Below, one piece after another: positions 1 to 64,000 of a stretch of 64,000 nucleotides of DNA (positions are counted from its first letter, which is position 1; each line of letters opens with the position of its first letter). The stretch lies in contig NZ_JAOTIF010000010.1 of the NCBI RefSeq assembly GCF_025628885.1, positions 1-64,000 on the forward strand. Reading direction: 5' to 3'. Source of the DNA: Paraflavisolibacter caeni (lineage in GTDB: Bacteria > Bacteroidota > Bacteroidia > Chitinophagales > Chitinophagaceae). The notes beneath the pieces are model-generated. The model had not been told where the DNA came from. It worked only from the letters and a program-made list of their open reading frames with translations, and searched no databases. A program made the translations under genes and the position numbers.

Positions 1-320
1 TTGATGCCGTTGTCGCTGAAGTATTTGATGGCTTTGATGCCGTCTTTGATCATGGGCACTTTGACTACGATATTAGGGTGAAGGGCCGCCAGGACCTTGC
101 CTTCTTCGATAATGCCCTGGAAGTCTGTGGCAAGCACTTCTGCAGAGATGTCGCCATCCACCAGTTCACAGATGGTTATATAATGCTGTAAGATGGCCTG
201 CTCCCCTTTGATGCCTTCTTTGGCCATCAGCGAAGGATTGGTGGTTACGCCATCTAAGATGCCTAAGGCATTGGCTTCTTCTATCTGGGAGAGATTCGCC
301 GTGTCAATGAAAAACTTCAT
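1..320 (-). CDS. Transaldolase / fructose-6-phosphate aldolase family, N-terminal part (gene cut by window edge)
   Basis: The first 106 residues of a small class I aldolase of the TalA/FSA type, read from an ATG at 318-320 and running off the left edge. The usual family length is about 215-220 residues, so about half is visible. Family landmarks are present: Asp6 in the first strand (FIDTANL), the VTTNPSL block with Asn28, and Lys87 in VVKVP, which corresponds to the Schiff-base lysine. It would act in the cytoplasm, either as transaldolase in the pentose phosphate pathway or as fructose-6-phosphate aldolase; the visible part cannot separate the two. A transaldolase beside a xylan locus makes sense because xylose enters metabolism through the pentose phosphate pathway. 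It is divergent from the LacI gene, with 727 bp between the start codons. Confidence 0.9.
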
Positions 321-1047
321 GTAATTGGTTGTTTTTAGTTATCGATTTTATATATTATTTATCAAGAAACTATTTTCGTCTACTTATAAAGTATATTAAT
401 TAAGCGGCTGTATTTTAGAACCGCAAAGAAATAAAATTCAAAGGAAATAGGGTGTATTTATTAATAAGATTGGAAATTCCCGGCATGCTTGATGTAGTTA
501 AACAATTCACTTTGTTAAGCATGAAGCACCCTTGTTGCAACATTATTGATGCAGTTTCCGGCAAAACAATCTTATAATTTTTCAGTAACATTCAATCCCA
601 GCAATTAGTTGATTTTAGAACCTTTCGGTATAAAGGCACACGGCTCATCTATAAAAATTAATCACAAGCATTTGATTCTCAATAAAGTAAAGTTTATCCT
701 TTATATGTACTATCATTACGAACGCTAATTTAAATGTATTTTTTACAATTATAAAAAATATGTAGAAAATTTTATAATTCGACAGTAATTCCAGATTACG
801 ATTTTTATTGGAATTTAACCTGTGAGGCAGAGATCTCAAGTAATGAATTCAATTTATGAAAATCAAGTGAGCATTACAGATAGTACCAGGATGTCGGGCA
901 AAGTCACCTTGAGTTAACCCTAATTAATTGTTTTCTTAAGTATATACAACCGATTACATATTTTTTAATTATATTCCATCTATAATTTGTATACCCTACC
1001 AGTAAACAGTTTATACTTAATTTGTAAAGTTGTGGGAGCAGTATAAT
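321..1047. other. Long AT-rich intergenic region between two divergent genes
   Basis: A 727 bp spacer separating the transaldolase start from the first LacI start. I see no convincing gene in it; the only longer reading frame (645-839, minus) has low-complexity AT-driven composition and no family resemblance. It holds the operator-like palindrome at 944-959 and a perfect 10 bp palindrome TGTTGCAACA at 533-542. Promoters for both flanking genes should lie here, but I could not place one confidently. Confidence 0.6.
944..959. promoter_or_regulatory. Operator-like palindrome upstream of first LacI gene
   Basis: ATACAACCGATTACAT is an imperfect inverted repeat with the CG step near its centre, the usual form of a LacI/CcpA-family operator. 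It lies 88 bp before the LacI ATG at 1048. It shares the CAACCGATT core with sites at 8967-8982 and 45545-45560. Binding by the adjacent LacI protein (autoregulation) is an inference from position and similarity. Confidence 0.55.
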
Positions 1048-2082
1048 ATGAGTACAGAAAAAGAGGTAACTATTTATGACATAGCTCGTAAGCTCAACAT
1101 TTCAAGTGCCACGGTAAGCAGGGCATTAAATGATGATCCAGTTGTTAGTAAAAAGACCAAACAAAAAATTTTTGACCTTGCTGAACAAATGGGTTACCGT
1201 ACGAACCTGTTCGCGCGCAACCTTCGAAATAATCGTACCAATACAATTGGCGTAATTATCCCACGTATCAATAGCTTCTTTATGTCCAGTGTCATTTCAG
1301 GCATGGAAAAAGTAGCTAATCAAAGTGGATATAATCTTATCATCAGCCAATCATCCGAGTCTGTAGAAAAAGAGATTAAAAATGTCAAAACTTTATACAA
1401 TAGCCGTGTTGATGGGCTTCTAGTTTCTTTGGCATACGATACTATTGATACTTCTCACTTTGATGTATTTTTTAAAATGCGTCTTCCTCTTATTTTTTTT
1501 GACAGAGTAGTTGAACATGAACATGCGACTAATATTATAATTGATAATAGGAAAAAAGCATATGAGGCCACGCAACATTTAATTGACCAGGGTTGCAGGC
1601 GGATCTTACATGTAACTGCAATTCCCAGACAAACTGTTTATGTTGAAAGGTTAGCAGGATATAAACAAGCTTTAGCTGATCATAACATTAAGTTTAAAGA
1701 AGATTATGTTATCATTAATGATCTGAGCCATAGGGCAGGCATTGAAACGGCAGCTATTATTCAAGCAATGAACACCATGCCTGATGCTGTTTTTGTATCA
1801 AATGACGATTGCGCTATCGGTTGTATGATCGCCTTGAAAAAAGCAGGCATCCGCATACCAGATGATATTGCATTTGTTGGGTTCAACAACGACCCTATCA
1901 GTACAATTGTTGAACCCAACTTAACGACCATTGATTATCCGGGCTACGAAATGGGGGTTGTGGCTGCAAATAATCTTATTAATCACTTACACTTAAATGG
2001 TGTTGCTCCCATCCATACCACCAACACCATTATTATTCGATCGGAGCTCATTATCCGTGCCTCATCTCTAAAAAGGAAATAA
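1048..2082 (+). CDS. LacI-family transcriptional regulator (paralog 1)
   Basis: A 344-residue LacI/GalR regulator. The N-terminal helix-turn-helix (about residues 5-60) contains VTIYDIARKL and the recognition segment SSATVSRALND, followed by the hinge helix (FARNLRNNRTNTIGVIIPR) and a periplasmic-binding-protein-like ligand domain ending near VGFNNDPI and EPNLTTIDYPG. I chose the ATG at 1048; an in-frame TTG at 1030 would add six residues unlike the paralog at 9044. The two LacI proteins are clearly paralogous, with most positions identical by eye, especially in the DNA-binding domain, so they may recognise the same operators. The likely ligand is a xylan- or uronate-derived sugar given the neighbours, but nothing in the sequence identifies it. 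The gene is convergent with uxuA (24 bp gap). Confidence 0.95.
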   Translation: MSTEKEVTIYDIARKLNISSATVSRALNDDPVVSKKTKQKIFDLAEQMGYRTNLFARNLRNNRTNTIGVIIPRINSFFMSSVISGMEKVANQSGYNLIISQSSESVEKEIKNVKTLYNSRVDGLLVSLAYDTIDTSHFDVFFKMRLPLIFFDRVVEHEHATNIIIDNRKKAYEATQHLIDQGCRRILHVTAIPRQTVYVERLAGYKQALADHNIKFKEDYVIINDLSHRAGIETAAIIQAMNTMPDAVFVSNDDCAIGCMIALKKAGIRIPDDIAFVGFNNDPISTIVEPNLTTIDYPGYEMGVVAANNLINHLHLNGVAPIHTTNTIIIRSELIIRASSLKRK

Positions 2083-2106
2083 GTAACATAACAAATTTTG
2101 AGATAG

Positions 2107-3276
2107 TCAATCTTTCAGACTCCTAGAAATTCCCAACTCCAACCCTCTTAGCTCTGCCAATCCCCTCAACCTTCCAATAGCTGAATATCCCGGGTAAGTG
2201 GTCTTCTTCAGGTCATCCAGCATTTGGTGCCCATGATCAGGACGCATGGGAATAGAAAACCCTCTCCTACGCATTACCAAAACGACCTCTTTCACCACTT
2301 CGTACATATCTACATCTCCTGCCAGATGGTCTGCTTCGAAAAAATTACCTTCACTATCTCTCTTCGTACTGCGCAGGTGAATGAAATGAATGGAATCGCC
2401 CAGTCTTCTCACCATCCCTGGCAGGTCATTGTCAGGCCTCACGCCATATGATCCCGTACAATAACAAAGTCCGTTGGCTGGTGAAGGCGCCGCATCCAGC
2501 AATTCTTTGGCATCTTGTTCCGTACTCACAATTCTTGGCAGACCAAGTATGGGATATGGAGGATCGTCCGGATGAATGGCCATCTTTAATCCTACTTCTG
2601 CTGCCACCGGAACCACCTCACGCAAAAAGTGAAACAGGTGTTGTTTCAACTTTGCTGCATCGATACCCTCATAGGTCTTTAAAGCCGTCAGGATCTGCTC
2701 TTCCGTAAATCTTTCTTCGCTACCCGGCAGCCCAAGCAATGTATTACGGTACAACGTTTCTTTCTCCTCCAAGCTCATGGCTTCCAGCCTAGCCTTCGCC
2801 TTTGCTATTTCTTCAGCGGTATAATCTTGTTCTGCCCCCGGCCTCTTCAGCAAGAACAGGTCAAAAGCAATGAAAGCAGCCTTCTCGAAATACAAAGCCT
2901 TGCTCTTGTCCGGCATTTCGTAAGAAATATCCGTACGCATCCAGTCCAGTATTGGCATGAAGTTATAGGTAACCACTTGAAGTCCACAAGCAGCCACATT
3001 CCTCAGACTTTGCTTGTAGTTTTCAATATATCGCTGATAGTCACCGGTTTGCTTTTTAATATCCTCATGAACAGGCAAACTTTCAATCACCGTCCATGTC
3101 ATCCCAGCTTCTTCCACCAAAGCTTTTCTTTTATTGATCTCTTCTATTGTCCATACATCGCCCACAGGTATGTGGTGCAATGCAGTAACCACACCGGTAC
3201 ATCCTGCTTGTCTGATATCCCACAGGCTTACCGGGTCATTGGGGCCATACCAGCGCATGGTTTGTTCCATTAACAT
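2107..3276 (-). CDS. uxuA: Mannonate dehydratase UxuA
   Basis: A 389-residue mannonate dehydratase that converts D-mannonate to 2-keto-3-deoxy-D-gluconate in the cytoplasm, the central step of glucuronate breakdown. The N-terminus ([16 protein letters not shown], then [13 protein letters not shown]) closely follows the known enterobacterial UxuA, and the length matches (about 394). Metal-site motifs are visible: [14 protein letters not shown] and MRPDHGH near the C-terminus. The reading frame opens at 3276, but the ATG at 3270 (MEQT...) fits the family start better. The gene stands alone on the minus strand, convergent with LacI and downstream of the SusD terminator, so it has its own promoter. 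Glucuronate isomerase, KDG kinase and KDPG aldolase are not in the window. The glucuronate would come from GH67/GH115 action encoded nearby. Confidence 0.96.
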
Positions 3277-3674
3277 AGTCTTGTTGTTTATATTAAGATA
3301 AAGGTATCTATTGAATGCTCATAAGCTGAGGCTTTTTACGTTTTTTAGTTTTTCTCACTACCTGATTAACTTTTTATTACCCGCTAATAAATTACTAAAC
3401 AATAAAAGCGCACTTGTCATTTTCTGTTGGGCCTTAGGATTTAAAGATTGAGTGCTCAAATGTGCATAAAGCAATGGCAATTAACCCTTATCATCATTTA
3501 AGTTCCTCATAAAGGTTATATCTTGGTCAATACTAATGAAAAATAATAAAAAGGAAGGATGAATAATCATCCTTCCCAAACATGACCTTGAAAAAAAGTT
3601 AGTATCTAATACCCAGGAATTTGGGGAAAGAACAACTTTCTGTTACACGATTTATTTCACATTGTGGAATTGAT
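3277..3674. other. Intergenic region: uxuA upstream side and SusD terminator
   Basis: A 398 bp AT-rich spacer on the minus strand between the end of susD and the start of uxuA. It contains the terminator hairpin at 3553-3576. The roughly 270 bp between that hairpin and uxuA must hold the uxuA promoter. I found no copy of the CAACCGATT operator core here, so uxuA may be controlled differently from the SusCD and LacI2 region. No gene is seen. Confidence 0.6.
3553..3576 (-). terminator. Rho-independent terminator of the first SusC-SusD operon
   Basis: A perfect 10 bp inverted repeat (GGAAGGATGA / TCATCCTTCC) with a 4-nt loop. On the minus strand it is followed by a T-rich tract (TTTTTATTATTTTT), about 100 bp after the susD stop codon. 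It separates the SusCD transcript from uxuA. Confidence 0.85.
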
Positions 3675-5633
3675 CTAATTATATCCGGGATTCTGATATG
3701 CTTTCTTATCCGTTTCATTCAATTGCAAAGCATCCATTTGCCCTTGCGGAATGGGACGTAGATAGAGATATGATTGAATGTTGCGTGTTATTGTTTGCGG
3801 CGTATGGTCTCCGTAGTTGCTTCCGCTAATTTGATAAGTAGAAGCGAGTGCAATCCATTTTTGCGTACGTACCAAATCGTACCAGCGATAACCTTCGCCG
3901 TAATATTCTCGCGAACGTTCTGCCAAAATATAATCTATATCTATTGATATGGGTGTAGCAGCAGTCATATCTGCACTATGGTCTTCAACTTTGGCGATAT
4001 TTCCATTATTGTCCCAACGCCATTTTCCAGCACGTGCACGAATCACATTGATCAATTCTCTGGCACTTTTACCAGCTTGCGTAGTTGCACCTTTCGCAGC
4101 CGCTTCGGCTGCGATGAAGTAAAGCTCCGAGAATTTGGCAATATTGTAAGGACGTGTACTGGCTGCATTAGGCTGTCCCAATCCGGTTCCATTATCGGTA
4201 CGGTAAGTGCCAAGCTTCCAAAGCCCTGGATATACGATTCTGCTGATGCCGTTCGGCGATACCACAAAATCGGCTCTTCCGCCTAGGACACCTGCACCTA
4301 TATTGCTTTTATAAGCTGAATTTGAATAATCAATAGGTGTAGCCGGTTCCTCGTTCAGGAAAGTGAGTATTGCCTCACCTGGTTTAACCTGCATATTGTT
4401 TGCATTATACAATATAGTATTAGAAACACCGCCTTTAGGCCAGTTGCCACGGTAAACCGTCACAAAAGTACCATCGTAGCGGGAATCATTGGTTTTGTCG
4501 GCGAAGGTGCTTTTAATAACTGCTATAGTGGGACACATACGGGTCCATGGACGTCCCAGATGTTGTTCAGCTTCACGTTGTACAGAACTTACACCCGCCC
4601 ATGATGTATTGGAAGTACTACTTCTAATATTTGTATAGTTCCACTGCATCATCCAGCCGGCAAAATTTTCCGGAGCTCCGCCATTGCTATATGTAAGGCT
4701 GGATGCGTTATAAAGCTCACTTGTCTCCGTGTGGTCGGCAAACAAAAGCAATTCTTTGTTACGGTCGTTTGTCCCCACATTAACGTCATAGAATGTTGGC
4801 TGTAAGGTGAAAGGACCTGGATTACTAATGGCTGTTGTTGCCACATCGTATGCCTGCTGAAAATACCACTGAGCATCATGTCCGTCAGGATCAATACGGG
4901 CAGTTTCCGGATAAGTAGGAATATTATTTGGATTTTGCAGCCACCAGGCATAAGTCAGGTAAGCTTTTGCCAAATAAAGACGGGCAACTGTTTTAGTTAC
5001 AGCACCGGTAACACGAGGGTTGTCCGGCAAATCGTTTACTGCAGTCTTCAGATCCGGAAATATAGCTTTAGTGTAGACCTCTGGTAATGTATTACGCACA
5101 GAAACTCTTACGGGCGCGGTATTAAACTTCAATACACCAGCCCCTAAATCCAATGGCACACCGCCGAAGGTCTGCACCAGCTGGAAATAATCGAAAGCGC
5201 GGAAGAATCTGGCTTCGGCAATCAACGCATTGGAAATAGTTCCTACAGCCGTAGCATTTTCAATGATACCGCTCGCGGTGTTGATGTTAGGGAACGCAGC
5301 TCCCCACAATACATCAGCACGGCTGTTAGTGGGCGTAATATTCCCCTGACCAGAAATGTCCATGACCTTAAAGTTTTCATCTGCACTCTGGGCGTACGTA
5401 ACTTCATCAGTACCAGTTTCGCAGGTGTTATAATAGTAGGCCTGTCCGTATATATACCTTAAGTGGGCGTACAACGAGGTTAGACCTCCATTAACACCAT
5501 TTTCGGTTTTAAAAAAACCAGGCTCATAAATACTGCGAGGCTGTTCTTCCAAAATTTTAGAACACCCAGCTAAGAATACCATCAGCATTACAATTGCCGA
5601 TCCTTTAAGTGTCTTTATATATTTACTTTTCAT
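3675..5633 (-). CDS. SusD/RagB family outer-membrane glycan-binding lipoprotein (PUL 1)
   Basis: A 652-residue SusD-like protein. The lipobox LAGC places the lipidated cysteine at residue 24, followed by a short linker and the SusD N-terminal region (ILEEQPRSIYEPGFF, NGVNGGLTSLYAHLR). The C-terminal part has the typical RagB/SusD block (FSELYFIAAEAAAKGATT, LINVIRARAG, ILAERSREYYGEGYRWYDLVR). At the cell surface it would bind the glycan and form the lid of the SusC transporter encoded just upstream (12 bp gap, same strand). At about 650 residues it is longer than the classic SusD (about 550), as is common for xylan-type SusD proteins. Substrate specificity is inferred from the surrounding glucuronoxylan enzymes. 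Confidence 0.96.
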   Translation of the reverse strand: MKSKYIKTLKGSAIVMLMVFLAGCSKILEEQPRSIYEPGFFKTENGVNGGLTSLYAHLRYIYGQAYYYNTCETGTDEVTYAQSADENFKVMDISGQGNITPTNSRADVLWGAAFPNINTASGIIENATAVGTISNALIAEARFFRAFDYFQLVQTFGGVPLDLGAGVLKFNTAPVRVSVRNTLPEVYTKAIFPDLKTAVNDLPDNPRVTGAVTKTVARLYLAKAYLTYAWWLQNPNNIPTYPETARIDPDGHDAQWYFQQAYDVATTAISNPGPFTLQPTFYDVNVGTNDRNKELLLFADHTETSELYNASSLTYSNGGAPENFAGWMMQWNYTNIRSSTSNTSWAGVSSVQREAEQHLGRPWTRMCPTIAVIKSTFADKTNDSRYDGTFVTVYRGNWPKGGVSNTILYNANNMQVKPGEAILTFLNEEPATPIDYSNSAYKSNIGAGVLGGRADFVVSPNGISRIVYPGLWKLGTYRTDNGTGLGQPNAASTRPYNIAKFSELYFIAAEAAAKGATTQAGKSARELINVIRARAGKWRWDNNGNIAKVEDHSADMTAATPISIDIDYILAERSREYYGEGYRWYDLVRTQKWIALASTYQISGSNYGDHTPQTITRNIQSYLYLRPIPQGQMDALQLNETDKKAYQNPGYN

Positions 5634-5645
5634 ATTATAATGATT

Positions 5646-8600
5646 TTAGAATGTCAAATTAAGACCAACTACGTAGTTGCGAGTTGAAGGTGAGTTAGTA
5701 CCTATTGTCAAGATACGACTCTGGTAAGCAGTTGTAACTGCAGCATTTTCATTACCAAGCGAGTTGGTTTCCGGATCCATACCAGATTCTTTATGGTAAG
5801 GAGAGATAAGCACAAATGGGTTTTGCACGGTGAAGTACATCCGCATTTTAACATTCTGATTTTTTATCAGACTTTGGTTGAAGTCATACCCAAGTGAGAT
5901 GGTGCGGATCTTCAGGTATGATGCATCAAAGTAACCCAAGGTACTTCCATACTTTGGATTGTCACCGCTTGCTAAGCCACCAGGCTTTGGATACTTGGCA
6001 TCTGTGTTCTCCGGAGTCCAATAGTCCACTTTAACATTGCCCCTGCGTCCGCTCATCATATTGAGGTAACCAGAAGATCCGTAAAGGGTGCTGACAAGAA
6101 TACCACCGCTTTTAAACGCAGCTACAGTACTGAGATCAAATCCTTTATAAGCTACGCGGGTGTTGAAGCCCCCCAGAAAATCAGGATCTACATCCATAAC
6201 TTGACGGTCGCTGGGTCCTATCGCCCTTGTTGGCTTACCATTGGCATCATAGTCGCCTGTATATTTCACTTTGATCATTCCCACATTTCCACCTGGTTCC
6301 AGGACATCACGATACTGATCTTTCTCTTGCCACAATCCTACTTTCTCATAATCATAAATTGCATTAATGTTGTGACCAACAAACCACGCATTGCCTTCAT
6401 CCCGAGTCTGTCCTGAGGCAAGCGCGACCAGCTTGTTGCGGTTGGTATAAAGATTGACACCGGCGTCCCATGTCCAGCCATTATGGTTGTCCAATATAGT
6501 CCCGTTGAGACTGAATTCCCAACCTTTATTTTGGGTTTCGCCAATATTTGCAGTATAGCTAGTCACGCCAGAAGTAGATGGCAGGCTAACTCCCAGAAGA
6601 ATATCCTTGGTATTTGTCACATAGTATTCTACGGTACCGGACAAGCGATTGTTCAGAACAGCGAAATCCAAACCATAGTTACCAGTAACAGAGTACTCCC
6701 ATCCTAAATTATCGTTAGGTAATTGAGATACATAATATCCAACGGCATAATTATTAGGGCCAAAGTTGTAAGGTCTGGTGCTCAATCTTCCAAGGGTAGC
6801 GTAAGGGGAAATAGCCTGGTTTGAAGTTTGTCCAAAACCTGCACGCAGTTTCAATTTATTGATCACACTGATCCCCTTCATAAATGATTCATTCCCGATA
6901 TTCCATCCGGCCGACACAGCAGGATAAGTATGCCACTTATGTCCCTCTGCCAACCTGGAAGAGCCATCAGAGCGCAATGTAGCCGAAAGCATATAGCGAT
7001 TGTCGTATGAGTACATCACACGTCCCATCCATGACATTAAGCCCCACAACTGGTAGTCCTGGTTGTTGGGATCAACAGTAATTTCGCCGGTAGCCTGGCC
7101 AAGATTGTAGAATTGGAAAGCATCGGAGGGAATATCCTTTGCCGACATAGAAGACCTGTTGTATTTGTTTTGCTCGGCGGAATACAGGGCAACAACATTC
7201 ACAGTATGTTTTTGTGCAAAAGTTCGGTCATAGGACAATAGGTTTTCAAGTGTCCAATGATAAGTCTGAGAATTGCTGATACCTGCAGTAGAAGGGGTTG
7301 TAGCTGTGGTGCTGTTTATTCCCTTACCTGTATAGTTACCATTATTATTCTGGATGAAATCCAGGCCAAGGTTAGTACGATATTTCAAGCCATCAATCCA
7401 TGGTATTTTCACTTCTCCATAAATAGCATTGTATGTTGCATATCCTCTAGTTTCGTTTAACCATTGGTCCTGCAAATCTTCTATCCTACTTCTTGTGGAT
7501 ACCCACTGTTCATCTAAAGGCATTTTCACAGTTCTTTTCAATGTGCCATCCGTGTTATAAGGATTAGCAATTGGAGACATACTCAACACACCATACAACC
7601 CTACCTGATTGCCTTCACTTATATTATAGTTGTTGTTTGTAGTAAAACCAAAGCGGAAAAATTTACCTACCTGCTGATCTATAGAACCACGTAATGAATA
7701 ACGTTTGTATTGCTGGGTAGGAATTACACCTTGATTCTGATAGTAACCCATTCCGAAGTTGTAGTTGCCTTGTTGGGTACCACCGGAAAGACCTAAGTCG
7801 TGACTTGTTACTGCACCGGTCCTATAAAACATGTCTTGCCAATCAGTATTTATACTATCGGCTTCATCAACCCCGTTTGTGTACTGACCGGCGGCTTTAC
7901 GGAGCGCAATAAACTCCTGGGCGTTCATCATGGGGTATTTGGCAAAAACAGTTTGCGCGCCATGATAAGCATTGTAAGATATTCTTGGTTTTTGACCTCT
8001 TTGTCCCTTATTTGTTGTTACTAATATTACACCGTTAGCACCGCGTGAACCATAAATCGCAGTTGCCGAAGCATCTTTAAGAATCTCAATGCTTTTGATG
8101 TCGTTTGGGTTGAGATCCGCTATAGAGCCGGGAAATGGAATCCCATCAAGCACCACCAACGGGTCATTGCTGGCAGTCAGTGACCGTGTTCCACGAATAC
8201 GAATCTGCATTGACGCACCCGGTTTAGTTGAAGTCTGCGTCATATCAACACCAGCTAAACGTCCTTGCAAGGCTTGTGCAATATTAGGTGCTGGTACATC
8301 ACGCATCACATCTCCGCCAATTGAAGCAACCGAACCAGTAACGGCTTCTTTCCGCTGTGTACCATAACCAACAACAACCACTTGTTCCAACTCCTTGTTT
8401 TCGGCAGTTAGAATAACATTAATTGACGTTCGATTATTAATTTTTACTTCTTGCGAGCTGAACCCCACAGAAGAAATCACCAAAGTAGCGTTGCCAGGAG
8501 CCGCAATTTCAAATTGGCCATTGGCATCACTAGTCACACCTTTGGAAGTTCCTTTTACAGAAACAGAAGCCGTAGGTACAGCTTCGCCCTTATTAGAAGT

Positions 8601-8756
8601 AATTACGCCCCTTACTGTAATATTATTTTGAGCATGAAGGGGCAGGCTCAAAAATGAAATAGATAATAATAAAAAAGCAATCGTGATCAAATTCCCAGGC
8701 AAGCGTCCCAGAAAAACTGACCCATGCAGATAACGGCTTGTAACCGATTCTTTCAT
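5646..8756 (-). CDS. SusC/RagA family TonB-dependent outer-membrane transporter (PUL 1)
   Basis: A 1036-residue SusC-like transporter. It has a signal peptide ending near SLPLHAQ (residues 1-43), a carboxypeptidase-regulatory-like beta domain (about 46-130), the VVVVGYGTQ start of the plug with the typical IRIRGTRSL, VVLDGIPFPG, IEILKDASATAIYGSRGANGVI signatures, and then a long beta-barrel region ending in aromatic NLTF. It imports oligosaccharides across the outer membrane with TonB energy, paired with the SusD encoded 12 bp downstream. The gene is divergent from the second LacI gene, and the 287 bp between their start codons carries an operator-like palindrome. No anti-sigma-interacting STN domain is seen, so LacI rather than sigma/anti-sigma control is likely. 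Confidence 0.97.
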   Translation of the reverse strand: MKESVTSRYLHGSVFLGRLPGNLITIAFLLLSISFLSLPLHAQNNITVRGVITSNKGEAVPTASVSVKGTSKGVTSDANGQFEIAAPGNATLVISSVGFSSQEVKINNRTSINVILTAENKELEQVVVVGYGTQRKEAVTGSVASIGGDVMRDVPAPNIAQALQGRLAGVDMTQTSTKPGASMQIRIRGTRSLTASNDPLVVLDGIPFPGSIADLNPNDIKSIEILKDASATAIYGSRGANGVILVTTNKGQRGQKPRISYNAYHGAQTVFAKYPMMNAQEFIALRKAAGQYTNGVDEADSINTDWQDMFYRTGAVTSHDLGLSGGTQQGNYNFGMGYYQNQGVIPTQQYKRYSLRGSIDQQVGKFFRFGFTTNNNYNISEGNQVGLYGVLSMSPIANPYNTDGTLKRTVKMPLDEQWVSTRSRIEDLQDQWLNETRGYATYNAIYGEVKIPWIDGLKYRTNLGLDFIQNNNGNYTGKGINSTTATTPSTAGISNSQTYHWTLENLLSYDRTFAQKHTVNVVALYSAEQNKYNRSSMSAKDIPSDAFQFYNLGQATGEITVDPNNQDYQLWGLMSWMGRVMYSYDNRYMLSATLRSDGSSRLAEGHKWHTYPAVSAGWNIGNESFMKGISVINKLKLRAGFGQTSNQAISPYATLGRLSTRPYNFGPNNYAVGYYVSQLPNDNLGWEYSVTGNYGLDFAVLNNRLSGTVEYYVTNTKDILLGVSLPSTSGVTSYTANIGETQNKGWEFSLNGTILDNHNGWTWDAGVNLYTNRNKLVALASGQTRDEGNAWFVGHNINAIYDYEKVGLWQEKDQYRDVLEPGGNVGMIKVKYTGDYDANGKPTRAIGPSDRQVMDVDPDFLGGFNTRVAYKGFDLSTVAAFKSGGILVSTLYGSSGYLNMMSGRRGNVKVDYWTPENTDAKYPKPGGLASGDNPKYGSTLGYFDASYLKIRTISLGYDFNQSLIKNQNVKMRMYFTVQNPFVLISPYHKESGMDPETNSLGNENAAVTTAYQSRILTIGTNSPSTRNYVVGLNLTF

Positions 8757-8966
8757 AAGTGATGGTTTTAAAAGTTTAGACTATAGTTATTAAATGCAGG
8801 AATGACAAAAGAATATTGAGAATCTGGAAGGAATAACCGAAATAAAAAAGCAGTCAGTGACTTTTTTTAGGAGCAGTTCCTTATTAAACATAAACAATCG
8901 TTTTTAGATGAATGGAGGCAAGTTTTTTTTGCTTTGGCAGTACTAAGATCGTAAGATTTTTTAAAA

Positions 8967-8982
8967 ATGCAACCGATTGCAT
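8967..8982. promoter_or_regulatory. Operator-like palindrome in the SusC / LacI2 divergent region
   Basis: ATGCAACCGATTGCAT matches its own reverse complement at 14 of 16 positions. It lies 61 bp before the LacI2 ATG (9044) and about 210 bp before the SusC start, so it could control both directions. The core is shared with sites at 944-959 and 45545-45560. The site lies inside the upstream extension of the LacI2 reading frame, which argues for the later start of that gene. Confidence 0.65.
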
Positions 8983-9043
8983 AATTTTTTTTAAAAAATA
9001 TTCTACATTAGCATACCAATCAAAGGCAAATGATTGTCAATCG

Positions 9044-10072
9044 ATGGAAAAAGAAGTAACCATATATGACCTTGCGCACAAGCTGGAGATCTCTCCCGCT
9101 ACCGTGAGCCGCGCCTTACAAGACCACCCGGCCATCAGTAAGAAAACAAAGAAGAAGATATTTGAATTGGCCGAAGAAATGGGCTACCGTACTAACAACT
9201 TTGCCCGGAACCTTCGGAATAAGAATACAAATACAATAGGTGTCATTGTTCCCAGGCTGGACAGTTATTTTATGTCCACTGTCATTGCAGGTATTGAAAA
9301 CACTGCGGGTAATCTTGGCTATCAAATCATTATCAGCCAATCATCAGAACAGGTGAAAAAGGAAGCTTCAAGTGCCAATACACTTTTTAATAGCCGTGTA
9401 GATGGGCTATTAGTTTCCCTGGCATATGATACGGAAGACCTTAGTCACTTTGATATTTTTCTTAAGAAAAAGGTACCTATCATATTTTTTGACCGGGTAA
9501 CAGATTATGACGGCTGTATGAATATTCTTATTGACAACCGCAAAGCGGCCAATGAAGCAACCCGGCATTTGATACAACAAGGATGTCGAAGGCTTGTACA
9601 TCTTACAGCCATCCCTAAAAGGAACGTTTATATTGATAGGCTGGAAGGATTTAAGCAAGCATTGGAAGAAGCAGGACTTCCTTATAGCGAAGACCAGGTA
9701 ATAATAGATAACTTAAGCCAGGAAGCTGGCGTGAGAGCCGCAGAAATTATCAGCAAAATGAAGCCGCTTCCTGACGGGGTGTTTGTTTCCAACGATAATT
9801 GTGCAACCGTTTGCATGATTACACTCAAAAAAATGGGGATTCGGATACCTGAAGACATTGCTTTCGTCGGTTTTAATAATGACCCTGTATGTAAGGTTGC
9901 TGAGCCTAACCTGACAACCATCAATTATCCCGGTTATGAAATGGGACAGGTAGCTGCCCGTAGCCTGATCAGTCATTTAAGTGGTGCAGTAAATATTCAT
10001 GCCACCACGGCTATTACGTTAAGAGCAGATCTTATTGTCCGTGCATCTTCAATGCGTATCAAATCAAGCTGA
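9044..10072 (+). CDS. LacI-family transcriptional regulator (paralog 2)
   Basis: A 342-residue LacI/GalR regulator starting at the ATG at 9044 (MEKEVTIYDLAHKLE). The frame is open back to 8912, but that extension has unlikely residues and covers the operator, so the shorter form is preferred. The helix-turn-helix includes SPATVSRALQD; the hinge (FARNLRNKNTNTIG) and the sugar-binding domain (VGFNNDPV, EPNLTTINYPG) follow. It is a close paralog of the protein at 1048-2082. Being the first gene of the long plus-strand run of xylan-degrading genes and divergent from SusC, it is the best candidate for local control of this locus. Ligand and mode (repressor or activator) are not visible. Confidence 0.95.
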   Translation: MEKEVTIYDLAHKLEISPATVSRALQDHPAISKKTKKKIFELAEEMGYRTNNFARNLRNKNTNTIGVIVPRLDSYFMSTVIAGIENTAGNLGYQIIISQSSEQVKKEASSANTLFNSRVDGLLVSLAYDTEDLSHFDIFLKKKVPIIFFDRVTDYDGCMNILIDNRKAANEATRHLIQQGCRRLVHLTAIPKRNVYIDRLEGFKQALEEAGLPYSEDQVIIDNLSQEAGVRAAEIISKMKPLPDGVFVSNDNCATVCMITLKKMGIRIPEDIAFVGFNNDPVCKVAEPNLTTINYPGYEMGQVAARSLISHLSGAVNIHATTAITLRADLIVRASSMRIKSS

Positions 10073-10143
10073 TCCATATTGAATTTAAAAATCACTGACA
10101 ATAATAAATTGATCATAAACAACCTTTATTTTTTTCTGCCATT

Positions 10144-12288
10144 ATGAAAAAAGCTGTTCTACTTTTTTATTGCCTTTTTCTTTCATTTGTTGTTTTTGCA
10201 GAAGACGGCTACCAGCTTTGGCTCCGCTATTATTTAATAGATAATAAAAATCTTCTAGAGCAATATAGAGCTGCCATTACAGGGATTCAAATCAACGGCA
10301 ATACACCAGGTTTGGAAGCAGCAAAAGAAGAAATCATAACTGGACTGAGCGGTCTTCTAGGCAAGAAAATTCCCCTTCAAAAAGAATTTACTACTGGAAC
10401 TCTTTTAATAGGGACACCAGCTTCTTCAAACCAAATCAAATCATTGTCACTGCCACAGTTACAAAAAACTGGTGATGAAGGTTTTTCCATTACTACTTTA
10501 AAACGCAACGGCAAGAATATCATTGCAATAGCAGCCAATACCGATGCGGGTGTATTGTATGGTGTTTTCCATTTTTTAAGACTGCTACAAACACACCAGG
10601 GCATCCAAAATTTATCTATAGTTTCTGTTCCCAAGGTACGGAACAGAATACTTAACCATTGGGACAACCTAGACAGAACTGTAGAGCGCGGTTATGCAGG
10701 ATTCTCCATTTGGGATTGGCACAAACTCCCAGATTACATTGATCCTAGGTATAAAGATTATGCAAGAGCTAACGCTTCTATTGGAATCAATGGAACAGTC
10801 CTGACCAATGTCAATGCCAATGCTTTAGTATTGACACCTCAGTATTTGGAAAAAGTAGCCGCGTTAGCGAGCATCTTCCGTCCTTATGGCATAAAAGTTT
10901 ATTTAACTGCACGCTTTAGTGCACCTGTTGAAATAGGGGGATTGAAAACTGCAGACCCTTTAGATCACCAAGTGCAGCAATGGTGGAAGGATAAAGCAAA
11001 AGAGATCTATCAATATATTCCTGATTTTGGAGGTTTCCTGGTAAAAGCAAATTCTGAAGGCCAGCCTGGTCCTCAAAACTATGGCCGTAACCATGCTGAA
11101 GGAGCCAATATGCTGGCTGATGCCCTGGCTCCGTATAAAGGAATCGTTATGTGGCGAGCGTTTGTCTACAGCGGTGAAACTCCGGAGGACCGCTTCAAGC
11201 AGGCCTATTCTGAATTTAAACCCCTGGATGGCAAGTTCAGGCCCAACGTGATGGTTCAAGTGAAAAACGGGCCAATCGATTTCCAGCCGCGTGAACCCTT
11301 CCACCCACTGTTTGGAGCCATGCCACAGACACCGCTGATGATGGAATTCCAGTTGACTCAGGAGTACCTGGGTCAAGGGACAAACCTGGTCTATGAAGCA
11401 CCTATGTTCAAAGAAGTTTTGGATGCAGATACCTACGCTAAAGGCAAAGGGTCAACTGTAGCCAATGTAATAGATGGCAGGCTGGATGGGCATACATTAA
11501 CAGGCATGGCCGCTGTTTCTAACATTGGTACTGACCGCAACTGGACCGGTCACTTATTTGGACAGGCAAACTGGTATGCGCTGGGAAGGCTGGCGTGGGA
11601 TCATACGTTGACTTCAGAGAAAATTGCAGATGAATGGGTGCGCCAAACTTTTAGCAATAATACAACCCTGTTGAATTCCATCAAGAGTATAATGCTCTCT
11701 TCACATGAAGCGATGGTGAACTATATGACGCCTTTAGGGTTGCATCACATCATGGGGTATAGCCATCACTATGGTCCTGCTCCCTGGTGGGACAAAGCTC
11801 CCCGCGCTGACTGGAATCCTGTTTACTTTCACAAAGCTGACTCATTAGGCATTGGTTTTGACAGAACATCCAAGGGAAGTAATGCTTTGGCCCAATATAC
11901 TCCTGAAGTCCGGAAAAGGTTTGAGGATATTTCAACCTGCCCCGAAGAATACTTGTTGTGGTTTCATCACGTCAGCTGGAAATATAAAATGAAATCAGGC
12001 AGAACACTTTGGGAAGAGATGTGCTATAAATACAATGAAGGCGTAAAAGCTGTAAGGGCGATGCAGGCGCAATGGGCCGGGATGGAAAAAGCTATTGATA
12101 AAGAACGTTTTGAGCATGTAAAAATGTTGTTGAACATTCAGGAGAAGGAAGCTGTATGGTGGCGCGACGCATGTTTATTGTATTTCCAGACTTTTTCCAA
12201 GATGCCCATCCCCGCTCAGTATGAACAACCTGCTCATACTTTGGAATATTATGAAAGCTTAAAGTTCCCAAATGCACCGGGGATATAA
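10144..12288 (+). CDS. GH67 alpha-glucuronidase
   Basis: A 714-residue exported GH67 enzyme with a Sec signal peptide (first 19-20 residues, ending FVVFA). It removes (4-O-methyl-)D-glucuronic acid from the non-reducing end of aldouronic acids made from glucuronoxylan. The GH67 N-terminal domain (to about 150) is followed by the TIM barrel beginning RNRILNHWDNLD. The expected catalytic residues are in place with the family spacing: Glu305 (KANSEGQPGP, acid), Asp379 (GPIDFQPREP) and Glu407 (LTQEYLG). The C-terminal domain runs from about 480 to the end. It follows the LacI2 gene by 71 bp and is followed by an SDR gene, so released glucuronate would be used directly. With GH115 in the same run the cell can attack both terminal and internal glucuronate. 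Confidence 0.97.
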   Translation: MKKAVLLFYCLFLSFVVFAEDGYQLWLRYYLIDNKNLLEQYRAAITGIQINGNTPGLEAAKEEIITGLSGLLGKKIPLQKEFTTGTLLIGTPASSNQIKSLSLPQLQKTGDEGFSITTLKRNGKNIIAIAANTDAGVLYGVFHFLRLLQTHQGIQNLSIVSVPKVRNRILNHWDNLDRTVERGYAGFSIWDWHKLPDYIDPRYKDYARANASIGINGTVLTNVNANALVLTPQYLEKVAALASIFRPYGIKVYLTARFSAPVEIGGLKTADPLDHQVQQWWKDKAKEIYQYIPDFGGFLVKANSEGQPGPQNYGRNHAEGANMLADALAPYKGIVMWRAFVYSGETPEDRFKQAYSEFKPLDGKFRPNVMVQVKNGPIDFQPREPFHPLFGAMPQTPLMMEFQLTQEYLGQGTNLVYEAPMFKEVLDADTYAKGKGSTVANVIDGRLDGHTLTGMAAVSNIGTDRNWTGHLFGQANWYALGRLAWDHTLTSEKIADEWVRQTFSNNTTLLNSIKSIMLSSHEAMVNYMTPLGLHHIMGYSHHYGPAPWWDKAPRADWNPVYFHKADSLGIGFDRTSKGSNALAQYTPEVRKRFEDISTCPEEYLLWFHHVSWKYKMKSGRTLWEEMCYKYNEGVKAVRAMQAQWAGMEKAIDKERFEHVKMLLNIQEKEAVWWRDACLLYFQTFSKMPIPAQYEQPAHTLEYYESLKFPNAPGI

Positions 12289-12330
12289 AATCATCTGATA
12301 GTTCAAACATTCATTTATAAAAAACACATA

Positions 12331-13080
12331 ATGAATTCATTACAAAATAAAGTTGCCATAGTTACCGGAGGGGGTTCAGGCATTGGATTGGCTATTGCTG
12401 AAAAATTTGTTGAGCATGGTGCCCGTACCATCATTGTAGGCAGGGACATGCAAAAGCTTAATTCTGCAAAGGAGAAACTGGGAGCACTATGTGAACCTAT
12501 CAGCTGCAACTTGAACGATCTTGAATCTATTCCTCAATTGGTAGAAGATATCTCTAGTCGATATGGGCATATTGATGTACTGGTAAACAATGCTGGTATC
12601 AATATGAAAAAGGAGTTCACAGATGTAACTAATGAAGAGTTCCAGAAGGTCTTACTTACTAATGTTACTGCCGTGTTTGCGATTTCGAAAGAAGTTGTGA
12701 AAAACATGCTTCAGAATAATGGCGGTTCCATCATCAACATCAGTTCCATGGCTTCTCAGTATGGTATTCCTAAAGTAATTGCCTATACGGCTTCAAAATC
12801 CGCCATAGAAGGCATGACAAAAGCAATGGCAGTTGAATTGTCCCCTAAAGGCATCCGTGTCAATTGCATTGCACCTGGTTTTATAGCAACTGAAATGTCA
12901 GCAAAAGCATTAAATAATGATCCTGAAAGAAAGCATAAAGCTCTTTCCAGAACGCCAATGGGAGTATTAGGCCTTCCTTCCGATATAGGTGACTCAGCTG
13001 TTTTTCTAGCGTCTGACGCTTCTAAATACATCACTGGTGTCGTACTGCCTGTTGATGGCGGAAATTCAATCGGGTTTTAA
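12331..13080 (+). CDS. SDR-family dehydrogenase, probable hexuronate/aldonate oxidoreductase
   Basis: A 249-residue classical short-chain dehydrogenase without a signal peptide. The NAD(P)-binding TGGGSGIG lies at 12-19, NNAG at 86-89, the catalytic Ser at 138-139, and Tyr152 and Lys156 form the YxxxK pair. The C-terminal PVDGGNSIGF is the usual SDR end. SDR similarity alone does not give the substrate; gluconate 5-dehydrogenase-like and 3-oxoacyl-ACP reductase-like proteins share these motifs. Its position between GH67 and GH115, with uxuA nearby and no UxuB-type reductase seen, suggests the fructuronate to mannonate step. That assignment is an inference. Confidence 0.85.
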   Translation: MNSLQNKVAIVTGGGSGIGLAIAEKFVEHGARTIIVGRDMQKLNSAKEKLGALCEPISCNLNDLESIPQLVEDISSRYGHIDVLVNNAGINMKKEFTDVTNEEFQKVLLTNVTAVFAISKEVVKNMLQNNGGSIINISSMASQYGIPKVIAYTASKSAIEGMTKAMAVELSPKGIRVNCIAPGFIATEMSAKALNNDPERKHKALSRTPMGVLGLPSDIGDSAVFLASDASKYITGVVLPVDGGNSIGF

Positions 13081-13133
13081 TGACCATTTGAAGATTCCAA
13101 ACTTCATTATGCAATCCTTTTGTAATAAGTACA

Positions 13134-15710
13134 ATGATGCAAAAATTTAATCTCACGGTTCTTGCCATATTTTTTTCTGCATTACAACTCTATGCACAAG
13201 AGATTGTAACCAATATCAAACAGTCTGGTACTTTTCCGGTTGTAACTGCAACTGTAGCTACTCCTATTTATACTGATGGCAAGGATCATGAATTAGTAAT
13301 AAAAGCAGCGGCCCTCCTCCAAAATGATATAGAAGCGGTGACTGGCAAAAAGCCAATTATTCGAACTTCATTTCCTATTTCCAATACTCAAGTTATCATC
13401 ATAGGCTCCCTGGATCATTCATCTCTCATTCAGCAATTGATCAAAGAAAAAAAACTGAATGTAGAAAAGTTACAAAACAAATGGGAAGCATACCAGATAC
13501 AGGTCGTTAACAAACCATTTAAGGGAGTTGAACAAGCATTGGTAATTGCCGGGAGTGACAGAAGAGGCACTGCATATGGTGTATTTGAACTTTCCCGCCA
13601 AATGGGTGTGTCGCCCTGGTACTGGTGGGCAGATGTACCGGTAAAGAAACAGACACAGATCTTCATAAAAAATGGAATATTCACAGATGCACCTAAAGTA
13701 AAGTACAGAGGTATCTTTATCAATGATGAAGCCCCAGCTTTATCCAATTGGAGCAAAGAGCAATTTGGAGGTTTTAACCACAAATTTTATGAAAAGGTAT
13801 TTGAACTCATCCTCCGCCTCAAAGGCAATTACCTTTGGCCTGCCATGTGGGGGAGCGCCTTTTATGATGATGATTCCCTCAACATCAAGATGGCTGATGC
13901 CTACGGCATTGTTATCGGCACATCTCACCATGAGCCACTTATGCGTGCACATGATGAGTGGAGAAGATATGGCCAGGGCAAATGGAATTACGACAGCAAT
14001 GAAGTGCGTCTAAAGGAATTTTGGCGTAGCGGGATGCAGCGTGCAACCAATGAAAAAATTGTCTCTATAGGTATGCGGGGTGATGGCGATGAGCCTATGA
14101 GCAGGGAAACGGCTACTGCATTATTAGAAAGAATTGTAAAAGACCAGCGCCAGATCATTGAAGAAGTAACCGGAAAGCCTGCATCTCAGACACCACAACT
14201 CTGGGCCTTATACAAGGAAGTACAGGACTACTATGATAAAGGCATGCGGGTGCCTGATGATGTGACACTGCTTTTGTGTGATGACAATTGGGGTAATATC
14301 CGTAAACTTCCAAAACTGAATGAAAAGCCTCGTAGTGGCGGCTATGGTATCTATTACCATTTTGATTATGTAGGCGGTCCTAGAAACTACAAATGGATCA
14401 ATACAAATAACATTGCCCGGGTGTGGGAGCAAATGCACCTAGCCTATGAGTATGATGCCCGCCAGATATGGATTGTGAATGTAGGAGACATCAAACCTAT
14501 GGAGTTTCCCATTTCTTTCTTTCTTGATTATGCCTGGAACCCGGAAAAGTGGAATACCGACAATCTTAGAAGCTATTATACCTCCTGGGCGCAAAAGCAA
14601 TTTGGTGCCCAACAGTCAAAAGAGATTGGCGATATGTTACGTCTCTACTCCCAGTACAGTGCCCGAAGAAAGCCGGAACTGCTGGATGCCCGTACCTACA
14701 ATTTAGAGGAATGGCAAAGAGTGGTTGGTGAATGGAACCAGTTGTTGCAAAGAGCTGAAAAAGTCAATGCAATGTTACCCTACAGCTACAGGGATGCTTT
14801 CTTTCAGTTGGTGCTGCATCCAGTAAAAGCAATCACTAATCTGCACCAGATGTACCATGCAGTGGCCTTGAATCACTTTTATGAAGAAAAGAACAATGCT
14901 TTAGCCAACGGCTATGCAGATAAAGCTAAAAAGCTTTATGAACAGGATTCGCTCATCACCCTTCACTACCACAGTATCGCTGCAGGTAAATGGAACCACA
15001 TGATGAGCCAGACCCATATTGGTTATACTTACTGGCAGCAACCACCGTTCAACAAAATGCCAGAAGTAAAATATGTGTCCTCTACTGCTGCCGTGCAGGA
15101 AACTGTGAAAACAGAGCCAGTAAGAAAAACTGCAGAACACCTTTTACCCGCTACAGCCAAAGGCTATCTCTTTTTTGAAAAAGACGGCTATGTTTCCATC
15201 GAAGCAGCACATTATACAAGGGCTATCAGTACAGGTGGTATACAATGGAAAGTGATTCCAGATATTGGCAGGACCGGATCTGGCATTACTCCTTTTCCTG
15301 TAACTGCTACCAAACAGCAATTGCAGATTCAAACACCACATACAGAATATGACTTTTATGTGTATGATAGCAGTAAAGGGGTACTGAATGCCTACTTCTC
15401 TCCTACTTTAAACTTCACAGGAGAAGGTTTACAGTATGCAATATCCATAGATAACGAAGAGCCACAGGTTATTACACTGAACAAAGAAGAAAACAATGCA
15501 AGTATATGGAACAGCTGGGTTGCCAATAACATCATCATCAAAAAAACCGAGCACAAGATTCTGAAGCCCGGGAAACATACACTTAGGTACTATATGGTGG
15601 ATCCAGGAATAGTACTGCAAAAACTGGTTATCGATTTAGGTGGATTAAAAACATCTTATCTCGGACCTCAGGAAACCATTTATCAAACTAAAAAAACAAT
15701 TACCCCATGA
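13134..15710 (+). CDS. GH115 xylan alpha-1,2-glucuronidase
   Basis: An 858-residue exported enzyme of family GH115, which removes (methyl)glucuronate from internal as well as terminal xylose residues of polymeric xylan. A Sec signal peptide (about 22 residues, LQLYAQ) precedes an N-terminal alpha/beta domain with GTAYGVFELSRQMGVSPWYWW. The catalytic barrel starts at KYRGIFINDEAPALSNW and contains NYLWPAMWGSAF, GTSHHEPLMRAHDEW, GMRGDGDEPM and LLLCDDNWGN, all typical of GH115. The length fits the family (about 800-950), including the C-terminal domain. Two ATG codons in a row (13134, 13137) open the frame. The stop overlaps the GH10 start by 4 bp (ATGA), so the two are translationally coupled and probably act on the same polymer. 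Confidence 0.96.
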   Translation: MMQKFNLTVLAIFFSALQLYAQEIVTNIKQSGTFPVVTATVATPIYTDGKDHELVIKAAALLQNDIEAVTGKKPIIRTSFPISNTQVIIIGSLDHSSLIQQLIKEKKLNVEKLQNKWEAYQIQVVNKPFKGVEQALVIAGSDRRGTAYGVFELSRQMGVSPWYWWADVPVKKQTQIFIKNGIFTDAPKVKYRGIFINDEAPALSNWSKEQFGGFNHKFYEKVFELILRLKGNYLWPAMWGSAFYDDDSLNIKMADAYGIVIGTSHHEPLMRAHDEWRRYGQGKWNYDSNEVRLKEFWRSGMQRATNEKIVSIGMRGDGDEPMSRETATALLERIVKDQRQIIEEVTGKPASQTPQLWALYKEVQDYYDKGMRVPDDVTLLLCDDNWGNIRKLPKLNEKPRSGGYGIYYHFDYVGGPRNYKWINTNNIARVWEQMHLAYEYDARQIWIVNVGDIKPMEFPISFFLDYAWNPEKWNTDNLRSYYTSWAQKQFGAQQSKEIGDMLRLYSQYSARRKPELLDARTYNLEEWQRVVGEWNQLLQRAEKVNAMLPYSYRDAFFQLVLHPVKAITNLHQMYHAVALNHFYEEKNNALANGYADKAKKLYEQDSLITLHYHSIAAGKWNHMMSQTHIGYTYWQQPPFNKMPEVKYVSSTAAVQETVKTEPVRKTAEHLLPATAKGYLFFEKDGYVSIEAAHYTRAISTGGIQWKVIPDIGRTGSGITPFPVTATKQQLQIQTPHTEYDFYVYDSSKGVLNAYFSPTLNFTGEGLQYAISIDNEEPQVITLNKEENNASIWNSWVANNIIIKKTEHKILKPGKHTLRYYMVDPGIVLQKLVIDLGGLKTSYLGPQETIYQTKKTITP

Positions 15711-16888
15711 TAAAAGCTAGCTCATTCTTCCAAGCTGTTGCTTTCTCTACTTTTTTCATTACAGGCTGCTCTAATATGAAGAAAGTGGGAAGTTCAACAC
15801 AAATACCGTCACTACAGGAAACTTATAAAAGTGATTTTGTTATTGGCACTGCACTCAATGCATCGCAAATAGAAGAGAAGGAGCCCAATGCGGCCCGGCT
15901 CGTGCCCCAGCAGTTTGGGGCCATTACTCCAGAAAATATAATGAAAGCAGAAGTGATCCACCCAGAGTGGAACCGCTACAATTTTGACCTGGCAGATAAA
16001 CTGGTAGCCTATGGTCAAAAGCACCACTTACCGATCAATGCTCATACCCTGATCTGGCACAGCCAACTGCCCCCATTTATGCGCAGCATGAAAGATGCAG
16101 ATTCTGTGCGTAAATTCTTTACAGATCATATTACCACAATTGCCTCCAGGTATGATGGGAAAGTCTACTCATGGGATGTGGTGAATGAAGCCCTGGAGGA
16201 AGATGGTAGCCTACGTAAATCTATTTTCCTGGAAAAACTGGGTGAAGACTACATTATAGACGCCTTTCGCCTGGCTCAAAAGGCAGCACCGAATACCAAA
16301 CTTTACTATAATGATTATAATATTGAACAACCCCAAAAAAGAGCCGGTGCCATTGCCCTGATCAAAAAGCTCAAGGCAGCCGGCGTGCGCATTGATGGTG
16401 TAGGCATTCAAGGACACTGGAGGGCTTACAATGTACCACTTCGGGACATTGAACAAAGCATCCAAGAGTTTTCTGCCCTGGGTGTTGAGGTGATGTTTAC
16501 GGAGCTGGATTTAGGTGTTTTGCCTAACCCGTGGGATGGCAACAGCGCAGATGTAAACCAAAAGGCAGCCTACAATGCAGGGATGAATCCATATGCAGCT
16601 GGCCTTCCTGACTCGATGCAGGCAAAACTTACAAAAGGCTATGAAGATCTCTTCCGCCTGTTTGTCAAATACAGTGATCAAATCAGCCGTGTAACCTTCT
16701 GGGGTGTGAACGATGGTCAGTCCTGGCTCAACGACTGGCCCATTCAAGGGAGGACTAATTACCCTTTGCTATTCGACAGGCAGTTCAAACCCAAGCCAGC
16801 TTTTTATAAGGTCATTGAAGTGAAGACCAAGAGCATAGCAGAACAACCTAATTCTTCAGAAAAACGCTCCCAAAATAAACCGGCATAA
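15707..16888 (+). CDS. GH10 endo-beta-1,4-xylanase, lipoprotein
   Basis: A 393-residue GH10 xylanase that cuts the xylan backbone. The signal peptide ends in the lipobox ITGC with Cys21, so it is membrane anchored and probably faces the cell surface or periplasm. The single catalytic barrel has the acid/base Glu161 in WDVVNEAL and the nucleophile Glu266 in FTELDLGV, plus the family motifs NAHTLIWHSQLP and WGVNDGQSWLNDWP. No carbohydrate-binding module is fused. The first codon overlaps the GH115 stop. The last about 20 residues (EQPNSSEKRSQNKPA) are a low-complexity tail. GH10 tolerates glucuronate decorations and yields aldouronic acids for GH67. Confidence 0.97.
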   Translation: MIKASSFFQAVAFSTFFITGCSNMKKVGSSTQIPSLQETYKSDFVIGTALNASQIEEKEPNAARLVPQQFGAITPENIMKAEVIHPEWNRYNFDLADKLVAYGQKHHLPINAHTLIWHSQLPPFMRSMKDADSVRKFFTDHITTIASRYDGKVYSWDVVNEALEEDGSLRKSIFLEKLGEDYIIDAFRLAQKAAPNTKLYYNDYNIEQPQKRAGAIALIKKLKAAGVRIDGVGIQGHWRAYNVPLRDIEQSIQEFSALGVEVMFTELDLGVLPNPWDGNSADVNQKAAYNAGMNPYAAGLPDSMQAKLTKGYEDLFRLFVKYSDQISRVTFWGVNDGQSWLNDWPIQGRTNYPLLFDRQFKPKPAFYKVIEVKTKSIAEQPNSSEKRSQNKPA

Positions 16889-16925
16889 TACACCGGGATT
16901 AACACACTAGTAAATCCAAATTAAA

Positions 16926-18437
16926 ATGAGTACAAGTGCACAAGATATCTCTCAAACTATTAACGCTCCGAAAGAGCAAGAGCGTTCACAGAAATTATCC
17001 GTACTGGAGAAAGTAGGCTATAGCTTAGGTGACCTGGCCGCCAACCTGATCTTCCAAACCTTGATGGCCTTCCTGGCCTTCTTTTATACCGACATCTATA
17101 AAATTCCTCCTGCCAAAGCAAGCCTGGTGATGCTGGTAGGTGGTGTTGTGGGTGCCTGCTTCAATTTGGTGATGGGAGCCATTGCAGATCGCACCAACAC
17201 GCGTTGGGGCAAGTTCCGTCCCTGGGTGTTGTGGACTGCCATTCCATTTGGCGTGATTTCTTTGTTAGCTTTTTCAACGCCCAATTTCTCAGAAGGCGGC
17301 AAAGTGGCTTATGCCTTCATCACTTACTTTTTGTTGGTGATTGTATACTCTGCCAACAACCTGCCCTATTCAGCCTTAAGTGGTGTTCTCACCGGAGATA
17401 TGAAGGAGCGCAACTCACTTTCTTCCTACCGCTTTGTAGCCGTGATGGTGGCCCAGTTCATCATCCAGGTGCTGCTGCTGCCTCTTGCGCTTTCCTTAGG
17501 CCATGGAGACAAAGCCAAAGGCTTTGAACAGGTGATGCTGGTATTTTCCCTCACCGGGGTGGTGTGCTTTCTGATTACTTTTTTGACCACCCGCGAAAGG
17601 ATCACCCCACCACGGGAGCAAAAGACACCGGTCAGCCAAGATTTAAAAGACCTAGTGCGTAACAAACCCTGGCTGATCATGCTGGCCCTTACGGTGATGG
17701 TGTTCATTACCCTGTCCATCAAGGGGGGCATGAACATCTTTTACTACAAGTATTACCTCACAGAAGCAAGCCAGACCCAATTTTTGGATCGAGTGGGTTT
17801 TAATAGCATCATAGCCGGATTAAGTAAAGTGTTCAATCCAGCAGCCTTTGAAGAGTTTTCCAAGCCGGGCAGTGCACCTTATGCAGCCTCCTCCTTTACC
17901 AGTGCATTTTCTACCATTGCCATGATTTTGGGCATTTTTCTGTCCAAGCCTTTGGCGGACCGCTTTGGTAAAAGAAACATCTATGGCGTGTTCCTGACCC
18001 TTTCAGCCCTTTGTCTTTTAGTTATTTATTTCTATAGCAATACGGCAGTGATGGCAGTGTTCCTCACACAGACCCTGCATGGCTTTATTTACGGGGTCAC
18101 CATTCCGCTTTTGTGGGCTATGATTGCCGATGTGGCGGATTACAGTGAGTGGAAGAACAACCGCAGGGCCACCGCCATCATCTTTTCTGCCATGATCTTC
18201 GGACTGAAAATAGGGCTCAGTGTAGGGGGAGCACTATCCACCTGGCTATTGAGCATCTTTGGTTACCAGGCAGATACAGCCGTGCAGACCGCCAGTGCCA
18301 CCAATGGCATCAAGCTATTGGTGAGCACCATCCCAGGACTGATCTTTATTGCAGGTGCAATATTGCTGTTCTGGTACTCCATTGATAAGCAAACAGAACT
18401 GCAGCTTGAAAGGGAGCTGAAGCAAAGAAGAAAATAA
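16926..18437 (+). CDS. GPH-family MFS sugar (oligosaccharide/glycoside) symporter
   Basis: A 503-residue inner-membrane protein with about 12 hydrophobic segments, of the glycoside-pentoside-hexuronide:cation symporter family (MelB/XynB type). The family signature ADRTNTRWGKFRPW lies in the loop after the second segment, and the second half carries SKPLADRFGKRN and ADVADYSEWKNNRRATAI. A long central loop (about residues 280-325) is somewhat unusual for the family. Placed directly before a GH43 gene that encodes no signal peptide, it probably imports xylo-oligosaccharides or aldouronic acids into the cytoplasm; a uronide cannot be excluded. Confidence 0.93.
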   Translation: MSTSAQDISQTINAPKEQERSQKLSVLEKVGYSLGDLAANLIFQTLMAFLAFFYTDIYKIPPAKASLVMLVGGVVGACFNLVMGAIADRTNTRWGKFRPWVLWTAIPFGVISLLAFSTPNFSEGGKVAYAFITYFLLVIVYSANNLPYSALSGVLTGDMKERNSLSSYRFVAVMVAQFIIQVLLLPLALSLGHGDKAKGFEQVMLVFSLTGVVCFLITFLTTRERITPPREQKTPVSQDLKDLVRNKPWLIMLALTVMVFITLSIKGGMNIFYYKYYLTEASQTQFLDRVGFNSIIAGLSKVFNPAAFEEFSKPGSAPYAASSFTSAFSTIAMILGIFLSKPLADRFGKRNIYGVFLTLSALCLLVIYFYSNTAVMAVFLTQTLHGFIYGVTIPLLWAMIADVADYSEWKNNRRATAIIFSAMIFGLKIGLSVGGALSTWLLSIFGYQADTAVQTASATNGIKLLVSTIPGLIFIAGAILLFWYSIDKQTELQLERELKQRRK

Positions 18438-18494
18438 TAAAATAGAAACCTACAAGGTTGATTGCCTCACATCCATTAAATAACTTTTTCAATT

Positions 18495-19511
18495 ATGCCA
18501 GAAGAAAACATTGCCCACATTGACTTTGATGAACTCAATAGAAAAGCCATTTCTCGACCCTTAGTTTCCCATATCTATACTGCCGATCCCTCAGCCCACG
18601 TATTTGAGGGCCGTATCTATATCTATCCATCCCATGACATTGAAGCCGGCATTCCCTTTGATGACCTGGGCAGTCATTTTGCCATGGAAGATTACCATGT
18701 ACTTTCCATGGAGCACCCTGCAGGTGAAGCCACCGACCATGGTATCGCCCTACATGTTCGGGATGTGCCCTGGGCCCAACGCCAAATGTGGGCACCGGAT
18801 GCCGCAAGTAAAGATGGGAAGTACTACTTATATTTTCCGGCCAAACGTGCGGATGACTTTTTCCAGATTGGGGTAGCCGTGAGCGACTCACCGACGGGCC
18901 CCTTTAAAGCAGAAGCAGAAGCCATAAAGGGCAGCTACTCCATTGACCCGGCGGTATTCCAGGATGAGGATGGTCAATACTACCTGTATTTTGGAGGCCT
19001 TTGGGGCGGACAGCTGCAGTGGTACCGGGGTAATGAATACAATGAAAATTATGCAGAACCGAATGGACATGAAGTAGCGTTGGGCCCAAGGGTTGCCAAG
19101 CTGAGTGCGGACATGCTGCAGTTTGCCGAGCCTGTCAGAGAAATTGAGATCCTGGATGAGGCAGGCAATCCTTTGCTTGCAGGCGATAACGAGCGGCGTT
19201 TTTTTGAAGCCTCCTGGATGCACAAGTACAATGGCAAGTATTACTTTTCTTATTCCACAGGTGATACGCACAATATCTGTTATGCCATTGGAGATTCTCC
19301 TTATGGCCCCTTTACCTACAAGGGAGTGGTACTCAACCCTGTGGTTGGCTGGACCAACCATCACTCCATAACAGAGTTTGAGGGCAAGTGGTTCCTGTTT
19401 TACCATGACTCGAGTTTATCCAAAGGAGTTACCCACCTGAGGAGTGTGAAAGTCACAGAGCTAAAATATAATGAGGACGGCACTATCCAAACCATCACTC
19501 CTTACCTGTAA
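18495..19511 (+). CDS. GH43 beta-xylosidase / alpha-L-arabinofuranosidase, cytoplasmic
   Basis: A 338-residue five-bladed propeller enzyme of family GH43 with no signal peptide, so intracellular. The three catalytic carboxylates are in expected contexts: Asp31 (YTADPSAHVF, base), Asp151 (YSIDPAVFQDEDG, pKa modulator) and Glu238 (RRFFEASWMHKY, acid). It would release xylose or arabinose from imported oligosaccharides. Its place right after the GPH transporter supports an import-then-hydrolyse order. Distinguishing xylosidase from arabinofuranosidase needs subfamily assignment, which I cannot make from the sequence alone. Confidence 0.93.
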   Translation: MPEENIAHIDFDELNRKAISRPLVSHIYTADPSAHVFEGRIYIYPSHDIEAGIPFDDLGSHFAMEDYHVLSMEHPAGEATDHGIALHVRDVPWAQRQMWAPDAASKDGKYYLYFPAKRADDFFQIGVAVSDSPTGPFKAEAEAIKGSYSIDPAVFQDEDGQYYLYFGGLWGGQLQWYRGNEYNENYAEPNGHEVALGPRVAKLSADMLQFAEPVREIEILDEAGNPLLAGDNERRFFEASWMHKYNGKYYFSYSTGDTHNICYAIGDSPYGPFTYKGVVLNPVVGWTNHHSITEFEGKWFLFYHDSSLSKGVTHLRSVKVTELKYNEDGTIQTITPYL

Positions 19512-19524
19512 AAAACGATCCTCT

Positions 19525-21486
19525 ATGCGTATCAGAACGGTTGTGCTCTCTGGCCTATTGTTCCATGCAATGATATCAACAGCGCAGGTAAAACTGCCAC
19601 AGTTGGTCCGGGATAGCATGGTGTTGCAAAGGGAAAGCAAGGTAAAAATTTGGGGCTGGGCCTCTAAGGGTGAAAAGGTGACCATTCGTTTCAACGGCAA
19701 GCAATTCAGAACAACTACAGGGTCTGATGGCAAGTGGTCCATTCTTTTGCCACCCATGAAAGCGGGTGGCCCTTACCAAATGGACATATCTTCGTCTAAC
19801 CACCTTACCCTCAAAGACATCCTGATTGGTGATGTATGGCTCTGTGCCGGTCAGTCGAACATGGTGCACCAAATGGAATTGCATAAGGAAAGGTATGCAG
19901 CCGATATTGCCAGTGCCAACTATCCTCAAATCAGGCATTTTTGGATTCCTACCCTTACGGACCTGCAAGGCCCCAAAGAGGATTTGCCAACTGGCTTTTG
20001 GAAGTGGGCAAATCCTGAAGATGTAAGACAGTTTTCTGCAGTTGCCTACTTTTTTGCCAGAAGCATTTATGAAAAATATAAGGTACCTATTGGCCTGATC
20101 AATACCAGTGTAGGAGGCACTCCTATTGAAGCATGGACCAGTGAAGAAGGGCTCAAGGAATTCCCTGAAGTAGTGCAGACCATCCAAAAGAACAAGGATA
20201 CAGCCTATACCAATAGTATGGCAAGGGCAGTTGCAGCATACAATTACACCAGCAGTAAAAGAAAAGAGGCAGATAAAGGATTGACCGGACCTAAACCCTG
20301 GTTTGATGCATCTTATGTTCCGAAAGATTGGCGCAGGATCAATATCCCCGGCTACTGGGAAGACCAGGGCATCAAAGACCTCAATGGAGTGGTATGGTAT
20401 AGAAGAGAGATAGAGGTGCCACCATCAATGACAGGTGTACCAGCCAAAGTCTGCCTTGGCAGAATTGTAGATGCCGACTATTTGTACGTAAATGGAAAGC
20501 TGGTAGGCAATACCACCTACCAGTACCCACAAAGAAGGTATCTGTTGCCTGCCGGTGTGCTCAAGCCTGGCAAGAATATATTTACGATCCGGGTGATCAA
20601 TCAGTCAGGTAAAGGGGGCTTTGTTCCGGACAAGCCTTACTGCCTGGTAGCGGGCCGGGATACACTTGACCTGAAGGGATATTGGGAGTACAAGGTAGGA
20701 GATGTATTCATTCCACAAAATAATGTGGTTACGGGTTTGTCCGTTCAGAACCAACCGACAGCCTTGTTCAATGCCATGGTCGCACCCGTGGTAGGTTATA
20801 ACATTAAAGGAATGCTGTGGTACCAGGGAGAAAGCAACGCAGGTAAACCAGAAGAATATGCGAAGTTGCTACCTGCCCTGATTAGAGATTGGCGGCAAAA
20901 GTGGAATCAGGGTGATTTACCATTTTTGTATGTTCAACTGCCCAATTTCATGGAGGTAGCTTACTCGCCTACTGAAAGCAATTGGGCCTTGATGCGGGAA
21001 GCACAACTTAAAGCCTTATCTGTGCCCAATACTGCCATGGCAGTGGCTATTGACCTGGGAGAGTGGAATGATATCCACCCGGATAATAAAAAAGATGTGG
21101 GCTTACGATTAGCATTATCTGCACAAAAACTTGCTTACGGAGGGAAAGATATTGTTGCTTCAGGTCCACTCTACCAATCCTCAAAAGTGGAAGAAGGTAA
21201 AATTGTGATCACATTCAATAACGCGGGCAGTGGTTTGATCTCCAATGACGGAGAAGAACTGAGTGAATTTGCCATTGCAGGCACTGACGGGAAGTTTGTC
21301 TGGGCTAAGGCAAAGATAGAAGGATATAAAGTGATCGTATGGAATGAAAGCATACCTGATCCTAAGTATGTCCGTTATGCCTGGGCAGACAATCCTGATC
21401 ATCCCAATCTTTACAATAAGGAAGGATTACCCGCCTCTCCTTTTAGAACTGATGTTACAGACAAGTATACTGCTATCAGTAAATAA
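19525..21486 (+). CDS. Exported SGNH acetylesterase, sialate O-acetylesterase/CE20-like
   Basis: A 653-residue exported esterase. The frame is open from 19471, but that start overlaps GH43; the ATG at 19525 begins a clean signal peptide (MRIRTVVLSGLLFHAMISTAQ) and is preferred. The SGNH catalytic parts are Ser111 in CAGQSNM, the WYQGESNA block and Asp515/His518 in NDIHPDNK. A beta-sandwich domain resembling a glycoside hydrolase 2 sugar-binding domain (about 271-372, from INIPGYWEDQG) interrupts the SGNH fold, the arrangement described for CE20 xylan acetylesterases. Here the neighbours make xylan deacetylation far more likely than sialic acid deacetylation. Confidence 0.88.
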   Translation: MRIRTVVLSGLLFHAMISTAQVKLPQLVRDSMVLQRESKVKIWGWASKGEKVTIRFNGKQFRTTTGSDGKWSILLPPMKAGGPYQMDISSSNHLTLKDILIGDVWLCAGQSNMVHQMELHKERYAADIASANYPQIRHFWIPTLTDLQGPKEDLPTGFWKWANPEDVRQFSAVAYFFARSIYEKYKVPIGLINTSVGGTPIEAWTSEEGLKEFPEVVQTIQKNKDTAYTNSMARAVAAYNYTSSKRKEADKGLTGPKPWFDASYVPKDWRRINIPGYWEDQGIKDLNGVVWYRREIEVPPSMTGVPAKVCLGRIVDADYLYVNGKLVGNTTYQYPQRRYLLPAGVLKPGKNIFTIRVINQSGKGGFVPDKPYCLVAGRDTLDLKGYWEYKVGDVFIPQNNVVTGLSVQNQPTALFNAMVAPVVGYNIKGMLWYQGESNAGKPEEYAKLLPALIRDWRQKWNQGDLPFLYVQLPNFMEVAYSPTESNWALMREAQLKALSVPNTAMAVAIDLGEWNDIHPDNKKDVGLRLALSAQKLAYGGKDIVASGPLYQSSKVEEGKIVITFNNAGSGLISNDGEELSEFAIAGTDGKFVWAKAKIEGYKVIVWNESIPDPKYVRYAWADNPDHPNLYNKEGLPASPFRTDVTDKYTAISK

Positions 21487-21523
21487 TGATAATTCATGAT
21501 CTTTTCATTTTAAAATGCATGTA

Positions 21524-23722
21524 ATGAATAGATTCCTATCACTGTTCATTGTAGTTATTATTTCATATTCCAAATCTCATGCACAATTCAATCAGCCCTG
21601 GCAGGGTAAAAAGTGTGCAGTTGTACTTACCTATGATGATGCGTTGAATGTTCACCTGGATAATGCTATTCCACTTTTGGACTCATTGGGATTAAAAGCA
21701 ACATTCTATTTGTCGGGCTATTTTCCTGGTTGCAGAGAGCGTTTAGCGGACTGGAAAAAAGCAGCAGCTAAAGGATATGAATTGGCTAATCACACTTTGT
21801 TTCACCCTTGTATTGGTAATATACCCGGAAGGGAATGGGTAAAACCAGATTATGATATGAGCCGCTATACAGTACAACGCATGGTAGATGAGATCAGGAT
21901 GAACAATGTGTTGCTGGAAGCATTGGATGGAAAAAAGAAAAGAACATTTGCTTATACCTGCGGTGATATGAAAGTAGGAGACTCTTCATTCATACAATAT
22001 GTAAAAAATGATTTCCTTGCTGCAAGAGCAGTACGTTCTCAAATGCACCGAATTGATCAAATAGATCTGTACAATGTTGATTGTTATGCTGTTAATGGAG
22101 AAACAGGAGCGCAAATGATTGAATGGGTAAAAAAGGCTATGGAAACAAATTCATTGTTAGTCTTTCTCTTTCATGGTGTAGGCGGTGAACATTCTCTAAA
22201 TGTAAGCTTGCCCGCACACAGGCAACTCCTGAACTTTTTAAAGCAAAATGAAAAAGATGTATGGATTGCTCCAATGATTGAAGTTGCTGAGCATATCAAA
22301 AGTTGGAAATATAATGACAGCCTGAAAACAGCTATTCAAAAGGCCACACAAGAAGATTACAACAGGATGCTGGGCAAGTTGAACATTCAATCAACCAGAC
22401 CGGGACCATCGGGGAATCCTCAGGCTCCTAATGCATCTAATACCGATGAATCGAAAGCTTCACCATACACCTCATTGCCAGATCCTTTAGTGCTCAATAA
22501 TGGAATAAAAGTAACCACAGCTAAAATGTGGTGGCAAAAACGTCGCCCGGAGATCGTTGAACTATTTGATAAAGAATTTTATGGACGTGTGCCGGCACAT
22601 ACGCCGAAAGTGAGCTGGAAAGTTATTTCCTCAAAAGATACTACTATTGGCAGTATTGCAGCTGTAACTAAAAACTTATTGGGTCATGTTGATAACAGCA
22701 GTTATCCTGAAATAAATGTAGATATACAACTTACTTTAACCACACCGAAACAAATCAATCAACCCATACCAGTAATTATGGAGTTTGGATTTGTTTTCCC
22801 TCCAGGTTTCAGGATGCCCCCCAATCCACCGGGAACTGCTGTAGCTAAAAGCTGGCAGGAACAGGTGTTGCAAAAAGGCTGGGGCGCAGCTGTCATTGTA
22901 CCAACAAGCTACCAGGCAGATAATGGCGCCGGTCTTACACAGGGAATTATTGGCCTGGTCAATAAAGGCAAACCGCGCAAACCCGATGATTGGGGTGCTT
23001 TACGTGCATGGGCGTGGGGAGCCAGCAGGGCTATAGATTATTTTGAAACAGATCCATCGTTAGATGCCAAAAGAATTGTCATTGAAGGACTTTCCAGGTA
23101 TGGTAAAGCCGCAATCGTAACAATGGCATATGAACCACGGATCGCCATAGGTTTCATTGGCTCATCAGGTGCCGGTGGAACAAAGATCTTAAGGCGTGTT
23201 TTTGGTGAGCAGGTGGAGAATTTGGCTTCTTCTGCGGAATATCACTGGTTTGCAGGAAATTTTATCAAGTATGCAGGACCGTTAACACCTAATGACTTAC
23301 CTGTAGATGCACATGAACTAGTGGCTTTGTGTGCGCCACGTCCAGTGTTCATCAGTTCAGGTTCTCCCACTGTGGAAGGCCAATGGGTTGATGCAAAAGG
23401 TATGTTCCTGGGCGGTGTTCATGCCAGTCCAGTTTACCAGCTGTTAGGGCAAAAAGGACTAGGCACTACAGAATTTCCACCATTGGAAACAGCACTCACA
23501 GATGGAGAAATTGCATTTCGCCAGCATGCCGGGGGTCACACTACCGGACCTAACTGGCCAACATTTCTGGAGTTTGCCAGCAGGTATTTTAACAGCAGTC
23601 AGACAAAATCAAAAAACTTCTATGAGCGGGAATGGTTCAAGAAGTTAAAGTTGAATCAATATGAGTGGGTAGCACAATTGGACTGTATGCCACATCATTG
23701 GGTAAGAAAAGCAATGCGATAG
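21524..23722 (+). CDS. Bifunctional esterase: polysaccharide deacetylase (CE4-like) fused to glucuronoyl esterase (CE15)
   Basis: A 732-residue exported two-domain enzyme (signal peptide to about residue 21, SKSHAQ; ATG at 21524 preferred over 21515). Residues 30-270 are a NodB-type deacetylase with Asp38/Asp39 in TYDDA and the metal histidines His90 and His94 (ANHTLFHP). A linker rich in Pro, Ser and Asn (about 285-315) leads to a CE15 domain (about 315-732) with nucleophile Ser524 in GLSRYGK, the HELVALCAPRPVF block and the probable catalytic His672 in HAGGHTTGPNW. CE15 cuts the ester between lignin alcohols and methylglucuronate of xylan, while the CE4 part would remove acetyl groups. The nucleophile motif has Leu where many family members have Cys. 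Function of both halves is by family. Confidence 0.9.
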   Translation: MNRFLSLFIVVIISYSKSHAQFNQPWQGKKCAVVLTYDDALNVHLDNAIPLLDSLGLKATFYLSGYFPGCRERLADWKKAAAKGYELANHTLFHPCIGNIPGREWVKPDYDMSRYTVQRMVDEIRMNNVLLEALDGKKKRTFAYTCGDMKVGDSSFIQYVKNDFLAARAVRSQMHRIDQIDLYNVDCYAVNGETGAQMIEWVKKAMETNSLLVFLFHGVGGEHSLNVSLPAHRQLLNFLKQNEKDVWIAPMIEVAEHIKSWKYNDSLKTAIQKATQEDYNRMLGKLNIQSTRPGPSGNPQAPNASNTDESKASPYTSLPDPLVLNNGIKVTTAKMWWQKRRPEIVELFDKEFYGRVPAHTPKVSWKVISSKDTTIGSIAAVTKNLLGHVDNSSYPEINVDIQLTLTTPKQINQPIPVIMEFGFVFPPGFRMPPNPPGTAVAKSWQEQVLQKGWGAAVIVPTSYQADNGAGLTQGIIGLVNKGKPRKPDDWGALRAWAWGASRAIDYFETDPSLDAKRIVIEGLSRYGKAAIVTMAYEPRIAIGFIGSSGAGGTKILRRVFGEQVENLASSAEYHWFAGNFIKYAGPLTPNDLPVDAHELVALCAPRPVFISSGSPTVEGQWVDAKGMFLGGVHASPVYQLLGQKGLGTTEFPPLETALTDGEIAFRQHAGGHTTGPNWPTFLEFASRYFNSSQTKSKNFYEREWFKKLKLNQYEWVAQLDCMPHHWVRKAMR

Positions 23723-23821
23723 CTTACTTTGATTGGTTTGAATATACTGGAAATGACGAAGTGTACCGGAAGTGAGGTTAAAATTGTAAACTACAATATA
23801 TTAAATAGAAATAACAAAACA

Positions 23822-26488
23822 ATGAACAGTTTAAAACCTGCCATTTTCTTCAGAAAGTTTTTACTGAAAGCAATACTCAACATATCAGCATTAGCTGTTA
23901 CAGCTATTGGCGCTGCTCAAAACAGTAACTATAAATTTCCTTTTCAAAACCCTAATCTCTCTTTTGAGCAGCGTGTAGATGATGTCGTATCGCGGTTAAC
24001 TCTTGAGGAAAAAGTAGCTCAAATGCTGAATGCTGCACCAGCAATTGAGCGATTAGGCATACCCGCTTACGATTGGTGGAACGAAGTGCTTCATGGTGTG
24101 GCGCGCACTCCTTTCAGAGTGACCGTTTACCCGCAGGCCATTGGTATGGCCGCCACTTTTGATACGACTTCCTTAAAGATCATGGCAGATTATTCAGCCA
24201 TGGAAGGACGGGCTATTTACAACGAAGCGATGAGTATGGGGAAAAATGGCCAACGCTATGTAGGTCTTACATACTGGACCCCAAACATCAATATTTTTCG
24301 CGATCCCCGATGGGGACGTGGACAAGAAACCTATGGTGAAGATCCTTTTCTAACGGCCATGCTGGGTAAAGCTTTTGTAAATGGCTTGCAAGGTAATGAT
24401 CCAAAATATTTGAAGGCAGCCGCTTGTGCCAAACATTATGCGGTGCATAGCGGCCCTGAGCCTTTGCGTCATGTATTCAATGCAACAGTTAGTGATTATG
24501 ATCTATGGAATACCTATTTGCCAGCTTTCCAGGAACTAGTAGTGAATGCAAATGTTGCTGGTGTTATGTGCGCCTATAATGCATTCAGAGGCCAACCCTG
24601 TTGTGGCAGTGATGTATTGATGACTGATATTTTACGCAACAAATGGAAGTTTACAGGCTATGTAACTTCAGACTGCTGGGCTATTGATGATTTTTTCAAG
24701 AATCATAAAACGCACCCAGATGCCGCTTCAGCTTCTGCTGATGCTGTATTACACGGAACCGATATTGATTGCGGCACGGCTGCCTACAAAGCACTGGTGC
24801 AGGCGGTAGCACAAGGAAAGATCACTGAAAAGCAAATTGATGTTTCTGTTAAGAGGCTTTTTATGATCCGCTTCCGCCTGGGCATGTTTGATCCTGCTTC
24901 AATGGTTCCATATGCACAGACTCCAACTGCTGTTCTGGAAAGCGCCGAACACAAAGCGCATGCACTAAAGATGGCCCGCCAATCGATTGTATTGTTAAAA
25001 AATGAAAATCATACATTACCATTAAGCAAAAACATTAGAAAGATCGCAGTGCTTGGACCAAATGCGGATAACTCCATTTCTGTTTTGGGCAATTATAATG
25101 GTATCCCATCGCAAATTGTTACAGCTTTACAGGGTATTAAGAATAAGGTTGGGACTGGTGTTGATGTTGTTTACGAGCGAGGTTTAAACTTTACAAATGA
25201 TACATTACTGGAATATGCAGATGTCAGCTACCAGTATTCATTTGAAGGGAAAAAAGGGTTCAAAGCAGAATACTTTGGCAACAAAGAGTTAAGCGGAGTT
25301 CCTGTACTTACCCGTATTGAAGACAATGTCGACCATCTTTGGCAGGAAGGTGAGATCGTAGTTGGCAATTTGAAAGCCTATGATTTTTCTGCACGCTACA
25401 CAACAGACTTTACAGCCAACAATACCGGAGATATCACTTTTGAATTAGATGCAGATGATGGCTATCGTTTTTTTGTTGATGGTAAGGAGCAGCTCAACGC
25501 CTGGACAAGGAACAGATGGGGAGCAAAAACTTTTAAACTGCCAACTGAAAAAGGAAAAACATATCGACTGGTTGTAGAATACTATCAGGGAGATGGAAAG
25601 GCGAACGTTAGACTTAGAGCTGGTCATTTTAAAAAATCTGATTTTACTGCACTTTCTAATCGCATTAAGGATGCAGACGCTATTGTTTTTGTAGGAGGCA
25701 TTTCCCCCCAGTTGGAAGGAGAAGAAATGAAAGTAGATTACCCAGGATTCAATGGTGGAGACCGTATTTCGATATTATTGCCAAGTGTTCAGACCGAATT
25801 GATGAAAGCCTTGAAATCAACTGGTAAGCCAGTAGTGTTTGTAATGATGACGGGTAGTGCAATTGCAATTCCATGGGAAACTCAAAATGTCCCTGCTATC
25901 ATCAATGCCTGGTATGCTGGTCAATCAGCCGGTACCGCAATTGCTGATGTTTTGTTTGGTGATTATAATCCTGCAGGAAGATTACCTGTCACATTCTACA
26001 AAGGGGATAAAGATTTACCTGATTTCAACGATTATTCCATGGAGAATCGTACCTATCGTTATTTTAAGGGCGAGCCGTTATATGGGTTTGGTTATGGATT
26101 AAGCTATACAACCTTCACTTATGACAACCTGAAAGTGCCTGCTACTGTCAATGGTCGGAATAATAATACAGTGAGCGTAAGAGTAACCAACACGGGTAAA
26201 ATGGATGGAGAAGAGGTAGTACAATTATATATTTCTAGTGTAGATAAGAATGTGAAAGCTCCCATCAGGTCATTGAAAGGCTTTCAACGGATTTTCTTAA
26301 AAGCGGGAGAAAGCAAAGTGGTTCAGTTTGAGTTAACGCCACAGAGTTTATCTATTGCAGATGACAAAGGTATTTCCAAACCAATCCCAGGCAAGGTTTT
26401 GATTAGTGTAGGTGGCTGTCAGCCAGATAAACTAACAAAAGCGAGTAAGAAAACAACAGAAGCAACAATACAAATAAAAATGTTATAA
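23822..26488 (+). CDS. GH3 beta-xylosidase/beta-glucosidase with inserted PA14 domain
   Basis: An 888-residue exported GH3 enzyme. The frame opens at 23729, but the ATG at 23822 starts a normal signal peptide ending near AIGAAQ. The order is: catalytic barrel with nucleophile Asp284 (YVTSDCWAIDDF) and KHYAVHSGPEPLRH, the second alpha/beta domain (IAVLGPNADN), a PA14 insert (about residues 475-605, FKAEYFGNKEL, DADDGYRFFVDG), the rest of the second domain (GGISPQLEGEEM) and a C-terminal fibronectin-III-like domain (VQLYISSVD, LKGFQRIFLKAGE). The LHGVARTPFRVTVYPQAIG segment is typical of the xylosidase branch, and the xylan context agrees. It would finish xylo-oligosaccharides in the periplasm. 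Confidence 0.94.
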   Translation: MNSLKPAIFFRKFLLKAILNISALAVTAIGAAQNSNYKFPFQNPNLSFEQRVDDVVSRLTLEEKVAQMLNAAPAIERLGIPAYDWWNEVLHGVARTPFRVTVYPQAIGMAATFDTTSLKIMADYSAMEGRAIYNEAMSMGKNGQRYVGLTYWTPNINIFRDPRWGRGQETYGEDPFLTAMLGKAFVNGLQGNDPKYLKAAACAKHYAVHSGPEPLRHVFNATVSDYDLWNTYLPAFQELVVNANVAGVMCAYNAFRGQPCCGSDVLMTDILRNKWKFTGYVTSDCWAIDDFFKNHKTHPDAASASADAVLHGTDIDCGTAAYKALVQAVAQGKITEKQIDVSVKRLFMIRFRLGMFDPASMVPYAQTPTAVLESAEHKAHALKMARQSIVLLKNENHTLPLSKNIRKIAVLGPNADNSISVLGNYNGIPSQIVTALQGIKNKVGTGVDVVYERGLNFTNDTLLEYADVSYQYSFEGKKGFKAEYFGNKELSGVPVLTRIEDNVDHLWQEGEIVVGNLKAYDFSARYTTDFTANNTGDITFELDADDGYRFFVDGKEQLNAWTRNRWGAKTFKLPTEKGKTYRLVVEYYQGDGKANVRLRAGHFKKSDFTALSNRIKDADAIVFVGGISPQLEGEEMKVDYPGFNGGDRISILLPSVQTELMKALKSTGKPVVFVMMTGSAIAIPWETQNVPAIINAWYAGQSAGTAIADVLFGDYNPAGRLPVTFYKGDKDLPDFNDYSMENRTYRYFKGEPLYGFGYGLSYTTFTYDNLKVPATVNGRNNNTVSVRVTNTGKMDGEEVVQLYISSVDKNVKAPIRSLKGFQRIFLKAGESKVVQFELTPQSLSIADDKGISKPIPGKVLISVGGCQPDKLTKASKKTTEATIQIKML

Positions 26489-26536
26489 AAGTTTTTCAAT
26501 TGGTATAAATATACCTGTATAAGCAAACTTGACCAC

Positions 26537-26582
26537 CCTGAATTTCTACCAGACTCTGCCCTGATTCTGGTAGAAATTCAGG
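26537..26582. repeat. Perfect 17 bp inverted repeat with 12-nt loop
   Basis: CCTGAATTTCTACCAGA at 26537-26553 is exactly complementary to 26566-26582, separated by 12 nt. It sits in the 142 bp gap between the GH3 stop and the next start codon. There is no T-run on either side, so a standard terminator is not supported; a strong mRNA hairpin that blocks 3' decay, processing site or partial attenuator are the options. Confidence 0.85.
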
Positions 26583-26630
26583 AAATTAAAAGGACACCAG
26601 CGGCGATATGATCATCCAACAAATCAACAA

Positions 26631-28010
26631 ATGAAAAGAATATATTTTACCACTGCTCTCATTTTGCTCTTTGTAATTTCCTGCCTATCGCAAAAAAATA
26701 AAACTGTGCAAAATATAGCCAAGGTACGACTCATTACATTGGATCCTGGTCACTTTCATGCTGCACTGGTACAAAAGACCATGTATCCCATTGTTGACCC
26801 AGTTGTTCATGTGTATGCCCCCAATGGATCGGATGTACAGTTACACTTAAACAGGATCAATGCTTATAACAGCAGGAAAGAGGAGCCAACAAAGTGGAAA
26901 GAAAAAGTGTATACTGGAAGTGATTTCTTAGAGAAGATGCTTTCTGAAAAAGCAGGTAACGTAGTGGTGATTTCAGGCAATAATAAATTGAAGACAGAAT
27001 ATATTGACAGGTCCTTACAAGGAGGATTTCATGTGCTTGCCGATAAACCGATGGTGATCAACAGCCAAAATTTTGAATTATTAAAAAACGCCTTCCAAAC
27101 AGCAAAAGACAAAAACCTGCTCCTATACGATATCATGACAGAAAGGTTTGAAATAACTACCATCCTTCAAAAGGAATTGTCTATGATACCTGAAGTGTTT
27201 GGCAACTTACAAAAAGGAACGCCAGATCAACCCGCAGTAACCAAAGAAAGTGTACACCATTTTTATAAATCAGTGTCTGGTGAAATATTAACCCGGCCGG
27301 CCTGGTTTATGGATGTAGCACAACAAGGTGAAGGGATTGTAGATGTAACCACACATTTGGTAGATTTAGTACAATGGGAATGCTTTCCTGAACAAGCTTT
27401 GGATTATACAAAAGATGTCCAGGTGCTCTCTGCAAAACGCTGGCCTACAGAGATGACAATCAGTGAATTCAAGAAGATCACCAAACTGGATACATTCCCC
27501 AATTACCTGAAAAAGGACATTGTCGGAGATACAATTTTGAACATTTACAGCAATGGAGAGATAAATTATACTTTACGTGGTGTACATGCTAAGGTTAAAG
27601 TTGCCTGGAACTATAAAGCGCCAGAGGGTGCCGGAGACACACATTATTCCATCATGAGGGGAACAAAAGCAAATTTGATCATACAACAAGGTGCTGAGCA
27701 AAAATATATACCGTCACTTTATGTTGAACCTGTAAACAATAATCCAGAATATGAAAATAGCTTAAAAGAAAGATTTAAGACAATCCAAACCAAATATCCC
27801 CGATTAGGTTTGAAGAAAACAGAAAAAGGTTGGGAAGTAATCATTCCCGATCAATACAGGGAAAGTCATGAAGCCCATTTTGCCAGGGTAATGCAAAACT
27901 TCCTGGACTATTTGAAAAATGGAAACATGCCTGCCTGGGAAGTACCAAATATGCTTGCTAAATATTATACTACAACCAAAGGGTTAGAAATAGCTTTAAA
28001 AAATAAATGA
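26631..28010 (+). CDS. Gfo/Idh/MocA-type oxidoreductase, predicted lipoprotein with degenerate nucleotide motif
   Basis: A 459-residue protein with a lipoprotein signal (LFVISC, Cys18). The N-terminal half has a Gfo/Idh/MocA-like layout, with GGFHVLADKPMVI in place of the usual EKP motif, but the first strand reads LITLDPGHFHAALV rather than a standard GxGxxG loop. The C-terminal half resembles the domain of Bacteroidota putative oxidoreductases (HFYKSVSG, GIVDVTTHLVDLVQWE, HYSIMRGTKANLIIQQG). The enzyme activity is unknown; a sugar or uronate oxidoreductase with altered or tightly bound cofactor is possible. It overlaps the next esterase gene by 4 bp, so the two are coupled and belong to the xylan operon. 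Confidence 0.8.
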   Translation: MKRIYFTTALILLFVISCLSQKNKTVQNIAKVRLITLDPGHFHAALVQKTMYPIVDPVVHVYAPNGSDVQLHLNRINAYNSRKEEPTKWKEKVYTGSDFLEKMLSEKAGNVVVISGNNKLKTEYIDRSLQGGFHVLADKPMVINSQNFELLKNAFQTAKDKNLLLYDIMTERFEITTILQKELSMIPEVFGNLQKGTPDQPAVTKESVHHFYKSVSGEILTRPAWFMDVAQQGEGIVDVTTHLVDLVQWECFPEQALDYTKDVQVLSAKRWPTEMTISEFKKITKLDTFPNYLKKDIVGDTILNIYSNGEINYTLRGVHAKVKVAWNYKAPEGAGDTHYSIMRGTKANLIIQQGAEQKYIPSLYVEPVNNNPEYENSLKERFKTIQTKYPRLGLKKTEKGWEVIIPDQYRESHEAHFARVMQNFLDYLKNGNMPAWEVPNMLAKYYTTTKGLEIALKNK

Positions 28011-29095
28011 TGAAAAAAGCAACCGTAATCTTCATTATTGTTTTATTTGTGCAATTGCATGGAATAGCACAAATGCAGCGTGTTGAAATTGCAGGTTCCC
28101 AGGTACAAAGGATTACCTCATCCATCAACAACCAGGAATACGAGCTACAAATTTTCTTACCTTCTGGTTATGAGAACAGTCAGAAAAAATATCCTGTTTT
28201 ATATTTAATGGATTCCCAATGGGACTTTCCCTTAGTGACTTCTATATACGGCGAACAGTATTATGACGGCTTTATCCCTGAAGTTATTATAGTTGGCGTT
28301 ACCTGGGGTGGAACACATCCCAATCCAGATAGTCTCCGGGCCAAAGATTATACAACTACCAATCACAAAAGCATACCTCAAAGTGGAGGCGCTCCACAGT
28401 TTCTAAATTTTTTGAAGAAAGAATTGATACCGTTTATTGAATCCAGATACAAGGCAAATAGCCAGGACAGAAGTTTAATGGGATGTTCATTTGGTGGCTT
28501 GTTTACCCTCTTTGCACTATTTACAGAACCAGAATTATTTCAACGATATATTGCAACCACTCCTGCTATCGGTTGGAACTACAATGTTATCTATCAATAT
28601 GAAAAAAATTATTTTGAAAAGAAACCAATAACTCCAGCCAGGTTATTTATGACCATGGGTGAAGTGGAAAGAGGATTACCGGAATTTGAGCAATTTTCAA
28701 AACATTTAGCCAGTCGTAATTATCCTTCATTATATTTTAAAACAAGGATATTTGAAAATACCGGACACTCTGGTAATAAGGCGGAAGGGTATGCACGTGG
28801 ACTTCAGTATGTTTTTGAAAGACCATCTTTACAATTGAATCCAGAACTGCTTACTAAATATGCAGGTCGATATCGTATCAACAATTCAAAAATTATAGAA
28901 ATTAAAAATGAAGGCGGAAGATTGGCCTTATACGTCGATCCTGGCAACAAATACATTTTACATGCTGCCAGTGAGACCGATTTTTATGCAACAAGTGAAT
29001 TCCTTAAAATAAAATTTACAAAGGATAAGGAACGAGTCAACGGTTTCCAATTGGAGCGGTTTGACGGAAAACAGTTTATCACAAGATTACAATAA
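28007..29095 (+). CDS. Exported CE1-like alpha/beta-hydrolase esterase
   Basis: A 362-residue exported esterase (signal peptide to about residue 22, LHGIAQ). The alpha/beta-hydrolase domain of the esterase D/feruloyl esterase (CE1) type covers about 30-275, with LPSGYENSQKKYPVLYLMDS, nucleophile Ser161 in GCSFGG and likely catalytic His254 in ENTGHSG. The last 85 residues (LLTKYAGRYRINNSKIIEI onward) form a small beta-rich domain seen after several serine hydrolases. In this setting acetyl-xylan or feruloyl-xylan esterase activity is plausible, but siderophore-esterase-like relatives also share the fold. The start overlaps the preceding oxidoreductase gene (ATGA). Confidence 0.85.
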   Translation: MMKKATVIFIIVLFVQLHGIAQMQRVEIAGSQVQRITSSINNQEYELQIFLPSGYENSQKKYPVLYLMDSQWDFPLVTSIYGEQYYDGFIPEVIIVGVTWGGTHPNPDSLRAKDYTTTNHKSIPQSGGAPQFLNFLKKELIPFIESRYKANSQDRSLMGCSFGGLFTLFALFTEPELFQRYIATTPAIGWNYNVIYQYEKNYFEKKPITPARLFMTMGEVERGLPEFEQFSKHLASRNYPSLYFKTRIFENTGHSGNKAEGYARGLQYVFERPSLQLNPELLTKYAGRYRINNSKIIEIKNEGGRLALYVDPGNKYILHAASETDFYATSEFLKIKFTKDKERVNGFQLERFDGKQFITRLQ

Positions 29096-29138
29096 TGTAT
29101 TTCCCATCGATTATTTACTTTCATTCTTAAACTCTTTT

Positions 29139-30092
29139 ATGAAAGCCTTTCTTCCAATTCTTACCATTATCATTTCATCCAAAATATTAGCACAAAAAGA
29201 TCCTTTACCCTCAAGTGTTGTTGATTGGGAGGGCACACAAACTACAGATACACAAGTTAAGGATACTAGCAGCATTATTGCAGATGGTGCTACATTGAAG
29301 TTAGTATCCAATCAATTCAAGTTTACTGAAGGTCCAGCAATAGATAAACAAGGCAATGTATTTTTCACAGACCAACCTAATGATAAGATCTGGAAGTATG
29401 ATACCGAGGGTAAGCTTTCTGTCTTCCTGGATAAAACAGGGCGCTCCAATGGATTGTATTTTGATCATAAAGGAAATTTACTGGCTTGTGCGGATGCACA
29501 AAATGAACTTTGGAGCATTAGTCCGAAAAAAAAGATCAAAGTTTTATTAAAAGATTATAAAGGGAAGAAATTAAATGGTCCCAATGATCTATGGGCAGAC
29601 TCAAAAGGAGGAATTTATATTACAGATCCCTATTACCAACGCTCTTATTGGACAAGGAAAGAACCTGAAATTATCGAACAAAGAGTCTATTATCTACCGA
29701 AAGGAAGAAAGGAATTAGTTATCGTTGCTGAAGACTTAAAACAGCCAAATGGCATTGTAGGCACGCCTGATGGTAAGTACCTGTATGTTGCTGACATCGG
29801 CGATAATAAAACCTACCGGTATACGATCAATCCCGATGGAACATTAAAAGACCGCCAGTTATTTGTAGAGCAAGGCTCTGATGGAATCACACTGGACAAT
29901 AAAGGCAACCTATACATCACGGGTCATGGCGTTACAGTTTATAATTCAGAAGGGAAAAAGATAGAGCAAATACCTGTGCCTGTAAACTGGACGGCAAATG
30001 TCTCTTTTTATGGTAAGGAAAGAAACAAGCTTTTCATCACTGCATCGGAATCGGTTTTTGTTTTGGATATGAAAGTAAGCGGAGTGGAATGA
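29139..30092 (+). CDS. Exported SMP-30/gluconolactonase family lactonase
   Basis: A 317-residue six-bladed propeller of the SMP-30/gluconolactonase family. The frame is open from 29061, overlapping the previous gene, but the ATG at 29139 begins a proper signal peptide (ISSKILAQ) and is chosen. The metal and substrate residues line up with SMP-30 spacing: Glu64 (FTEGPA), Asn149 (NGPNDLW), Asn204 (QPNGIVG) and Asp248 (GSDGITLD). It would open aldonolactones or uronolactones, such as xylonolactone, to free acids in the periplasm. It is the last gene of the plus-strand xylan run and faces the HAD gene with only one base between the stop codons. A partner dehydrogenase could be one of the exported Gfo/Idh proteins. 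Confidence 0.88.
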   Translation: MKAFLPILTIIISSKILAQKDPLPSSVVDWEGTQTTDTQVKDTSSIIADGATLKLVSNQFKFTEGPAIDKQGNVFFTDQPNDKIWKYDTEGKLSVFLDKTGRSNGLYFDHKGNLLACADAQNELWSISPKKKIKVLLKDYKGKKLNGPNDLWADSKGGIYITDPYYQRSYWTRKEPEIIEQRVYYLPKGRKELVIVAEDLKQPNGIVGTPDGKYLYVADIGDNKTYRYTINPDGTLKDRQLFVEQGSDGITLDNKGNLYITGHGVTVYNSEGKKIEQIPVPVNWTANVSFYGKERNKLFITASESVFVLDMKVSGVE

Positions 30093-30093
30093 A

Positions 30094-30765
30094 TTACCAG
30101 TTATTGAGCTTTTCAAAATGTTGTTCAGTAAAGTGCAATAGTGAGGGCAATTTCAGATCAGCAAGTGCATAGCGCTTGTCTTGTTGGTTATGTGCTTCAG
30201 GTACGGCCACCACTTTCATCCGTGCTGCTTTTGCTGCCACCATTCCGTTTATAGAATCCTCAAATGCAAGGCAATGAACCGGATTCGTTTTTAACGCTTT
30301 AGCACACGAAAGGTAAACCGCAGGGTGTGGCTTACCATATGGCTCAAACTCGGCTGAATAAACTTGCTGGAAGTAAGATTTAATATCTAGATGACTCAAT
30401 ACACAATCGATCAAATTTTTAGGGGAAGATGAAGCCAAACCTAATTTCAGGTCCTTTGCCCTGAAAAAGTCCAATATATAGTGCAATCCTTCCATTGCCG
30501 ATCCTTCCGAAACAATTTTATCAGTTACCGTATTGATGATCTCTTCACAAACATCGTCTGTACTTTTGGCTGAATCCCATTTAAAATAGTTCTGCCAGTA
30601 ATTAACTACTTCCCTTGTCCGCAATCCCCTGGTTTGAGCTGCCAATTCTGAGGACATATCAATACCAAGGGTGGCAAAAACTTCCTGCATAGAGACATCC
30701 CACAAGGGTTCAGAATCGATCAATAACCCATCCATATCAAATATTACTGCATCAATCATATGCAA
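30094..30765 (-). CDS. hxpB: HAD-family sugar phosphatase, HxpB-like
   Basis: A 223-residue haloacid-dehalogenase hydrolase of the beta-phosphoglucomutase-like subgroup. The nucleophile motif is FDMDGLLIDSEPLWD (Asp10, Asp12 from the 30765 start), followed by LGLASSSPKNLI and CLAFEDSINGMVAAKAARMKVVAVP, close to the enterobacterial 2-deoxyglucose-6-phosphatase/hexitol phosphatase YniC/HxpB. It acts in the cytoplasm on small sugar or polyol phosphates. ATGs at 30765 and 30759 are both possible starts. It is the last gene of the glpD-glpK-glpF block, 73 bp after glpF, so a role with polyol phosphates fits, but this is inferred from context. Confidence 0.88.
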   Translation of the reverse strand: MHMIDAVIFDMDGLLIDSEPLWDVSMQEVFATLGIDMSSELAAQTRGLRTREVVNYWQNYFKWDSAKSTDDVCEEIINTVTDKIVSEGSAMEGLHYILDFFRAKDLKLGLASSSPKNLIDCVLSHLDIKSYFQQVYSAEFEPYGKPHPAVYLSCAKALKTNPVHCLAFEDSINGMVAAKAARMKVVAVPEAHNQQDKRYALADLKLPSLLHFTEQHFEKLNNW

Positions 30766-30838
30766 CTTTGTTTTTAAAGCTGCAAAAATACAGGGTAAAC
30801 GATGAATGGTAAGCCCGAATATACAATGGCTACATTTC

Positions 30839-31570
30839 TTAGCCTTTCAATAACAGATATAACATTGCCGCCAAAACTCCACCTATAAAGGGACCCAAAA
30901 CAGGTACCCAGGCATATTTCCAGTTGGAGCTTCCCTTTTCTTTGATGGGTAAAAAAGCATGGGCAATCCTGGGACCTAAGTCCCGGGCAGGGTTGATGGC
31001 ATAGCCCGTTGTCCCCCCTAATGAAATCCCAATTGCCCAAACTAAAAACGCAACCGGAAGAGCTCCTAAAGATCCCAGGCCTACTGGAGTTTTGTCTTCA
31101 CCCATTTCAGCGCCGGTAAAATAAAAGATCACAAATATCAAGACGAAGGTTCCTACGATTTCACTTAATAAATTAAAAATGCGATTCTTTATGGCCGGCC
31201 CTGTGCTAAATACGGACAATTGCGCATCGGGATCACTGGTAGTATTAAAATGATCCCGATAAACAGCCCACATCAATAAGGCTCCAATAAAAGCGCCAAT
31301 TAATTGAGCAATAATATAAAGCAACACCTTGCTCCAGGCAAACTTCCCTGCGATTGCCAATGCAAGGGTTACTGCAGGATTTAAATGAGCGCCACTATAA
31401 GGAGCGGCAATCACTACGCCGACAAATACAGCCAGGGCCCAGCCCGTTGTAATGACCATCCAACCTCCACTGTTACCTTTCGTTCCTTTCAACACCACGT
31501 TAGCAACAGCCCCGTTACCTAATAAAATAAGTAGCATTGTTCCAATGAGTTCTGCAGAAAATTCACTCAT
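30839..31570 (-). CDS. glpF: Glycerol uptake facilitator (aquaglyceroporin) GlpF
   Basis: A 243-residue MIP-family channel with six membrane segments and the two pore half-helices: NPA at 64-66 (GAHLNPAVTLA) and NPARD at 193-197 (GYAINPARDLGPR). Asp after NPAR is the mark of glycerol-conducting members. It lets glycerol diffuse into the cell, where GlpK, encoded 12 bp upstream on the same strand, traps it as glycerol 3-phosphate. Confidence 0.95.
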   Translation of the reverse strand: MSEFSAELIGTMLLILLGNGAVANVVLKGTKGNSGGWMVITTGWALAVFVGVVIAAPYSGAHLNPAVTLALAIAGKFAWSKVLLYIIAQLIGAFIGALLMWAVYRDHFNTTSDPDAQLSVFSTGPAIKNRIFNLLSEIVGTFVLIFVIFYFTGAEMGEDKTPVGLGSLGALPVAFLVWAIGISLGGTTGYAINPARDLGPRIAHAFLPIKEKGSSNWKYAWVPVLGPFIGGVLAAMLYLLLKG

Positions 31571-31582
31571 AACTGAAATTTT

Positions 31583-33079
31583 TTATGGATTAAAGTCTGC
31601 CCATGCCTTCGCTGCAAATATGGCTCTTTGCCAACCTTTGAGTAAAGCATGGTTATTACCTGAGGCAGGTTCAAAATTCTGGTCCAGTTTCCAATGTTCT
31701 TTTATTTCACCGATATCCTTCCAGAAACCAATTGCCAGGCCAGCTAAATAAGCGGCTCCCATAGCTGTTGTTTCTGTGATCCGGGGCCGTACCACTTTGG
31801 TGCCCAGCATGTCTGCCTGCAACTGCATCAGTAAGTTGTTACTGGTAGCACCACCATCTACTCTTAATTCCTTAATAGATACGTTCGAGTCGCTTTCCAT
31901 AGCTTTTAATACATCAACAGTCTGATATGCAATACTCTCCAGTGCAGCCCGTGCAATATGTGCTGAAGTGGTGCCCCTTGTCATACCTACCAGGGTACCT
32001 CTTGCATGGCCATTCCAATAGGGAGCGCCCAAACCGGCAAAAGCAGGAACGAGATAAACACCGCCATTATCATTCACTTTCCTGGCTAAGTCTTCAATTT
32101 CGGATGATGAAGAAATGATGCCTAAACCATCACGCAGCCATTGTACTACCGCACCAGCAATAAAGATGCTTCCTTCCAGTGCGTAATTCACCTTCTCCCC
32201 TATTTTCCAGGCAATTGTAGTTACCAGGTTATTTTTTGAAAGAATAGGTCTTTCGCCTATATTCATCAACATAAAGCAGCCAGTACCATAAGTATTCTTC
32301 ACCATTCCCACATCGATACACATCTGTCCAAACAGTGCAGCCTGCTGGTCCCCAGCAATACCAGCAATTGGTATTTTACTTGCCAGAAGCCGCCCTGCAG
32401 TTTCTCCATAAACTTCACTGGATGAACGGACTTCGGGGAGTATATTTTTAGGAATGTCGAAGAGCTGCAAGAGTTCGTCATCCCAAGTAAGGGTATGGAT
32501 GTTAAATAGAAGTGTCCTGGATGCGTTCGTGACATCCGTGATATGTACCTTTCCCCCGGTAAGATTCCAAACCAGCCATGAATCAATAGTACCGAAAAGT
32601 AAACGGCCTTCAGCCGCCATCTGCCGGGCATCTTTCGTGTGATCCAGAATCCACTTGATTTTAGTTGCGGAGAAATAAGCATCTACAATTAGTCCTGTCC
32701 GCTCCTGGATAAATTGTCCTTGTGTTACTTTCAACTGATCGCAATAATCGGCGGTACGACGATCCTGCCATACAATTGCATTTCCTAATGGTCTGCCCGT
32801 TTCCTTATCCCAAATTACAGTGGTTTCTCTTTGATTGGTAATACCAATGGCTGCAATATCTTTCGCAGTAATGCCTGCTTTAAAGATGGCCTCTGTAAGC
32901 ACACCAGCCTGGGTAGACCATATTTCAGAAGCATCGTGTTCTACCCAACCGGGTTGAGGATAAATCTGTGCAAACTCTTTTTGTGCAAGCGCCACTATAT
33001 TTCCCTGCTGATTAAAGACAATGGCCCGGGAGGAGGTGGTACCCTGGTCAAGCGCTAAGATGTAATTGGGCAAACTCAT
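31583..33079 (-). CDS. glpK: Glycerol kinase GlpK
   Basis: A 498-residue FGGY kinase with the glycerol kinase start ([19 protein letters not shown]), [17 protein letters not shown], the substrate-site [25 protein letters not shown] and the C-terminal signature with [22 protein letters not shown]. It phosphorylates glycerol with ATP in the cytoplasm. The length matches the family (about 500). Its first 32 bp overlap the end of glpD in another frame, so the two are translationally coupled. Confidence 0.97.
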
Positions 33080-34658
33080 TCGTTAGATTATTATTTGGAA
33101 ATAAATACTGTTTTGCCAATCTGGTAAAGTTTTCCACCTGGCTACTTTCCCAATCTTTGTCATATTGAAGTTCTTTTGCCATTATTTTGGCCACTCCAGC
33201 GGCAGCCTTCATTGCGGCCGAGGCATCCAAAAATAAGATCCGGAGCCTACGTGCTAAAACATCTTCCACTGTTCTTGCCATTTCATTTCTGACCGCCCAA
33301 ACCACTTCGGCTTCGGTATATGGCAATGAATTAACCAATGTATTGTTTAAAGCTGGATTTTTCCCAGTCAATTCTTTGATTTGCTCTGCATCACTGCCAT
33401 AGACACCTAAATGACTTTCGCATAATGAAGTAGTAAATCCATGTATTTGCACACCTTTTGTTCGACAAGCGACAGGTACTAAGTTCCCTGTTATGATAGC
33501 CATATCAACTGTCTCCTCCGCCATTTTCCTGTAGGTGGTCCACTTACCTCCGGTAATGGTTATTAGTCCGGAATCACTGACAAAAAGCTTATGATCTCTA
33601 GAAATCTCTTTTGTATTGTTTTTGCCATTCTGCGCTGCCAAGGGACGAAGACCTGCAAAAACGCTCAAAACGTCCTTTCTTTCAGGAGAGCGGGATAAAT
33701 ACTTTTGCATTGTGTCTAGAATAAAACCGATCTCTTGTTCGAGGGCAATTGGCTCTAATAAAGTTTCATTTATAGGAGTATCAGTAGTACCAACCAACAT
33801 ATGGTCATGCCAAGGCACAGCAAAGAGCACCCTGCCGTCAGCTGTTTTTGGTATGAGTAAAGCGGTATCTGTGTTTAAAAAAGATCTTTGCAACACTAAA
33901 TGCACGCCCTGGCTTGGCCTTACTAATGGTTTACTTTCCGGGTGATCCATTGTAAGAATATCATCAACAAATACCCCAGTTGCATTTATCACTACTTTCG
34001 CCTGCAATTGATATTCTTTATCTGATTCCTGGTCAATAGCTATGACTCCACAGACCTTTTGATCCGTTTTCAGTAAACCAGTAACCTTGAAATAGTTAAG
34101 GATAACACCTCCTTTTTCAGCGCAGGTTTGTGCAAGGTTTAAGGCCATTCTTGCATCATCGAATTGCGCATCAAAGTATTTTATGCCTCCAACAAGTCCA
34201 GAGCTCTTAATAGCTGGCAAATGTTGCAAGACTTCGCGCTTTGTTACAAATTTGGAACTTCCCAAACTATATGAGCCAGCCAGCCAATCATAGATCTTTA
34301 GACCTGTAAAATATTGGAAAACAGAAAACCAGTTATAGCAAGGAATAACAAAAGCCTGTTTTTTCACCAGGTGAGGCGCATTCCTTAGCAACAATCCTCT
34401 TTCCTGTACGGCATCATGAACCAATGGAACATTGCCTTGTGCGAGATAACGGACACCACCATGGATCAATTTCGTACTACGACTGGAGGTTGCTTTAGCA
34501 AAATCAGATTGTTCCAGCAAGACCACTGAATAACCGCGGCATGCGGCATCGAGTGCAATTCCCAAACCAGTAGCCCCACCGCCAATTACAATCAAATCCC
34601 ATTCCCTGGGGATTTTGATCTGATCAATCATCTGGTCACGGTTAAAGGTATTCATCAA
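33048..34658 (-). CDS. glpD: Glycerol-3-phosphate dehydrogenase GlpD (FAD-dependent)
   Basis: A 536-residue FAD enzyme of the GlpD type. The FAD-binding site is [22 protein letters not shown] near the N-terminus, followed by [28 protein letters not shown] and [18 protein letters not shown], with the GlpD C-terminal domain ([19 protein letters not shown]). It oxidises glycerol 3-phosphate to dihydroxyacetone phosphate at the inner membrane and passes electrons to quinone. It is the first gene of the glpD-glpK-glpF-hxpB block and overlaps glpK by 32 bp. Two adjacent ATGs begin the frame. No dedicated glycerol regulator is encoded beside it. Confidence 0.96.
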
Positions 34659-34713
34659 ACCGGGTTTGGGATTACTTAATTATAGTTTCAACAAGAAGTT
34701 TCTATAAATTTAA

Positions 34714-36945
34714 CTAAAACGTTTTGCTATCCGTTACAGGTAACTCATAAAAATTATATTCCATCAATTGCCCAACCTTAATGTAACGTCTGCTCATTTT
34801 GCTGCCTTGTGCACCTTCTGCATGGAAAGATGTTTTTAATAAATATCCACCGGGCACTTCTGGCAATTTGAATGCATAAGGAATAGTCATTCTATCTGAA
34901 GCTGGTAGAGCTATTTGCAAACTATCATTAAAAACTGCCTGTCCTTTGGAATTGATCAACTGGATGTTCAATTTTCCGTGTACTTCATTTTGAAGATCAT
35001 TCAAGCCAACTAACGTAAAATGGAGATCTTCTCCGGGAATATGTGACTTGACATCTTTAACATACCGCTCGTCTTCAAGGTTAATAAATACATTCACTGG
35101 TGCAAAACAATCCTTGAACCAGTAAAGGACAGGGCTGGGTTGCAAATCTTTGACATCACCAATAAACCAGTCTCCTGTATAGCCATAATTATTTGTAAGG
35201 TAGCAAAAAGCCAATACCCCTGCAAAATTCCTGTTACTTCTTAGCCATTCTGTTTCCAGTTGAAGCCAATAGGCTTGTAAGGCAAATCTTTGTTCTGTAG
35301 TTGAGTTCTTGCCTAAATAATGCTCATACATCCCCACGGTCAGTTTGCTGGGCTGTCCATTCCGCCACAGCCAGATCCATCCGTATTCATTCACTAATTG
35401 TGCAGACGAGGCTTCCTCTGATTGCTTAATAATATCGGGTTTGTAACTCAGATCACCTAATGGATATTTCGGTGGGTTAGCATCTGCCGAGAAGTTAACT
35501 CCTTCATAAGGATGAGGTTCATCCATGTCGTCATTGTGCATGGAAGTTGAAGTCATATAGCCTGCATCCCATATTCTAGTAGGATCCAATTGCTTCAACT
35601 CAGGGATAAGAACATTACCAATGTAGTTGTCCCAGTTTTCATTAATTCCATCCCAAATTGCGATACTGGGATGGGAACCATCAGACCATACCCAATTGGT
35701 ATATTCTTTTTTGATCTGTTCATCCCAGCCATGATTTTGCCAGTAGAGCCATTCATTTTGAAATAATAAACCATATTCATCAGCAAGATCATACCAAAAG
35801 CCTGGAGCAATACCCACACATATACGCATTGCATTCCAATCCAATTTCTTAGGAATTTCTATAAGCATCTTTTTTACCCAGGTTGTATCCCACGCCAAGT
35901 TGCTGCAATCTGGATCTTCAAAGAACCTTTGTAGTGTAATATTAGAACCACGCAACAAGTATTTATTTCCATTCAGGTAAAAGAATTTTCCACGCCTTTC
36001 AAAGTCCCGCATGCCAAACTTCTTTTCTATTCTATCGGATAATGAGCCTTTGTAATAAACAGAAATCTCTGCTACATATAAGAAAGGGTCTTCGGGTGAC
36101 CATGGATGAACATTTCTTATAGGAATATTTAGCGTTAATTCATTATTCCGATCTCTAATTGATACGAATGGTAACTCTTGTCCGGCTACAAGTTTCCTTG
36201 TTCTGTTTTCGTAAATTTTTACTGCTACCACAGATGAATCCTGCATGGTTTCACCATAAAACACTTGTGCATGGTTTAAATTCCAAAGAAGCAGTTTAGC
36301 AGTTACTTTTGATTCTTTCAGGCTTGGTAGAAGGAGCGCTCTATTTACTTTTATTTTATTGGTAAAAGAAATTATGACATCATCCCAAATTCCAGGCAGG
36401 TAATGTTCCTTTTCTTTATCAGTGCCACCAGCAGCCTGACTAGGCAGCCAATACCTGTCACCTACCTTGATCAGGATTTCATTTTCTGCGCCAAATTTCA
36501 GGGCCCGTGTAATAGCAATATCAATAGGTGTATAACACTCTATTGAACTCCCTAAATCAATACCATTCACAAAGACCTGGGTTACATACTGGCTCTTTTT
36601 GATGGTGAGCACTACTTCCAATCCTTTTACATCAGCAGGTATAATAACTTTTTTTCTATACCAATTATACCTCGGAACATAATCTATCTCATAAACACTA
36701 TGTTCCATTTTAGCATTTACCTGCTCCGGCCTTTTAAAGAATTTGTGATATTCTTCTACTTTAGGATTGGCCAAATGGATAAGTCCTGGTACAGGAATTT
36801 TCCTTGAAAAACGTGAGGGTGGAAATGCTGATTTGGTTTGCTCAAATTCCCAGGTTCCATTCAATAATATGGGCTTATTCCTATTTTGAGGAAAAGCGCA
36901 GACAGCGATAATAAAAAAGGACAATCCAAGCAGCAATCGATACAT
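34714..36945 (-). CDS. GH2 glycoside hydrolase (exported, specificity unknown)
   Basis: A 743-residue exported protein (signal peptide to about residue 20, CAFPQ) with the GH2 order: sugar-binding jelly roll (LNGTWEFEQ, YNWYRKKVIIP, VFVNGIDLGS), immunoglobulin-like domain, and TIM barrel (GKFFYLNGNKYLLRGSNI). The likely acid/base is Glu436 in DGINENWDN and the likely nucleophile Glu520 in LVNEYGWIW. GH2 includes galactosidases, glucuronidases, mannosidases and arabinosidases, and the active-site wording is not typical of LacZ or UidA, so I leave the substrate open. It lies 59 bp downstream of a GH67-like gene on the same strand and is probably co-transcribed with it. Confidence 0.87.
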   Translation of the reverse strand: MYRLLLGLSFFIIAVCAFPQNRNKPILLNGTWEFEQTKSAFPPSRFSRKIPVPGLIHLANPKVEEYHKFFKRPEQVNAKMEHSVYEIDYVPRYNWYRKKVIIPADVKGLEVVLTIKKSQYVTQVFVNGIDLGSSIECYTPIDIAITRALKFGAENEILIKVGDRYWLPSQAAGGTDKEKEHYLPGIWDDVIISFTNKIKVNRALLLPSLKESKVTAKLLLWNLNHAQVFYGETMQDSSVVAVKIYENRTRKLVAGQELPFVSIRDRNNELTLNIPIRNVHPWSPEDPFLYVAEISVYYKGSLSDRIEKKFGMRDFERRGKFFYLNGNKYLLRGSNITLQRFFEDPDCSNLAWDTTWVKKMLIEIPKKLDWNAMRICVGIAPGFWYDLADEYGLLFQNEWLYWQNHGWDEQIKKEYTNWVWSDGSHPSIAIWDGINENWDNYIGNVLIPELKQLDPTRIWDAGYMTSTSMHNDDMDEPHPYEGVNFSADANPPKYPLGDLSYKPDIIKQSEEASSAQLVNEYGWIWLWRNGQPSKLTVGMYEHYLGKNSTTEQRFALQAYWLQLETEWLRSNRNFAGVLAFCYLTNNYGYTGDWFIGDVKDLQPSPVLYWFKDCFAPVNVFINLEDERYVKDVKSHIPGEDLHFTLVGLNDLQNEVHGKLNIQLINSKGQAVFNDSLQIALPASDRMTIPYAFKLPEVPGGYLLKTSFHAEGAQGSKMSRRYIKVGQLMEYNFYELPVTDSKTF

Positions 36946-37004
36946 GGGAAGTAGTTATGATCAAAGCAAACTGCTTTGCATAACTAATGTAATATTATTT
37001 ATGG

Positions 37005-39767
37005 TTAATCAAACAACCAGTCAATGTCTTTTTTATCTGAAGCACCCAAACCTGCATCGCGCATCCGGACAACCTGGTTACCATCGATAAATCCTAAAAG
37101 CAGGCACATTCCTTTGCCAAGTGTCAATGTATGAGTTCCTTTATTGAAGGCATAGGTATGAACATTTATCGGAGGAAGGTCGCCGGCCACTACTGCATTA
37201 CCTATCTTAATCTCATCCTGTCCATATTCATTTGCATTAGCATCCGTTTCCAGTTCAGGAGCTTTCAGGTAATTGGTATTTTTTACCGTAAAGTAACCGA
37301 CTAAAAGTTTTACAGGTTTTGTTGTGGAAAATGTGATTGAAGTTCCTTGTTCTATTTGCTTTGCTTTATCCATTTTAATACCCTTCAGCCCTTTTAATTC
37401 TCCTGCATATGCTTTAATAAGTAAAGCTGTATCGGCATATACCTGCTGGCCTTCATTAATGGAATAAAAAGCTGTATTTCCAGGTAAGGTAACATTCGCG
37501 TTTTTTAAAGCCAGAATTGTATTTTCAACAGAAGCATACTTGATAGATTTCAAGGAATCAATATTCTTCCTGAAGTTATCCAACTCCTTCTTGAACACAG
37601 GCAATACTTCTACCCATGTTTTGAAAGTGCCATTTACTCCCCTGATGGGAATTTTCCGTTGGGCTGTTTGCATACTGTTGGCATACAGGTAAGTTTCCTT
37701 TGTCAAATCAGTCAATTGACTATAGAAGACTACACTTTTCTCCAGGAAGGGTAATGCTTTTTCCAGGTCATTGATATCATTGGAATATTTATAATGCAAT
37801 ATCCATAAAGCAGCTTTTACCTTTTCGGCATAAAAGTTAGCCAAGGCATTATAACAATAGACATCATTCTTCAGCCTGGTAAATTCTTCCCTTTCCATTT
37901 GCACGGATGGAGCAGCCTTTTCAACTGCTTCAACAGCTTTTTGCCCGTGGGCCACTACTTCTTTGGCTACTTGTACCGGTGTTTCACCAATATGACCTTG
38001 TTTCTTCCACTCTTTATCAGCGTATTCAATGATCATCTCGCCTTCCGGCGCCTCAGAATTATACAACAATGTAAACAAGCTGTACTTAAAGGGATTGATC
38101 AATTGGCTCATCAGCATACCCAATGTCAATGTTTGACGATTTCCATCGGTTATTCCATAACGGCGCAATAGTTTTGGTGCAATTTCCCCGGTTTCTTCGT
38201 AAGCAGTTAAGATGTTTTTACCTTGCAGCGCATCTGTCCCAAACTTATTTCCCAACAAGTTGCTCCAGTAGGAAATTTCATTATTCCTGTCGCGGCGGCA
38301 GTTCCATGCATACCTTGCCCAGGCTTTATACCAGATCCAGTCGCGCTCTATTTGCAGCAGACGTTTTCCTGTATTATCTGCAGCATATGGCCAATCCCAA
38401 TAGGATGCCTGGGGATACAGATGTAAACCATTAGATCCATATATATCATGCATTGCCTTTACACTTTTCTGTATAAAATCTGCTGAACCATAGCGAAAAG
38501 GTTCCAGGTTTGCGAGGATGTGCACATTTTGGATATGTACTGTGCCAATAGCACTTAAACTTCTGTGTAATTCGGCCCATGGACCGCGGGGCGTATATGT
38601 AGTTAGAGCTTCCCCATTGTATTTTGCCATGGTGAATAAATTCTTATACAAGGGAAGAGCAGCTTTCATCACTCTTGGGGCATCGGTATCGTGAGCACGT
38701 AAAACAATTGGAGGTTCGTCTTTTCTACCTAAAGCTCTTAAACCATCCTGAACGCCGGGAATTATCGTCTTAGTGAACCAATCCACATCATCCTGTCCAA
38801 CACCTTCCATAGCTTCTCCAAGCGTAATGAGTAAACCCACATTCGGGTATTTTTCTACAAAAGCGGCAATGGACTTCTGAGTGTAGTCGGCGATAATGGG
38901 GATAATTGGCCGATCCCGGTCCTGGGTCTTTAAGCCATGCTTTTCAGCAAAGGGTTTAGGAATAATGATGTTGTAAAACATCTGGATCACCCAGATACCA
39001 CGTTTGTTGGCTTCTTCGGTTAAAAAACGGAATATTTCTTCATTCTTTTTAAATGTGGCATCATCCACTTCAACAGCATATGGGTAATCTTTCAAGCGCA
39101 CCAGGGATGAAAAGGGATGCCCATTCCATAAGTAGAGCGAGTTCATCCTATTCTCCACCAGGGAATCCAAGTAACTAATCCAAAGAGCTTTGTCGTATAA
39201 CCAAGGGAAGGTTTCCGGAGTGTATGGGTATTCATATACGCCTCTTCCAGGTAAATAGGTTGGTTTTTGAACGCCGACGCATGCTCCACGCAGGACCATT
39301 TCTGGTTGATCTGTAACGGATATTGAATCAGGTAGGATGCCTTTCTCTTTTACCTTGTCTGCCAGTTCCAGGCAACCATAAAGAGTTCCTGTTTCATCTG
39401 CCCCTCCTATCAAGATGGCATTTTTCTTTTCCACAATGGTAAAGCCTTCTTTACCCGGGACTTTTTCAAGTTGAACACCATAAGTAGCAGCGCTTTTTTT
39501 CCAAAGTTCATCTCCGAGCTTTCCAATCACGACTATCTCTCCCCTTTTGGGTAATTTATCACTGTGTTCCTGCTTTACAGTGTACCCTGAGTTTTGCAAG
39601 ATAATAGATAGCTTTTCAGCCCCAAATTGGATCCGGGGATGAGCCGAAGGAGGAATTACTAACGTAATGGTCTTTTTATCACCTGTTTTTTGAGCATGAA
39701 CAGTTTGGAATTTTGAGCAATAAAGCATTCCCCAAAAAAGTAATATGGAAATAGCAATCTTTTTCAT
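37005..39767 (-). CDS. Exported GH67-related putative glycoside hydrolase, uncharacterized family (copy 1)
   Basis: A 920-residue exported protein; the ATG at 39767 (MKKIAISILLFWG) gives a normal signal peptide ending VHAQ, whereas 39812 does not. The N-terminal region resembles the alpha/beta domain of alpha-glucuronidases (GGADETGTLYGCLELADKV). A barrel-like region begins LRGACVGVQKPTYLPG and contains LVENRMNSLYLWNGHPF and NVGLLITLGEAMEGV. Glu318 in the last motif sits where GH67 has its catalytic acid (Glu305 of the GH67 here). A helical part and a C-terminal beta domain follow (about 700-920). It is homologous to the 722-residue protein at 52343-54511 through much of the length. I do not recognise a named family; alpha-glucuronidase-like activity is inferred. 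Confidence 0.8.
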   Translation of the reverse strand: MKKIAISILLFWGMLYCSKFQTVHAQKTGDKKTITLVIPPSAHPRIQFGAEKLSIILQNSGYTVKQEHSDKLPKRGEIVVIGKLGDELWKKSAATYGVQLEKVPGKEGFTIVEKKNAILIGGADETGTLYGCLELADKVKEKGILPDSISVTDQPEMVLRGACVGVQKPTYLPGRGVYEYPYTPETFPWLYDKALWISYLDSLVENRMNSLYLWNGHPFSSLVRLKDYPYAVEVDDATFKKNEEIFRFLTEEANKRGIWVIQMFYNIIIPKPFAEKHGLKTQDRDRPIIPIIADYTQKSIAAFVEKYPNVGLLITLGEAMEGVGQDDVDWFTKTIIPGVQDGLRALGRKDEPPIVLRAHDTDAPRVMKAALPLYKNLFTMAKYNGEALTTYTPRGPWAELHRSLSAIGTVHIQNVHILANLEPFRYGSADFIQKSVKAMHDIYGSNGLHLYPQASYWDWPYAADNTGKRLLQIERDWIWYKAWARYAWNCRRDRNNEISYWSNLLGNKFGTDALQGKNILTAYEETGEIAPKLLRRYGITDGNRQTLTLGMLMSQLINPFKYSLFTLLYNSEAPEGEMIIEYADKEWKKQGHIGETPVQVAKEVVAHGQKAVEAVEKAAPSVQMEREEFTRLKNDVYCYNALANFYAEKVKAALWILHYKYSNDINDLEKALPFLEKSVVFYSQLTDLTKETYLYANSMQTAQRKIPIRGVNGTFKTWVEVLPVFKKELDNFRKNIDSLKSIKYASVENTILALKNANVTLPGNTAFYSINEGQQVYADTALLIKAYAGELKGLKGIKMDKAKQIEQGTSITFSTTKPVKLLVGYFTVKNTNYLKAPELETDANANEYGQDEIKIGNAVVAGDLPPINVHTYAFNKGTHTLTLGKGMCLLLGFIDGNQVVRMRDAGLGASDKKDIDWLFD

Positions 39768-39828
39768 TTCAGAAGGAAGGTTACTTTGGAATCTTAATGA
39801 AATAGTTATCAATCTATGTAAAAATATT

Positions 39829-39844
39829 TTGCAACCGAAGCAAA
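39829..39844. promoter_or_regulatory. Weak operator-like site upstream of GH67-like gene
   Basis: TTGCAACCGAAGCAAA shares TTGCAACCGA with the strong site at 45545-45560 but is one base shorter in the right half, so the palindrome is damaged. It lies 61 bp before the chosen start codon at 39767, the same distance as the site before LacI2. Function is uncertain. Confidence 0.35.
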
Positions 39845-39947
39845 GGAAATCATCTAAGGCTGAAAAGTCAATGTCATATCATGTTAAATACCTTCACTAT
39901 TCGGTTAAAAGGGAATGTAGGGGATGAGGAATGGGGAATGGTCAATG

Positions 39948-39968
39948 GTGAATTGTGAATTGTGAATT
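39948..39968. repeat. Three tandem GTGAATT heptamers
   Basis: Exactly three head-to-tail copies of GTGAATT, preceded by related GGAATGG and TCAATGG words. It is a short simple repeat in non-coding DNA, prone to copy-number change. Confidence 0.8.
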
Positions 39969-40123
39969 GGGAGAAAGGTAAAGTGAGGGGGCAAAACTTG
40001 GAAAGCGGGGGTTGGTTTTGTACCTTTAGGACCAGTTCCATTGACTCCGTTTAGGCCTTTGAAGGCGTTCTGCCTGTAGGCTGTTTTCCCCCCTTATTTA
40101 TGAGCATTTGCTCAATTCAGATC

Positions 40124-40310
40124 GAAGCATAGTCGAAAGATGGTCGAAGGATGATCGAAGGATGGTCGAACTAGCATCGGCTTAGGTATGCCTAAAGTAC
40201 GGCTATGGTACGGCTTAGCTATGGAGTAAGTATGGGGTAAGTAGAGGGAATGGAGGGATGCTGTTGGAATACCCTAGCCCTACTTTAGGTATACTTATGG
40301 TATACTGAAG
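40124..40310. repeat. Degenerate tandem array with strict 11 bp period
   Basis: Cutting the sequence every 11 bases from 40124 gives units GAAGCATAGTC, GAAAGATGGTC, GAAGGATGATC, GAAGGATGGTC, GAACTAGCATC, GGCTTAGGTAT, GCCTAAAGTAC, GGCTATGGTAC, GGCTTAGCTAT, GGAGTAAGTAT, GGGGTAAGTAG. After about four weaker units, GTATACTTATG (40289) and GTATACTGAAG (40300) return in the same phase. Two related word families (GAAGGATGGTC and GGCTATGGTAC types) alternate in blocks without loss of period. There are no spacers as in a CRISPR and no open frame. Confidence 0.75.
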
Positions 40311-40398
40311 CTGCGAAGGATGATTTTTCTAAGCCTGGATTTTAGGTGTTTTCCACATTATTTAAAGTAGTAAACTGTATTGTATAAGTACAAAAAAA

Positions 40399-40424
40399 CC
40401 CCACAAATCATAAAATTTGTGGGG
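40399..40424 (-). terminator. Rho-independent terminator of the second SusC-SusD operon
   Basis: A perfect 10 bp stem (CCCCACAAAT / ATTTGTGGGG) with a 6-nt loop. Read on the minus strand it is followed by seven T residues, 27 bp after the susD stop codon. Confidence 0.9.
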
Positions 40425-40451
40425 CTTTAAGTGAATGGTTGGGGTTAATTC

Positions 40452-41978
40452 TTATTGAAGCAATGGATTTGCGGCTGTTTCGGAAGAAGGAATTGGCAAT
40501 AAATCCTGTTGGCCTTGTCTTGGATCAGGCATAATGGATGGGAAATAGCCTTTCTTTCTCCATCTGAGGATATCTATATTGTTCGATCCTTCAATGGCCA
40601 ATTCAACGGCTCTTTCCTTCATGATGGCTCTTATTGCCTGGTTCTTTGACGTTAAAGTAAGCGGAGGCATGTTTACACTGGGACGAGCACGAACCATATT
40701 CAGGTATTCAGCTCCCTTCGCAAGGTTTCCTAATTCAATTTCACTTTCTGCCAGCATCAAAAGGACATCAGCATAACGAATAAGGCGCTGGTTCACACCA
40801 CCAGGATGGAAGCCATTATTGTCCCAATCGTAAATTGAATACTTGCGAAATACTCTTTTTACAGTTACGCCTTTCCGTGTACTTGCGGCCACGTTCATAT
40901 CAGCGGCGGTCAGTGCTTTACCAGGTTTTGTTCCTTCAAAGGTCAAAATCAGATCTCCTGGTTGATAAAAGGTATATTTTAATCTTGGATCATTGTCGTC
41001 AAACTCGTCCAACAGACGGTTGGATGGGATCACATTTCCCCAAACAATGCCATACTCCTGGTTATGCACGGTACTTACAGGACTAGAAATTCCCTCTCCA
41101 TTATAAGCCCAGTTAAAATTATTATCTCCCTTATCTACAAAGGCCACTTCCAGGACTGATTCTTCATTGAATTCATGACCATCGGCAACTTTTGAACCAC
41201 TAGACATCACATCCCCATCAAAATTTTGCAGGAATTTATCAATCAGTTTATACTTTCCTGAGTTTACCACTTGCAGCAGCGCTTCTTTGGCAGCGGCATA
41301 ATCACCTTTCTGCATTTGCACTTTACCTAATACAGCATTGGCAGCACCTTTTGTTACCCGCCCTGGCTGGGATGGAGATACAGGCAAAGCCTGAACAGCT
41401 TCTGTTAAATCCTTGATAATAAGCGCATAGATATCTGCGGCAGGAGACTTTGCTTTATAATCAGTATTAGAAAGAACTGGTTCTGTATATATTGGCACAT
41501 CACCCCATTGTGTCACCAGTTCAAAATAAGCCCAGGCCCTTAAAAACTTTGCTTCTCCCACCAATATATCTCTAAGGGATGTGTTATCATTCACTCCCGG
41601 AGCTTTCGAAAAGACCGTATTGGCCCTATTGATCATCTGGTAAGCGCCATTCCATACATTTGTCAGTACGGAATTTGAAGGAGCGCCATTGGTTTGGAGC
41701 AATAACTCTGCTCTTGGAGCCTCCAACTGAGGACCTCCCGGAGCTGTTTCCCCTCCCCGCATATCGTGTAAAAAGAACCACTCCCTACCCACAAGTTCAG
41801 CAGATCTTAAAGATGAATAAATAGCGTTCACACCATTCTGAAGTTCTGCTGCAGTTTTAAAATAAGTTTCAGTAGTAGGATTGTTCTGATCAGTAACATC
41901 CAGCTTATCTGTACAGGCATTTATGCCTAGCAAAGCAAGAATTACTGTAATTAATTGTTTGAATATTTTTGGGTTCAT
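40452..41978 (-). CDS. SusD/RagB family outer-membrane glycan-binding lipoprotein (PUL 2)
   Basis: A 508-residue SusD-like lipoprotein with lipobox INAC and Cys22, the N-terminal LDVTDQNNPTTETYFKTAAEL, and the C-terminal RagB/SusD block (VNQRLIRYADVLLMLAESEIELGN, YLNMVRARPSVNMPP, IMKERAVELAIEGSNNIDILRW). It would bind the substrate of PUL 2 at the surface and close over the SusC transporter encoded 44 bp upstream. It is shorter than the PUL 1 SusD (652 residues) and shares only family-level similarity, so the two loci probably take up different glycans. Confidence 0.96.
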   Translation of the reverse strand: MNPKIFKQLITVILALLGINACTDKLDVTDQNNPTTETYFKTAAELQNGVNAIYSSLRSAELVGREWFFLHDMRGGETAPGGPQLEAPRAELLLQTNGAPSNSVLTNVWNGAYQMINRANTVFSKAPGVNDNTSLRDILVGEAKFLRAWAYFELVTQWGDVPIYTEPVLSNTDYKAKSPAADIYALIIKDLTEAVQALPVSPSQPGRVTKGAANAVLGKVQMQKGDYAAAKEALLQVVNSGKYKLIDKFLQNFDGDVMSSGSKVADGHEFNEESVLEVAFVDKGDNNFNWAYNGEGISSPVSTVHNQEYGIVWGNVIPSNRLLDEFDDNDPRLKYTFYQPGDLILTFEGTKPGKALTAADMNVAASTRKGVTVKRVFRKYSIYDWDNNGFHPGGVNQRLIRYADVLLMLAESEIELGNLAKGAEYLNMVRARPSVNMPPLTLTSKNQAIRAIMKERAVELAIEGSNNIDILRWRKKGYFPSIMPDPRQGQQDLLPIPSSETAANPLLQ

Positions 41979-42022
41979 AATCAGAGATTTAATTGATCAA
42001 CATTGGTTGATTAGTTTCCACC

Positions 42023-45000
42023 TTAAAAGCCTACCTGGAGGCCTACCTGGAAAGCCTTTGGTTGTGGATATACAGCGTAGTCAATACCATTGGTTAAATA
42101 TGATGTAGTAGGCGTTCTGTTACCCACTTCCGGATCATAGCCTGAGTAATCAGTAATGGTAAAAAGATTCTGGGCAGATACATATAAACGCAAGTTGCTC
42201 ACAACACCTTTTGTCCATGATTGCAAGGACGAATTAGGAATATTGTATCCAAGAATTATATTTTTCAAGCGCAGATATGATCCATTTTCCAGGAAACGAG
42301 TCGAAGGCCGTGAATTTTGGTTTGGATCGCCTGAAGCGGCTCTTGGAATATCTGTATTTTTATTTGTAGGTGTCCATGCTTTCAATACCTGAGTACCTGC
42401 ATTAAAGAAACGAATCATACCTTCAGTAATTACCCTGGTTGCATTGTATATCTTGTTGCCTTGAACGCCCTGAAAGAATAGGCTCATGTCGAAATTGTGA
42501 TAATTAGCACCCAGGTTCAATGAATAACTGTACTTAGGAAGGAAAGAACCTAAAAACTGACGGTCATTGGTATTGATAACACCATCCTTATTGATATCCT
42601 GGAATTTAAGGTCGCCAGGCCCTGTTCCATCTCTTTGTTTGGCATGGCTTTTCACTTCAGCAGAATCCTGGAAAATGCCTTCCACTACATAGCCATAGAA
42701 AGATTGAATGGCCTCGCCAACTTCTGTTCTTGTTATATTTTCTGCACCAAAATCATTATCAGCCCCGGCTTCAATATTGGTAACTCCAGGGGCTAAAGCT
42801 GTTACTTTGTTCCTGATCCTGGTAAAGTTGCCTAGTGCATTCCATTGGAAATCGCCTTCCCTGTCATTGTACCCCAACTGTAACTCAAATCCTTTGTTTT
42901 CCATTGCTCCAGCATTCAGTGATACTGAACTAGTGATGAAACCCATAGAAGGAGGAAGTGGAACACTTAAGATCAGATTATCCGTCTTGCGATTAAAAAA
43001 CTCAGCTGATAGGGTAAACTTGTTTCTAATCAACCCCAGGTCCAGACCTATATTCAATTGTTTTGTTTTTTCCCATTCCAATTCCGGATTCCCTAATTTT
43101 TGTATGGAAGAAGCTGAACCAGTGGAAAGGCTGTTACCAAAAGGATAAATGGCACTGTTCGCATTCACTGTTACTAACCAGGGCGTATTGCCTAATACAG
43201 TTCCATTTAAACCAGTAATACCATAACCAGCTCTTAACTTCAACTCAGAAACTGTGGTCAGGTTTTTCATGAAATTTTCCTGGTCTAATCTCCAACCAGC
43301 TGAGACAGAAGGAAAGGTAGCCCACTTATTACCAGGCGCCCAAACAGAAAGGCCGTCACGACGAACAGCAGCGTTCACAAGGTATTTTCCTGCAAAGTCA
43401 TAACTCACACGACCCAGAATGGATATCAAGGTATTTTCACCATAAAGCGTTTGAACAGCTACATTGCTGGCATTGTTTAATGTCTTCAGGTCGTTGGATG
43501 CCTGTTGTCCGCTTGCATTCTCGTTTCTAATCTTTTGCCCCTGCTGTTCATAAACTGCAATTGCATTTATATGATGGTCGCCAAAGGCTTTATCAAACGT
43601 AAGTTGCTCAGTATATAACAATACAGTAGAAACAGCACGATTATTCGTTATCGTAGCCACAGTTGCACTTGAACCAGCAACAGTACCATTATCATTAAAT
43701 ATCGGAGAGAAACGATAATCCAATCCATTTGCATAGTCAACGCCAAAAGCAGAACGAAGCTTCAGCCATTTTGTAAAATTAATATCAAGATAAGCTGTCC
43801 CTAAAATTTTTGCCGTCATCCTGTTACCAGGATTCTTTAATTCTGCATCCTCAACAGGATTTGTTGGGTCGCCACCATCCAAAACGCTATTCGCTCCTCT
43901 GTATCCTCCATTTGATGTAGGGTCATAGACAGGCAATTGAGGGAAAAACCTGATCACATTCACCAGATTCGTTCTTGATCCAGTTTCATTATTATCATAA
44001 CGTTGATCACCATAGGCAGCATACAAATTTTCCCCAAAGGTGAATACTCTACTAAGGATATGGTCTGAATTGAGACGGAAGTTATAACGTTTGTATTCTA
44101 CTGTTGGAGCAGTCCCTTCCTGGTCCATATAACCTGCAGAAACGTAGAAGCGAGACACATCATTTCCACCACTTAAACCAATATTGTGTTGCGTCATAAA
44201 ACCTGTCCTGAAATATGCATCTTGCCAGTCAGTATTTGTCTGACCATAAGTTTGCGTTGCGCCTGCATAAATAGGCTTGTCCACCTCAGGAGGTAACAGG
44301 CGCGGAACGATGCTTCCCCTATAGGCTTGTGCATATTTTTTAAATCCTTCCTGATCCAAGAGGTCGAGTCTTTCAGTTACTTTCTGAAAACCAACATAAG
44401 AATCCAGGCTTACATGTAATTTCCCATCCCTTCTACCTTTTTTGGTTGTGATCATGATCACGCCATTTGTTGCCCTGGAGCCATAAATAGCAGCAGCGGA
44501 AGCATCTTTTAATACGTCAACAGACTCAATGTCCCTGGTATCAATCGTTGACAGATCACCGGTAGGAAATCCATCTACGACATATAAAGGGTCAGAAGCA
44601 AATGAAATTGAACTGATTCCCCTGATTCTTACAATCGGTTGTGTACCAGGGCTTCCATTGTTTGTTACCTGAACTCCGGCTACTCGGCCCTGTAATGCCT
44701 GAGAAATATTTGGCACAGGAAGTTCGGCTATGGTTTTTGCACCAACAGAGGCAACGGCACCGGTAACGGTAGCCCGTTTTTGGGTACCATACCCTACTAC
44801 TACCACCTGCGCTAAACTTGCATTGAGCGGTGTCATGCTAATGTTGATATCATCCTGGGTAGTAACCGTAATTTTTTGTGTTTCAAAACCAACGAAAGAA
44901 ATAGATAGAACAGAATTTGCAGGCACTGCAATGGAGAATTTGCCATTATCATCGGTAAATGTTGCAGTTTTAGTTCCTTCGAGAGCCACCGTAACGCCAC

Positions 45001-45187
45001 CAAGACCGGCGCCAGCCTGATCTGTTATTTTACCTTTTACGTTTAATGGTGACTGAGCTAAAACCTGTAGTGGTAAATAGAAGCTGAGAAGAAAAATAAG
45101 GAATAAGGTGAAAAAGCGTGGTTTTCGTTTCGCAGTAATTTCACAAGCATGTTGACTGGAGTGTACTGGCGTTAAAAATCTCTTCAT
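42023..45187 (-). CDS. SusC/RagA family TonB-dependent outer-membrane transporter (PUL 2)
   Basis: A 1054-residue SusC-like transporter with a signal peptide ending near PLQVLAQ (about residue 45), the carboxypeptidase-like domain (about 47-130), the plug beginning VVVVGYGTQKRATVTGAV with IRIRGISSISFASDPLYVVDGFPTG and VLKDASAAAIYGSRATNGVI, and a beta-barrel to the C-terminal VGLQVGF. No STN domain is seen. It forms one operon with the SusD 44 bp downstream, ended by the terminator at 40399-40424. The start lies 509 bp from the divergent ASPIC lipoprotein gene. Confidence 0.97.
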   Translation of the reverse strand: MKRFLTPVHSSQHACEITAKRKPRFFTLFLIFLLSFYLPLQVLAQSPLNVKGKITDQAGAGLGGVTVALEGTKTATFTDDNGKFSIAVPANSVLSISFVGFETQKITVTTQDDINISMTPLNASLAQVVVVGYGTQKRATVTGAVASVGAKTIAELPVPNISQALQGRVAGVQVTNNGSPGTQPIVRIRGISSISFASDPLYVVDGFPTGDLSTIDTRDIESVDVLKDASAAAIYGSRATNGVIMITTKKGRRDGKLHVSLDSYVGFQKVTERLDLLDQEGFKKYAQAYRGSIVPRLLPPEVDKPIYAGATQTYGQTNTDWQDAYFRTGFMTQHNIGLSGGNDVSRFYVSAGYMDQEGTAPTVEYKRYNFRLNSDHILSRVFTFGENLYAAYGDQRYDNNETGSRTNLVNVIRFFPQLPVYDPTSNGGYRGANSVLDGGDPTNPVEDAELKNPGNRMTAKILGTAYLDINFTKWLKLRSAFGVDYANGLDYRFSPIFNDNGTVAGSSATVATITNNRAVSTVLLYTEQLTFDKAFGDHHINAIAVYEQQGQKIRNENASGQQASNDLKTLNNASNVAVQTLYGENTLISILGRVSYDFAGKYLVNAAVRRDGLSVWAPGNKWATFPSVSAGWRLDQENFMKNLTTVSELKLRAGYGITGLNGTVLGNTPWLVTVNANSAIYPFGNSLSTGSASSIQKLGNPELEWEKTKQLNIGLDLGLIRNKFTLSAEFFNRKTDNLILSVPLPPSMGFITSSVSLNAGAMENKGFELQLGYNDREGDFQWNALGNFTRIRNKVTALAPGVTNIEAGADNDFGAENITRTEVGEAIQSFYGYVVEGIFQDSAEVKSHAKQRDGTGPGDLKFQDINKDGVINTNDRQFLGSFLPKYSYSLNLGANYHNFDMSLFFQGVQGNKIYNATRVITEGMIRFFNAGTQVLKAWTPTNKNTDIPRAASGDPNQNSRPSTRFLENGSYLRLKNIILGYNIPNSSLQSWTKGVVSNLRLYVSAQNLFTITDYSGYDPEVGNRTPTTSYLTNGIDYAVYPQPKAFQVGLQVGF

Positions 45188-45696
45188 AAATGTAATTTTT
45201 GTCTGTAAAAGCCTTAAATAGTTCTGTTACAACACATATATGATCTGACATTCTAAAAGAAGTACCTATAACGTATTCATATGTATTATTTTAAAGGGTT
45301 AGTAATTGTTTAAAGAGTTTAAACGTTGTGATAACATGGAATGTTTTTGAAGCAAATTGTTCTCGAGGGTAACCAGGAAAGAAGAATTATAATAAAGTGT
45401 AGAATTTACAAAAATAGACGTGATATAGTCCAAGCTATAAGTACATATGGCAATACTAATTAGTTGGCTCCGTTTCATAAAGCAATCATGCATGATTTAC
45501 ACCATACTAATTTAATAATAATCCTAATAACAAAAAAAAATAAATTGCAACCGATTGCAACTATCTTTTTCATGTGCTATTTTCATTAATAAAACAACAT
45601 TTATGATTATTTAAATATGAATTGAAGTTCATTATCTTTAACAAGAGCTCAGATATAGATCAGTCGTCATCCCTTCCATCCAAATAACTAAACTCC
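45188..45696. other. Divergent intergenic region between SusC and the FG-GAP/ASPIC lipoprotein gene
   Basis: A 509 bp AT-rich spacer that should hold promoters in both directions. The strongest operator-like palindrome of the window is at 45545-45560. The only longer frame (45299-45493, minus) looks random. Nothing else could be assigned. Confidence 0.6.
45545..45560. promoter_or_regulatory. Operator-like palindrome, best copy
   Basis: TTGCAACCGATTGCAA matches its reverse complement at 14 of 16 positions. It lies 136 bp before the ATG of the ASPIC lipoprotein gene and about 357 bp before the SusC start. The core equals that of the sites next to the two LacI genes, linking PUL 2 to regulators encoded about 36-45 kb away. 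Confidence 0.65.
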
Positions 45697-48600
45697 ATGA
45701 TCTTGCCATCCTTTTTTAATCGTATCACTGTCTTCCTGTTACCACTGATTTTATTACAAGCCTGTTCTGGTAAACAAAGCCTATTTACACCATTGCCAGC
45801 ACATAAGACCGGTATCTATTTTAAGAATACCATTACAGAAAACAATAATGATAGCACCCTGATCAGTGAGTTTGCCTACATGGGAGGAGGTGTAGGTATC
45901 GGTGATTTCAATAATGACGGGAAAAAGGATATTTTTTTCTCTGCCAACCAGGTGAGCAGCCGATTATACATTAATAATGGTCATCTTCAATTTCAAGACC
46001 AGACAGAAAAAGCAGGCGTTGCTACCCATGTTTGGGCGACCGGTGTAAGCATTGTGGATATCAACAATGATGGCTTTGATGACATTTACCTTTGTGTTTT
46101 CGGCAAAAACCTAAAACAACCCTCCAAGAATCTCTTATTCATCAATCAACACGATCTCACCTTTAAAGAGCAAGCTGAAGAATATGGCTTAGCAGATACC
46201 GGTTATTCGACACAAGCTGCCTTCCTTGATTATGACAAAGATGGTGACCTGGATATGTACCTGCTTAATTACCGTTTGAACGGCCCCAATGCCAATGATG
46301 TTTTTCCAAAAGATCTCAGCGGTAAATCAGTTGCCAATGACCGGCTGTATCGCAATGACGGAGATTCACATCACCAAGGGCATCCCCATTTTACGGATGT
46401 AAGTGCAGCAGCCTGTATAAAGGAAGACGGGTATGGATTGGGTGTTGCTGTGAGCGATTATAACGGTGATAACTGGCCGGATATATATGTTGCCAATGAT
46501 TTTTTATCCAATGATGAATTATGGCTGAACAATAAGAATGGCACCTTTACCAATTGCATCAGCAGAACACTCAAACACCAGAGCTATTCGAGTATGGGAG
46601 CCGATGCGGCTGACATCAACAATGATGCTTTGCCAGACGTGGTCACACTGGATATGATGCCAGAATATAATGAACGGAAAAAACTGACTTACTCTTTTAT
46701 GAATTACGAGCGTTACGAACTCGAGCGTTCTTTAGGTTATGAGCCAGAATTCATGCGTAATATGCTACAGTTAAATAATGGTGTACAAATACACCAAGAC
46801 ACTGCTCTACCCTTTTTTAGTGAAATAGGACAACTGGCCAACATATCGGAAACGGATTGGAGTTGGAGCGTACTCATGGCTGACTTTAACAACGATGGCT
46901 GGAAAGATATGCACATCACCAACGGGATCGGCAGGGATTATATTAATGCAGATTTTATACAGTACTCGGCCTCCCTGCAAAACCTAAGTTCAGAAATTGA
47001 AAAACGGAAATTGCTCAACAAGCGATTAGCAGCCCTGGAACATGTAGAGCTCAAAAATTATTTATACCTCAACAACCGGGATTATACCTTTAAAGATCAA
47101 TCTATTGATGGTGGTATTGGTGAGCCATCCTTATCAGGTGGGGCCGCATATGCTGACCTGGATAATGATGGTGATCTAGACCTGGTGGTGAATAACATCA
47201 ATAAAGATGCATTTGTATTGCTCAACAACACCATTCAAAAGAACAAGCCAGAAACCAATCATTCTTTACAGGTCATTTTACGAGGTAACAGCTTCAATAA
47301 AGATGGAATTGGAAGTAAGGTGCTGGTGTACCAGAAAGGACTGGTACAAATGCAGGAACAAATGCCTGTCCGGGGTTATATGTCTTCAGTGGACAGAACC
47401 CTGATTTTTGGTTTGGGTAGTGATATCAAAGTTGATTCATTGGTAGTGACCTGGAGCAACGATAAAAAACAAACCCTTACGAATATAAGATCAGACCAGG
47501 CAATTACGCTATTTCAAAATAAAGCAGTTGACGCCTTCTCTCCTGCCCCCTTACCTACCGCTCATTTATTTACGGATGTAACCTCACAAAGGAATGCACT
47601 CTATCAACACAAGGATGTGCCAGTAAACGACTTTGCCTGGCAACGATTGCTACCACAAAAGTATTCGCAATTGGGGCCATTTATAACTACAGGAGACGTG
47701 AATGGAGATGGGATGCAAGATTTTTTTGCAGGTGGAGGATTTAACTCCAAGGGCCAACTCTTTCTCCAGGATGCTCATGGAACCTTTCAATCCATCGGCC
47801 AAATTGCCAAGGATCCAATGCAGGAAGATTCGGACTGCCTCTTTTTTGACGCAGATGGAGACGGAGATCAGGATCTATTGATTACATATGGTGATATCCG
47901 GTACGAGGACACATCCGGGTATTACACGCCTCGTTTGTTTATCAATGATGGGAAAGGCAATTTTCAGCCAGATCACACAGCAATTCCGGGTTCCGTCAAA
48001 ACTATTGCCGGTTGCGTCCGGGCTGCGGATTTTGACAAGGATGGAGATTTGGATCTATTTATTGGCGGAAGGGTTTCGAAAAGTTATCCTGCATCGCCAC
48101 AAAGCTTTCTATTACAAAACGATCATGGAAAATTTACCGACGTCACCCTAAAAGTTTGTCCGGAATTGAAAAAGGCCGGTATGATCACATCAGTAGTTTG
48201 GGCAGATGTTGATCAAGACCAACAGCCAGAAATCATTATTGCCGGCGAATGGATGCCCATACGTTTTTTTAAGAACATCAAAGGGAGATTTAAAGAAATC
48301 ACCAATATGACAGGCCTGGATCAGAATAGTGGCATGTGGAGAAGCCTAATTGCGGTTGATGCAGACAAGGATGGAGATCTGGATTTAATTGCAGGCAATT
48401 TGGGTCAAAACTGTAAATACCATATTTCTCCTACAGAGCCGATGATCCTATTTGCAAAAGACCTGGATAAAAACGGGAGCATTGACCCAATACCATTTTA
48501 TTATATACGAGATGGTGAAAAAAGTAAGCATTTGTATCCTGCGATCAACAGAGACCTATTGGCAGACCAGGTACCAGCAGTAAAAAAGAAATTTTTAAAA

Positions 48601-49053
48601 CATGAGAAATATGCGATGGCCGCCTTTCAGGATATCTTTCAAAACCAGGAAGGAGTCATAGAACTTATGTGTAACGAAACCAGCAGTTGTTATTTTGAAA
48701 ATACAGGCAAAGGGAAGTTTATCAAGCATCCATTGCCGAAAGAGGCGCAGTTTGCTCCCGTCAATGCTATTCTTTGTGACGATTTTGATGGAGACGGCAT
48801 CAATGATTTACTTATTGCGGGGAATGAATATCACACAGAAGTCATGACAGGAAGGTATGATGCATCTTATGGGCTTTTTTTGAAAGGAACAAAAAAGGGT
48901 TTTATACCGGTGCCGCCAATTCGAAGTGGATTTATCGTCAATGGAGACGTGCGGAGTATGACTATCGTAAACACAAAAGACAAAAGCAAGCTGGTTGTTG
49001 TAGGCATTAATGACGATTCTCTAAGGATCTTCTCAGTAAATACTGGTCATTAG
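45697..49053 (+). CDS. Giant FG-GAP/VCBS repeat lipoprotein with ASPIC/UnbV domain
   Basis: An 1118-residue lipoprotein (lipobox LQAC, Cys23). Many beta-propeller repeats carry calcium-binding loops of the DxDxDG type (DFNNDGKKD, DINNDGFDD, DYDKDGDLD, DLDNDGDLD, DADGDGDQD, DFDKDGDLD, DFDGDGIND), spread over two blocks. Between them, about 520-610, is an ASPIC/UnbV module (GNSFNKDGIGSKV, RGYMSSVDRTLIFGLG, VTWSNDKKQTL). Such proteins are common beside SusCD genes in Bacteroidota and are thought to act at the cell surface in binding, but no enzymatic role is established from sequence. It is divergent from SusC with an operator-like site between them and convergent with the RraA pair. Confidence 0.88.
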   Translation: MILPSFFNRITVFLLPLILLQACSGKQSLFTPLPAHKTGIYFKNTITENNNDSTLISEFAYMGGGVGIGDFNNDGKKDIFFSANQVSSRLYINNGHLQFQDQTEKAGVATHVWATGVSIVDINNDGFDDIYLCVFGKNLKQPSKNLLFINQHDLTFKEQAEEYGLADTGYSTQAAFLDYDKDGDLDMYLLNYRLNGPNANDVFPKDLSGKSVANDRLYRNDGDSHHQGHPHFTDVSAAACIKEDGYGLGVAVSDYNGDNWPDIYVANDFLSNDELWLNNKNGTFTNCISRTLKHQSYSSMGADAADINNDALPDVVTLDMMPEYNERKKLTYSFMNYERYELERSLGYEPEFMRNMLQLNNGVQIHQDTALPFFSEIGQLANISETDWSWSVLMADFNNDGWKDMHITNGIGRDYINADFIQYSASLQNLSSEIEKRKLLNKRLAALEHVELKNYLYLNNRDYTFKDQSIDGGIGEPSLSGGAAYADLDNDGDLDLVVNNINKDAFVLLNNTIQKNKPETNHSLQVILRGNSFNKDGIGSKVLVYQKGLVQMQEQMPVRGYMSSVDRTLIFGLGSDIKVDSLVVTWSNDKKQTLTNIRSDQAITLFQNKAVDAFSPAPLPTAHLFTDVTSQRNALYQHKDVPVNDFAWQRLLPQKYSQLGPFITTGDVNGDGMQDFFAGGGFNSKGQLFLQDAHGTFQSIGQIAKDPMQEDSDCLFFDADGDGDQDLLITYGDIRYEDTSGYYTPRLFINDGKGNFQPDHTAIPGSVKTIAGCVRAADFDKDGDLDLFIGGRVSKSYPASPQSFLLQNDHGKFTDVTLKVCPELKKAGMITSVVWADVDQDQQPEIIIAGEWMPIRFFKNIKGRFKEITNMTGLDQNSGMWRSLIAVDADKDGDLDLIAGNLGQNCKYHISPTEPMILFAKDLDKNGSIDPIPFYYIRDGEKSKHLYPAINRDLLADQVPAVKKKFLKHEKYAMAAFQDIFQNQEGVIELMCNETSSCYFENTGKGKFIKHPLPKEAQFAPVNAILCDDFDGDGINDLLIAGNEYHTEVMTGRYDASYGLFLKGTKKGFIPVPPIRSGFIVNGDVRSMTIVNTKDKSKLVVVGINDDSLRIFSVNTGH

Positions 49054-49100
49054 GTAAATAGCCTTTCGTTGTTTGAAATGTACATTTCTATAGAAGCAGG

Positions 49101-50033
49101 CTACCAGGTTCTTTTACTCATTAATTTATCCAATTGAGCCCTGGTCATCTTGCCTAGTTCAGGATGCAGTTCCAGCCATTTCAAAAATTCAGCCTTGATC
49201 TGGTCGTTCCACTGGCTATCTATCTGGCCAGCCGTGTAGTGGCCGGATTTCACCATTTCAAAACCGAATTTATCCTTCCGGATCACAAATTCGGCCGTAT
49301 TCACTACTTGTTCCGCTAAATGAGCTGGCACGAAAAGAACGCCTTCTTTTTGGGCTATCACCAAATCGCCGGGCAAAACCATTGTATTTCCAATACGAAT
49401 AGGGGTATTCAGTCCCATCAGGACCATATCTTCCAAGAAAGAGGGATGGAAATCACGAACAAAAGCATTAAATCCATGAAGCATTCTTAACTCTTGCAAA
49501 TCCCTGGCAGCGCCGTTAAAAATAACTCCATTGCCAGTTTTGGTATAGATCGAATTAGCCAAGGTAGCCCCTATTAAAGTTCCTCCCCCTATTTTACCAA
49601 AGCCATCTGCTACATAAACATCGCCTTTTGACAGCACTTCTATAGGCCAGGAATTCGTATTACCCTTTCTACCTTGTTGGGTCGTTCCACGTTCTTTTAT
49701 CATTTTCTCCACATCGGGCCTGCTAGGCATGAACATAGCCGTAACAGCCCGCCCAGTTACGGGTGTTGTATCATTCACTGTTTTCCAGTTACTTTCAAAC
49801 TGGTTTGTATACCCTTCATTTTTGAGTACAGTCCAGGCATCATCAATCATTATATGTTTCGCTCTTTCCAATAAATTGTCAGCAATTTTAGGCCGACCAT
49901 CCGGAAACCTTTCCCCTTTCCACTCTGCCGTCAAGAAGATGAGCTCCTCTTTCGGAATGGTTTGTGCGCACAATGCACCTCCGCACCCAAGACTAAAAAG
50001 CAGTGATGATATAATAGCCAGATTGCATTTCAT
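49101..50033 (-). CDS. Exported RraA-family protein (aldolase/decarboxylase type), copy 2 of tandem pair
   Basis: A 310-residue RraA/HMG-aldolase-fold protein with an N-terminal signal (SLLFSLGCGGALCAQ; either lipidated at SLGC or cut after CAQ). The core carries the active-site pattern of the divalent-metal 4-hydroxy-4-methyl-2-oxoglutarate aldolase/oxaloacetate decarboxylase group: GGGTLIGATLANSIYTKTG, then FNGAARDLQEL with the RD-x2-E signature, and IGNTMVLPGDLVIAQKEGVLFVP. That suggests catalysis rather than the RNase E-inhibitor role of true RraA. The family normally works in the cytoplasm, so the export signal is unusual. The gene lies 32 bp downstream of its paralog. The substrate is unknown; a 2-keto-3-deoxy sugar acid is one possibility. 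Confidence 0.85.
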   Translation of the reverse strand: MKCNLAIISSLLFSLGCGGALCAQTIPKEELIFLTAEWKGERFPDGRPKIADNLLERAKHIMIDDAWTVLKNEGYTNQFESNWKTVNDTTPVTGRAVTAMFMPSRPDVEKMIKERGTTQQGRKGNTNSWPIEVLSKGDVYVADGFGKIGGGTLIGATLANSIYTKTGNGVIFNGAARDLQELRMLHGFNAFVRDFHPSFLEDMVLMGLNTPIRIGNTMVLPGDLVIAQKEGVLFVPAHLAEQVVNTAEFVIRKDKFGFEMVKSGHYTAGQIDSQWNDQIKAEFLKWLELHPELGKMTRAQLDKLMSKRTW

Positions 50034-50065
50034 TATTTGATCTCTGATTTAAATTGAAAATGAAA

Positions 50066-50998
50066 TTACTGATCGCCTTTACTCAAATAAGCTTCTATAT
50101 CTTTTGAAGTGATGGCTAATTTTTTTGGATATTTAGCCACCCAAGCCCTGAATTCATTTTTGATCTTATCTGACCAGTCACCATGAATTTCTCCTGAGGG
50201 ATATTTACTTTGTTGCAGGAGCACTCTTTCAAATTCATCACGCAGGGCCGTCATTTCAGATGCAGCCACGAGGCCTTCCACCAAGTGGGCAGGAATAAAC
50301 ACAGCACCATATTCATTAGCGAAGGCAATGTCACCAGGAAATACTGTAACCTCACCAATGCGTATTGGGGTATTAATGGCAGTAGGTGTCATATCCTTGA
50401 TGTAAGATGGATCATGTCCTTTTACCCAGGCATTGAAACCTTTTGTATCTTTTAACTCCTGCATATCCCTGACAGATCCATAGAAGATCACCCCTTTCCC
50501 GGTTTTACCATAAATGGCATTACCCAGACTTGAACCTATTAAAGTGCCATCTTTCACTTTTCCAAAGCCGTCTGCTACGTAAATATCACCTTTGGTCAGT
50601 ATATCAATGGGCCAGATATTGATCCCACCTTTCTGAGAACGTCCTTCGGCTTTACCTTCAGCCCTTATCAAGCTATCCAGGTCTGGCCTTGAAGGCATAA
50701 ATTGAGCTGTTACCACCCGACCTACCATAGTCTCACCAGGCTTGAGGATGATCCAGTTCTTTTCTACCTGGTTGCGGTATCCTTTCCGACCCAAATAACC
50801 CCATATTTGCTCCAGGGTACAATATTGCAGTCTTTCCAAAACCAGATCAGACACCATGGGACGCCCATCAGCGAAACGTTCACCTTTCCATTCAGAAGTC
50901 AACATTTTGACGTATTCAGGAGTTGCACCTATACGTTGTGCGTGTGCATACAGATTGCATAAAACAAATGCAATCATGATTACTGCTGTTTTATTCAT
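50066..50998 (-). CDS. Exported RraA-family protein (aldolase/decarboxylase type), copy 1 of tandem pair
   Basis: A 310-residue paralog of the next gene, the same length. The frame opens at 51013, but the ATG at 50998 gives a clear Sec signal (MNKTAVIMIAFVLCNLYAHAQ). The core again has GSSLGNAIYGKTG, FYGSVRDMQEL (RD-x2-E) and IGEVTVFPGDIAFANEYGAVFIP, so both copies keep the catalytic residues of the HMG aldolase group. The conserved N-terminal segment TSEWKGERFADGRPMVSDLVLERL occurs in both copies and is an extension relative to small RraA proteins (about 160 residues). It is the first gene of the pair and divergent from the Gfo/Idh gene. Confidence 0.85.
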   Translation of the reverse strand: MNKTAVIMIAFVLCNLYAHAQRIGATPEYVKMLTSEWKGERFADGRPMVSDLVLERLQYCTLEQIWGYLGRKGYRNQVEKNWIILKPGETMVGRVVTAQFMPSRPDLDSLIRAEGKAEGRSQKGGINIWPIDILTKGDIYVADGFGKVKDGTLIGSSLGNAIYGKTGKGVIFYGSVRDMQELKDTKGFNAWVKGHDPSYIKDMTPTAINTPIRIGEVTVFPGDIAFANEYGAVFIPAHLVEGLVAASEMTALRDEFERVLLQQSKYPSGEIHGDWSDKIKNEFRAWVAKYPKKLAITSKDIEAYLSKGDQ

Positions 50999-51221
50999 AG
51001 CTGGCAAGTACATTTTGAAATGAAATATATCGATATAAATTCTAACAAACAGTTTTCATCAATCTACCTTCATAATTTAGAGTGTATACTGAAATGAATA
51101 TCCCCTAAATAAAAAAGAAAAAATTTTATCTGCCTTATTATGAATGCCAAAAAATAATTATCATAACTTGTATAGATAAATCATCCAGAACCATTCATAC
51201 TCCTTATCCAAAATCCCTGTT

Positions 51222-52340
51222 ATGAGTTCACGACGTGACTTTTTACAAAAGATTTCAGCATCAGCATTTAGTCTGCCTTTTTTAAGCTGGGCCAGTTGCA
51301 CTGACAATAAAAGTTCACAGTATCAAACTCAAGAAGGCCCGGTATTACGGGTTGCCATTATGGGCCTGGGAAGTTATGGAAACCGGGTAGCAGAAGCTAT
51401 GCAATCCTGTAAAAGAGCTAAAGTAGCGGGCGTTATTAGCGGCACTCCTTCTAAAATTAAAGACTGGCAATCCAGGTACAACATTCCAGACAAGAATTGC
51501 TACAATTATGAAAATTTTGACCGCATCAAGGATAATACAGACATAGATGCTGTTTACGTGATCACTCCAAATGCCTTACACCATGACCAGGTGATCAGAG
51601 TAGCCAAAGCCGGAAAGCATGCGATATGCGAAAAACCAATGGCTATTAACGCCAAAGAAGGGCAGGAAATGGTTGATGCCTGTAATAATGCCAATGTAAA
51701 GTTGCTTGTAGGCTACAGGATGCACTTTGAACCAAAGACACTTGAAATTATCCGGATGCGTAAAGAAGGTGAATTGGGTAAAATCATGTTTTTCCAGGGT
51801 TTATCTGGCTTTAGAATTGGTGATCCTAACCAATGGCGGCTGAATAAGCAACTTTCGGGTGGAGGTGCTATGATGGATATTGGAATTTATTCCATCAATG
51901 GTGCACGTTATATGGTAGGTGAAGAACCGGTATGGGTCACAGCACAGGAAACCAAAACCAACCTGGATAAATTCAAGGAAGGTGTTGATGAAACCATTCA
52001 ATTTCAATTAGGTTTTCCCAGTGGAGCAGTCGCATCCTGCTTATCCACCTATAATATGAACTTTTTGGACCGCTTTTACTTAAACGGGCAGGAAGGTTTT
52101 GCTGAGTTGCAACCGGCAACCGGATATGGTCCCATCCAAGGGCGCACAAATAAAGGTGAGCTGACCCAGCCTCATATGACACACCAAACAGTGCAAATGG
52201 ACGAAATGGCTGCAATTATCCTGGATGGCAAACAACCTATTGTAGCTGTAGATGGAGCAGAAGGAGTAAAAGATCTCAAAATTATCGACGCTATCTATTT
52301 GGCCGTGCAAACTGGTAAAAAAATAGATGTAAAGTTGTAG
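51222..52340 (+). CDS. Tat-type Gfo/Idh/MocA oxidoreductase, glucose-fructose-oxidoreductase-like
   Basis: A 372-residue oxidoreductase with a twin-arginine signal (SRRDFLQKISASAF, Arg4-Arg5), so it is likely exported folded with cofactor bound. The Rossmann motif GLGSYG is at 48-53 and the catalytic-site CEKPM at 136-140; the second domain has GGGAMMDIGIYSINGARYM and the C-terminal DEMAAIILDGKQPI. This is the layout of glucose-fructose oxidoreductase and related periplasmic enzymes that oxidise an aldose to its lactone. The gene lies 2 bp from the next one, a GH67-like hydrolase, so they form an operon. An aldonolactone product would suit the lactonase at 29139 and the sugar-acid operon at 54-61 kb, which is inference. 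Confidence 0.9.
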   Translation: MSSRRDFLQKISASAFSLPFLSWASCTDNKSSQYQTQEGPVLRVAIMGLGSYGNRVAEAMQSCKRAKVAGVISGTPSKIKDWQSRYNIPDKNCYNYENFDRIKDNTDIDAVYVITPNALHHDQVIRVAKAGKHAICEKPMAINAKEGQEMVDACNNANVKLLVGYRMHFEPKTLEIIRMRKEGELGKIMFFQGLSGFRIGDPNQWRLNKQLSGGGAMMDIGIYSINGARYMVGEEPVWVTAQETKTNLDKFKEGVDETIQFQLGFPSGAVASCLSTYNMNFLDRFYLNGQEGFAELQPATGYGPIQGRTNKGELTQPHMTHQTVQMDEMAAIILDGKQPIVAVDGAEGVKDLKIIDAIYLAVQTGKKIDVKL

Positions 52341-52342
52341 CA

Positions 52343-54511
52343 ATGAAAAGAGTATTGCTCCTTATTACCCTTGCTTTTTTCTTTCTGAACCATTCAGCCT
52401 TTTCTCAAACTTTTGACCTGATTTTTGATCCATCCCTTCCACAGTCTACTTATGCAGCTGAACGACTTAAAAACAGTCTTTTGCATCATGGTTATGCTTT
52501 ACAAAAAGAACAAGCTGAATACCAGATCAGCCTTGATACAAGCGATCACCAATTAGGTACAGAGGCATTCTCTATACAGTTGGAAGGCAAAAAGATCATT
52601 ATTCATGGTGGGGACGCCAGGGGGCTCATCTATGGAGCTCTTTCACTTGCAGAAGATATCAATAACGGAATTCGACTTCAACAAATCAAACCGAAAAGCG
52701 AGCGTCCAAATCTTATGTTCCGTGGTATCAAGTTTGACTTGCCATGGGATACCTACCGACACAGTTATGCGCTCGATCTACATCAAGAGACCTGCAAAGA
52801 TTTGAATTATTGGAAAGAGTTTTTGGATATGATGGTGGAGAACCGCTTCAATGCCCTTACACTTTGGAATCTTCATCCATATACTTATCTGATCAGGCCT
52901 AAAAACTTTCCGGAAGCAAGTCCTTTTCATGAAAAGGAAATGAAGGAATGGCAGCACCTGTTCCGCAGTATATTCCAGATGGCCAGGGAAAGAGGTATTG
53001 ACACCTATCTCGTTCCCTTTAACATCTTTGTAAGTCCTGAATTTTCAAAAGCCTATCATGTAGCCATGGATAACCTGCAGCATGATTATTTTGTAAAAGG
53101 CGATACTTCTGAAATCATTAAACGATATACACGTGAGTGTGTCGCACAGGTGCTCCAGGAATATCCAGATCTTACAGGATTTGGTCTTACCCTTGGTGAA
53201 GGCATGGGAGGAATGACTCCACAGCAAAGAGAAGATTGGATGGAAGAAACGATTATTGAAGGCATGCGCATGGCCAAGCGTAAATCAAAATTGATCCATC
53301 GCATACCATTTTCCAGTACTAGCGGGTCGTTAGGACCTACGAGTATAGAAACAGAAAAACTAACCAGGAAAAGAATTGAAGAACAAGGTGCATTAGATTT
53401 TATTGAGGGGCCCGTATGGGCAGATCTGAAATACAACTGGTCGCATGCACATTCTACTCCAAAGTTGGTAAAAGTACACGGCGGAAAGTTATACGATACT
53501 TACTTTACACCAGAACCAAAGGAGTACAAGATCATCTGGACAGCGCGGAATGAAGATTTCTTTTGCTTGCGCTGGAGTGTTCCCGACTTTATCCGTAAAC
53601 ATATTGCTACCAACAACCAGTCTTATGTAGGTGGTTATTTAATAGGTTCGGAAACCTATATCCCTGCCAAAGATTATTTTACCAGGATCAATACAGGTGT
53701 TGATTGGAAATATGCTTTTCAAAGGCAATGGCTGTTTTATAAACTCTGGGGTAGATTACTATACAACCCGTCAACACCTGATGAAGTTTTCAGCGCAGAG
53801 TTTATTAAGCGATATGGAAAGCAAGCTGCTTCCTTATTAGAAGCAAACGCTCTTGCCGGAACCACTCCCCTACGTTTAGCTTCTTCGTTTGACTTTACCT
53901 GGGATTTTACCTTGTATAGTGAAGGATTTATGGCCCTGGACAATACAACCAGGAGAGCTGAGTATATATCTATTGACAGGCTCATTAACCAGCCTCCTAC
54001 TGACCCGGACTTTATATCTATAAAGGATTATGTTGCCATAATAACAACTGGCGGAACTTTTGATTCCAACAAAATCACCCCACTTATCCTTGCCAGTATG
54101 CTGGAAAAAGATTGTCATAAAGCCCTGGAGTTGGTAAAAAAAATAAATACTTCACGGAATGCTTCACTGATGTATGAAGTGGCAGATGTGAAAGCCTGGT
54201 CCAATTTAGGGTTGCATTTTGCTGAAAAGTTAAGAGGAGGTGTAGCACTTCAAATCTATCGAGTGAAAGGAGGTGAAGAAAATAAAAACAATGCCGTAAA
54301 ACACCTAAAAAATGCACTGAGTTTTTGGGACAAGGTTATTGATATAACACGACCTTTATACAACGATATGCCCCTGGTTCATTTTAGTGAAAGTGACAAT
54401 AAAAATTGGAAAGAAAACGACCATCTTCGTTTCCATTGGGAAAAGCTCAGACCTGATGTTGCCAGGGATATTGAAACGGCAAGAAATACAAAGGAGTATG
54501 TGGCTAAATAA
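52343..54511 (+). CDS. Exported GH67-related putative glycoside hydrolase, uncharacterized family (copy 2)
   Basis: A 722-residue exported protein (signal peptide to about residue 21, SAFSQ). The N-terminal alpha/beta domain ends GGDARGLIYGALSLAEDI, as in alpha-glucuronidases. The barrel begins MFRGIKFDLPWDTYRH and includes MMVENRFNALTLWNLHPY and DLTGFGLTLGEGMGGM, where Glu286 aligns with Glu318 of the 920-residue paralog and with the catalytic acid of GH67. Also noted are FIEGPVWADLKYNW, IIWTARNEDFFCLRW and GGYLIGSETYIPAKDYF, possible further active-site strands. It lacks the C-terminal beta domain of the longer copy. It starts 2 bp after the Tat-type oxidoreductase gene and converges with the IlvD/EDD gene. 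Glycosidase activity is predicted only. Confidence 0.82.
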   Translation: MKRVLLLITLAFFFLNHSAFSQTFDLIFDPSLPQSTYAAERLKNSLLHHGYALQKEQAEYQISLDTSDHQLGTEAFSIQLEGKKIIIHGGDARGLIYGALSLAEDINNGIRLQQIKPKSERPNLMFRGIKFDLPWDTYRHSYALDLHQETCKDLNYWKEFLDMMVENRFNALTLWNLHPYTYLIRPKNFPEASPFHEKEMKEWQHLFRSIFQMARERGIDTYLVPFNIFVSPEFSKAYHVAMDNLQHDYFVKGDTSEIIKRYTRECVAQVLQEYPDLTGFGLTLGEGMGGMTPQQREDWMEETIIEGMRMAKRKSKLIHRIPFSSTSGSLGPTSIETEKLTRKRIEEQGALDFIEGPVWADLKYNWSHAHSTPKLVKVHGGKLYDTYFTPEPKEYKIIWTARNEDFFCLRWSVPDFIRKHIATNNQSYVGGYLIGSETYIPAKDYFTRINTGVDWKYAFQRQWLFYKLWGRLLYNPSTPDEVFSAEFIKRYGKQAASLLEANALAGTTPLRLASSFDFTWDFTLYSEGFMALDNTTRRAEYISIDRLINQPPTDPDFISIKDYVAIITTGGTFDSNKITPLILASMLEKDCHKALELVKKINTSRNASLMYEVADVKAWSNLGLHFAEKLRGGVALQIYRVKGGEENKNNAVKHLKNALSFWDKVIDITRPLYNDMPLVHFSESDNKNWKENDHLRFHWEKLRPDVARDIETARNTKEYVAK

Positions 54512-54579
54512 TTTTGATAATAGTTTATAAATAGAAGCGAATCCCCTAAAAAAGGAAAAAAAATATATTTGTTTCAGTT

Positions 54580-56298
54580 TTAATGCAGGTCACGGGTTAC
54601 TTCCGAGCCCGATCCGCCACGCAGAATATCTAAATCAGCTCCGAGATTCGCTTGTTGAACATGGTCGATATAAAATTTCACATAGCCCCTGGTTGCCAAA
54701 GGTTCCGGAGCCGTCCAGGCAGTTTTGCGTTTGGTTAATTCTTCTTCGCTTATATCCAGATGGAGTGTTCTACCTTTTACGTCCAACTCAATGAAATCAC
54801 CATCTTTCACCAATGCCAAGGTTCCGCCAATAGCCGATTCAGGAGCTACATGCAATACGACTGTACCGGCAGCTGTACCGCTCATTCTGCCATCGGAAAT
54901 GCGCACCATATCCTGAACGCCTTTTCTTAATAATTTTTCAGGCAGGTCAACGTTGCCCACTTCGGGCATGCCCGGATAACCTTTAGGCCCAACGCCTTTT
55001 AAAACGATAACTGAGTTTTCGTCTATTTCAAGATCAGGATCGTCTATCCGTTGATGATAGTCTTCCATACTTTCAAACACAACAGCCTTGCCCCTATGCT
55101 TCATTAGTTCCGGGGAAGCTGCTGAAGGTTTAATGATCGCACCACCTTCACAAAGATTTCCTTTCAACACAGCAATACCCGCCTCTTTTTTAAAGGGTTG
55201 ATCAATAGAAGCAATTACATCTTGATTGTAACAAATGTTATTTGCATTATTATCACCAAGCTTACTTCCATTCACTGTTATAGCATCATTATGCAAGTAA
55301 TCTTTTAACTCTTTCAACACGACAGGTAATCCTCCTGCATAATAAAAATCCTCCATTAAATATTTACCTGAAGGTTTGAGATTAACCAGCAATGGAATTT
55401 TACTTCCTATCCTGTCAAAATCTTCCAAACTCAGGTCAATGCCAATTCTCCCTGCAATTGCCAGCAGGTGAATGATAAAGTTGGTTGACCCGCCTACTGC
55501 AGCATTCACGACAATAGCATTTTCAAAAGCTTCACGAGTCAATATTTTAGAAATTGCCAGGTCTTCTTTTACCATTTCCACGATCCTTCTTCCAGATAGT
55601 TGCGCCATCACTTTTTTACGAGCGTCAACGGCAGGAATAGCGGCAGCACCTGGCAAAGTAAGCCCTAATGCTTCCACCATGCAGGCCATCGTAGAAGCGG
55701 TACCCATGGTCATGCAGTGGCCCTGACTTCTTGCCACCCCTATTTCCATTTCCAATATATCAGCTTCGGAATAATTACCTACTTTTTGTTTTTCCTTTAT
55801 GGCCCAATTAAAAGATCCTGAGCCAACACATTCTCCTCTGAATCTCCCATTGAGCATCGGACCACCTGGAACAACAATCGTCGGAAGGTCAACACTACAG
55901 GCTCCCATGACCGTAGAAGGTGTTGTTTTATCACAACCCGTTAAAAGCACGACACCATCCAGCGGATTTGCACGAATAGATTCTTCTACATCCATGCTTG
56001 CCAGATTTCTAAAGAGCATGGTAGTAGGCCGCATAATCGTTTCACCCAAAGAAGTTACCGGGAACTCTAATGGAAATCCACCTGCTTCTACAACACCCCT
56101 CTTTACAATCTCTGCAAAATCCCGCAGGTGTCCGTTGCAAGGTGTCAATTCAGACCAGGTATTACAAATTCCAATTACAGGCTTGCCTCTAAAATAATCA
56201 TCTGGGTAACCTTGATTGCGCAACCATGACCGATGTACAAAGCCCATTTTATCAGACTTTCCAAACCAATCATAGCTTCTTAGTTTTTTATCTGCCAT
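54580..56298 (-). CDS. IlvD/EDD-family sugar-acid dehydratase (pentonate dehydratase type)
   Basis: A 572-residue Fe-S dehydratase without signal peptide. The three iron-sulfur cysteines Cys54 (PCNGH), Cys122 (GCDKTTP) and Cys195 (GHCMTMGT) have exactly the spacing (68 and 73) of characterised L-arabinonate/D-xylonate dehydratases, and the catalytic serine region SDGRMSGTAAGTV is present. It removes water from an aldonic acid to give the 2-keto-3-deoxy acid in the cytoplasm. Length and motifs place it with sugar-acid dehydratases rather than branched-chain amino-acid IlvD. It is the last gene of a five-gene operon with an ALDH and an FAH protein, together a Weimberg-type route to 2-oxoglutarate. 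Which pentonate is used cannot be told. Confidence 0.92.
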   Translation of the reverse strand: MADKKLRSYDWFGKSDKMGFVHRSWLRNQGYPDDYFRGKPVIGICNTWSELTPCNGHLRDFAEIVKRGVVEAGGFPLEFPVTSLGETIMRPTTMLFRNLASMDVEESIRANPLDGVVLLTGCDKTTPSTVMGACSVDLPTIVVPGGPMLNGRFRGECVGSGSFNWAIKEKQKVGNYSEADILEMEIGVARSQGHCMTMGTASTMACMVEALGLTLPGAAAIPAVDARKKVMAQLSGRRIVEMVKEDLAISKILTREAFENAIVVNAAVGGSTNFIIHLLAIAGRIGIDLSLEDFDRIGSKIPLLVNLKPSGKYLMEDFYYAGGLPVVLKELKDYLHNDAITVNGSKLGDNNANNICYNQDVIASIDQPFKKEAGIAVLKGNLCEGGAIIKPSAASPELMKHRGKAVVFESMEDYHQRIDDPDLEIDENSVIVLKGVGPKGYPGMPEVGNVDLPEKLLRKGVQDMVRISDGRMSGTAAGTVVLHVAPESAIGGTLALVKDGDFIELDVKGRTLHLDISEEELTKRKTAWTAPEPLATRGYVKFYIDHVQQANLGADLDILRGGSGSEVTRDLH

Positions 56299-56325
56299 AA
56301 TGCGTGGTACAATAAGGAGCGTAAT

Positions 56326-57903
56326 TTATTTTTTTCTTTCACCATTCACTAATCGCCAAATGCTTAAAGAATTATCATCCTTTAATTCTGCAGGCAATAA
56401 GCTTTGGGGAAAATCCTGATAACATACAGGACGTGTAAAACGATGAATAGCCAGTGTTCCCACAGATGTTGTTCTGCTGTCTGTTGTAGCAGGAAAAGGA
56501 CCCCCATGCACCATAGCATGACAAACTTCCACACCTGTAGGATATCCATTGATCAATACTCTACCTACTTTTTGTTCCAGAATTGTTACTAATTCTGCGT
56601 ATTCATTTAAATCCTCCTCTGTGCCTTGAATGGTAGCCGTAAGATGCCCACTCAATTGTTTTGCCACCTGTAATAATTCTTCTTTGCTATCTGCAGTAAC
56701 TGTTAGCGTGGAAGGTCCAAAAACTTCTTCTTCCAATTCATGCCTTTGCTGAAACAAAGCTGCTGTTGCATGCAAAACATGTGGTGTACCACGAACACCT
56801 TCACCATCACTTTTCCCTTTAGCTAAAATACTTACACCATCGATGCTGCTTAACTTTTCTATGCCTTTCTGGTAGTTGTTTTGAATACCTGAAGTAAGCA
56901 TGACACCGGCATTTATTTCATTAACCTGCCTTGATAATTGATCTATGAATTTGCTTTCATTTTCTGTTTGCCCGATAAATACCAGACCCGGATTTGTACA
57001 AAATTGCCCTACTCCCAAGGTTACAGAAGCAGCTAATTCCTGGGCTATCTTTTCTCCTTTCTCATTTAATATGCGTGGAAGGATAAAAACAGGATTTGTG
57101 CTGCCCATTTCTGCGTAAACCGGAATTGGACTGGGTCTTTTATTTGCCTCATCAAACAGAGCCTTACCGCCATAATATGAGCCGGTAAAACCAATTGCTT
57201 TAATTAAAGGGTGACGTACAATGGTCATTCCAACATCTGTGCTTCTTCCCTGTACCATAGAAAACGTTCCCTCCGGCATACCTGTTTTCCTGACGGCATT
57301 TTGAATAGCCAGACCAACCAGTTCAGAAGTTCCCGGGTGAGCGGGATGTGCTTTGAAAATTACAGTGCAACCCGCAGCGAGTGCAGCAACCGTATCTCCG
57401 CCAGCTACCGAAAAAGCTAAAGGAAAATTAGAAGCGCCAAATACACCTACGGGTCCCAGGGCTTTTTGCATACTACGTATATCAGGCTTCGGAAGTGGTT
57501 TACGATCAGGGTCTGCAGTATCAATCCTTGCATCTACCCATGAGCCTTCGCGAAGCAATTGAGCAAATAGTTTTAACTGGCCAACCGTTCTTCCCCGCTC
57601 CCCTGTCAATCTTGCTTCGGGCAAACCACTTTCTTCCATTGCCCGTACAATTAATTGATCATTTAAAGCTAAAATCTCATCAGCTATAGCTTCTAAAAAT
57701 TCAGCCTTTTCCTTTCCTGTCTTGTTACGATATTGTTGAAAAGCATGGTTTGCTTTTTCAATGGCTTCATTAATTTCATTTGGTGAGGCTTCATAAAAAG
57801 CAGGTTCCAGCTTTTTGCCGGTTGCGGGGTTTTCACAAAAGAAAGTTGCGTTGCTTTCATTGGAAAGCTTATTGCCGATCATATTTTTTCCTGTCAATTC
57901 CAT
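56326..57903 (-). CDS. Aldehyde dehydrogenase, 2-oxoglutarate semialdehyde (2,5-dioxovalerate) dehydrogenase type
   Basis: A 525-residue NAD(P)-dependent aldehyde dehydrogenase. Catalytic Cys302 lies in GVGQFCTNPG, Glu265 in YAEMGSTNP, and Asn159 in GASNFPLAFS. The wording GPVGVFGASNFPLAFSVAGGDT and EGTFSMVQG is characteristic of the KGSADH group, which oxidises 2-oxoglutarate semialdehyde to 2-oxoglutarate in pentose and hexarate breakdown. The place in the operon is decisive: one base separates it from an FAH-family dehydratase that would make the semialdehyde, and it is 27 bp before an IlvD/EDD dehydratase. Cytoplasmic; product enters the TCA cycle. Confidence 0.92.
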   Translation of the reverse strand: MELTGKNMIGNKLSNESNATFFCENPATGKKLEPAFYEASPNEINEAIEKANHAFQQYRNKTGKEKAEFLEAIADEILALNDQLIVRAMEESGLPEARLTGERGRTVGQLKLFAQLLREGSWVDARIDTADPDRKPLPKPDIRSMQKALGPVGVFGASNFPLAFSVAGGDTVAALAAGCTVIFKAHPAHPGTSELVGLAIQNAVRKTGMPEGTFSMVQGRSTDVGMTIVRHPLIKAIGFTGSYYGGKALFDEANKRPSPIPVYAEMGSTNPVFILPRILNEKGEKIAQELAASVTLGVGQFCTNPGLVFIGQTENESKFIDQLSRQVNEINAGVMLTSGIQNNYQKGIEKLSSIDGVSILAKGKSDGEGVRGTPHVLHATAALFQQRHELEEEVFGPSTLTVTADSKEELLQVAKQLSGHLTATIQGTEEDLNEYAELVTILEQKVGRVLINGYPTGVEVCHAMVHGGPFPATTDSRTTSVGTLAIHRFTRPVCYQDFPQSLLPAELKDDNSLSIWRLVNGERKK

Positions 57904-57904
57904 A

Positions 57905-58741
57905 CTACTTAACAGTGTTAACGAGTGTGCCTATAGGTTGAATTGTAATACGTATCTCATCATCTTTTTGCAATGTAAAATCCGAGGAAGGAACAATGCC
58001 AGTTCCAGTCATCACCAGACAACCATAAGGAAATGAAGTTTCTCTATAAAGGTAAGATACCAGATCCTGAAATTTCCGTTTGATCTGATTGATGGCGATC
58101 TCTCCTTTAAATACAACATTTCCCTGGCGTATAATCTGCATTTGAATCAACGTGTCAGTAGGCAGAGGTTCTTCAGAAACATATATACAAGGACCGATAG
58201 CAGCACTACCATCGTAGGTTTTCGCCTGGGGAAGGTAGAGAGGATTCTCGCCCTCAATGCTTCTTGAGCTCATATCATTACCTACAGTATAACCTATGAT
58301 CTTTCCTGAGGAAGTTACCGCTAATGTCAATTCAGGTTCTGGTACATCCCAAGTAGAATCTTTGCGAATGGTTACTTTTTCGCCAGGTCCTACAGCACGG
58401 TATGGAGCTGATTTAAAAAATATCTCCGGACGATCGGCTTCGTATACCCTGGCATAGAACTCACTGCCGCCGGTATTTTTGGATTCTTCCTGCCTTCCAA
58501 CCTTACTTCTGTAATAAGTAACGCCGCATGCCCATATTTCCTGGCTTTGTATAGGTGCCTGAATATCTGATTGAATAATTTTTTTGGCTTCCGGATCCGG
58601 GTTTAAAACTTTGATTGCGTTTTCCAGTTTTGAATAAAGCTGGTCATCATTTACATAAGTATCCCAGCACTGGTCTTTGAGCAAATAATAACTATCCAAT
58701 TTTTCTACGACAATTCCTTTTTTTGTTTTATACAATTTCAT
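57905..58741 (-). CDS. FAH-family protein, probable 2-keto-3-deoxypentonate dehydratase
   Basis: A 278-residue fumarylacetoacetate-hydrolase-fold protein. Metal ligands are visible as Glu135 and Glu137 in VPEPELTL and Asp156 in GNDMSSRS, with Lys174 in PQAKTYDG. The segment IWACGVTYYRSK and the substrate loop GSEFYARVYEADRPEIFFKS are typical of the branch that dehydrates 2-keto-3-deoxy-D-arabinonate/xylonate to 2-oxoglutarate semialdehyde. The stop is one base before the ALDH start, so the two steps are coupled in expression. Alternative FAH activities (acylpyruvase, hydrolase) are less likely in this operon. Confidence 0.88.
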   Translation of the reverse strand: MKLYKTKKGIVVEKLDSYYLLKDQCWDTYVNDDQLYSKLENAIKVLNPDPEAKKIIQSDIQAPIQSQEIWACGVTYYRSKVGRQEESKNTGGSEFYARVYEADRPEIFFKSAPYRAVGPGEKVTIRKDSTWDVPEPELTLAVTSSGKIIGYTVGNDMSSRSIEGENPLYLPQAKTYDGSAAIGPCIYVSEEPLPTDTLIQMQIIRQGNVVFKGEIAINQIKRKFQDLVSYLYRETSFPYGCLVMTGTGIVPSSDFTLQKDDEIRITIQPIGTLVNTVK

Positions 58742-58775
58742 CGTCTTGTTTTATTAAGAATTAAAAATGGCATGT

Positions 58776-60074
58776 TCATCTTTCGAAAGGTAAAATGGTG
58801 CTTGATTTTTGCGTTAATTTTTGCTTGCGTGCATTCTTTTCATTCACTGCAAAAATTGTAAACATTGCCGATAACAAAACTGAACCAGCCATGAAAATAT
58901 AAGATGCACCGAAACCTCCGGTTGTTCCATTTAAATAACCAACAAAATAGGAACCGGCAAATGATCCCAGTGCTCCAAAACTATTGATTATTGCCATAGC
59001 TCCACCAACGACATTAGCAGGTAATATTTCCGGTATGATCGCAAAGAATGGACCATAAGGAGCATACATTGCAGTACCTGCAATAACAAGCAATATAAAC
59101 GATAACCAGAAATTAGTGGTTCCTACTAAATACGAACCGTAAAAAGCAAGTCCTGCGATCAAGAGAAGTGGCCAGACAAAGGATTTTCTCTTTAGACTTT
59201 TGTCAGATAAATAGGAGGTGCACAGCATGCCAAGGATTGCGAAAATATAGGGTATTGATGCCAGCCATCCAGTTCTTACGATATTCATATCTGGTGCTGC
59301 TTTAATAATAGAAGGAAGCCACATAACAAATCCATAAACACCAATACTCCAAAGAGCATATTGGAGACATAATAAAATTACTGTTCTAGATTTGAAGGCT
59401 ACTACATAGTTTTTAACTGGCTTGATTCCTTGTTGCTCATTCAGCAATTGTGTTTCAAGTTCTTGTTTCTCGTTCTGGGTTAACCATTTTGCATCGTTAG
59501 GTCTGTCATCTACCAGTCGCCACCAAAAGAAAGCCCAAATGACAGCAGGTAAGCCTTCCAAAATGAACATCCACCTCCAGCCTAAAGCATCGATCAAATA
59601 CCCGGATAAGATGGACATCCAGAGAATGGTTGCTGGGTTGCCCAGAATTAAAAAAGTATTGGCCCGCGAACGTTCAGATTTTGTAAACCACCGGCTTAAT
59701 AAAATGAGCATGGCTGGAAATACAGCACTCTCCACAATACCGAGTATAAAACGAATAGCCATTAAAACGGTTATATTACTGATCATTCCGGTAGCAGCAG
59801 CGCATATACCCCATAGGATCAATGACCAAAATATCAACTTCTTAGCACTTTTCCTGGCTGCATAATGTGCTCCAGGAATTTGGAAAATGAAATAGCCAAG
59901 AAAGAAAAGAGAAGCTAACAGAGAAGACATGGCTGCAGTAATGTGCAGGTCCTCAGCCATTTTACCAGCCGCAGCGAATCCGAAATTGGCACGGTCAAGA
60001 TAAGCCATACTATAGGTGACAAAAACAAATGGAATGAGACGGTACCAACGGGAAGGAGCAATCGCTTTATCCAT
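58776..60074 (-). CDS. MFS transporter of the ACS (anion:cation symporter) family, probable sugar-acid importer
   Basis: A 432-residue inner-membrane protein with about 12 segments. The family hallmark TYSMAYLDRANFGFAA is in the first segment, followed by GYFIFQIPGAHYAARKSAKK and LGIVESAVFPAMLILLSRWF. ACS members such as ExuT, GarP and GudP import hexuronates and aldarates with protons. Being between the enolase-superfamily dehydratase and FAH genes (26 and 34 bp gaps), it probably brings in the aldonic acid, or the 2-keto-3-deoxy acid made outside by the Tat-type dehydratase. The substrate is inferred from the operon. Confidence 0.92.
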   Translation of the reverse strand: MDKAIAPSRWYRLIPFVFVTYSMAYLDRANFGFAAAGKMAEDLHITAAMSSLLASLFFLGYFIFQIPGAHYAARKSAKKLIFWSLILWGICAAATGMISNITVLMAIRFILGIVESAVFPAMLILLSRWFTKSERSRANTFLILGNPATILWMSILSGYLIDALGWRWMFILEGLPAVIWAFFWWRLVDDRPNDAKWLTQNEKQELETQLLNEQQGIKPVKNYVVAFKSRTVILLCLQYALWSIGVYGFVMWLPSIIKAAPDMNIVRTGWLASIPYIFAILGMLCTSYLSDKSLKRKSFVWPLLLIAGLAFYGSYLVGTTNFWLSFILLVIAGTAMYAPYGPFFAIIPEILPANVVGGAMAIINSFGALGSFAGSYFVGYLNGTTGGFGASYIFMAGSVLLSAMFTIFAVNEKNARKQKLTQKSSTILPFER

Positions 60075-60100
60075 GGATTATTGATGAAAAAGGAATACTA

Positions 60101-61591
60101 TTAACTGAAAATGCGGTCGTGTGAATTTTTATCATTCCAATCAGGTGTAGGAGCAAAATAGCTTTTATCACCTGGATGAAGATGTTGTTTCACTACGTCT
60201 TCATTCAATTCGATTCCTAATCCGGGTGCTGTAAGCGGAAGATTTGCAAATCCTTTTGTGATTAATTTCCTACCATCGGTAGTTTTCACCAGATCCTCCC
60301 ACCAGGTTAAGTCTACAGAATGGTGTTCCAAGGCTAAAAAGTTTTGTGTTGCGGCAGCACAATGCACATTGGCCATAAAAGAAACAGGAGTGCCTGCCTG
60401 GTGCATGGCCATTGCAATTCCGTGCTCTTCAGCATAATCGCCAATTCTTTTCGTTTCCAGAAGTCCGCCAGATGAAGCCAGATCAGGGTGAACAATATCC
60501 ACTGCACGTGCATCTATCAACGGTTTAAAATTCTTCAACAGATAAATATCTTCACCAGTAAGTGTAGGAGTTTCCAAGGCATCTGTCATCATTTTCCACT
60601 GGTCAGTATATTCCCATGAAACTATATCTTCCAGCCATGCGAGCCTGTATTTTTCCAATGCCCGGCCCAGACGTATGCCATTATTATAATCAAAATGCCC
60701 ATAGTGATCTGTTGATAACGGAATGTCGTAGCCTACCATGCCACGCACATTCTCTACAATTCGAGAAAGTTCTTCAAGGCCTTTATCTGTAATTTGTATT
60801 TGGGTAAAAGGATGTAGTGTATTGCCATAAGACATATAATTGCTTAGATCTCCCCACTGAGCTAAAACTCCTTGTTGATTTTGCCAGAATTTTGAGTTTA
60901 CCAATGTATCGGGTTTGCCTTTTAATTCGCCGATTGAAACATCCATCTTCAGCCAGGTATATCCCTGATCATTTACACGATAATTAATCAGCTTTTTTTG
61001 TTCTTCAGGGGATCCTGCTTCCGGCGTATCGGCATATAATCTAATTTTATCCCGGTACATTCCACCCAGCAATTGCCAGGCAGGAACATTATATGCCTTA
61101 CCACATAAATCCCATAGTGCCATTTCTATAGCACAAACTCCTCCTGCCTGACGAGACTGGCCTCCAAACTGCCTGATCTTTTTAAAGATCATTTCTACAT
61201 TACAGGGATTCTCACCCAGTATCCGGCTTTTTAAAATCAATGCATAGCGTACATCTGCGCCATCTCTTACTTCACCTAATCCATAAATCCCCTGATTGGT
61301 ATCAATTCGGATAATGGCAGTACGACCCAAAACTGTTGTAACACAATACCGCAAGTCTGTGATCTTCAAGTCTGTTGGTTTGGAAAAACGGCTTACTTTG
61401 GAAGTACTTTGTGCAACCACTTCTTCTATAGGCGAAAACATAAAGGCTCCACCCAAGGCTATACCACCCAAAGCAGTTTTCTTTAAAAAGGAACGCCGGC
61501 TATTTTCCTGTACGTTTTCTTTATTGACTTCTTCCTTGTTGTCCTGTTCTGTGATACCAAGTCTGGATAAGAACCTTTGTGATGGAGACAT
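60101..61591 (-). CDS. Tat-exported enolase-superfamily sugar-acid dehydratase (mandelate racemase subgroup)
   Basis: A 496-residue enolase-superfamily enzyme with an unusual N-terminal 60-70 residues: a charged stretch, then the twin-arginine signal SRRSFLKKTALGG (Arg32-Arg33) and hydrophobic segment to VVAQ. The body has the capping domain and barrel with metal ligands Asp295 (STDHYGHFD), Glu321 (WLEDIV) and Glu347 (TGEDIY), the KxD pair Lys215/Asp217 (LKMDV) and His397 (AMHQAGTP), all as expected for acid-sugar dehydratases of the mannonate/galactonate/gluconate type. The substrate is a sugar acid, identity unknown. It is the first gene of the sugar-acid operon. A Tat signal on this normally cytoplasmic enzyme suggests dehydration in the periplasm. 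Confidence 0.9.
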   Translation of the reverse strand: MSPSQRFLSRLGITEQDNKEEVNKENVQENSRRSFLKKTALGGIALGGAFMFSPIEEVVAQSTSKVSRFSKPTDLKITDLRYCVTTVLGRTAIIRIDTNQGIYGLGEVRDGADVRYALILKSRILGENPCNVEMIFKKIRQFGGQSRQAGGVCAIEMALWDLCGKAYNVPAWQLLGGMYRDKIRLYADTPEAGSPEEQKKLINYRVNDQGYTWLKMDVSIGELKGKPDTLVNSKFWQNQQGVLAQWGDLSNYMSYGNTLHPFTQIQITDKGLEELSRIVENVRGMVGYDIPLSTDHYGHFDYNNGIRLGRALEKYRLAWLEDIVSWEYTDQWKMMTDALETPTLTGEDIYLLKNFKPLIDARAVDIVHPDLASSGGLLETKRIGDYAEEHGIAMAMHQAGTPVSFMANVHCAAATQNFLALEHHSVDLTWWEDLVKTTDGRKLITKGFANLPLTAPGLGIELNEDVVKQHLHPGDKSYFAPTPDWNDKNSHDRIFS

Positions 61592-61791
61592 AATTGATAC
61601 TTTTTATGGTTATGGTTAATAAAGTAGTCATTAGCATTCCTACCATTTAGCAATCACACTTCCAGAGGTTACCAAAATAACAATAAAATTATTAATACCT
61701 TCAAAAAAAATTATGATCCCAGTAGCATAAATGAACGCTATTTGCTTAAAATTTGCGGTCTTCACTTAATATTTATCGTGTTTGAAAGAAA

Positions 61792-61814
61792 AAAACCTCC
61801 ATACTGGAGGTTTT
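61792..61814 (-). terminator. Rho-independent terminator after the GH3 gene
   Basis: A 10 bp stem (AAAACCTCCA / TGGAGGTTTT) with a 3-nt loop. On the minus strand it runs into a T-tract, about 55 bp after the GH3 stop, and separates that gene from the sugar-acid operon, which begins 200 bp further on. Confidence 0.85.
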
Positions 61815-61869
61815 AGTCATTTAGAAATGTGAGCATAAAAATTAAAGAGGAAAACGGATTACTTTCCTA

Positions 61870-64000
61870 TTACAATTTCAACTTACCTGTCAACCGAATA
61901 TCCCTGGATGAACTACCAACAAATAGTGTAAAGCCTCCTTTCTCTAACACCCACTGCTGTAGCATATCATTATAATACTGAAATGCTTCTTTAGTAAGAT
62001 TCACTGTTACCGTTTTGGACTCTCCTGGATTCAAAAAAACCTTTTGAAAGCCTTTCAGCTCTTTTTCCGGACGGCGGAGTATTGACTCATCATCTTTTAC
62101 ATACACCTGTGCTACTTCTGCACCTGCTGTTTTGCCCACATTACTTACAGTGAATGTAACTGTAGCACTTTCATTTCCTGGCTCTACTTTCAGGTTGCTG
62201 TATTTGAATGTGGTGTAAGAAAGCCCATGACCAAAAGCAAACTGCGGTTCCACATTATAAGTATCAAAGTAGCGGTAGCCAACAAAAATGTCATCATTGT
62301 AATGAACCATCACACTATCACCAGGATATTGCCCCAGTGCATGTGCGGGACTTTGTGATAATGTTTTAGGGAAGGTCATGGGCAATTTGCCTGAGGGGTT
62401 CACTGCTCCAAAGATAATTTTGGCCAAAGCATTGCCGCCTTCCATTCCCGGATACCAGGACTGTATCACAGAAGGTGTATGATCAATCCATTTACTTACA
62501 TCAATAGGACCGCCTCCCATTAAAACAACTATTGTTTTAGGATTTGCTTTCACAACGGCGTTGATCAGTTCATTTTGTCCAAAAGGCATATCCATATCAG
62601 GTTTATCAGTACCCTCAGCATCATAAGCATTGTCACTCCAGTCATATTTATTATAACCATGTGTCCATCCACCTACTACAATTGCAATGTCAGCTTTTTT
62701 AGCTGCTGCTACAGCCTCATTGATCATTTGCTGGTCGGGGCCAGCACCTTTTGTGATGGAATAACCAGGAGCATATGAAATCTTTATTTTGCCAGCAGTT
62801 ATTGCTTTAAATCCTTCTAAAGGTGTGATTTCATAGCGAGTACGCACCTGCGAGCTGCCTCCTCCTTCTGATTGCAGCCTGTTAGCATTAACACCAATTA
62901 CTGCAATGGATTTTATAGAGGATTGCTTTAAAGGCAACAAGTTGCCGTTCTTTAAAAGGACAATACCTTCTTCTGCAACTTTCAAGGCTGTTTGAGCGTG
63001 CTCCTTTGTACTAAAAGTGCCCTGCTTTCTTTTACCAAACATGTCTGTTTTGTGCATCACATACAGTATTCTTCTCACCTTTTCATCAATCAGCTTCTCA
63101 TCCACTCTGCCGGCTTTCACCAAAGCAATGACTGTATCACCTAGATAAAATTTACCGTAATTTGGATTGGGAAGCATATCCAGATCGGTACCCATTTCCA
63201 GGTCTGTACCATTCCAGAGTGCCTCCATGGTATTGTGCACTGCACTCCAGTCACTCATTAGCACTCCTTTGAAACCCAACTCTCCTTTCAATATTTTGTT
63301 TACCAGGTAATCGTTATGGGTACAAAACTGCCCTCTGAACTTATTGTAAGCGCCCATTACAGTATAGACACCACCTTCCTGAACAGCAGCCTTAAAGCCG
63401 GGAAGATAAATTTCCCGCAATGCCCGTTCACTCATGAGTACATTGATGCTGCCTCTTCTTGTTTCCTGGTTATTGGCCAAGTAATGCTTGGCACAAGCAG
63501 CTACTCCCTGATCCTGAACACCTTTGATGTATCCCACTACCATTTTTGAAATGAGATAGGGATCTTCACTCTGGTATTCAAAGTTTCTTCCGTTTAAAGC
63601 TGAGCGGATAATATTCAGACCTGGGCCGAGGATCACATCCTTTCCTCTATAGTTTGCTTCGCTGCCCAATACGGAACCAAAAGCATAGCCTAATTGAGGA
63701 TTCCATGTGGCAGCCAGACAAACACCTGTTGGCAGGTAAGTGGCACTATCAAATACATGATCATTATCATGTTCCATGCGGACACCATGGGGACCGTCGC
63801 TCATCGTTAACTCTGGTATGTTTAATCTTTTTACGCCAGCAGATGTAAAAGTAGAATTGCCATGGATCATGCCCACTTTTTCTTCCAGGGTCATTTGCTT
63901 TATTTGCTGTTCGATTTTCTGGTAGATAGCATTATCTCCCTGGAAAATAGCTGCATCGACATTTGCTGTTTGCGCTTTTGCCTGCCCACCAGCCGTCATC
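61870..64000 (-). CDS. GH3 beta-glucosidase/xylosidase-type enzyme (5' end beyond window)
   Basis: The visible 709 residues of a GH3 enzyme; the N-terminus runs off the right edge, because the first residues (MTAGGQAKAQ) look like the end of a signal peptide rather than a start. The catalytic barrel has MSDGPHGVRMEHD, CAKHYLANNQET and the nucleophile Asp250 of the visible part in VLMSDWSAVHN. The second domain (IAVIGVNANRLQSEGGGSSQV) and the fibronectin-III-like end (EVAQVYVKDDES, LKGFQKVFLNPGESK) follow. There is no clear PA14 insert, unlike the GH3 at 23822. It is exported and probably cleaves beta-linked glucose or xylose ends; the exact sugar is unknown. It has its own terminator. Confidence 0.93.
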   Translation of the reverse strand, partial: MTAGGQAKAQTANVDAAIFQGDNAIYQKIEQQIKQMTLEEKVGMIHGNSTFTSAGVKRLNIPELTMSDGPHGVRMEHDNDHVFDSATYLPTGVCLAATWNPQLGYAFGSVLGSEANYRGKDVILGPGLNIIRSALNGRNFEYQSEDPYLISKMVVGYIKGVQDQGVAACAKHYLANNQETRRGSINVLMSERALREIYLPGFKAAVQEGGVYTVMGAYNKFRGQFCTHNDYLVNKILKGELGFKGVLMSDWSAVHNTMEALWNGTDLEMGTDLDMLPNPNYGKFYLGDTVIALVKAGRVDEKLIDEKVRRILYVMHKTDMFGKRKQGTFSTKEHAQTALKVAEEGIVLLKNGNLLPLKQSSIKSIAVIGVNANRLQSEGGGSSQVRTRYEITPLEGFKAITAGKIKISYAPGYSITKGAGPDQQMINEAVAAAKKADIAIVVGGWTHGYNKYDWSDNAYDAEGTDKPDMDMPFGQNELINAVVKANPKTIVVLMGGGPIDVSKWIDHTPSVIQSWYPGMEGGNALAKIIFGAVNPSGKLPMTFPKTLSQSPAHALGQYPGDSVMVHYNDDIFVGYRYFDTYNVEPQFAFGHGLSYTTFKYSNLKVEPGNESATVTFTVSNVGKTAGAEVAQVYVKDDESILRRPEKELKGFQKVFLNPGESKTVTVNLTKEAFQYYNDMLQQWVLEKGGFTLFVGSSSRDIRLTGKLKL

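Follow-up and report, generated by a model that had tools for sequence, protein, structure and literature searches.

A putative extracytoplasmic start to a sugar-acid pathway in Paraflavisolibacter caeni

The 64,000-nucleotide stretch of Paraflavisolibacter caeni DNA analysed here, hereafter the window, probably encodes, on balance, the extracytoplasmic opening steps of an oxidative pathway for sugar acids, in which a sugar would be oxidised and dehydrated in the periplasm before import into a cytoplasmic Weimberg route. The dehydration of sugar acids and aldol-type reactions on them are regarded as cytoplasmic, and among the matches listed in the literature searched we found no description of exported RraA or exported dehydratases. 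The genes named in the initial annotation are all intact and lie at the positions it gave:

29139..30092, plus strand: SMP-30 lactonase of PUL 1; Sec-like N-terminus by eye
49101..50033, minus strand: RraA-like protein 1 (310 aa); Pfam RraA-like 63.8 bits; Sec-like signal; metal-motif position occupied by Ala156
50066..51013, minus strand: RraA-like protein 2 (315 aa); Pfam 64.2 bits; Sec-like signal; metal-motif position occupied by Ser161
51222..52340, plus strand: Gfo/Idh aldose oxidoreductase (AAOR/GFOR group); 5a02 303.7 bits; Tat-like signal
52343..54511, plus strand: glycosidase-like protein, predicted exported; N-terminal half like alpha-D-galacturonidase; Sec-like call
54580..56298, minus strand: IlvD/EDD aldonate dehydratase; PRK06131 910.6 bits; without export signal
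56326..57903, minus strand: aldehyde dehydrogenase (NADP+) group, ALDH; 3v4c 478.5 bits, 1eyy 477.7 bits; without export signal
57905..58741, minus strand: FAH-family 2-keto-3-deoxy-pentonate dehydratase; PDB 2q18 204.1 bits; without export signal
58776..60074, minus strand: MFS transporter, D-galactonate transporter subfamily; TIGR00893 276.2 bits, under the cut-off of 395
60101..61591, minus strand: type A enolase-superfamily protein resembling acid-sugar dehydratases; Tat-like signal; heads its operon
61792..61814, minus strand: terminator-like hairpin, stem of 10 pairs, between a GH3 gene and the enolase operon

The enolase, MFS, FAH, ALDH and IlvD genes follow one another in that order in a tight operon, the two RraA genes form a tandem pair with a 32 bp gap, and the glycosidase-like gene lies 2 bp downstream of the Gfo/Idh gene. 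Its product matches NCBIfam AlphGalctur at 148.9 bits, far under the cut-off of 1300, and PDB BPa0997 at 109.8 bits. PUL 1 also carries a second Gfo/Idh protein, predicted to be exported and with Oxidoreduct_C. The hairpin has the longest stem of all terminator-like sites in the region, which number 16 vs 12.0 expected; sigma-70 promoter-like matches gave no signal above chance (33 vs 32.9 expected), and Rfam no match at gathering scores within 40000-64000.

Tat and Sec signals were called with heuristic scans written for the analysis, and export is throughout a prediction. The Gfo/Idh N-terminus, MSSRRDFLQKISASAFSLPFL, has an SRRDFL motif and a hydrophobic stretch and was called Tat-like, as was the enolase-superfamily protein, which reads SRRSFLKKTALGGIALGG from residue 31 and matches NCBIfam TAT_signal_seq at 21.8 bits (cut-off 16.7). 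R32, R33 and F35 are invariant in 25/25 aligned enolases, and the genome encodes TatC (203.5 bits). Both RraA-like proteins have Sec-type N-termini, ending in CAQ (49101-50033) and AHAQ (50066-51013), and were called Sec. No signal was called by the Tat/Sec scan in IlvD, ALDH or FAH; for the MFS carrier, as a membrane protein, the scan is uninformative. The Tat signals, the Sec signals of the RraA pair and the lack of signals on FAH, ALDH and IlvD, all proposed in the initial annotation, were thus borne out by the scan. Among its five exported proteins four were called and SMP-30 was not: its N-terminus, MKAFLPILTIIISSKILAQ, is Sec-like by eye only, which makes this fifth item the weaker one.

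Relaxed Tat-like calls were obtained in 86/88 type A and 34/34 type B enolases (120/122 together) and in 6/6 close Gfo/Idh (AAOR) relatives, the window protein included, vs 0/67 in controls (FGGY, AraC, IlvD, ALDH, FAH, SDR); SusD gave 1/46, RraA 3/165 and unassigned neighbour ORFs 38/1031. Sec-like calls reached 152/165 in RraA vs 0/74 in controls of these six kinds. SBF (53/54) and MFS (9/12) membrane proteins were also positive, and the Sec scan therefore cannot separate a signal from the first helix of a membrane protein; it called 36/50 SusC (14 missed) and 4/8 SMP-30 proteins, missing that of the window. ORFs cut by a locus end were left out of these counts; the repeated stretches L153, L161 and L186 are still present in some of them. 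The genome's own enolase paralogue (L114_07) received no signal call and its distant RraA paralogue shows none by eye.

Among solved proteins the Gfo/Idh protein is closest to Caulobacter aldose-aldose oxidoreductase (AAOR) 5a02 at 303.7 bits, followed by GFOR at 233-235 bits and the next protein at 88 bits; the D-xylose 1-dehydrogenase Gfo6 model scores 210 bits (cut-off 350). K138, in an EKP motif, and Y223 line up with K104 and Y189 of 5a02, which we take to be catalytic. By sequence, then, the protein is a member of the AAOR/GFOR group. A glycoside 3-dehydrogenase identity was rejected (29-32 bits vs 304 for AAOR). The excerpt of PMC4628093 used here reports Tat signals on Caulobacter AAOR and GFOR and calls the role of the former unclear. 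Together with the AAOR likeness, these signals argue for the extracytoplasmic sugar oxidation suggested earlier.

The metal ligands D295, E321 and E347 of the enolase-superfamily protein are kept in 131, 131 and 129, and H397 and D370, the His/Asp dyad of the C-terminal barrel, in 131 and 127 of 131 aligned enolases (380-560 aa; repeats L153, L161 and L186 removed); ligands and dyad are intact in 88/88 type A and in 122/122 type A plus B sequences. This dyad is a mark of enolase-superfamily acid-sugar dehydratases, and D-x-H after the first metal ligand marks the mannonate/galactonate dehydratase type. The latter occurs in 0/88 type A sequences, the window protein included, vs 34/34 of type B. 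All 88 type A enolases read D-H-[YFQIM]-G-[HQ], the window protein D-H-Y-G-H. Since type A is without D-x-H, dehydratase chemistry is not assured; the Tat-like signal and the intact metal and His/Asp residues nevertheless favour the extracytoplasmic dehydratase-type enzyme of the initial annotation, as a prediction.

The RraA fold of the window pair is supported by Pfam and by AlphaFold/Foldseek, in which the predicted fold of RraA 2 is closest to HMG/CHA aldolase 3noj (E 8.3e-14). The active-site motif of that aldolase, presumably D-x20-R-D, appears here as S-x20-R-D (Ser161) and A-x20-R-D (Ala156), the aspartate aligned with Asp102 being absent. Among 160 RraA relatives longer than 270 aa (the same repeats removed), 107 have Asp at this position and 53, both window copies among them, have Ser or Ala; R182 and D143 are invariant, and D148 and D183 are present in 159/160. 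Excerpts of two papers bear on function: most homologues keep one of two motifs (PMC5065237), and the RraA-like Flavobacterium enzyme FlDet is a dehydratase/decarboxylase, not an aldolase (PMC8563752). Cleavage of the keto-acid by the window RraA proteins, as had been supposed, is thereby weakened, and without the motif aspartate it is doubtful in this bacterium. A role as RNase regulator was put aside because the proteins are predicted to be exported and adjoin dehydratase-type genes.

IlvD scores 910.6 bits on PRK06131 (cut-off 539) and 859.8 on the L-arabinonate dehydratase model, just under its cut-off of 882; in the PDB it matches 8ej0 (854 bits), 5j83 (776 bits) and L-arabinonate dehydratase 9evv (774 bits). 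The closest PDB entry to FAH is 2q18, 2-keto-3-deoxy-D-arabinonate dehydratase (204.1 bits). NCBIfam matches of ALDH are weak, the best being 2,5-dioxovalerate dehydrogenase at 122.9 bits vs a cut-off of 750, and from family alone we propose that it is an alpha-ketoglutaric semialdehyde dehydrogenase. The operon from enolase to IlvD thus resembles a Weimberg set, and the earlier suggestion of a cytoplasmic Weimberg-type route finds support in this set, whose IlvD, FAH and ALDH, without signals, are encoded in the operon of the putatively exported enolase. With IlvD as a second dehydratase in the same operon, periplasmic dehydration looks redundant unless the substrates differ.

The exported RraA-enolase pair recurs in relatives, as judged from predicted signals and adjacent gene pairs. 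Of 124 adjacent pairs (some repeated stretches included), 117 are co-directional and 7 opposed, with a median gap of 51 bp. Across 147 genomes of the family, RraA is found in 23/23 with a type A enolase vs 12/124 others (Fisher 1.9e-18); in the phylum it is patchy (25/395 genomes), and among 32 family genomes with a close AAOR, 9 are without RraA. In 123 RraA loci, where L153, L161 and L186, which repeat other fetched stretches (100% protein matches), are still counted, SusC genes occur in 45, PanS-like or MFS carriers in 66, AAOR in only 5, and IlvD, FAH and ALDH in 7, 6 and 5, so the full window combination is rare elsewhere. Two or three of the last three lie near the module in six of the other loci fetched (L088, L093, L095, L096, L099, L196). 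In L079, AAOR, RraA, enolase and MFS genes are co-directional with gaps of 54-60 bp; L171 and L178 have the order RraA-enolase-PQQ dehydrogenase-Tat protein-MFS. A PanS-like carrier cluster occurs in 55 of the 123 loci, its scanned member scoring 234.5 bits on the ketopantoate transporter PanS (cut-off 400); the window has none, and the genome's three SBF-family matches all lie on other contigs. In some loci a Tat DgaE-like protein stands in place of the enolase, and some have a Tat RidA; the DgaE-like and PanS-like assignments rest on scores under curated cut-offs.

In the pathway that we propose, an aldose released in the periplasm, probably a pentose, would be oxidised by the Tat-exported Gfo/Idh enzyme, which would hold a bound nicotinamide cofactor regenerated on a second sugar, as in its characterised relatives. 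The lactone would open spontaneously or by a lactonase. The initial annotation assigned this step to an exported SMP-30 protein; that protein has a Sec-like N-terminus by eye and is encoded in a different cluster, at a distance of about 19 kb. The Tat-exported enolase-superfamily enzyme, from its family and conserved residues, would turn the aldonate into a 2-keto-3-deoxy acid, and the MFS carrier would import either acid. In the cytoplasm, IlvD would by family dehydrate imported aldonate, FAH would convert 2-keto-3-deoxy-pentonate to alpha-ketoglutaric semialdehyde and ALDH this to 2-oxoglutarate. The Sec-exported RraA pair would draw on this periplasmic pool of 2-keto acids; two thirds of the relatives examined retain the metal-dependent pyruvate aldolase motif, of which the window copies have lost one residue. 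The periplasmic start envisaged earlier is favoured by predicted export, enzyme families and recurrence; against it stand the weakened keto-acid cleavage and the lactonase in the other cluster.

The main alternative is a complete extracytoplasmic Entner-Doudoroff-like route standing beside the cytoplasmic Weimberg route of the window: the exported dehydratase would make the 2-keto-3-deoxy acid, RraA would split it into pyruvate and an aldehyde, and a carrier would import the pyruvate. The aspartate kept in 107/160 RraA relatives, the invariance or near-invariance of R182, D143, D148 and D183, the PanS-like carriers near RraA and the Tat DgaE-like substitute (with Tat RidA in some loci), which could also yield the 2-keto-3-deoxy acid, all point this way. 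We nevertheless consider it unlikely, with both window copies among the 53/160 that have Ser or Ala, no PanS-like carrier in the window, DgaE-like and PanS-like scores under cut-offs, and FlDet, in the excerpt consulted, using its 2-keto-3-deoxy acid as a dehydratase/decarboxylase. For Bacteroidota at large, a modular and wholly extracytoplasmic pathway of this kind is doubtful; it would combine a periplasmic oxidase (AAOR or PQQ) with one of several interchangeable exported dehydratases (Tat enolase A/B, or a DgaE-like ammonia-lyase that, like its RidA partner, bears a Tat signal), an exported RraA acting as aldolase and an importer of keto-acids, and if true, sugars would be cut to pyruvate-level acids before entering the cell.

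Two further readings dispense with aldonate breakdown. The signals might be real and the proteins non-catabolic, the enolase being an epimerase and RraA a non-catalytic binding or assembly protein for surface sugars, as the absence of D-x-H in 88/88 type A enolases and the departure of the window RraA from the aldolase motif would allow. This seems improbable given the intact metal and His/Asp residues and the company of RraA, since SusC (45/123), MFS or PanS-like carriers (66/123) and, beside some loci, cytoplasmic sugar-acid genes point to catabolism. It is quite improbable that the exported proteins form a pathway of the 3-keto-glycoside type with no link to aldonates, in which Gfo/Idh would attack C3 of a glycoside oxidatively and the others would process keto-glycosides: weak matches to NCBIfam disaccharide/glycoside 3-dehydrogenase families of Bacteroides (BT_2158, BT_2159), the second exported Gfo/Idh (Oxidoreduct_C) in PUL 1 and the glycosidase-like gene 2 bp downstream of Gfo/Idh agree with such a pathway, but the 29-32 bits of those matches compare with 210 for Gfo6 and 304 for AAOR, and the neighbouring genes look like a complete pentonate set.

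The periplasmic front end with cytoplasmic Weimberg route is thus the reading that we retain, and the similar exported enzyme set of many relatives suggests a partly periplasmic breakdown of sugar. If true, part of sugar-acid breakdown would run in the periplasm independently of ATP and of free NAD(P), with the cell importing acids rather than sugars. We know of no physiological role for periplasmic aldose-aldose oxidoreductases or exported RraA proteins; the pathway would suggest one for both.

Among known systems, the Bacteroides 3-keto-glycoside pathway (BT_2158, BT_2159) likewise has Bacteroidota Gfo/Idh dehydrogenases with sugars as substrates, although the window protein matches those models weakly and that pathway has, to our knowledge, no exported dehydratase. 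The RraA pair has the fold, the Arg-Asp motif and the majority of active-site residues in common with HMG/CHA aldolase and the RraA family, and differs in predicted export, length (315 aa with signal vs 238 in 3noj) and the absent motif Asp. FlDet of Flavobacterium UMI-01 is likened by description, not sequence, as an RraA-like Bacteroidota enzyme; according to the excerpt of PMC8563752 it gives alpha-ketoglutaric semialdehyde from 2-keto-3-deoxy-D-glucarate and, unlike the window proteins, has 237 aa and a native N-terminus without signal and was purified from cell extract. Periplasmic GFOR and Caulobacter AAOR resemble the Gfo/Idh protein in their Tat signal, the 304-bit match and the aligned catalytic Lys and Tyr, whereas the window protein adjoins exported RraA and a Tat enolase. 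The known Weimberg route is cytoplasmic and shares with the window an operon that joins IlvD, a FAH-family enzyme and an aldehyde dehydrogenase assigned by family to a carrier of the sugar-acid type; here, in contrast, Tat signals are borne by the enzyme proposed for the first oxidation and by an additional, enolase-type dehydratase.

The best-supported reading of positions 49101-61591 is a route whose locations and activities are predicted: an aldose would be oxidised and the aldonate dehydrated in the periplasm, import would proceed by an MFS carrier, and a cytoplasmic Weimberg-like set would complete the route. The genome comprises 7.0 Mb in 89 contigs. All genes of the interval are intact and fall into three groups by strand and spacing:

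49101-50033 and 50066-51013, minus strand: RraA 1 and RraA 2, gap 32 bp
51222-52340 and 52343-54511, plus strand: Gfo/Idh protein and glycosidase-like gene, gap 2 bp
60101-61591, 58776-60074, 57905-58741, 56326-57903 and 54580-56298, minus strand: enolase-superfamily protein, MFS, FAH, ALDH and IlvD, gaps 26, 34, 1 and 27 bp
61814-61792: terminator-like hairpin, parting the enolase group from the GH3 gene upstream

The N-terminal half of the exported protein encoded at 52343-54511, 2 bp 3' of the Gfo/Idh gene, resembles alpha-D-galacturonidase and the PDB protein BPa0997; it may supply the sugar for Gfo/Idh. PUL 1 encodes a second exported Gfo/Idh-type protein (26631-28010, plus strand; Oxidoreduct_C domain 464.7 bits, Sec-like N-terminus), and a long protein with DxDxDG-type repeats, FG-GAP/ASPIC-like by eye (45697-49053, plus strand), lies between SusC-like and RraA genes.

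A heuristic scan bore out most export signals of the initial annotation, with Tat calls for Gfo/Idh and enolase, Sec calls for both RraA proteins and no call for IlvD, ALDH or FAH. The Sec signal proposed for the SMP-30 putative lactonase of PUL 1 (29139-30092, plus strand) is Sec-like by eye only, the scan giving no call. An NCBIfam Tat signal model matches the enolase above cut-off, and TatC is encoded in the genome. For two paralogues of the same genome, the enolase L114_07 received no signal call in the scan and a distant RraA (contig C24, 63026-63724) has no signal by eye. Relaxed Tat-like calls in the window and in loci fetched from relatives were obtained for 86/88 type A enolases (the window's group), 34/34 type B and 6/9 others, as well as 6/6 AAOR (aldose-aldose oxidoreductase), 15/15 DgaE-like and 8/9 RidA-like proteins, the DgaE, PanS and Rid names deriving from one scanned member per cluster with model scores under curated cut-offs. 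By comparison, such calls numbered 0/67 for six control kinds, 1/46 for SusD, 3/165 for RraA and 38/1031 for unassigned ORFs.

The best solved relatives of Gfo/Idh are AAOR (5a02, 304 bits) and GFOR (233-235 bits), the next reaching only 88, and the catalytic Lys and Tyr of AAOR are aligned. Both characterised enzymes carry Tat signals according to a passage of PMC4628093, which calls the role of AAOR in Caulobacter unclear. Close AAOR relatives (at least 69% identity) occur in 32 of 147 family genomes. RraA accompanies 23 of these, which means that AAOR is not confined to genomes with RraA.

The closest NCBIfam models of the enolase are galactonate, gluconate and mannonate dehydratase, every score under cut-off, and its best solved relative, 2qq6, is titled mandelate racemase-like and no more. 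Of the metal ligands, D295 and E321 are kept in all 131 enolases compared and E347 in 129; H397 occurs in 131 and D370 in 127. Types A (88 proteins) and B (34) show no change at any of these five positions. Type A reads D-H-Y-G-H in 53 proteins and D-H-F-G-H in 32, with close variants in 3; type B has D-x-H at the same place in 34/34. Of the other members of the enolase group, FAH matches 2-keto-3-deoxy-D-arabinonate dehydratase (204 bits), IlvD matches 8ej0 (854 bits) and L-arabinonate dehydratase 9evv (774 bits), ALDH falls with 3v4c/1eyy (478 bits; weak on named models), and MFS resembles the D-galactonate transporter subfamily, under the model cut-off.

RraA was found in 35 of 147 family genomes and any enolase match in 42. 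All 23 genomes with type A (two partial) have RraA vs 12 of 124 others (Fisher 1.9e-18). Only 25 of 395 phylum genomes encode RraA, hence its distribution is patchy. In a named genome collection at least 563 of 594 candidate stretches encode a relative; the best 80 of these, a set silent on other phyla, are all Bacteroidota by title, among them Pontibacter, Larkinella, Spirosoma, Dyadobacter, Algoriphagus and Cyclobacterium. The fetched loci hold 124 adjacent RraA/enolase-superfamily pairs, 117 co-directional (median gap 51 bp). Near RraA, in 123 loci of unequal length excluding the window, we counted enolase (96), PanS-like carrier (55), SusC (45), DgaE-like (12), MFS (11), IlvD (7), FAH (6) and ALDH (5), and an AAOR (5), PQQ (9) or GSDH (6) dehydrogenase in 20. 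In L088, L093, L095, L096, L099 and L196 the module has two or three of IlvD, FAH and ALDH nearby.

Two further arrangements were observed. Type B enolase, RraA and PanS-like carrier repeatedly have an AraC regulator and an FGGY gluconokinase-like kinase as neighbours (clusters c3 and c7; e.g. L092, L094), a hint at phosphorylation of the imported acid or of a by-product. In Adhaeribacter aquaticus (L157:11-17836) nine enolase-type ORFs, one of just 212 aa at the locus start, surround three RraA genes on a single strand, a local amplification.

Several gene orders are telling. L079 has co-directional AAOR (Tat), RraA (Sec), type A enolase (Tat) and MFS, with gaps of 54-60 bp. L171:4806-11927 and L178:3925-10740 share a five-gene row of RraA, type A Tat enolase, PQQ dehydrogenase, Tat protein and MFS, with a PQQ oxidase where the window has its Gfo/Idh protein; their Tat protein is weakly alike (28%) to the window ORF 2107-3276, UxuA-like by eye. 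The order enolase, PanS-like carrier, RraA, RraA in L163 links the tandem pair to type A enolase, despite their separate groups in the window. L107 and L110 are without enolase and have Tat DgaE-like protein, Sec amidohydrolase, SMP-30, RraA and PanS-like carrier, L107 also Tat RidA. Since three exported enzyme kinds thus interchange round RraA and a carrier, a 2-keto-3-deoxy acid is suggested as the predicted common periplasmic intermediate. DgaE-like proteins occur in 13/147 family genomes, 12 of them with RraA.

L105-L113 (e.g. L107:2179-11715) hold a parallel exported set, its members varying by locus: Tat DgaE-like, Tat RidA, Sec amidohydrolases, SMP-30, GSDH with a cytochrome c domain, RraA and PanS-like carrier. 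It perhaps serves an amino sugar acid, suggesting periplasmic breakdown of glucosaminate-like acids.

Cleavage of the keto-acid by RraA, also proposed initially, fared unevenly. By fold, the RraA 2 AlphaFold model (mean pLDDT 83) comes nearest to HMG/CHA aldolase 3noj and to further members of the RraA family. Among 160 RraA proteins R99, D143, R182 and D228 are invariant, D148 and D183 are kept in 159, and the position aligned with aldolase Asp102 is D (107), S (40) or A (13). This position belongs to the D-x20-R-D active-site motif of the aldolase. A passage of PMC5065237 states that most homologues bear one of two motifs required for metal binding and catalysis. Cleavage is plausible in most relatives examined; in the window it is doubtful, because S161 (RraA 2) and A156 (RraA 1) replace the motif D. 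A second RraA lies within two genes of 37/53 S and A forms vs 20/107 D forms, and all 22 adjacent RraA-RraA pairs, the window's included, are co-directional. The Flavobacterium RraA-like enzyme FlDet acts on a 2-keto-3-deoxy acid according to PMC8563752, but as a dehydratase/decarboxylase, and its native N-terminus is without a signal.
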